Below, piece after piece: positions 1 through 24,418 of a DNA stretch of 24,418 nt. The first letter of the stretch is position 1; every line of letters starts with the position of its first letter. The notes beneath the pieces are model-generated. The model made no database searches. It had not been told where the DNA came from and was given only the letters and a program-made list of their open reading frames with translations. Origin of the DNA: a virus; IMG/VR virus record IMGVR_UViG_3300009173_000077, positions 1 through 24,418 of that record; one strand, given 5' to 3'. Made by a program: the position numbers and the translations under genes.

Positions 1-117
1 AATACAGCAACATTTCTTGCTACTCATAAAATGAATAGATATTATAAATCTACACATAAACTAGAGCAAGACATATTCCCTAATATTAAAAAGTGGGCAG
101 CCAAAGCTGCTGCGTAA
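1..117 (+). CDS. 3' end of an unidentified gene (partial)
   Basis: An open frame runs from the first base of the window to a TAA at 115-117 and gives 38 residues ending in an alanine- and lysine-rich tail (KKWAAKAAA). The segment is basic and has Lys/Tyr-rich and amphipathic stretches (HKMNRYYKSTHKLEQDIF). Its start lies outside the window, so length and domains are unknown and I do not recognise the family. It runs in the same direction as the replication genes that follow and may belong to the same module. The frame call rests on the uninterrupted reading frame, protein-like composition, and the clear non-coding region right after the stop. Confidence 0.6.
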   Translation, partial: NTATFLATHKMNRYYKSTHKLEQDIFPNIKKWAAKAAA

Positions 118-244
118 GATAATCTTGCGTAAATGTAATTTGTGTCCTACACCCGTGTAAAATGAACTTGAGTTATAGTTCCCTGACGAGGTTGGAGTGG
201 TTTAAATGATACGAAAGATTACCTACGAGTATCAGCACAATAAT

Positions 245-318
245 TGAGAACTCTTAGTACCAAGCAACACTATATGTAGTTGTGCAAGGTTACCGAGTCC
301 TAATGCTAAGTGTTCTCA
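245..318 (+). ncRNA. Long stem-loop domain inside the non-coding interval
   Basis: TGAGAAC-T-CTTAG (245-257) pairs with CTAAG-T-GTTCTCA (306-318), giving 12 Watson-Crick pairs around one T-T mismatch. It encloses a smaller hairpin (264-272 with 277-285, two mismatches) and the unpaired segment GGTTACCGAGTCC. A stem this long is unlikely by chance in AT-rich DNA and suggests a folded RNA domain. No T-tract follows, so it does not look like an intrinsic terminator. Confidence 0.5.
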
Positions 319-323
319 TAATT

Positions 324-401
324 TTGGGCGGATGTTAATAAAATGTGATATATATAGATGTCAGGGTCAATATACTACTCACACCCACAGCGTCCGCCCA
401 A
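324..401 (+). promoter_or_regulatory. Stem-loop just upstream of the small gene at 420
   Basis: TTGGGCGGA (324-332) pairs perfectly with TCCGCCCAA (393-401), and T-G, G-C, T-G, T-A pairs extend it inward to 336/389. Inside, TGTGA (344-348) can pair with TCACA (379-383). The stem ends 9 bases before the GGAG ribosome binding site at 411-414 of the next gene, so it could affect translation, stabilise the mRNA 5' end or be the 3' domain of a small RNA. It lacks the terminal T-run of an intrinsic terminator. Confidence 0.5.
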
Positions 402-419
402 TTAACTAAAGGAGTAAAA

Positions 420-635
420 ATGGATATAGATAAAATAGAAGAATATCAAAGGGATTGGCAATATGATGAAATGAAAGCAGATGTATTTGAATATTTAGAA
501 GAATTAAGAGAATCTGGTGAAATTAATATGTTCGGAGCAATTAGTTATATTGAAGAAACTTTTGAAATTAGTAGAAATATGTCAAGAACATTTCTAGTAG
601 ATTGGATGGAGAGTTATAAAAATGCCAGACCCTAG
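420..635 (+). CDS. Small acidic hypothetical protein (71 aa)
   Basis: I do not recognise a family. The 71-residue product is strongly acidic and rich in Glu, Asp, Tyr and Met; it looks all-helical (for example DVFEYLEELRESG and GAISYIEETFEISRN). It has no Cys, membrane segment or signal peptide, so it is probably a small cytoplasmic phage protein. The frame is open back to a GTG at 345, but I chose the ATG at 420 because GGAG (411-414) lies at ideal spacing and because the upstream part falls in the paired stem region. Its last 14 bases overlap the methyltransferase gene, so the two are probably translationally coupled. A small regulatory or DNA-mimic role would be a guess. Confidence 0.75.
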   Translation: MDIDKIEEYQRDWQYDEMKADVFEYLEELRESGEINMFGAISYIEETFEISRNMSRTFLVDWMESYKNARP

Positions 636-1461
636 ATGGTTTGAATGCCCAGTAATCATCCCTTATATGGGTGGAAAATTTGAATTAGGTAGAAAACTTA
701 TTCCAATGATGCCACCACACAAGAGATATATTGAAGTGTTCTTAGGTGGAGGCAGTATTTTCTTTAGAAAAGGCAAGACAGAACTTAATATTTTAAATGA
801 CAAGCATAATGACTTAGTAAATATGTACCTATCTGTAATACAAAGATACCCAGAATTCATCCATTATTGTGAGTCAATACTTAAAAGTCGAACATTATAT
901 GATGCATTTAAGGCAGAGCTAAAGGAAGACATTAAGTACAGCGATATGCCGAATCCAGAAAGGGCTTCTAAATATTTCTATATTATAAAAAACGCCTTTA
1001 ATACAAACTTCCAAAACCCTATAGCAAAGGAATCTGAGTGGAATGATGAAATGTGGAACTGTTTGAAAACAAGTAAGCAAAAACTAGAAAATACTATGAT
1101 AGAAAATTTAGATTTCAGAGAATTATTTCATAAATACCCAACAAGAGAAGGCGACTTTTGGTATCTTGACCCCCCTTATGTAATAGCAGGAGAAAGGGGA
1201 GACTATTATGTTCATTCTTTAAACATGGATGACCATGATGCTTTATTTGAAATGTGTAAACAAATAGACAATGAAGGTGGAAAGTTTATGATTTCATATG
1301 ATGACCATAATTATGTCAATGATACTTATAAAGATTTTGAAATAAAAAAGATACCAATAAAGTACGCAGGACAAATGACAGGAAGAGATTATAAAAATGA
1401 ATTAGTCATAACTAACTATGAACCCATAAACACACAGGAGCAATTATGGAAGCCCCAATAA
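622..1461 (+). CDS. dam: D12-class (Dam-like) DNA adenine N6-methyltransferase
   Basis: Predicted to transfer a methyl group from S-adenosylmethionine to adenine N6 in a specific DNA site. Visible motifs of the D12 / alpha-type family are IPYMGGK (residues 13-19), the AdoMet-binding loop with FLGGGSIFF (40-48), NDKHNDLVN (59-67) and the catalytic DPPY (183-186) followed by a DYY. At 279 aa it has normal family length and appears intact. A GGAGAG site at 608-613 supports the ATG at 622, inside the end of the 71 aa gene; its own end overlaps the helicase start by 16 bases. Phage enzymes of this class usually protect DNA from host restriction or mark it for replication or packaging. The classic target is GATC, but no GATC occurs in this window, so its specificity is uncertain. 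Confidence 0.93.
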   Translation: MPDPRWFECPVIIPYMGGKFELGRKLIPMMPPHKRYIEVFLGGGSIFFRKGKTELNILNDKHNDLVNMYLSVIQRYPEFIHYCESILKSRTLYDAFKAELKEDIKYSDMPNPERASKYFYIIKNAFNTNFQNPIAKESEWNDEMWNCLKTSKQKLENTMIENLDFRELFHKYPTREGDFWYLDPPYVIAGERGDYYVHSLNMDDHDALFEMCKQIDNEGGKFMISYDDHNYVNDTYKDFEIKKIPIKYAGQMTGRDYKNELVITNYEPINTQEQLWKPQ

Positions 1462-2837
1462 AGGTATACCCACATTCAACCGAAGCGGAAGAAGCTGTTT
1501 TAGGAGCAATTTTAATTGATGGCTCAAGTGTATTTGAAAAATGCAACGGATGGATAAGGGATAAGGATGCATTCTACCATAGTAAGAATAAAAACCTATG
1601 GTCTATAATGAGTGATATGCATAGAGAAGGAGAAACAATAGACATGGTAACAGTTGGAGATAGAATTAAGGAGTCGGATAAATATTCCGATGAAGGTTTG
1701 TCTTTATACTATTTAACAGGGTTACCAGAGATAGTACCAACAACAGCGAATTCAGAACAGTATGCAAGAATAGTATGGGAAAAGTTTATTAAAAGACAAT
1801 CAATTAAATCAGCATATGAATTATACAATACAGGATTCCAAGATACAGAAAGCAACGTAGAAACTATGTTACATAATCATGCATCATTGGTAAATGAATT
1901 ATTAGAAATAGCCCCAAGTAAAAAGAAAGAAATAGGAACTGTAATCAACGACACTATCGACACTCTTAAAACTGGTAAGAATATTATAAAATTTGGATAC
2001 CCTCAACTAGATAATATAGCAGGTGGGATGACTAGGAAGGAACTCACAGTAATAGGAGGAAGACCTGGACACGGAAAGACGACACTAACTATCAATATAG
2101 TAGCCAGTTTATTAAAACAAGGCTACAGAGTAATGGTATTCAACAGAGAAATGTCTAATGTGGAGATGATTAAGAAATTCATGATAATGGAAAGTAAGGA
2201 TTTGAGATATGAAGAGCTAAGAGTAGGAGATATTAAAGAGGGAAGAATGCAAATAATAGAAATGATGGCTGATGAACTAAAGAAGACATTAAGCAATCTT
2301 ATAATGTATGATGACATACGCACTCTTGGAGATGCTATGCGTGAAATACAAAGAGAAAAACCAGATGTGGTAGTAGATGATTATATTCAATTAATAAAAG
2401 TAGAAAATAAAGTAAGTAAAGATAGAAGATTTGAAATAGAAGAGATATTAACAGAATACAAATGGGTATGCAAGAAAGAGAATTGCGCAGGTATATTAGT
2501 ATCTCAATTGAATAGGGAAATTGAAAAGAGATTAGAGCCTAGACCTAGACTAGCAGACTTCGCAGAAAGTGGGACTATAGAACAAACAGCAGAAACAGCA
2601 TTATTAGTATTTTATGGATACAACTTTAATGATGATAAATACGATAAATATGAAATAGAGGTAGTATGTGATAAAGCGAGATATGGCAAGATAGGAACTT
2701 ATGTTATGGGATTCAATGGAAGCAAATGTAAATTCTATATGGATTCAGACGAAGCTAGAGCAGATAATGATACAAGTAGAAATAAAACCAAGATTAACAA
2801 CGATAGAGCATTGTCAAATGTGCAAGGTCAGTTTTAG
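1446..2837 (+). CDS. dnaB: Replicative DNA helicase, DnaB family
   Basis: A hexameric 5'-3' helicase that would unwind the phage replication fork. The 463 aa protein has the DnaB layout. An N-terminal helical domain (about 1-150) includes PHSTEAEEAVLGAIL, the usual opening of the family. The RecA-like C-terminal ATPase has Walker A GRPGHGKTT (205-213), Walker B DVVVDDYIQL (307-316), an ILVSQLNR segment (350-357) and KARYGKIG (410-417), the usual arginine-finger region. AGGAG at 1436-1440 supports the ATG at 1446, which lies inside the methyltransferase 3' end. Length and motifs are intact. A primase was not found here and may lie upstream. The 3' end is overlapped in another frame by the zinc-ribbon gene. 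Confidence 0.95.
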   Translation: MEAPIKVYPHSTEAEEAVLGAILIDGSSVFEKCNGWIRDKDAFYHSKNKNLWSIMSDMHREGETIDMVTVGDRIKESDKYSDEGLSLYYLTGLPEIVPTTANSEQYARIVWEKFIKRQSIKSAYELYNTGFQDTESNVETMLHNHASLVNELLEIAPSKKKEIGTVINDTIDTLKTGKNIIKFGYPQLDNIAGGMTRKELTVIGGRPGHGKTTLTINIVASLLKQGYRVMVFNREMSNVEMIKKFMIMESKDLRYEELRVGDIKEGRMQIIEMMADELKKTLSNLIMYDDIRTLGDAMREIQREKPDVVVDDYIQLIKVENKVSKDRRFEIEEILTEYKWVCKKENCAGILVSQLNREIEKRLEPRPRLADFAESGTIEQTAETALLVFYGYNFNDDKYDKYEIEVVCDKARYGKIGTYVMGFNGSKCKFYMDSDEARADNDTSRNKTKINNDRALSNVQGQF

Positions 2838-3006
2838 TGGTAATAAATACTATGAATACCATTCATCTATTAGCAATACAACATTACATATCTGTTACCA
2901 ATGTGGAATAAAAGAATATTACGGGAGAAACTATAGTCATGGGAAAAAATGGAAAAGAGATAAAAAAAGGGACTGGCTCTTTGGCAAGCCTCATAGTGGG
3001 GATTGA
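2767..3006 (+). CDS. Small zinc-ribbon-like protein (79 aa)
   Basis: A short basic protein with two Cys pairs, CQMC and CYQC, about 30 residues apart. This is the spacing of a four-cysteine zinc ribbon, so it probably binds one Zn2+ and perhaps nucleic acid. The C-terminus is Lys/Arg/Trp-rich (HGKKWKRDKKRDW). The frame is open back to 2701, but I favour ATG 2767 because it keeps both Cys pairs and shortens the overlap with the helicase gene to 71 bases. A later ATG would lose the first cysteine. It also overlaps the resolvase start by 68 bases. The family is not recognised; similar small ribbons occur in many phage replication clusters. Confidence 0.65.
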   Translation: MIQVEIKPRLTTIEHCQMCKVSFSGNKYYEYHSSISNTTLHICYQCGIKEYYGRNYSHGKKWKRDKKRDWLFGKPHSGD

Positions 3007-3460
3007 CCCTGGGAAAGGCGGGGGTATGGCAGTTATCAAATCACACACATACGATTTTGGTGCTAAAATATTCACCGCTCACAATTGTCCCGAAACGATA
3101 GAAGAAATGGTTGGCTTTATAAGTATGTTAAAATCAGAATCGTCTTATATTACTTGTTTTCTGGAGAAAGTCCATGCTTTCCCAACAGATGGAAGAAGCT
3201 CTGCTTTTAAATTCGGTATGAATTATGGTATATGGAGAGGCATTCTTTGTGCCTTCGGAATAAAGACAGAGCTTGTAACACCACAGGCTTGGCAAAAGAC
3301 ATTCGGTGAATTGCCTAAAATAAAACAAGAAAGGAAGAGAAAGTTGAAAGAAATCGCAACTAAGTTAAGTGCAATAAAAGCTACTTTAAAAACAGCAGAT
3401 GCTATATGTATTGCGCTATACGGGTATAATTTCGTGGAAGCACAAAGACAATGGACATGA
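2939..3460 (+). CDS. RuvC-like Holliday junction resolvase (RNase H fold)
   Basis: Predicted endonuclease that cuts four-way junctions or branched DNA during phage recombination, replication or packaging. The 173 aa protein shows the RuvC/RNase H-type pattern: IVGIDPGKGGGMAVI near the N-terminus with Asp23, a strand-Glu segment CFLEKV with Glu76, LVTPQAWQK (112-120), and a C-terminal helix TADAICIALYG with Asp154. These acidic residues would bind two metal ions. Length matches phage RuvC-type proteins. The ATG at 2939 is preceded by GGGAG at about 2921, somewhat far away, and the gene begins inside the zinc-ribbon gene, so coupling is likely. Phage members sometimes act on branched DNA generally rather than as strict RuvC homologues. 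Confidence 0.85.
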   Translation: MGKNGKEIKKGTGSLASLIVGIDPGKGGGMAVIKSHTYDFGAKIFTAHNCPETIEEMVGFISMLKSESSYITCFLEKVHAFPTDGRSSAFKFGMNYGIWRGILCAFGIKTELVTPQAWQKTFGELPKIKQERKRKLKEIATKLSAIKATLKTADAICIALYGYNFVEAQRQWT

Positions 3461-3639
3461 GAAATATAATATTTTACAGAAAAAACGACTTAGGAACTAT
3501 ATCTATGGGAATATTTCCGTTTGCAATAACGATACACTATCCTTTTAATTCACTTCAATACAACTTCGGACTTGAAATAAGCATATTATCACTATCTTTA
3601 TATATAATGTTAGATGAAAATTATCATTTTCTAGATTAG
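3451..3639 (+). CDS. Small hypothetical protein (62 aa)
   Basis: Last gene of the plus-strand operon. It starts inside the end of the resolvase gene, either at ATG 3451 or at ATG 3457 in an ATGA overlap. The product is hydrophobic and aromatic (GIFPFAITIHYPF; LEISILSLSLYIML) and acidic at the C-terminus (DENYHFLD). Alternating hydrophobic residues look more like beta strands of a small soluble fold than a clear membrane helix. No family is recognised and no strong ribosome binding site is visible. It fills the space up to the terminator, which favours a real gene. Confidence 0.5.
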   Translation: MDMRNIIFYRKNDLGTISMGIFPFAITIHYPFNSLQYNFGLEISILSLSLYIMLDENYHFLD

Positions 3640-3649
3640 CAACAACCAC

Positions 3650-3711
3650 AACTGCTGGGGGGTAAGCAAGTTATAACTCCTATTATTAAGAGCTTATCCC
3701 CTTAAGCAGTT
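3650..3711. terminator. Bidirectional terminator hairpin between converging gene blocks
   Basis: AACTGCT (3650-3656) pairs with AGCAGTT (3705-3711). After a small internal loop, GGGGGTAAGC (3658-3667) pairs with GCTTATCCCC (3692-3701) with one G-T pair, giving about 17 pairs around a 24-base loop. On the plus strand it ends in TTTT, fitting an intrinsic terminator for the replication operon. On the minus strand the first arm lies in the last codons of the 892 aa gene and no clear T-run follows, so termination there is less certain. It sits exactly where the two blocks meet. Confidence 0.8.
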
Positions 3712-6364
3712 TTAAACTTGCTTTCAAATCTGGTGACATACCTCTATATCCATCTTTGTTAACTTTTGGTTCTGGTTGCCTATTGAAAAGCAAAGCATTA
3801 TATTTTTTAGTAAAATCATTTGGATAAAGCTTAAGATAGTGAGTAATTAAATCCCTACCTCTTCCAGCTTGTAGAGATGGTAAGATTTTATTAACAGTGG
3901 TACCAGCAAATGTTCCCCATTTATACTTGTCTAATCTCTGCGCTTTTTCATCAAATTCATCAGCGAAATTTACATTACCAAAAAGTATTTTATTTAATGT
4001 GGACTCGTCTACATCAATTAACCCATGAGCAATTAAGGCTCTCTTTACAGCCCCTATTGTTGGACCAGTAACTTCACCTAATAATCCAAATGTACTTAAA
4101 TCGTCATTGTCATACTCTGTTATGTCCTTTGCGACATTTTGAAGTCTATTAAGTGTTTCATTCTCAAATATATTAGATAAATCAGAATTAAAAACAACAC
4201 TACCAAGAGTAATTAAAGACATAATCCCAGCTTGTCTAGAAAGCCATTGTATTTCTTCTGATTCAAATCCTTCCCCAGCTAAATATGCTTTATGTGCTTT
4301 AGACAACTGGTCGTATTGAGTTTCGGCTAAAGACATTGGATAATGTAACAAGTGGAAAGCGACTTCTGATATTGCACCTGCGTTCCCACCTTTTTTTAAC
4401 CTCTTTGCTATAACCTGACCATCTCCCATCTCTTCAACAGTACGCCATTCCCCTCTTACCATTTTAGCCTTAGCATGAGGAGAGTATTCATAAGCCCAAC
4501 TATTAACCATCTTCAAAGCCCAGTCTTTCGATTCTTTTTTGGCTACATCACTCTTAAATCCCATTCTTGATAATTTATTATACTGATGATATAGAGCTGT
4601 TCTATACATCCATTGTCTTTGTTTATTTTCAGTATATCTATGAAAAAACAATCCTTTTTCAACTGTCCATTGACCAGCTTTTAAAAGAAGGTCTTTAACT
4701 GGCGTCCCATTAAAAGTCACTTTCCCAGTGAGTGGGTCAAAGTCATGTTTCCCTTCACCAAGCATACTTGTTAGTTTACCTGTACCCTCTGCGTACAATT
4801 CAGAAGCAGCGTCTGTAAATAAGAACCCAGCCTCTTTTTCAGCTTGGTCAACCCAATCTTTAAAGCCAATCTTATTATCACCAACCCCTATTGCTTCATT
4901 ATGCATAAAGGCTCTAACTGCGTCTTGCGAAGATTTGTGACCTATCCTTGTATAAAAATGCATTATTGAAGCTGCGTTCTTAATAGCACCAGTAATGTTT
5001 AATCCCATTGTTGCTGCCGTTTGCAAGGAGTTTAAAATTGTAACTGCATTATTAGCAAATGCGTTCCTCCCCTTTGTCCCCTCTGTAAAAACAGCATATT
5101 GCTCTTGGATAAACCTTGACAGCCCATTTGTAAAATTTGTTTCATTAGTTGGGAGATTTTTTAGAGTCTTTAAATAAGCATCTTGAATGTGGACTAATTT
5201 ATTAAATTGTATTGCCTCATTTGAATATGTAGTAATAGCAAGAATAGGGTCTTTTTCATAGGAGTTACTTAAGAGTGGATTCCTCTTCTTTAATTGGTCT
5301 GGTGTATCTATAGGGGCTTCTAGAATTGATTTAATAATATCATTGGTCGTTTCTTCAATATTAATAGTATTCCCATTGCGAGGGTCAAAAGACTCTGACA
5401 TTTTTTGCTTTATTTGATTTAGATTGTCAAACAAAACATGGGGATAATAACCTTCTGTTTTAATATCCATTTCCAATGATGAAATTGCCTCTTTTAATCT
5501 TGCCTTAACTTCTTTCCCCTTCGCTGGATTGCCTAAGCTATATTTAAATTCCGCTAAGTCTGCGTACTTGTTTAATCCCATAGCGTAAGTAAGACCAATC
5601 TTTTTCAATAAATCTCTTCCTGCTTTAGCGGCTAATACCGTGTTGGTATCATAGCTTTTCTTTTTCCATACCCCATTCTGCCTTGTTCTAAAAGTGTCTT
5701 TATGGATAGATTTAAAACCATCAAATTCGTTATTTGCAGCAGCTGGCATCGAAACCAATTCTTCAAAATCTCTTAATATTTGACCATCTTTATCTGAATT
5801 AACAATCTCTTCAAATTTATTAGCCCATTTATCATATGATTCCTCAGTTTCAGCAGTAATCATTTTTTGACGGGCTTCCTTAATTCCCTTTAATTTAGTT
5901 TTGCCAACTTTTTTACCAAATGATGACATATAAGCTTCGACAAGGTTTAGGGATATTAATGCATTAGCACTTCCAAGCGTATTTATATTAACCCTTTCCT
6001 GATTTAATATATTGTTCATAGAATTATGAAGCATTCTAGAAAACGGGTCTTGTTTAGAAAGCCCTTCTGGGACAACCCATGCTAAATTAGAAAACTTACC
6101 ATTTAAATTGTTAGCATAATGGTCTATCCACCTCCCTGCTAAATTAATTTGAGATTCTGTGAAGGGGACATCTGCTGCGAATGGTCGATTCATTTTTTCT
6201 AACATCCATTCTCTAAACCCCTGCTCTGAATTCGCTTCCATAAATTCACCATTTACACGGAATCTTTTATCTATAGAAGGATTTGTTCTCCATTTTTCAT
6301 AAAGAGCGTTCCCCTTTTCTTCCCATACAAGTAATTCGTTTTTACTATGACAAGATACAGCCAT
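3686..6364 (-). CDS. Large probable virion or ejection protein (892 aa)
   Basis: A predominantly helical protein, last in the late block. A Gly/Ala/Asn-rich, moderately hydrophobic stretch (about residues 443-475, containing TAATMGLNITGAIKNAASI) resembles segments common near the C-terminus of giant phage polyvalent or internal virion proteins. A second hydrophobic patch (SLITLGSVVF) lies further on. No catalytic motif is recognised. The ATG at 6364 directly follows the TAA of the 3077 aa gene, in the same frame and with GGGGGT just upstream, so translation probably reinitiates there. The 3' end runs into the terminator hairpin. By position I infer that it is packaged with, or works beside, the giant protein; the family name is uncertain. 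Confidence 0.85.
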   Translation of the reverse strand: MAVSCHSKNELLVWEEKGNALYEKWRTNPSIDKRFRVNGEFMEANSEQGFREWMLEKMNRPFAADVPFTESQINLAGRWIDHYANNLNGKFSNLAWVVPEGLSKQDPFSRMLHNSMNNILNQERVNINTLGSANALISLNLVEAYMSSFGKKVGKTKLKGIKEARQKMITAETEESYDKWANKFEEIVNSDKDGQILRDFEELVSMPAAANNEFDGFKSIHKDTFRTRQNGVWKKKSYDTNTVLAAKAGRDLLKKIGLTYAMGLNKYADLAEFKYSLGNPAKGKEVKARLKEAISSLEMDIKTEGYYPHVLFDNLNQIKQKMSESFDPRNGNTINIEETTNDIIKSILEAPIDTPDQLKKRNPLLSNSYEKDPILAITTYSNEAIQFNKLVHIQDAYLKTLKNLPTNETNFTNGLSRFIQEQYAVFTEGTKGRNAFANNAVTILNSLQTAATMGLNITGAIKNAASIMHFYTRIGHKSSQDAVRAFMHNEAIGVGDNKIGFKDWVDQAEKEAGFLFTDAASELYAEGTGKLTSMLGEGKHDFDPLTGKVTFNGTPVKDLLLKAGQWTVEKGLFFHRYTENKQRQWMYRTALYHQYNKLSRMGFKSDVAKKESKDWALKMVNSWAYEYSPHAKAKMVRGEWRTVEEMGDGQVIAKRLKKGGNAGAISEVAFHLLHYPMSLAETQYDQLSKAHKAYLAGEGFESEEIQWLSRQAGIMSLITLGSVVFNSDLSNIFENETLNRLQNVAKDITEYDNDDLSTFGLLGEVTGPTIGAVKRALIAHGLIDVDESTLNKILFGNVNFADEFDEKAQRLDKYKWGTFAGTTVNKILPSLQAGRGRDLITHYLKLYPNDFTKKYNALLFNRQPEPKVNKDGYRGMSPDLKASLKLLKGISS

Positions 6365-9300
6365 TTAACAACCCCCACTTTCTTTAGCAAAAATATTCAC
6401 TTTCTTTTTCTTTAAAGTCCTAACTTGTGTAATTCTACCAGCGACCTTTTTATCAGTAGTAAATGTAGGATGTATCGCCATGTCTTGTTTTAAAGCATTA
6501 AGCATAGGGTCTGAATAAAATACCCCATCCATCTGAAGCATACTTTTAATAGGGTCAGGATTACTTATCCTACTCCAGTCATATACATCATTCCCCTGTT
6601 CAAAATAAATGTCAGCTCTTAAGTCGTCTGGGTTTTTACCAAGCTTAGTTAATTCCCATTCACTTACTAGATTTCTCATAATATCAGTTCTTCCAACCTT
6701 ACTGTCCATTAGGTGCTTAAAAACATTATCAAGCATCACACTATTTGTTTGGAAAACTGGTAATTGTTTTTCACCACTAGTGGTATATTTAGTTGGAGAC
6801 ACACTTGGGGCTATTAAATCAGATATAAGCAATTCTAAGGCATCCCTTCCCCTAGCGGAAGCATTATTTTGACCCAATGACATTTCTAGTTTAGGAAGCC
6901 ACTCATTAATAAAAGTATTAAATATAAATCCATTTTCAACAGTCCCAGACTGCTTATAAATCCCTTTCTTAAAAACAGAATTAGACTTAGCTTTTTGACC
7001 TCCCTGAATACTTACGGCATACATACTTTTTATTAAATGATTCCTTGCTATACTATAATTATCATACGAACCAGCTGCGTCTAAAGCCTGTTCAACAGCC
7101 TGTACGTCCTTCATTGTAAGTCTACTTAAAGCCTGTCCGTACTTAACACTATTTTCAGTTGCTTCAAATTTAGCCATAGGTTCCATTTCTATAAGATAAT
7201 AAAATCCTTTTTGCTTTTTAATTACATCCCTACTTGTTTTGTTACCCATGAACTCTAAATCAAAATAACTTATATTCCCTTTGGCTAGAGACTGCCCATC
7301 TAAATCTTTATGATTGTTTCCCTGCATAGCTTTATCACTTAACCTGTAAAGACCAACTACTTTAGGCTTATTATTTTGTGCTAACGATTTCAACCAACCT
7401 AAATTTAAATCATTTCCATCTCCTCGTTGGATTTGATTACTGCTCTTCCCCTCCTCAATCATAAATGATTCCATTCTCAACTTATCCATATGCTCTACGG
7501 ATGCCTCTGTTCTCCCTATCTGCCTCTTTAAACTATGAATAGCCCCATTACTTGGGAATGAATCATTTACCTCCCTATTAAGAGATTTCTTTAAATCAAT
7601 TATTCTCTTTTGAAGTATTTCGTCTATAAAACCATTTCGTATAGCCCTTTGCACATTAATATCATTTTGATTGTGTATCTGTTTTAAATCTATAGTTTCT
7701 GGTTCCTTCCCTGCTAGTATAGCCGCATCTCCTCGATATTGAGATAACTCAACAGAGTATTCAAGATTATCTATAAAAGTCCCAATGGATTCCTGTAGTG
7801 CAACTTGACTTCTTGTTCTGGTAGAAACCCCACCATAAGAAGATTGTGAAAATTTTGTTTCCATTAACCCACTTAACATATTCCCAGGAATAGATATATC
7901 TGTACCTTCCTTCACTCCCTTAACACCATCAAATTTAATTAAAGGCTTTAAAGACACCCATGACTCTGAGCCAGAATAAATAAGATTATCAAGTAATTCT
8001 TTTTGAGTATTATAACTTCTTAGGTGGGTATCTTTAAAAAATGTTTTAAGAAAATCTTCCTCAAGTTGGTGCCTTTTCTTATAATCGGTTTCTCTTTGAA
8101 TCTGTCTATATATTTTTTCAGCAACATATCTAGTTGATGTTTTTGGATTAAGCAGCTGAGATATATCTAAATAGGCTTTTTCAAATTCATGTGGGAAAGG
8201 AGTTCTTTTTTGCCCTGCTTCCCAAGTATCATTTGACACCATTGATGCTCTTTTTAATGTACTGAAAATAATTTTTAATGACTTTCTCTGCATATCTTTA
8301 CTTTTCATAAGAGAAGCCACGTCATTCTTACCACTAAAGGGTTCTTTACTAAAAATATCTGCTTCCTCTGTGATTAATTTAGATAATACTTGACCCTTAT
8401 CAAGAGACAGCAATGATTTCTTTGTAGCATCTGATAGCCTACCATCAAGAACAAAATCAAGTAAAATTTCTGTGGTATCAAATATAGGTAATTTACCACC
8501 ATGATAATCAACTGAAGCCTGAGCAGTAAACATAAATTTCTGCAGCCACTCCATTGTCCCCCCAGTTGTATTTAAATCCGCTCTATCCCAAAAGTTCTTT
8601 AGAAGTTTATTGCCACCTTCACCAGTAAAAGTTAAGCCCATTCTGGAAGCCCAAGTAAGAGCCCCTCTTTGCCCTATAAAAGTACCAATGGCTTTTTGTT
8701 GAGATTCAATTTGACTAGCATATTTAGTATAGCCAATATCCGTAGAAACTCTCCCTACTTCTCCTTCTACTATATCGAGTCCAAATGGGTTACTCTTTTC
8801 GAATGTCTTTACTCCATCCATAACTTCTTTACTAAAAGCTGGGAAATCAGCAATCTTACCTTGTTCTAATAAAAAAGCTCTAAGTATTGCTTTATCTGGT
8901 TTTGTCTGGGAATAAACATGGTCTCCATCATTATCTCTTTGCATAATAGTTCTCAAATCCTGAACATTTACTTCCATAAGTCCATTCATTTTTTCATTTA
9001 TACGCTGAACCCTATGTATAACTTGGTCTTTTCCTAGAGAAGGAATTGCTGTATTCAACATTCCAAATTGGATTTTAGCATTCTTAAGAGGTTTCCATAA
9101 TTTGCTACCCATAGAATTATTAGTACCTTCAAGCCTTATAGTAGAACCTTTGTGATGTGTATATCCCTGAACCATAAGTTCATGCACCTGAGAATACGAC
9201 AATTTATTATTTGTAGCAATTTCATTTAATTTATCTAGAGAATTTGAAATTTTTCTACGCCAATCCTTTCCACCGCCTGCCCCAGAATCGTACATATCTT

Positions 9301-12300
9301 TTATTTTTATATCTATTTCTTTTCCATTCTCATCTACTCCTTTAGCAGTTGTATTTTCAATTTTCCTTGAAGTTTTATCACCATCTACCATTTTCATTTT
9401 ATCATAAAATGCTGATTGAAAATCGTAAACTCCCCTAAGCCCCTTTCTCCCTTCCATCATAACAGTCCAATCAACTCCATTTTCATCTCTTATAATTAAG
9501 AGTTCGCCCTGTAAGGCATTTGCAGTTGTGCCTATAGGTCTGTGTGTTGATGATTTCCCAACTCCAACAGCTCCGTGTTGAATTGCAATTCTTTCATAAG
9601 CATCTCCTGTCGCCCTATTTTTATCATATAAATTTATATGGAGTGGGTTTTCTAATGTACCTAGAGCATCTGGTGCAGTAATAAAATCCGAACCAGTTTC
9701 TATCATATTTTTACCAACATTCTTTATTATAAAATTACTAGCAAATCTATTAACAGCTTGTGATATATATGGTAATTCAGAATTCCCGCCAAACTCTAGA
9801 ACCAATTTCAAAGCCATTGTATGCTCATCAGTCAATGGATTCCCATTCTCAACCTCAACATCCATAAGCCTTCTCATTACATCTGTTGTAATCTTCCCAT
9901 CATTACCGTGAAGGAGAGATAGTTCAACTATCTTTTCAGCAAACTTAGACTTTGAGACCCATTGATTGTTTATATGAGGAGATTGCCAGTCAAATTGAGA
10001 AGATGGGACAATTGTTTTGCCACCAAGAGTTGATGTAAACGAAGCAGAGAGTTCATCTAGATTTATATACATCTTATTTTTATCTTGACCAGCCCTGAGA
10101 TTCAAACCATCATGTGTTTTTTGTGGTGATATAGGAACCCCACGTTGAAAACTATCTCCCCATAATGTTTTAGCAGCAGATGTCCCTATTGCAATATCCG
10201 AGTCCCCCATTTCCCTTGCAATACTTGGGTCATATATTAAATAACCCTTACCAAGTAATTGATTCCTTCCAACAGCAGCTATTATTGTTTTAGCCCCATT
10301 TGGACCTTTAATAAAATCAACATCAAAAGAACTTCTATTAGCCATTACATAAGCCATAAGACTCTCTGATGCATATTTCACACCATCGAAGCGAGAAGAT
10401 ATTAAGCTACCGCTTTCTGCTAATTCTAATTGACTCTGTCTGATTAAGGATATGAGAGCTTTATCTGGGCTTCTCTTTGAAGACTCTACGTCTATTTGAC
10501 TTTGGTAATTCCTATCAACAGTCTTTCTATTATTTAATTGATGTTGGTCTTTTGCTCCAATCCCATCAACCCAACTCTCGGCATCATTTTCATCAAATAC
10601 ATGGAGTTTTAACTGATAGCCCTGATTTCTTATTTTATCAGCTTGACTTTTTGGTAGTCCAGATAAATTTTCAGAAATATAATCATTTGCCTTTATAGAT
10701 ATAGGCGTAGTCGTTCCACCGTCAGAAAGAAATCCCCTCTTGAATATATTAGCTTGTATTTTATAAATAGCCTGCTGAGTTCCATCCCCTCCTGGACTTA
10801 ATACATCAAAAAGCTTAACGAGTTCACTTCTTTTCCCAGTTCCATCCAGATATGGGAATAGGACTTTTAATTCAACAGTTGACCTAAGCAAATCATTAGT
10901 GCTATCGAGAGTTTTCCCGTTCAAAGACTTCATATACTCATTAAATGTCTTTTTATTGGCACCTGAAATATTGGGGTCATTATTATAATCCTTTACAAAT
11001 TCATCATAAGCCCTAGTAATCGCTATTAGATTCTTGTCACTAAGGGGGATTACCATTTTATCATTAGGTGAAAGTCTTACATAAGCTATTGGCTCACTCC
11101 CTATTCTGCCACCTTCAGATGATGCTATAAATTTAGTTATCTCTGTTTCGCCAAACTCTCCCCACCTTAGCATATCTGTTAAATCAGCCTCAGCATTTTG
11201 ACTGACTCTGGTCGCATGAACAAGAGAATCTTGAATTTTATCAACATTATTATAAGTGGATAAATTAACTTTTCTTGCTACTCCATCTTTATCAATAATA
11301 ACAATGCTTTCCTGAAGCCTCCCCATTACTACACCAGTTCTATCGCTCCACTTAACAGATGCAAACCTTTTTTCAGGTGCATTTTCATTTACTCTCATAA
11401 CGCCAGAAGTAGCCCCATCCATAACTTCAAGAGTTATACTAGTGCCTTTAACTTCAGCGTCAAACGCATTTAAAATATTTATTGCGTGTTTGTCCTTAAA
11501 CTCTTTCCATTTTTTATCAGCTTCAGATTTATCTGGGTATCTTCTATAAATATATTTCTCAACCTCCTTGAATTCTCCCTTATGGTCTGCTAATACTGCG
11601 TCCTTGAATTCTTGTGGAATTTTTCCATCTTTAGTGAAACCAGCTTCCTGACCAATTTCAATAAGAGTCTTAGTTCTGTGTCCCGTATCCATCTGCTGTT
11701 GAACATTGTCAATCATAAGAATCCTATCGGGAGATGACTCTCTTTTATTCGAAATTACCTCTCTATTAATATCTAAATTAATTTCATTAAGAATGTCCTT
11801 TATCTCTGAAAAGGCAAATTTACCATCTCTAACATAATCAATTAAATCATCTACGGTTTTTAGCCTCTCATCTCCTTTAAAAACCTCATCATGGAATCTT
11901 CTTATGAGATTATTAGTATGTTTTTGAATAGAACCAAGGCTAAGACCAGACTTGTCTCCATTTATTAAACTATTAATAATCTTTTCAAATTGATTAGATT
12001 GATGAGTCTCCTCACCAGACATCCTTAGAAGCTGTTGTTGGAACGGTTCAAATATATATTGTCTCAATTGAAACTGGTCCATATCCTTAATAAGTTGCCC
12101 GTCTGAAGTTTCCACCATACTCTCAAGGCTAAGTTCCCATTTTTGATTCTCAACCTTTATAGATTCGCTAATTGTATCAATTCTTAGTATCATTTCGTTT
12201 ATCTGTTTTAATAGCTCTGCACTAGCCTCCCCCCTTCCTTCCTCTAATGATTTTGTTAAATCAACAACCTTTTTCCTTACCTCAGCAAGTTCTTCTACTG

Positions 12301-15300
12301 GGTTTGTTACTTTACCAGCGCCTGTATTCTCAGTATTAAATGAATTAATAACATTCTCAGTTTGCTTAAAAACTGCTTCTAAATCCCTTGCAAATTTTCC
12401 ACCGCCAGCTTCTTTTAATTTATTTAAATTTTTAGGGACAACAGTTTGTAAATCTAAGATTGTTTGAGAGTTTAATAACTCAGCCATTTTTACAACCTCA
12501 GAAATATGGTAGTCTGGATTTAAAACATTCTGCCCTTCTGCCCCTTGCCTAGCTTCTTCCCTTATAACCTCATCAATACCTACTATGTTGTCTTTTCCTA
12601 ATACATTCTCAAGCGTATCCCTTGCTTTTTCGTATCTAGCAATATCTTCTGAGGTGTTTTTATCTGCCTTCATACTCTCAATAACAGCCTCCCTGCTAAT
12701 CATCTCAATCTTGCCTTCAGAGTTAATACGAGTGACATCATTCTCAATCAAATAACCAGCTGCCCTATATGCCCTTTTATCAAACCCCTTGACATTAAGA
12801 AGCTGAGTTGTTAACATGTCCCTAACTCTAGTTTGGTCAAGAAATGCTGGGAGTCCTTCTGCTCCAAAATTTTCAGCAAAAATATTTTTAATTGTATTTA
12901 ACTCATCAGCCTTTAATTTGCTGTCACTAGTCCTCTTAACGCTTTGCCCATTAGTAGAAAGTCTCCTTAAGCCAACAAGTGTTTCGACCTGTTTTAATAC
13001 ATCAAGAGCCTCTTGTACCTTAGTAAATCTGACAGCATCATTTTCAGCACTTATTTTCCCTTCTTGATAATCCATATAATCTGGGATTCTCATTCTCATG
13101 CTTTCCATATCATAATATTCATTTTTACCATTTGGAACCATGAAAAATTTATCAATACTTTTTGTTGCGTTTTGCAACTTCTCAGTATGCCCAGACCCAG
13201 ATGCTATCATCATAAAACTATTAGATGCTTTTACAAACTTATTATTAACGATGTGTTCCCAAAAAGGATTGCCTTCTTGCAACTTATTTAAATTCTTAAG
13301 TTTACCTCCATATTCTGCGTCAAGTTTCTGCATCCATTTATTAGTAATATCATTAGCTAACCCAGTATATTCATCAAATGTTATTTTCCCTTCCCCTTGC
13401 TCAACTCTCTTCTTATTATAAGATTCAAATGCGTCTTCAACCTTTATCTCTCTATAAGCGTTTATCATATTAAGAGATTCCATGCTCTTAACTAGATGGC
13501 TAACATCACTTAAAACACCAAGATTTTGCCCAACTTTATCAGTTGTTATAAACTTAGCAGTCAATCCTCCGTCATCGTTAGTAATCATTTCTAAACCAAG
13601 AACATCACTTAATTCCTTTAAATAATTTTTATAAACCCTTTCACCAGCAAGAGCAACCTCATTGGTTATTTCAACAAGTGCCCCATGATAACCTACTTCG
13701 CCAATTGTTTTTCCACCAGATGTCTCAAGCTCTATTCCGCTAATTTTCTTATAAAGTGAATCTAAATTTTCTCTGCTTAATTTCATTACATCTATAGGCT
13801 GAAATCTATCCCCTTCTTTGAATTGCCCCATCATATTATACTGAGATTGCAAGTGAAGAAGTGTTTTATCGTTTTCATTGAGATGCTCAAATGAATTCCC
13901 AGAAGGGTCAGCCTTACCAGCTTTCGCTTCATCAAAAGGCTTATATACCTGCTTACCAGCTTTAGTATTCCATGAAGTTGCCCCAAGTCCAACTAATCCG
14001 TCTGCATCATTATGGAATCGAATAAAATCAGTTAATTTTTCATCGCTAAGACCCATTCTTGCTGATAAATTTTGCAATGGAGACAACTTATTAAAATAAG
14101 CCGTTTGTTCACTCTTTCCCCAATGACCTCTTGATTTAGTCATTATAGCAGACATAAAAATATGGGAAGCAAGCTCAGATGATTCTAATTCACCCCATGC
14201 ATCTGGGTCTGCAATCCAGGAATTAGTAGCAAGAACACCAACTGCCATCCTGCCAGTGGATTTTCCTAAATCTTCAATATATTCTGGTTTCCATAACCTC
14301 ATGAACTCCTTAGAAGTTGCCGTATTCATCTTTTTAAGAAGAGAGACTGCTTCTCCCCCCGTCATTGTCCCATCATCAATAGCGTCTACTAGCTTTCTAC
14401 CAGAAAAGCTTTTATCCCCAACTTTCCAAAAAGCATCTTTAATTGCTGATGAACCATGAACAGCTTTCCCTTCTCCCTCAATCATAATTTTTAATAAACC
14501 CTGTACGTCCTTAGTCCCATTAGCGACATCCTTAGCAAGCAGAGAATCATAGTTAGTTTTCTTAAACCTTGAAAAGAATCCCTTTATCCCAGTTGACATC
14601 CTATCACTTCCACCCCCAGGTATTTTTCGTATAAGTGGAAACATTAGAGACATAAGAGCAGAGTGACCAAGCGTAGATGTTGTGCTAAACTCCTCATCTT
14701 TTGATTGCTCTTTTATTTTACCAGCAATCATACCATGCATAGTCATAATAGCCATATCATTGGCTGCCATTCCCGCATATTTAGCAATATTTTCTCCCAT
14801 CCACATAGTGTCCATATTTGGAAACTTATTAAGGAGTCCCCTCGTAACTAATTCGCTAATATCATTAACATATTGACCACTTTTACTGCCAAGATTATCA
14901 ACTAAATCTGTAGATAATCCCCTAACTACATTGTCATCAACTTCATGACCAGCTTTTTTAAATACCCCTTTTACTATAGAATGAACCTCTTTTGTGAGTG
15001 TACCATGAGCAGCAGCTACATCATCAACTGAGCCCTTCATCTGGTTTATCCATCTAACCCCAGTAGCGGCATCATCTGTCATCTTCCCTATTTCTTTTGT
15101 AATATGACCAGCAAGTTGGCTTTCGCTATTTACAATAGTCTTTCCAAGTGCCCCTTCTGCCGTCTCAGCCAATACCTTTTTCATAGATGATGAAGGTATA
15201 ATCCCAGGTTTTACAATCTTTTCACTAAATTCCTGTACCGCTTTTCCTACAAATTTATTCGAGCCCTTAACCGCTAATCTTGAGCCCTTACCAAGTAAAG

Positions 15301-15598
15301 AAAAAGGTCCAACTACTGGAGCCATTAATGAAAGACCTTCACCAAGAATATAACCAGACTTCTGTGATGGATTCATGTTTTCCCACTTATAATCATCGTC
15401 TTCTAAAAATCCACTAGCACCCCAACTTAATCCAGCTGCTGCTCCCCACAGAGCAGAACCCATAAAGTCATAAATACTACCTGAATCATCAGGCTCGTTT
15501 CCACCTAATTGACCATATCTCTCAGCTAAGTAATCCTGGGTAGATGATTTTTTCTGTTTTTTATTTAGAGTGCCTAAATAATTTTCTGTTAATGGCAT
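6365..15598 (-). CDS. Giant virion protein with probable DPBB-type RNA polymerase core (3077 aa)
   Basis: The N-terminus has two Gly/Ala-rich hydrophobic segments (about 45-64 and 84-112) like those of ejected proteins that contact membranes. Helical and coiled-coil-like regions follow (for example about 1100-1165). Residues about 2000-2400 look like a nucleic-acid polymerase: AIPSLGKDQVIHRV (P2186, H2195), then MQRDNDGDHVY with Asp2222, Asp2224 and Asp2226, then ASVDYHGGKLP (Asp2364). The DxDGD triplet followed by a VD..K motif is the signature of double-psi-beta-barrel RNA polymerases (cellular beta prime, QDE-1/RDR, YonO, crAss-like phage virion enzymes). I infer a polymerase packaged in the capsid and injected to transcribe early genes, as N4 does with an unrelated enzyme. 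The rest is unassigned. The start has an AAGG site 5 bases upstream. Confidence 0.9.
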   Translation of the reverse strand: MPLTENYLGTLNKKQKKSSTQDYLAERYGQLGGNEPDDSGSIYDFMGSALWGAAAGLSWGASGFLEDDDYKWENMNPSQKSGYILGEGLSLMAPVVGPFSLLGKGSRLAVKGSNKFVGKAVQEFSEKIVKPGIIPSSSMKKVLAETAEGALGKTIVNSESQLAGHITKEIGKMTDDAATGVRWINQMKGSVDDVAAAHGTLTKEVHSIVKGVFKKAGHEVDDNVVRGLSTDLVDNLGSKSGQYVNDISELVTRGLLNKFPNMDTMWMGENIAKYAGMAANDMAIMTMHGMIAGKIKEQSKDEEFSTTSTLGHSALMSLMFPLIRKIPGGGSDRMSTGIKGFFSRFKKTNYDSLLAKDVANGTKDVQGLLKIMIEGEGKAVHGSSAIKDAFWKVGDKSFSGRKLVDAIDDGTMTGGEAVSLLKKMNTATSKEFMRLWKPEYIEDLGKSTGRMAVGVLATNSWIADPDAWGELESSELASHIFMSAIMTKSRGHWGKSEQTAYFNKLSPLQNLSARMGLSDEKLTDFIRFHNDADGLVGLGATSWNTKAGKQVYKPFDEAKAGKADPSGNSFEHLNENDKTLLHLQSQYNMMGQFKEGDRFQPIDVMKLSRENLDSLYKKISGIELETSGGKTIGEVGYHGALVEITNEVALAGERVYKNYLKELSDVLGLEMITNDDGGLTAKFITTDKVGQNLGVLSDVSHLVKSMESLNMINAYREIKVEDAFESYNKKRVEQGEGKITFDEYTGLANDITNKWMQKLDAEYGGKLKNLNKLQEGNPFWEHIVNNKFVKASNSFMMIASGSGHTEKLQNATKSIDKFFMVPNGKNEYYDMESMRMRIPDYMDYQEGKISAENDAVRFTKVQEALDVLKQVETLVGLRRLSTNGQSVKRTSDSKLKADELNTIKNIFAENFGAEGLPAFLDQTRVRDMLTTQLLNVKGFDKRAYRAAGYLIENDVTRINSEGKIEMISREAVIESMKADKNTSEDIARYEKARDTLENVLGKDNIVGIDEVIREEARQGAEGQNVLNPDYHISEVVKMAELLNSQTILDLQTVVPKNLNKLKEAGGGKFARDLEAVFKQTENVINSFNTENTGAGKVTNPVEELAEVRKKVVDLTKSLEEGRGEASAELLKQINEMILRIDTISESIKVENQKWELSLESMVETSDGQLIKDMDQFQLRQYIFEPFQQQLLRMSGEETHQSNQFEKIINSLINGDKSGLSLGSIQKHTNNLIRRFHDEVFKGDERLKTVDDLIDYVRDGKFAFSEIKDILNEINLDINREVISNKRESSPDRILMIDNVQQQMDTGHRTKTLIEIGQEAGFTKDGKIPQEFKDAVLADHKGEFKEVEKYIYRRYPDKSEADKKWKEFKDKHAINILNAFDAEVKGTSITLEVMDGATSGVMRVNENAPEKRFASVKWSDRTGVVMGRLQESIVIIDKDGVARKVNLSTYNNVDKIQDSLVHATRVSQNAEADLTDMLRWGEFGETEITKFIASSEGGRIGSEPIAYVRLSPNDKMVIPLSDKNLIAITRAYDEFVKDYNNDPNISGANKKTFNEYMKSLNGKTLDSTNDLLRSTVELKVLFPYLDGTGKRSELVKLFDVLSPGGDGTQQAIYKIQANIFKRGFLSDGGTTTPISIKANDYISENLSGLPKSQADKIRNQGYQLKLHVFDENDAESWVDGIGAKDQHQLNNRKTVDRNYQSQIDVESSKRSPDKALISLIRQSQLELAESGSLISSRFDGVKYASESLMAYVMANRSSFDVDFIKGPNGAKTIIAAVGRNQLLGKGYLIYDPSIAREMGDSDIAIGTSAAKTLWGDSFQRGVPISPQKTHDGLNLRAGQDKNKMYINLDELSASFTSTLGGKTIVPSSQFDWQSPHINNQWVSKSKFAEKIVELSLLHGNDGKITTDVMRRLMDVEVENGNPLTDEHTMALKLVLEFGGNSELPYISQAVNRFASNFIIKNVGKNMIETGSDFITAPDALGTLENPLHINLYDKNRATGDAYERIAIQHGAVGVGKSSTHRPIGTTANALQGELLIIRDENGVDWTVMMEGRKGLRGVYDFQSAFYDKMKMVDGDKTSRKIENTTAKGVDENGKEIDIKIKDMYDSGAGGGKDWRRKISNSLDKLNEIATNNKLSYSQVHELMVQGYTHHKGSTIRLEGTNNSMGSKLWKPLKNAKIQFGMLNTAIPSLGKDQVIHRVQRINEKMNGLMEVNVQDLRTIMQRDNDGDHVYSQTKPDKAILRAFLLEQGKIADFPAFSKEVMDGVKTFEKSNPFGLDIVEGEVGRVSTDIGYTKYASQIESQQKAIGTFIGQRGALTWASRMGLTFTGEGGNKLLKNFWDRADLNTTGGTMEWLQKFMFTAQASVDYHGGKLPIFDTTEILLDFVLDGRLSDATKKSLLSLDKGQVLSKLITEEADIFSKEPFSGKNDVASLMKSKDMQRKSLKIIFSTLKRASMVSNDTWEAGQKRTPFPHEFEKAYLDISQLLNPKTSTRYVAEKIYRQIQRETDYKKRHQLEEDFLKTFFKDTHLRSYNTQKELLDNLIYSGSESWVSLKPLIKFDGVKGVKEGTDISIPGNMLSGLMETKFSQSSYGGVSTRTRSQVALQESIGTFIDNLEYSVELSQYRGDAAILAGKEPETIDLKQIHNQNDINVQRAIRNGFIDEILQKRIIDLKKSLNREVNDSFPSNGAIHSLKRQIGRTEASVEHMDKLRMESFMIEEGKSSNQIQRGDGNDLNLGWLKSLAQNNKPKVVGLYRLSDKAMQGNNHKDLDGQSLAKGNISYFDLEFMGNKTSRDVIKKQKGFYYLIEMEPMAKFEATENSVKYGQALSRLTMKDVQAVEQALDAAGSYDNYSIARNHLIKSMYAVSIQGGQKAKSNSVFKKGIYKQSGTVENGFIFNTFINEWLPKLEMSLGQNNASARGRDALELLISDLIAPSVSPTKYTTSGEKQLPVFQTNSVMLDNVFKHLMDSKVGRTDIMRNLVSEWELTKLGKNPDDLRADIYFEQGNDVYDWSRISNPDPIKSMLQMDGVFYSDPMLNALKQDMAIHPTFTTDKKVAGRITQVRTLKKKKVNIFAKESGGC
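8400..9600 (-). other. Putative RNA polymerase catalytic region within the giant protein
   Basis: Covers residues of about 2000-2400. The absolutely expected element is the metal-binding loop DxDGD, here DNDGD at 2222-2226 (bases 8921-8935). About 36 residues before it, a Pro (2186) and a HRV segment sit where RDR/QDE-1 enzymes have their PCLHPGD region and cellular enzymes have RxPTLHR. About 140 residues after it, SVDYHGGK occupies the place of the AVDxPKTG motif of RDR-type enzymes. Bounds are approximate. A first barrel with catalytic lysines should lie upstream (perhaps near LQGELLI), but I cannot place it with confidence. Confidence 0.6.
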
Positions 15599-15605
15599 AT
15601 TAACC

Positions 15606-17462
15606 TTATTTAAATTTTGCTAAAGCTTTTAATGCTTCTTTATGTTCTGCTTCTGCTTCTTCTTGAGTCATACCAGTTGTTGCTGTTTGAAATCTTATTA
15701 ATAAATCTAATAATTCCTGAGCATCATCTGCTTTATGAAAACCTTCCTGACTACTCCACCCACCTTCAAGAAATCTATCTATAGACGCTAAGGCTTCTTC
15801 CTTTATATATTTCAGATTATCGGGGTTTTCCAACATCTGGTCATTAAATACTTTAGTATTATGTGCTCCGTAATTATGCTCTTGAAGCCTATTAGTAAGA
15901 GCATCTTCGCCAACTTCATCCATTTCATCTTTCATGCGGAGATAGGAGACCATTGATTTTTCCCTAGTATCAAAGAGAGCCTTTTTTCTAGCCTTATCTG
16001 TCATCTCTACAGTAGACTTAGCAGATATATGTTCTTGCGTATCTCCGAGATTACTCTCTATTTCGGCTTCGTGACCAAACTTAGTCTTTCCTTCTGCCTC
16101 AAGCCATTTATCGTATTCTGGTCCAAGGTCTAAATTAGCAATCTCAGTTGGAGAAAGATTATTATTTTTTGCAAAAGTTTTTTCTAGTTCTATAAAATTG
16201 GCTATTCTCATCTCAGGGGATACCCCTTGATTCATATCATGGAAAGTTTGAAGCATCTCAGGGAATGCTTTCATGCTTTTTATCGCAGTTTTAAAAGAAG
16301 CCTGTGGGTCTCCCATAAAAACACTTTCTAATTTGTCATCTTTTATTCTACTATATTCTGCGTAGTTAAATTTAAAATTCTCCCATGCAACTGGAGATGT
16401 TTCACCCAATAATCTATCTAAATTATAGTCCCCCTCTTCGTTCCCAGAATATTCCATTATCTTATCGTACATTTGAACAGGGTTTTCTATACCAGCCATT
16501 ACCTTAACAAGAAGACCTAACTCTTTTTTCTGGTTAGGCGAAAATTCATAGTCTTTCTTGCTACTTGATTTATTCTTTTCTATATACTCTACAAGGTCGT
16601 CAAAGTCTCCAGGTTCTTCAAGCGTAAACTGTGACATTATTATTTGACCTTGAGTGGCGATAATCGCCTGAGAAGGCATCAACAACCTAGTAGTAGCTTC
16701 AAGAGCAGCTCTCTCCCTATCAGCAGGGTCATGTTCTGCAAAAGTAAACTTAGCCCCATAGCTTTGATTCCACCCAAGCCCCTTCATTTCTTTACCAGTT
16801 ATTGTCGATACGTATGTGTCGCCTTCTGCTGTTTGAGCCATCCCCATAAAATCTTTAAACTCTGGACCTTGTAATATCTTATTTTCTCCAGCAAATTCTA
16901 ATTCTCTTTCCTTGAGTATTCTTCCTTGATTTTCAAGTTCGAGGAGTTTACTTTTAATAATTGCACTTTCATTTTCATATACTTGAGCATTCGCCATATT
17001 AACACCAGCTTGCCTCCCTGTTGACTCAAATATATCGTAACTAAGATTTTCTAAATTTGAAGTCATGTGCAACTGTTCTTTACTAGCCCCGAATTTTAAT
17101 AGAGAATCCTCTAGTCTCATCATATCTTCCCTGCTATCTTTCACCTTACCCAAAGATACATTGTATCGTATACCAGCGGCTGTTTCTTTACTCTTTAACT
17201 CAGCCATTTTTATATCACGTTCAAGGTCATACTCCTTCCTAGCCTTATCTAGTAATAATGACTGAGCGTTTCTCTCTTTCTCCAACTCAAGTGTAAAATT
17301 TCTATTTTTTTCATCTCTAAATTCAGCCCTTCTCTCAGCAGCCAATTTAGCCTCTCTATCTTTCGCATTTTCATTTATCTTAAAAGACAGGTCGAAAAGA
17401 TTATCCATCGCCTCCCCAAAAACGCTTTTACTGTAATTAATTGTTCTAAGTCTTGGGCGCAT
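15606..17462 (-). CDS. Probable internal virion or ejection protein with N-terminal coiled coil (618 aa)
   Basis: Residues of about 30-95 form a long charged helix (EAKLAAERRAEFRDEKN and LELEKERNAQSLL) typical of a coiled coil. The remainder is acidic, largely helical and has no Cys-based or catalytic motif I can name. The frame is open to an ATG at 17474, but I prefer the ATG at 17462 because GGAG lies six bases before it; both overlap the end of the Hint-domain gene. It sits between that gene and the giant protein, with a 7-base gap to the latter. Position, length and composition resemble the middle ejection protein of podoviruses (in the sense of T7 gp15), but that is inference from order, not sequence match. 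Confidence 0.85.
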   Translation of the reverse strand: MRPRLRTINYSKSVFGEAMDNLFDLSFKINENAKDREAKLAAERRAEFRDEKNRNFTLELEKERNAQSLLLDKARKEYDLERDIKMAELKSKETAAGIRYNVSLGKVKDSREDMMRLEDSLLKFGASKEQLHMTSNLENLSYDIFESTGRQAGVNMANAQVYENESAIIKSKLLELENQGRILKERELEFAGENKILQGPEFKDFMGMAQTAEGDTYVSTITGKEMKGLGWNQSYGAKFTFAEHDPADRERAALEATTRLLMPSQAIIATQGQIIMSQFTLEEPGDFDDLVEYIEKNKSSSKKDYEFSPNQKKELGLLVKVMAGIENPVQMYDKIMEYSGNEEGDYNLDRLLGETSPVAWENFKFNYAEYSRIKDDKLESVFMGDPQASFKTAIKSMKAFPEMLQTFHDMNQGVSPEMRIANFIELEKTFAKNNNLSPTEIANLDLGPEYDKWLEAEGKTKFGHEAEIESNLGDTQEHISAKSTVEMTDKARKKALFDTREKSMVSYLRMKDEMDEVGEDALTNRLQEHNYGAHNTKVFNDQMLENPDNLKYIKEEALASIDRFLEGGWSSQEGFHKADDAQELLDLLIRFQTATTGMTQEEAEAEHKEALKALAKFK

Positions 17463-18465
17463 AAATTGCTCCATTTCTAAGGTTTTTCTCTCTTCGGAAG
17501 GTGTTATTTAAGATATTATTATCACCAAGCCCAGAAACCACATACCCATTGGCGATATAATTATGAGAACTTCCATGTATATCATGGGCATCTACTTCTA
17601 GATTAAAGTAATTGTCAATGTATTTTTTAACAATCTTAATGTCGGCTTTTGATTCTTTTATCTCAGACCAATTCCCATTAAAGAATATTGGATGATTAGG
17701 TGTTCCCTCAAGGACACCTCCAACAATAGCGACTTTTACATCTCTATAAACGGGGTGTATTAAACTCTCAGTAACAACTCCTGGGGTGAAGGATTTTGTC
17801 TTTTCATCGAAAGTTAAAATTAAATCACCTTCAATAATGTCTTGTATTTCCCTTTCACTACCATCAGACATAAATATCTTTGTTCCTTCTACAAAACAAT
17901 CATATGTTTCTGTCCATCCCATTGGACCAAACACCCAATCCTGTCCATCATTATCTGTCCAAGTATCCCCATTGTATGGGGTTCCAGAGTATCCAGATGG
18001 AGTAAATTCTGGTCCATTAGGGTCAGTACCATCATCACCATCATTATCATCATCATCATTATTACCAGCATTTGGGTCGTAATTCTCATTAACTGTCGTA
18101 TCTCCAGCTAGAATAGAATCACTTATTGTTCCCATATTCTCGTCAAGCCATTTAGTTTTATTCTTATATTGTCCATACATAGTATCATCTAAGTTCATTC
18201 CAACTTGTGCATTAGCCCCATCACTTAGTTTCTTTTCAAGCTCAGTCTTAGCCCCCATTGTCTCGAATCCTTTCCCAGTTTGATTTATCTGAGCATTATT
18301 CATCGTAAGGCTGTCTTGTATTAATGATTTATTTCCAGAGAAACTTCCCCAAAGATTTTTATCAGAAGATTTATCGTAATCAAAAAGAGTTCCACTAACT
18401 TCGCTATCTAAATTAAAACCAGCCTTAAGGTCTGATAAACTTGTATTTACATCATCATATGGCAT
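17446..18465 (-). CDS. Virion-region protein with C-terminal Hint (intein-like) domain (339 aa)
   Basis: Three parts are visible. Residues 1-130 are a soluble Ser/Thr/Asn-rich region. Residues 131-175 are an Asp/Gly/Pro-rich linker, followed by a Trp-rich patch (DWVFGPMGW). From Cys190 on is a Hint domain: CFVEGTKIFMSDGSE (block A), TPNHPIFF (255-262, block B) and HNYIANGYVVSG (301-312, final block). Hint domains drive N-S acyl shift and self-cleavage or splicing. Here the final block ends VVSG instead of the usual HN plus nucleophile, so full splicing is unlikely; cleavage before Cys190 or covalent transfer to a partner is possible. Start ATG 18465 has a weak AAGG upstream. Its 3' end overlaps the next gene. 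Confidence 0.88.
   Translation of the reverse strand: MPYDDVNTSLSDLKAGFNLDSEVSGTLFDYDKSSDKNLWGSFSGNKSLIQDSLTMNNAQINQTGKGFETMGAKTELEKKLSDGANAQVGMNLDDTMYGQYKNKTKWLDENMGTISDSILAGDTTVNENYDPNAGNNDDDDNDGDDGTDPNGPEFTPSGYSGTPYNGDTWTDNDGQDWVFGPMGWTETYDCFVEGTKIFMSDGSEREIQDIIEGDLILTFDEKTKSFTPGVVTESLIHPVYRDVKVAIVGGVLEGTPNHPIFFNGNWSEIKESKADIKIVKKYIDNYFNLEVDAHDIHGSSHNYIANGYVVSGLGDNNILNNTFRREKNLRNGAIYAPKT
17530..17898 (-). other. Hint domain coding region
   Basis: Encodes residues 190-312 of the 339 aa protein. It is about 123 residues long, typical of a minimal Hint domain with no homing endonuclease insertion. The nucleophile Cys190, the Thr-x-x-His of block B (Thr255, His258) and the HNY of the last block are present. 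The penultimate His and terminal Asn needed for C-terminal cleavage are replaced by Val-Ser-Gly. About 27 residues follow the domain. Confidence 0.85.
18030..18063. repeat. ATC/ATT trinucleotide tract encoding an Asp/Asn-rich linker
   Basis: A run of CAT/ATC/ATT triplets (plus strand) that reads as GAT/AAT/GGT codons on the minus strand and gives the NNDDDDNDGDDG segment at residues 135-146. It is a low-complexity, probably length-variable linker that separates the N-terminal part from the Hint domain. Confidence 0.75.
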
Positions 18466-18492
18466 TGTATTATACCTTTTTTATATTTAGAA

Positions 18493-19422
18493 TTAACCCT
18501 GACCGCTTCCAGGTGAATTATATGTAGCATTAAATGCATCAGGGTTAACTTCGAATGAGTCATTATTTTCAGCATAACCCCTAGCGTTCATTATGAGTTG
18601 ACTTGCATTAGTCCCAGTTTTTACTGCATTCTTCCCTTTATCAAATAAGTTGAGAGCCTCCTTCGCTCCTGAAACATCGAGTCTTCTTAACGCTTCTGGA
18701 CTAAGACCCTTTCCTTGAACCTTCTTATCTACTGCTTTTCCAATAAGTGCCTTCCCTTTATTCCAAACTTTGCCCTTGCTATCGGTTTTTGCACCTTTTC
18801 CTATTACCTTTACTGCATCTTCTCCTGCTCCCTTCCCCCATCTTGCACCTAACTTTTTGCCCCATTCAGCCGTATCTCCCCCAAACTTCTTTGCCCCTTC
18901 TAACGGTGTTTGTTTTGCGAATAGAGTAGTGCCATCTGCAGCGGTACCAGCAACCTCAGCACCATATTTTGAAGCAGAGTTTGCAAAATTATAAGCAGTC
19001 CAAGCGTCCTTACCAGCATCTACCCACTGATTCTTGTCAAAATCTTTATCAAACTGTTCTCTATCCTCATTTATTTGTTTAGCGTCATCTTTAAAATAAT
19101 TAATATCATCTACGTTTATGTCATCTGGTCTATCGTATTTATCAGCGTGCGCTTCTCCAAGTTCATTACCAACCCTACTGCCTATACCAGCAGCTCCAGC
19201 TATAACAAGAGCCGAGCCTCCAGTAAGAAAAGCTGCCGCCCCTAACCCAACAGCACCAAAAAATCTCCCAAGCCCAGATTTCCATGATAATTTATCTTTA
19301 TAAGTTTGGTCTTCGGCTTGGGATTCCTCTAACTTATCTGCATTAGACCTCATCGCCACAGATTGATTTAGTTTAGCCTGCGCTCTCGATGTTCCTGTGT
19401 TTTTATTTGGGTCTGGTGGCAT
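18493..19422 (-). CDS. Small probable internal virion or ejection protein (309 aa)
   Basis: A Gly/Ala/Lys-rich protein with one clear hydrophobic segment at residues 54-82 (GAVGLGAAAFLTGG and ALVIAGAAGIG), after a polar N-terminus rich in Gln, Asn and Lys. The remainder is charged, with many Lys-Gly pairs (KGKVWNKGKALIGKAVDKK). This layout resembles the smallest ejection protein of podoviruses (in the sense of T7 gp14), which forms a channel in the outer membrane, but no sequence family is recognised. AAGGA seven bases before the ATG at 19422 supports the start. An 83-base gap with a hairpin precedes it, so it may begin a separate transcription unit. Confidence 0.83.
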   Translation of the reverse strand: MPPDPNKNTGTSRAQAKLNQSVAMRSNADKLEESQAEDQTYKDKLSWKSGLGRFFGAVGLGAAAFLTGGSALVIAGAAGIGSRVGNELGEAHADKYDRPDDINVDDINYFKDDAKQINEDREQFDKDFDKNQWVDAGKDAWTAYNFANSASKYGAEVAGTAADGTTLFAKQTPLEGAKKFGGDTAEWGKKLGARWGKGAGEDAVKVIGKGAKTDSKGKVWNKGKALIGKAVDKKVQGKGLSPEALRRLDVSGAKEALNLFDKGKNAVKTGTNASQLIMNARGYAENNDSFEVNPDAFNATYNSPGSGQG

Positions 19423-19463
19423 AATGAGTTCCTTACAGCTTATAAATTTTAGATTTGGATACT

Positions 19464-19497
19464 ATAGAATATATGAATTTTAACTGGCATATTCTAT
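19464..19497 (-). promoter_or_regulatory. Perfect 9-bp inverted repeat in the gap before the ejection genes
   Basis: In the only late-block gap of more than 80 bases apart from that at 23438-23530, ATAGAATAT (19464-19472) and ATATTCTAT (19489-19497) form a 9-bp stem with a 16-base loop. On the minus strand it is followed by AT-rich DNA (TATAGTATCC and AAAATTTATAAGC) and then the start of the 309 aa gene. No T-run follows directly, so a terminator is less likely. A hairpin promoter, processing site or mRNA-stability element are possibilities. Confidence 0.4.
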
Positions 19498-19505
19498 CTT
19501 TAGTA

Positions 19506-20183
19506 TTAGGTATCATAGGTCACCTCAACTACAACATTCATATTGTCAACTTGTCCTGAAATATTACCAGCACCTTGCCTTTCGGAATACATTGTTAATA
19601 CATCACCAGCAACAAAATTATCTATTCCCCTCGCCTGTACTTTACTATTCTTGTGACCCGTAGCATTAGTACCAAATTCAAGGCTTGTCTTAAATTTAGA
19701 AGTCCCATTTAACATTGCATGCGCCATGTTAGTTAATGCCCCTCCCTGATTGACTACATTAACTGAATTAAAACACATTGATATTCCAGTTATAGAGCCA
19801 GGTCTAATCATTACATACCCATTGGTAGCTGTCATTAATGTTCCATCATTGTAACTTAAATATTTAGTTGATGTAAACGCAGTCGACTCCCCAGCATCAA
19901 AATATGCACGTTGACCAATTAAATTACCTTTTACGGTTAAGTCTCTACTAAATTCAGCGTTTCCATCAACTTTTAAATCTTTTTCAATAGTTTCATTACC
20001 ATCTCTAGTAAAATTCACCCACCAAAGTATACCCTTTTGCCTCCTGAATAAAGAAAGTCCCTTATTTTTTCTAAGAGCAATTAATTCTTCTCCATCTGTA
20101 ATGGTACTTTTAGACGGAGTTCCATCTTTGAAGGCGATATTTGCTCTTTGAGTATTCCTACTTCTCCTTAAAGAACTATCCAT
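19506..20183 (-). CDS. Probable tail fibre-like structural protein (225 aa)
   Basis: The middle part has short beta-repeat units (KDLKVDGNAEFSRDLTVKGN, residues of about 68-87), the xLxVxGN pattern common in phage fibres and adaptors. The C-terminal part is rich in Gly, Thr, Asn and Val and predicted beta, suggesting a trimeric globular or fibre tip. The N-terminus is basic (MDSSLRRSRNTQRAN). The ATG at 20183 overlaps the stop of the 851 aa gene (TAATG), so the two are coupled. It could be a receptor-binding protein, a short fibre or a decoration protein; the beta repeats favour a fibre. Confidence 0.8.
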   Translation of the reverse strand: MDSSLRRSRNTQRANIAFKDGTPSKSTITDGEELIALRKNKGLSLFRRQKGILWWVNFTRDGNETIEKDLKVDGNAEFSRDLTVKGNLIGQRAYFDAGESTAFTSTKYLSYNDGTLMTATNGYVMIRPGSITGISMCFNSVNVVNQGGALTNMAHAMLNGTSKFKTSLEFGTNATGHKNSKVQARGIDNFVAGDVLTMYSERQGAGNISGQVDNMNVVVEVTYDT

Positions 20184-22738
20184 TATACACCAGACTTTAC
20201 AATCGTCTTTTTTGCTCTATAATAAACCATAATTTCATTTATATCTATAGTACCAGAACTTGGGGGCTTAATCCTGAATTGTATTGATTGACATGATAAC
20301 GCTGCTGTTGGCTTAAAAACAGCTACTCCCCAATTGGTATGAACCGCTAAAGTAAGTGAATCAAAAAGATTAGAACCGAAAGTGCTATTTTGCATTCCTC
20401 CATTCTTATTTACATATCTAGCAGTTAATATATCTGCTTGAGTAACACTACTTTTATAACTGATAGCAACCTTATATATCTTCTTCATATTATTTGGTAA
20501 GTCAAAATCAATATATTTAGTCACCATCTCCGTAGAATTAGCAACAGATTGAGGCGAGTAATATCTTATATCACAAGTAGTACCAGCACCAGCCTTAGAT
20601 GTGGCTATGGCTAATTCACCATCTCCATCTAAAATAAAATTAGAATAAATCCTATCTGTAAAAAAATTAGTTGCGTCATTAAGCAAAGACCAACTTCCAG
20701 TTTTTGTATCATAGCAATATACATAATTATTAGAAGTCCCAGTGCAATCTTTCAAAATTAGTATTTGTTTATACTTAGGAGAATACCCAATTATGCTATC
20801 TACTGTATAAAAATCTCTCCAAGACTGCCCATGCTCAGAGCTTGAACTGTAAACAGATACAGGGTCTAATTTATTGTCTATTAAATTTTGTATCTGGTCT
20901 CCATTATAAGCCCAACAACCAGCATCGTTCACCCAAATTACGCCATCTTCAGTCCTAAAAACAGCTCCAGAATGCTTAATCCCTTTATGTTTAAATGTTT
21001 TCTCCAAAAACCAAGCTGTGGGAGATGGATTTGCTATATTTAAAACAAATAAGGTGTTATGCTTAAATGCTAATAATCTATCTCCATATTCAACTAATTC
21101 AACATATTCCTCAGCGTCTCCCTTTACTACATCTATAAAATTGTACGATGGGAAAGTATCATATTTACCTATTTCGCTATACATGATTCTATCACCATAT
21201 TTTTTAGTAGAGCCAGATGCTGCGTCATAAATACTGACATTTGCTATAAAAACCCTTCTACTAGCAACGCAGGCAGTTTTCCAACTATCTCCAGTTGCCC
21301 CCAAGGAAATAGAATCCAAATCTGATGGAAATCCATTTATAGATTCATAAGTATCAGCATTTTGCCTTACAGAAGTTGATGTTAAAGTGTAGTGTTGATT
21401 AATAGTGCCTGTAACGAACCAAGAAGAATTAGTTGATGTAACTTTATAATCAGAAGATAAGGATGTTTTAACCCCTTTAGCAAAATCTGCCTCAGCCAGA
21501 AAACTCCACGACTCATCACTTTCGCCAATCTCTGGTCCCCTAGCTCTACAATACAATCTAGCCCCACTCATCCTAGAATCAAACGGACCAAGAGTTTTTG
21601 CAGTTATTTTAACCTGCTCACCATGTGCTACAGTAAATTCACTATTGGCGGCTACAGCATTACTAAAAGCGTATAATTGAGATTCTTGGTCTCCGTCATA
21701 TATATGAGAGGATGCCAATTCATAGCTTCCTTCAACCCAAGTACTCTCATTTTCGTTTGAGCCTGGGGCGGACATGACAATTTCCCAATGAATTTTACCT
21801 GCCCCAGTAGGATAAGCAGCTGAATTCAAACCATAGCTAGGTTTTGCTAAGGTATTATCTTTAACTTCCCACCCAAGATACCCGTCTTGGTTAAAGTGAG
21901 TTCTTTCTATAAAACCATACCACTTAATTTTCCCTTGATTTAAAAAATTTGAATCAGATACTCTTAATGCCAAATCTGCATAATAATAACGAGGTTTGAA
22001 AGAGCCGTTGATACCATCATCAACGACAGCTGTTTGTATGCCATCAGTTGCCCAAAGTGAAGTCTGTGAGTTCCAAAACTTTATATGATGGCTGCTAGCT
22101 GACGAACTTGACGCAACATTTGGCTTAATCCAAATGTTCTCACCCAATCTTGGAACTTTTGTCCATGTAACATGACCGTCATCGACACCAGTTACAGAAA
22201 CACTTTCGTATATATGTTTAAGAGTTGGGCTTAATTTATGTACATAAAGTACAATACCAAATCCAAAATCAATACTTCTTTTTCTTACTATAGTATATAC
22301 ACCATTATTACTTCCACCATCAACTTCCGAATTAGATACCTTGACCTTATCTCCTACACCAAATAAAGCATAAAATACTGGGTCTTTAGTAGCCATGGAA
22401 TTGGTAAAATCGTCACCATCAGCCCAAACTAGTCCCCCCCAATGAGGATAGTATTCAGCACTACCTGTCGTCGGGTCTGTTGTCGTCCCTGATATTTGGG
22501 CGCTTAAAGCCCTGTCGCTTTCAAAATAAAATAATCCGTAACCAGCTTCGTGAGAAGTATCATCTCCCGTTAAATTAGAAAGAGTATAATCCGTAAATTT
22601 CCCAGCTGTTCTTAAAGCCCCCTGCTTATCAAACATGAAATTACTAGATGATGCTACTTCTTGGTCGGCAATATCCCTAGAGTCTTTAACATTGTTAATT
22701 CCTACAAATTCATTAAGCGTGAAAGTTTTTCTTGGCAT
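20183..22738 (-). CDS. Large tail hub / stabilisation-like protein, probably beta-propeller (851 aa)
   Basis: The N-terminus has the pattern FVGINNVKDSRDIADQEV, then SNFMFDKQGALRTAGKF. A G-I-N-N...D...N...G...R.G arrangement of this kind is seen at the start of podovirus stabilisation or tail tubular proteins (P22 gp10-like and relatives). The body is rich in Tyr, Trp, Ser, Thr and Gly with repeated short beta strands and several Trp-containing turns (WVNDAGCWAYNGDQ, KTGSWSLLNDAT), as in beta-propeller-like tail proteins. No enzyme motif is visible. The ATG at 22738 overlaps the peptidase stop by one base. A tail spike or host-recognition protein is an alternative. The assignment is by pattern, without a family match. 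Confidence 0.85.
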   Translation of the reverse strand: MPRKTFTLNEFVGINNVKDSRDIADQEVASSSNFMFDKQGALRTAGKFTDYTLSNLTGDDTSHEAGYGLFYFESDRALSAQISGTTTDPTTGSAEYYPHWGGLVWADGDDFTNSMATKDPVFYALFGVGDKVKVSNSEVDGGSNNGVYTIVRKRSIDFGFGIVLYVHKLSPTLKHIYESVSVTGVDDGHVTWTKVPRLGENIWIKPNVASSSSASSHHIKFWNSQTSLWATDGIQTAVVDDGINGSFKPRYYYADLALRVSDSNFLNQGKIKWYGFIERTHFNQDGYLGWEVKDNTLAKPSYGLNSAAYPTGAGKIHWEIVMSAPGSNENESTWVEGSYELASSHIYDGDQESQLYAFSNAVAANSEFTVAHGEQVKITAKTLGPFDSRMSGARLYCRARGPEIGESDESWSFLAEADFAKGVKTSLSSDYKVTSTNSSWFVTGTINQHYTLTSTSVRQNADTYESINGFPSDLDSISLGATGDSWKTACVASRRVFIANVSIYDAASGSTKKYGDRIMYSEIGKYDTFPSYNFIDVVKGDAEEYVELVEYGDRLLAFKHNTLFVLNIANPSPTAWFLEKTFKHKGIKHSGAVFRTEDGVIWVNDAGCWAYNGDQIQNLIDNKLDPVSVYSSSSEHGQSWRDFYTVDSIIGYSPKYKQILILKDCTGTSNNYVYCYDTKTGSWSLLNDATNFFTDRIYSNFILDGDGELAIATSKAGAGTTCDIRYYSPQSVANSTEMVTKYIDFDLPNNMKKIYKVAISYKSSVTQADILTARYVNKNGGMQNSTFGSNLFDSLTLAVHTNWGVAVFKPTAALSCQSIQFRIKPPSSGTIDINEIMVYYRAKKTIVKSGV

Positions 22739-23127
22739 TAGTCACGAATCTCTACATGAACTAGGTCATCAAATTTATTATCTGCTATCTCTCCATCAGA
22801 GTCCCAGTCACCACCCCAACGAATTTTTAACCCTAATTGCTGACCTATACCTCTAATCATTCCACCCATATAATGAAATCTTTCTCTGTCTTCCCAGTCT
22901 ATGGGGTATGGGGCAAGGTCTACTGCTTTGCCTTCCATATGCCTTGAATATTTAACCTTCGTTGCCCCTTTTTCAAGGAGTTCAGCTTGTCTTTCTTTGC
23001 TCCTAAGCCCCTCAATAATAGTAACATCCATAATCTTAATTAATTCATTAAGGACACTAACCACTCTCTTGTCAACGCCAGAGAGTCTCTCTCTTGACCT
23101 TTTGCCAAATCTGTAATGCTTAGGCAC
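22738..23127 (-). CDS. Endolysin: M15-family zinc peptidase (L-Ala-D-Glu or D-Ala-D-Ala type)
   Basis: A compact 129 aa enzyme predicted to cut peptide cross-bridges of the host cell wall at lysis. It shows the M15 core: IEGLRSKERQAELL (38-51), then SRHMEGKAVDLAP (61-73) with zinc ligands His63 and Asp70, and DLVHVEI (121-127) with His124 as the third ligand and Glu126 nearby. There is no signal peptide or wall-binding domain, so release would depend on a holin. The start is GTG at 23127, overlapping the previous stop as TAGTG, a coupled start. It directly follows a cluster of small membrane proteins, consistent with a lysis cassette. Confidence 0.92.
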   Translation of the reverse strand: MPKHYRFGKRSRERLSGVDKRVVSVLNELIKIMDVTIIEGLRSKERQAELLEKGATKVKYSRHMEGKAVDLAPYPIDWEDRERFHYMGGMIRGIGQQLGLKIRWGGDWDSDGEIADNKFDDLVHVEIRD

Positions 23128-23285
23128 TACTTAAAGCTGTCCATCGCTTTTTTAATTTTAGCAACCATTTTATCGTCTTCCTTAGAAGGAGTCATTTTTA
23201 CTATAATATCCAATACTATAATAATAAAACCCTTCGTCCCATGTTTTTTTATTTTACGCTTAATATAGCTCGAAAGCATACTCAT
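23127..23285 (-). CDS. Small holin-like membrane protein with PSxxDD motif (52 aa)
   Basis: Short product: a basic N-terminus (SYIKRKIKKHGTK), one hydrophobic stretch (GFIIIVLDIIVKM, about 19-31), then TPSKEDDKMVAKI and a Lys-rich amphipathic helix. The P-S-x-x-D-D-x-x-V pattern after a membrane stretch recurs in the next gene upstream, so the two may be paralogues. Its ATG overlaps the preceding stop (ATGA). A holin or holin regulator is plausible by position just before the endolysin; the function is inferred. Confidence 0.75.
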   Translation of the reverse strand: MSMLSSYIKRKIKKHGTKGFIIIVLDIIVKMTPSKEDDKMVAKIKKAMDSFK

Positions 23286-23437
23286 TTTGAACCTTCCTTT
23301 TTTAGCATTTTAGTTAAACCCTGAAATACGACATCAACAAGAATATCGTCTTTATCTGATGGGGAAAGCTTTACTATCTTCTCTAGACAGAAAAAAACAA
23401 CTAAAACCATTTCCCAATTTTCACTTAACCATTCCAT
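23282..23437 (-). CDS. Small holin-like membrane protein with PSxxDD motif (51 aa)
   Basis: Starts at ATG 23437 with a strong AGGAG seven bases upstream (23444-23448). Residues 9-20 form a short hydrophobic stretch (EMVLVVFFCLEK), followed by LSPSDKDDILVDV and a Lys-rich end (KMLKKEGSK). Small phage proteins with a membrane helix and then P[ST]xxDD are often found in lysis clusters as candidate holins. It overlaps the next gene by four bases. It has one Cys. Family assignment is by pattern only. Confidence 0.78.
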   Translation of the reverse strand: MEWLSENWEMVLVVFFCLEKIVKLSPSDKDDILVDVVFQGLTKMLKKEGSK

Positions 23438-23459
23438 TTACTGCTCCTTTTATTAAGTC

Positions 23460-23526
23460 GAGTATGCCTCAGCCCTACAGAGATGACGAGACGGGGAGGA
23501 TAATAGGACTAATAGGAGGCATACTC
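23460..23526 (-). promoter_or_regulatory. 11-bp perfect inverted repeat upstream of the 51 aa lysis gene
   Basis: GAGTATGCCTC (23460-23470) and GAGGCATACTC (23516-23526) form a perfect 11-bp stem around a 45-base loop, in a 93-base non-coding gap. The loop is unusually G-rich on the plus strand and contains a repeated CCTATTA on the minus strand. The stem ends 23 bases before the start of the 51 aa gene. With no T-run, it could be an RNA processing or attenuation element controlling lysis timing. Confidence 0.5.
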
Positions 23527-23530
23527 AACA

Positions 23531-23689
23531 TTATCTTTTGCCCGTAATTCTTTTAATTCTTTTAATTTTCAAATATAAATATACAATATTCATAATTGCT
23601 ATTGCTATACCAAGTACATAGGGAAGGAAATCAGTGAATACTGCTCCCATTCCTAAAAAACTTGCTCCGCTTACTTTTAGACTATCCAT
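23531..23689 (-). CDS. Small membrane protein (52 aa)
   Basis: The ATG at 23689 begins one base after the stop of the preceding gene. The product has a Gly/Ser N-terminus (DSLKVSGASFLGMG), a hydrophobic region of about 20 residues (TDFLPYVLGIAIAIMNIVYL) and a very basic tail (KIKRIKRITGKR). This resembles a single-pass membrane protein with a positively charged cytoplasmic end, as in small holins. No strong ribosome binding site is visible; coupling to the upstream gene is likely. The family is not recognised. Confidence 0.72.
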   Translation of the reverse strand: MDSLKVSGASFLGMGAVFTDFLPYVLGIAIAIMNIVYLYLKIKRIKRITGKR

Positions 23690-23690
23690 A

Positions 23691-24011
23691 TCAATGATTT
23701 TTCCCATTTACTCGACTTAAACTTCCTCTTATTTCAGACACTTGGTTATCTAAGTCGTTTATTTCCTTGTTTAAGGCATCAAACTTCCTGTCTAATTTAT
23801 CATCACTCGCATTCCATCTGCCAATTAATTTAATAATCATTCCTTCCATGTTTTCTAAAGTCTCAGATTGCCCTTTATTTTCTATCTTTAAATGTTCTAA
23901 TGTTTCCTGCTGAGCAGAAGCTTTGTTCGACATCTGCACCACCAAGTAAACAAACATTGCGCCAACTACGCCTATCATTCCTGCTTCGCCATAGACTGCC
24001 ATAAAATCCAT
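23691..24011 (-). CDS. Membrane-anchored coiled-coil protein (106 aa)
   Basis: An N-terminal transmembrane helix (GMIGVVGAMFVYLVVQM, about residues 11-27) is followed by a heptad-like charged region (DDKLDRKFDALNKEINDLDN). The layout is a membrane anchor plus coiled coil. The open frame extends to a TTG at 24035, but I chose the ATG at 24011: it shares a base with the previous stop (TAATG) and has AAGGA at suitable spacing. Size and topology match its upstream neighbour. Hemolysin XhlA-like or holin-associated proteins have this form; a holin, antiholin or spanin-like role is possible but not shown. Confidence 0.8.
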   Translation of the reverse strand: MDFMAVYGEAGMIGVVGAMFVYLVVQMSNKASAQQETLEHLKIENKGQSETLENMEGMIIKLIGRWNASDDKLDRKFDALNKEINDLDNQVSEIRGSLSRVNGKNH

Positions 24012-24331
24012 TACTTCTTTTTCCTTTTTCCCCAACTAAGAGGATTAATATTAAATTCTTTTTCATAAAAACTTACTTTCTCCTCTAGCTGCTCTCTCTG
24101 TATAGTTTCTTCAACGATGTGTTTGTTAAGTAAACTCCCAATTTTAACATCATTCGCAACCATCGCTTCTTCAAGTTGTCCCAGTCTACTTTCAACACGC
24201 CAATAGCCATAAACGAGCATCCCAACCAGTACCAAGAGTTGTCCGAGCCATTTGAGGTTGATAGAAACAATAGCGTTATCATCAACCACAGTCCCCCTAT
24301 AACTTCGAGCAGTTTTGGGTTCTCCACCCAT
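24011..24331 (-). CDS. Membrane-anchored coiled-coil protein (106 aa)
   Basis: A polar N-terminus of about 25 residues precedes one transmembrane helix (LGQLLVLVGMLVYGYW, about 29-44), a coiled-coil-like stretch (RVESRLGQLEEAM; REQLEEKVSFYEKEF) and a KKK end. Total length and topology equal those of the next gene, though sequence similarity is weak by eye. The ATG at 24331 has GAGG four to five bases upstream and directly abuts the stop of the gene before it. It is probably part of the lysis cluster; no family is recognised. Confidence 0.8.
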   Translation of the reverse strand: MGGEPKTARSYRGTVVDDNAIVSINLKWLGQLLVLVGMLVYGYWRVESRLGQLEEAMVANDVKIGSLLNKHIVEETIQREQLEEKVSFYEKEFNINPLSWGKRKKK

Positions 24332-24418
24332 CTAACCTCTTATGTCCTTTAATAAACTTGTTCCAACAAATGATGAATGAGCCTTTAGAGACACTACATC
24401 TGAATCATCAGTAATCCA
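24332..24418 (-). CDS. 3' end of an unidentified late gene (partial)
   Basis: From the window edge an open frame of 28 residues (ending SSFVGTSLLKDIRG) stops at TAG 24332-24334, directly against the ATG of the next gene. The frame and the stop-start abutment match the packed late operon. The fragment is too short to assign; a structural gene upstream of the lysis cluster is likely from context. Confidence 0.55.
   Translation of the reverse strand, partial: WITDDSDVVSLKAHSSFVGTSLLKDIRG

Follow-up and report, generated by a model that had tools for sequence, protein, structure and literature searches.

A giant ejection-type phage protein with a predicted two-barrel RNA polymerase core

The P1 locus and its relatives

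The stretch of DNA analyzed here (the window) comprises 24,418 nt, positions 1 to 24,418 of record IMGVR_UViG_3300009173_000077, and derives from an uncultured, probably marine phage. It contains an ORF that encodes a giant protein of 3077 aa (P1), flanked by genes for a second large protein (P2), a tail protein and candidate ejection proteins (Table 1). The gene order tail protein, P1, P2 was conserved among relatives, and DnaB, a methyltransferase and a resolvase were found on the opposite strand, apart from the P1 block. This arrangement is consistent with the initial annotation of the window, which had assigned P1 to a block of ejection-type proteins and not to the replication genes.

About 30 relatives of P1, with lengths of 2940-3170 aa and 18-32% identity, were retrieved from IMG/VR by motif and alignment scans; their contigs are apparently mostly marine. 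The motif pattern scan yielded L003 as a relative; three further hits from the same scan (L002, L004 and L005) were chance matches.

Table 1. Features of the P1 locus, with coordinates in the window.
Feature	Coordinates	Strand	Basis or remark
P1: N-terminal half helical; second half with predicted two-barrel RNA polymerase core; sole cysteine at end of C-terminal region	6365..15598	(-)	ORF and IMG/VR relatives of comparable lengths
P1 residues 1-1180, N-terminal half, largely helical; candidate for an ejection/channel role	12059..15598	(-)	Low-confidence model
RNA polymerase core as modelled, P1 residues 1480-2640	7679..11161	(-)	AlphaFold2 and PDB fold matches
Proposed first barrel (DPBB-A), P1 residues 1735-1860	10019..10396	(-)	Holds invariant K1770, K1784 (KG[YF]) and K1810 (AK)
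P2186...D2191...HRV (2186-2197), putative start of second-barrel signature	9008..9043	(-)	Conservation
DNDGD, P1 residues 2222-2226, proposed catalytic metal-binding loop of DPBB-B	8921..8935	(-)	Conservation and model
Candidate bridge helix, 30 residues, P1 2291-2320	8639..8728	(-)	DSSP of model (H812-841); naming inferred
SVDYHGGK, P1 2362-2369; D2364 within it and Q2360 shortly before it are invariant	8492..8515	(-)	Conservation
C3077, sole cysteine of P1	6368..6370	(-)	Cysteine count in relatives
P2, 892 aa, in every case the next gene downstream of P1; second candidate ejected protein	3686..6364	(-)	Conserved neighbour, 27-45% identity
C5, sole cysteine of P2	6350..6352	(-)	Cysteine count, window and 18 relatives
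P3, 622 aa, no cysteine, candidate ejection protein	15606..17474	(-)	Matched in 3 relatives
P5, 309 aa, no cysteine, glycine/alanine-rich hydrophobic stretch, candidate ejection protein	18493..19422	(-)	Inference
P7, 851-aa tail protein at upstream end of block	20183..22738	(-)	Upstream of P1 in most relatives; weak Kelch match

Conservation and predicted fold of the P1 core

In the translated ORF, DNDGD, P...HRV and SVDYHGGK occurred exactly where the initial annotation had located them, with P2186 and HRV (residues 2195-2197) lying 36 and 27 residues before DNDGD, respectively, and SVDYHGGK 140 residues after it. The chance expectation of D-x-D-G-D in a protein of P1's composition is 0.09. 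We do not consider DNDGD a chance occurrence, because the motif is kept in the relatives that reach this column: D-x-D-G was present in 24/24, with N, F, H, Y or G as the middle residue. The family form is RD[N/F/H/Y/G]DGD, and some relatives possess the canonical DFDGD. Within the family alignment, D2222 and D2224 were found in 24/24 sequences, G2225 in 25/25 and D2226 in 23/24; upstream, P2186 was kept in 25/25, and D2191 and R2196 in 24/24 each. Support for SVDYHGGK was partial in that its position and the invariance of Q2360 and D2364 (23/23) held, but the final lysine and most of the HGG were not conserved. Three lysines that had been overlooked in the initial annotation (K1770, K1784 and K1810) were identical in 25/25 sequences and, judged from conservation, are candidate active-site residues whose spatial placement was not inspected. 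Another stretch, GRKGLRG at about residue 2057, was rejected as the first-barrel lysine motif since it is not conserved in the family. As a whole, the aspartates and lysines were among the most constrained core residues. Residues 1-500 of P1 were conserved to the same degree as the core.

Sequence and profile searches provided no identification. Single-sequence searches with P1, including Pfam, PHROGs and PDB, gave no meaningful match (nor any Pfam or PHROG match to a T7-like polymerase), and the same was true of an A6-profile search of PDB. A tblastn search of 50,697 phage records, crAss-like phages included, with the window's core and the L018 relative found no match. A profile comparison with known two-barrel polymerases, which had been proposed as a check, likewise gave no significant match to the crAss polymerase profiles (hhalign, P = 0.27), although the best local alignment set DNDGD on DFDID. 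Neither P1 nor P2 matched the crAss gp65, gp66 or gp67 profiles significantly, the value for P2 against gp65 being a probability of 2.5% (P 0.018). At the sequence and profile levels, P1 thus shows no significant resemblance to known RNA polymerases.

Structure prediction, also proposed as a check, was run on residues 1480-2640 using AlphaFold2 (pLDDT 77.3, pTM 0.79), and both QDE-1 and phi14:2 gp66 were among the matches of the resulting model. The best Foldseek match in PDB was phi14:2 gp66 (6vr4; E 2.9e-6), followed by RDR2. When the model was compared with PDB using VIA-align, single-chain two-barrel RNA polymerases took each of ranks 1-15 (Z 10.3-15.4, with 432-719 residues aligned), among them QDE-1 (15.4), plant RDR2 (15.2), Thermus phage gp62 (P74)/gp64 (10.7-10.8) and phi14:2 gp66 (10.3 over 719 residues). 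Cellular largest subunits came next, at Z of about 6-7 over the second-barrel region, so that single-chain two-barrel RNA polymerases ranked above all other PDB entries. The predicted fold is consistent with two double-psi barrels and a bridge helix in one chain; the barrels were not inspected in coordinates, and residues 1735-1860 are assigned to the first barrel from the order of the elements and from strands alone. Around DNDGD the model consisted of a helix (2212-2218), a loop and a strand (2227-2231). From this secondary structure and the whole-model alignment we infer that DNDGD would lie inside the second barrel, without having inspected the active-site geometry. Taken with the conserved catalytic aspartates and candidate lysines, the predicted fold supports the earlier suggestion that P1 carries a double-psi-barrel RNA polymerase core.

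A model of the N-terminal half (residues 1-1180; pLDDT 62, pTM 0.45) was too poor for fold claims. Its single good BFVD match was the other half of an unnamed protein that also matches the P1 core.

P1 as a probable packaged RNA polymerase

Several known polymerases resemble P1 in part. The phi14:2 gp66 of Crassvirales shares a single-chain two-barrel core, but has DFDID in place of D-x-DGD, is accompanied by two giant partners rather than one of 900 aa (P2), and is encoded in a genome of about 100 kb, compared with 58 kb for the longest sampled P1-relative contig with early and late genes. The QDE-1/RDR enzymes share the fold of the core (Z about 15) but are cellular RNA-silencing enzymes with about 12% identity and no ejection region. 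In P23-45 gp96, a two-barrel polymerase is likewise part of a giant protein, one that is ejected from the virion (PMC10770324); that polymerase, however, forms the N-terminus of a tail tape measure, in a phage with a long tail, whereas the P1 core is found in the second half of its protein, which belongs to the ejection block. YonO of SPbeta is also a single-chain two-barrel phage polymerase (PMC5467207), but at about 100 kDa is not giant. The N4-like gp50 (Schitoviridae) resembles P1 as a packaged polymerase of about 3500 aa from an ejection block, but has T7-like motifs (PMC2784036) and is not a two-barrel enzyme. We rejected P1 as an N4-type, T7-like single-subunit polymerase; its core instead matched two-barrel enzymes over 430-719 residues. 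The initial annotation had regarded so large a fusion as unusual, which it is not, because the virion polymerases of N4 (3500 aa), P23-45 (5002 aa; PMC10770324), Fpv1 (4401 aa) and cr55_1 (4551 aa) are comparable or larger.

Based on the observed conservation, gene order and cysteine distribution and on the predicted fold, we consider P1 likely to be a DNA-dependent RNA polymerase of the single-chain two-barrel type within a giant ejection protein that is late, packaged and injected; its activity, template and promoters are inferred, and this judgment excludes the tether discussed below. Packaging, for which no virion proteomics exist, is likewise an inference from gene position, size and cysteine avoidance, and is the best reading given that the gene belongs to a tail/ejection block that is conserved. 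In this view, P1 would be synthesized late and loaded into the head together with P2 and further proteins that lack cysteine. It would then enter the host ahead of or with the DNA and transcribe the earliest genes of the phage independently of the host enzyme. Its catalytic core (~1480-2640) would combine a first barrel bearing the invariant lysines, a second barrel bearing the D-x-D-G-D metal loop, and the bridge helix.

Other explanations were weighed against this one. A chance origin of DNDGD, in a protein of unrelated fold, is hardly credible given the invariance of the motif in the family and the fold match, despite the empty single-sequence profile searches. A genuine two-barrel domain could be catalytically dead and have a structural or nucleic-acid-binding role within an ejection protein, since the activity of P1 is untested and relatives differ in the middle residue of D-x-D; we find this very unlikely, as the aspartates and lysines are highly constrained at 18-30% identity and the same position varies in known two-barrel enzymes too, being Y in QDE-1 and F in cellular enzymes. 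The template type remains open because QDE-1 and RDR2, which scored highest in VIA-align, copy RNA, and QDE-1 copies DNA as well. Nevertheless, the top Foldseek match, phi14:2 gp66, is described as DNA-dependent and the source is a dsDNA phage, leaving only a slim chance that the core is RNA-templated or a PolD-like two-barrel DNA polymerase; PolD was absent among the matches listed, which does not exclude it.

It is also conceivable, though improbable, that P1 has a genuine two-barrel polymerase core yet stays out of the virion, acting as a late non-virion or replication enzyme. Both P23-45 gp64 (PMC10770324) and YonO (PMC5467207) are non-virion single-chain two-barrel enzymes, and proteomic evidence for P1 is lacking. 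However, the P1 gene has those of cysteine-free proteins as neighbours in the tail/ejection block and is remote from the genes for DnaB, the methyltransferase and the resolvase; P1 also shows the near-total cysteine loss common to the ejected proteins of N4, P23-45, T7 and crAss-like phages.

Facing cysteines of P1 and P2

A new observation is that P1 and P2 each possess exactly one terminal cysteine, at facing ends. The lone cysteine of P1 was within the last six residues in 25/25 full-length relatives and that of P2 was at position 3-12 in 19/19 sequences, while none of 52 other ORFs of at least 400 aa showed a single terminal cysteine. In Crassvirales, the virion polymerase belongs to a cassette of giant virion proteins that almost lack cysteine, with terminal cysteines facing across protein ends. 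Head-to-tail facing cysteines were also found in four Steigviridae polymerase cassettes, and the junction pair was absent where the crAss-like proteins are fused (Fpv1 and cr55_1). The Crassvirales cassette comprises three such proteins; the window has one such junction, P1-P2. The word cysteine is absent from the crAss001 structure paper.

We tentatively propose, at somewhat short of even confidence and without any test, that the lone cysteines form a disulfide joining P1 to P2 end to end. Joined in this way, both cargo proteins would be threaded through the tail, and reduction in the host cytoplasm may then free the polymerase. With the same reserve, the idea can be extended to giant-polymerase phages in general: cargo nearly free of cysteine except at facing ends would be linked C-terminus to N-terminus into one ordered thread that is cut by host reduction, with P1-P2 and the crAss-like gp67-gp66-gp65 as separate cases. 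A possible if less probable account is that cysteines are merely avoided, as the proteins cross an oxidising periplasm, and that the terminal ones serve metal, lipid or other virion attachment. Terminal cysteines can have other purposes, and a P1-P2 disulfide could arise only once assembly, which takes place in a reducing cytoplasm, is complete. In favor of mere avoidance, the N4 polymerase and its partners work without any cysteine, an absence already noted (PMC2784036, PMC3715699). P23-45 gp96 had 0 cysteines in the 4431 residues examined. Avoidance alone, however, leaves unexplained both the one cysteine kept, always at the C-terminus of one protein and the N-terminus of the next, and the absence of cysteine at fused junctions; and no signal peptide or lipobox was seen by eye at the start of P2.

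The P1 family is a previously unclassified group of relatives of the two-barrel RNA polymerases, and adds a two-barrel phage polymerase family that was wholly missed by the profile libraries searched. Its terminal-cysteine pattern offers a simple, testable idea for the ordered exit of very large proteins through a narrow tail, a matter unresolved for crAss-like phages. Furthermore, the family suggests that virion-borne RNA polymerases are commoner than the N4, crAss-like and Thermus phage cases.

Putative active-site motifs and predicted fold of the P1 core

The initial annotation proposed a virion-type, two-barrel RNA polymerase core in the giant protein P1, with DNDGD at residues 2222-2226. 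The motif was confirmed there, and a D-x-D-G-D would be expected by chance about 0.09 times in P1. The flanking motifs were likewise in place (P2186; HRV, 2195-2197; SVDYHGGK, 2362-2369), although the terminal K of the last is not conserved in the family. Core residues found invariant in the family alignment (i.e., in all or nearly all members, at least 23/24 where sampled) include K1578, K1620, D1738, G1739, N1767, G1768, K1770, K1784, G1785, K1810, D1870, P2186, D2191, R2196, N2211, D2214, R2216, Q2220, R2221, D2222, D2224, G2225, D2226, D2251, Q2360 and D2364. Between the first two aspartates of the motif, family members have N, F, H, Y or G, and some (L018, L034, L043) have the canonical DFDGD. 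A second D-x-DGD (KDGDGDG, residue 554) was found in the N-terminal half of the giant protein only in L043 and L044 and is probably a chance or calcium-loop match.

Coordinates of features in the window and in two related loci
Feature	Location	Strand	Description
P1 ORF	window 6365-15598	minus	3077 residues
DNDGD of P1	window 8921-8935	minus	
P4	window 17446-18465	minus	339 aa, C-terminal Hint domain (Vint, E 6e-5, below Pfam's cut-off)
Convergence of early and late blocks	window 3640-3686		
Lysis genes	window 22738-23127 and 24011-24331	minus	
Lysis gene, L026	939-1316		
Lysis gene, L036	1186-1506		

Residues 1480-2640 were modeled using an alignment of 25 sequences (mean pLDDT 77.3, pTM 0.79), and the model matched two of the structures put forward for comparison, the phi14:2 polymerase and QDE-1, using Foldseek and VIA-align. 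The top Foldseek match in the PDB was the packaged polymerase of the crAss-like phage phi14:2 (6vr4; E 2.9e-6, probability 1.00), followed by Arabidopsis RDR2 (E 4.7e-3, probability 0.90). VIA-align, run on candidates supplied by Foldseek, aligned the core with QDE-1 (Z 15.4, rmsd 6.4, 455 aligned), maize RDR2 (Z 15.2, rmsd 5.6, 479 aligned), P74 gp62 (Z 10.8, rmsd 5.5, 438 aligned), gp64 (Z 10.7, rmsd 5.5, 432 aligned) and phi14:2 gp66 (Z 10.3, rmsd 6.9, 719 aligned), and the top 15 rows were without exception single-chain two-barrel RNA polymerases. Below them stood cellular largest subunits, whose alignments (Z about 6-7) fell mainly within model residues 484-937. In the model's secondary structure, DNDGD falls within a loop that joins a helix (2212-2218) to a strand (2227-2231), an order also found around the metal motif of cellular largest subunits; active-site geometry was not inspected. 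That the matches merely reflect a common arrangement is unlikely, given the coverage and the drop in Z from the first group to the second. Profile-profile alignment of P1 to nine crAss-like polymerases gave no significant similarity (P 0.27); its best local alignment pairs DNDGD with DFDID.

The best BFVD match was an unnamed viral protein, A0A516L9L2, stored as two pieces. One piece matches the core (E 5e-23) and the other the N-terminal model (E 5e-11), which makes membership of the family probable. It is one of several unnamed viral proteins that match the core by fold (also A0A516M3R5, A0A516LUR1, A0A516LSI3 and similar). Some do so at better E-values than any of the solved structures, and the group seems to consist of unannotated family members or of sister families.

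Family and gene neighborhood

As a single sequence, P1 had no credible match in Pfam, PHROGs or PDB sequence searches and none among 50,697 phage records. A degenerate DNA pattern for RDNDGDH[VIM] recovered one true relative, a 3016-aa protein on a 58.5-kb virus contig, and alignment-guided scans recovered 9, then 32 loci. Full-length members span 2943-3168 aa, and 25 full-length sequences form 14 clusters at 50% identity and 9 at 35%. From our reading of sample numbers, without a tool result, many of the contigs were judged marine. As a polymerase, P1 belongs to a known kind, of which it represents a new branch not recognized by sequence; giant size, initially regarded as unusual, is not new.

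In the window, an IMG/VR virus record of 24,418 bases, the plus strand carries early-type genes (DNA methyltransferase, DnaB, RuvC-like resolvase), and the two blocks converge. The late block on the minus strand comprises lysis genes, P7 (an 851-aa tail protein), P6 (tail-fibre-like), P5, P4, P3, P1 and P2. Relatives share this arrangement (P7, then middle-size proteins, then P1 and P2), and in them P2 lies directly downstream of P1 (27-45% identity). Because this layout is that of podovirus ejection blocks (T7 gp14-15-16, N4 gp52-51-50), packaging of P1 is likely, but inferred. P4 adjoins the ejection genes, and its Hint domain starts at C190, its sole cysteine; since Hint domains can self-cleave, P4 may be processed. 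The endolysin and a lysis-region protein each show 88% identity to a relative (L026 and L036, respectively), far above the 25-29% of the giant protein, suggesting recent lysis-gene exchange.

Terminal cysteines

P1 has a single cysteine, always within 6 residues of the C-terminus, in 25/25 full-length relatives; exactly one in 3077 residues at 0.8% cysteine has a probability of about 5e-10. In the window and in 18 relatives (one of which is incomplete), P2 has a single cysteine, which falls at position 3-12 and mostly within a short M-x(1-4)-C-N sequence. A single terminal cysteine occurred in 0/52 other ORFs of at least 400 aa on the same contigs. Cysteines per 100 residues were 0.03 in P1 and 0.10 in P2, versus 0.80 in other cysteine-containing ORFs; one P2 entered this count without a cysteine, but its start is an upstream GTG, from which it has C3.

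Similar termini were found in phi14:2, where gp67 (1797 aa) has only C1797, the polymerase gp66 (2180 aa) only C3 and C2179, and gp65 (1421 aa) only C3. The proteins of crAss001, DAC15 and cr111_1 share these terminal cysteines and have some additional internal cysteines, chiefly within the polymerase. The pattern cannot be put down to neighboring genes, since crAss001 and DAC15 encode the gp67-like protein on the opposite strand. By our reading of size and order, a single 4400-4550-aa protein replaces gp67 and the polymerase in Fpv1 (4401 aa, C4400 only; next protein, C3 and C1461) and cr55_1 (4551 aa, C4026 and C4548; next protein, C5 and C1884); the cysteine pair is absent at the apparently fused junction and kept at the remaining one. 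crAss002 and crAssphage ZA fit less cleanly: the polymerase is annotated within a 4245- and 4091-aa protein, respectively, whose first cysteine is at 35 and 24, with more further on, and the preceding protein ends in C2019 and C1961. Across the crAss-like cassettes L057, L058, L059, L062, L063 and L064, terminal cysteines thus face each other where the giant cargo proteins are separate, a trait that seems to be general among such polymerase cassettes. The N4 polymerase and its two partners lack cysteine, as do T7 gp15 and gp16 (gp14 has C2) and the 4431 residues read of P23-45 gp96. The lack of cysteine in N4-like polymerases is known and has been related to their transit of the tail and periplasm (PMC2784036, PMC3715699), and disulfides between tail proteins exist in the crAss001 virion (PMC10172136).

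Proposed delivery of the polymerase

Our data are sequence, predicted fold, gene order and cysteine counts, and all steps of the mechanism are inferred. P1 and its partners would be packed in the head and then thread their way down the tail, where the helical N-terminal half would make up the ejection channel or enter it; the polymerase would afterwards refold and begin early transcription. The terminal cysteines would join P1 and P2 as one covalent thread, which could be oxidized once the virion is released and would be reduced in the host to set the enzyme free. This disulfide thread is a hypothesis from the pattern alone, to which we give slightly less than an even chance. No mention of facing terminal cysteines was found in the literature searched, which did not cover the main crAss polymerase paper. 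Within those bounds the cysteine pattern is undescribed, and it may be a general rule.
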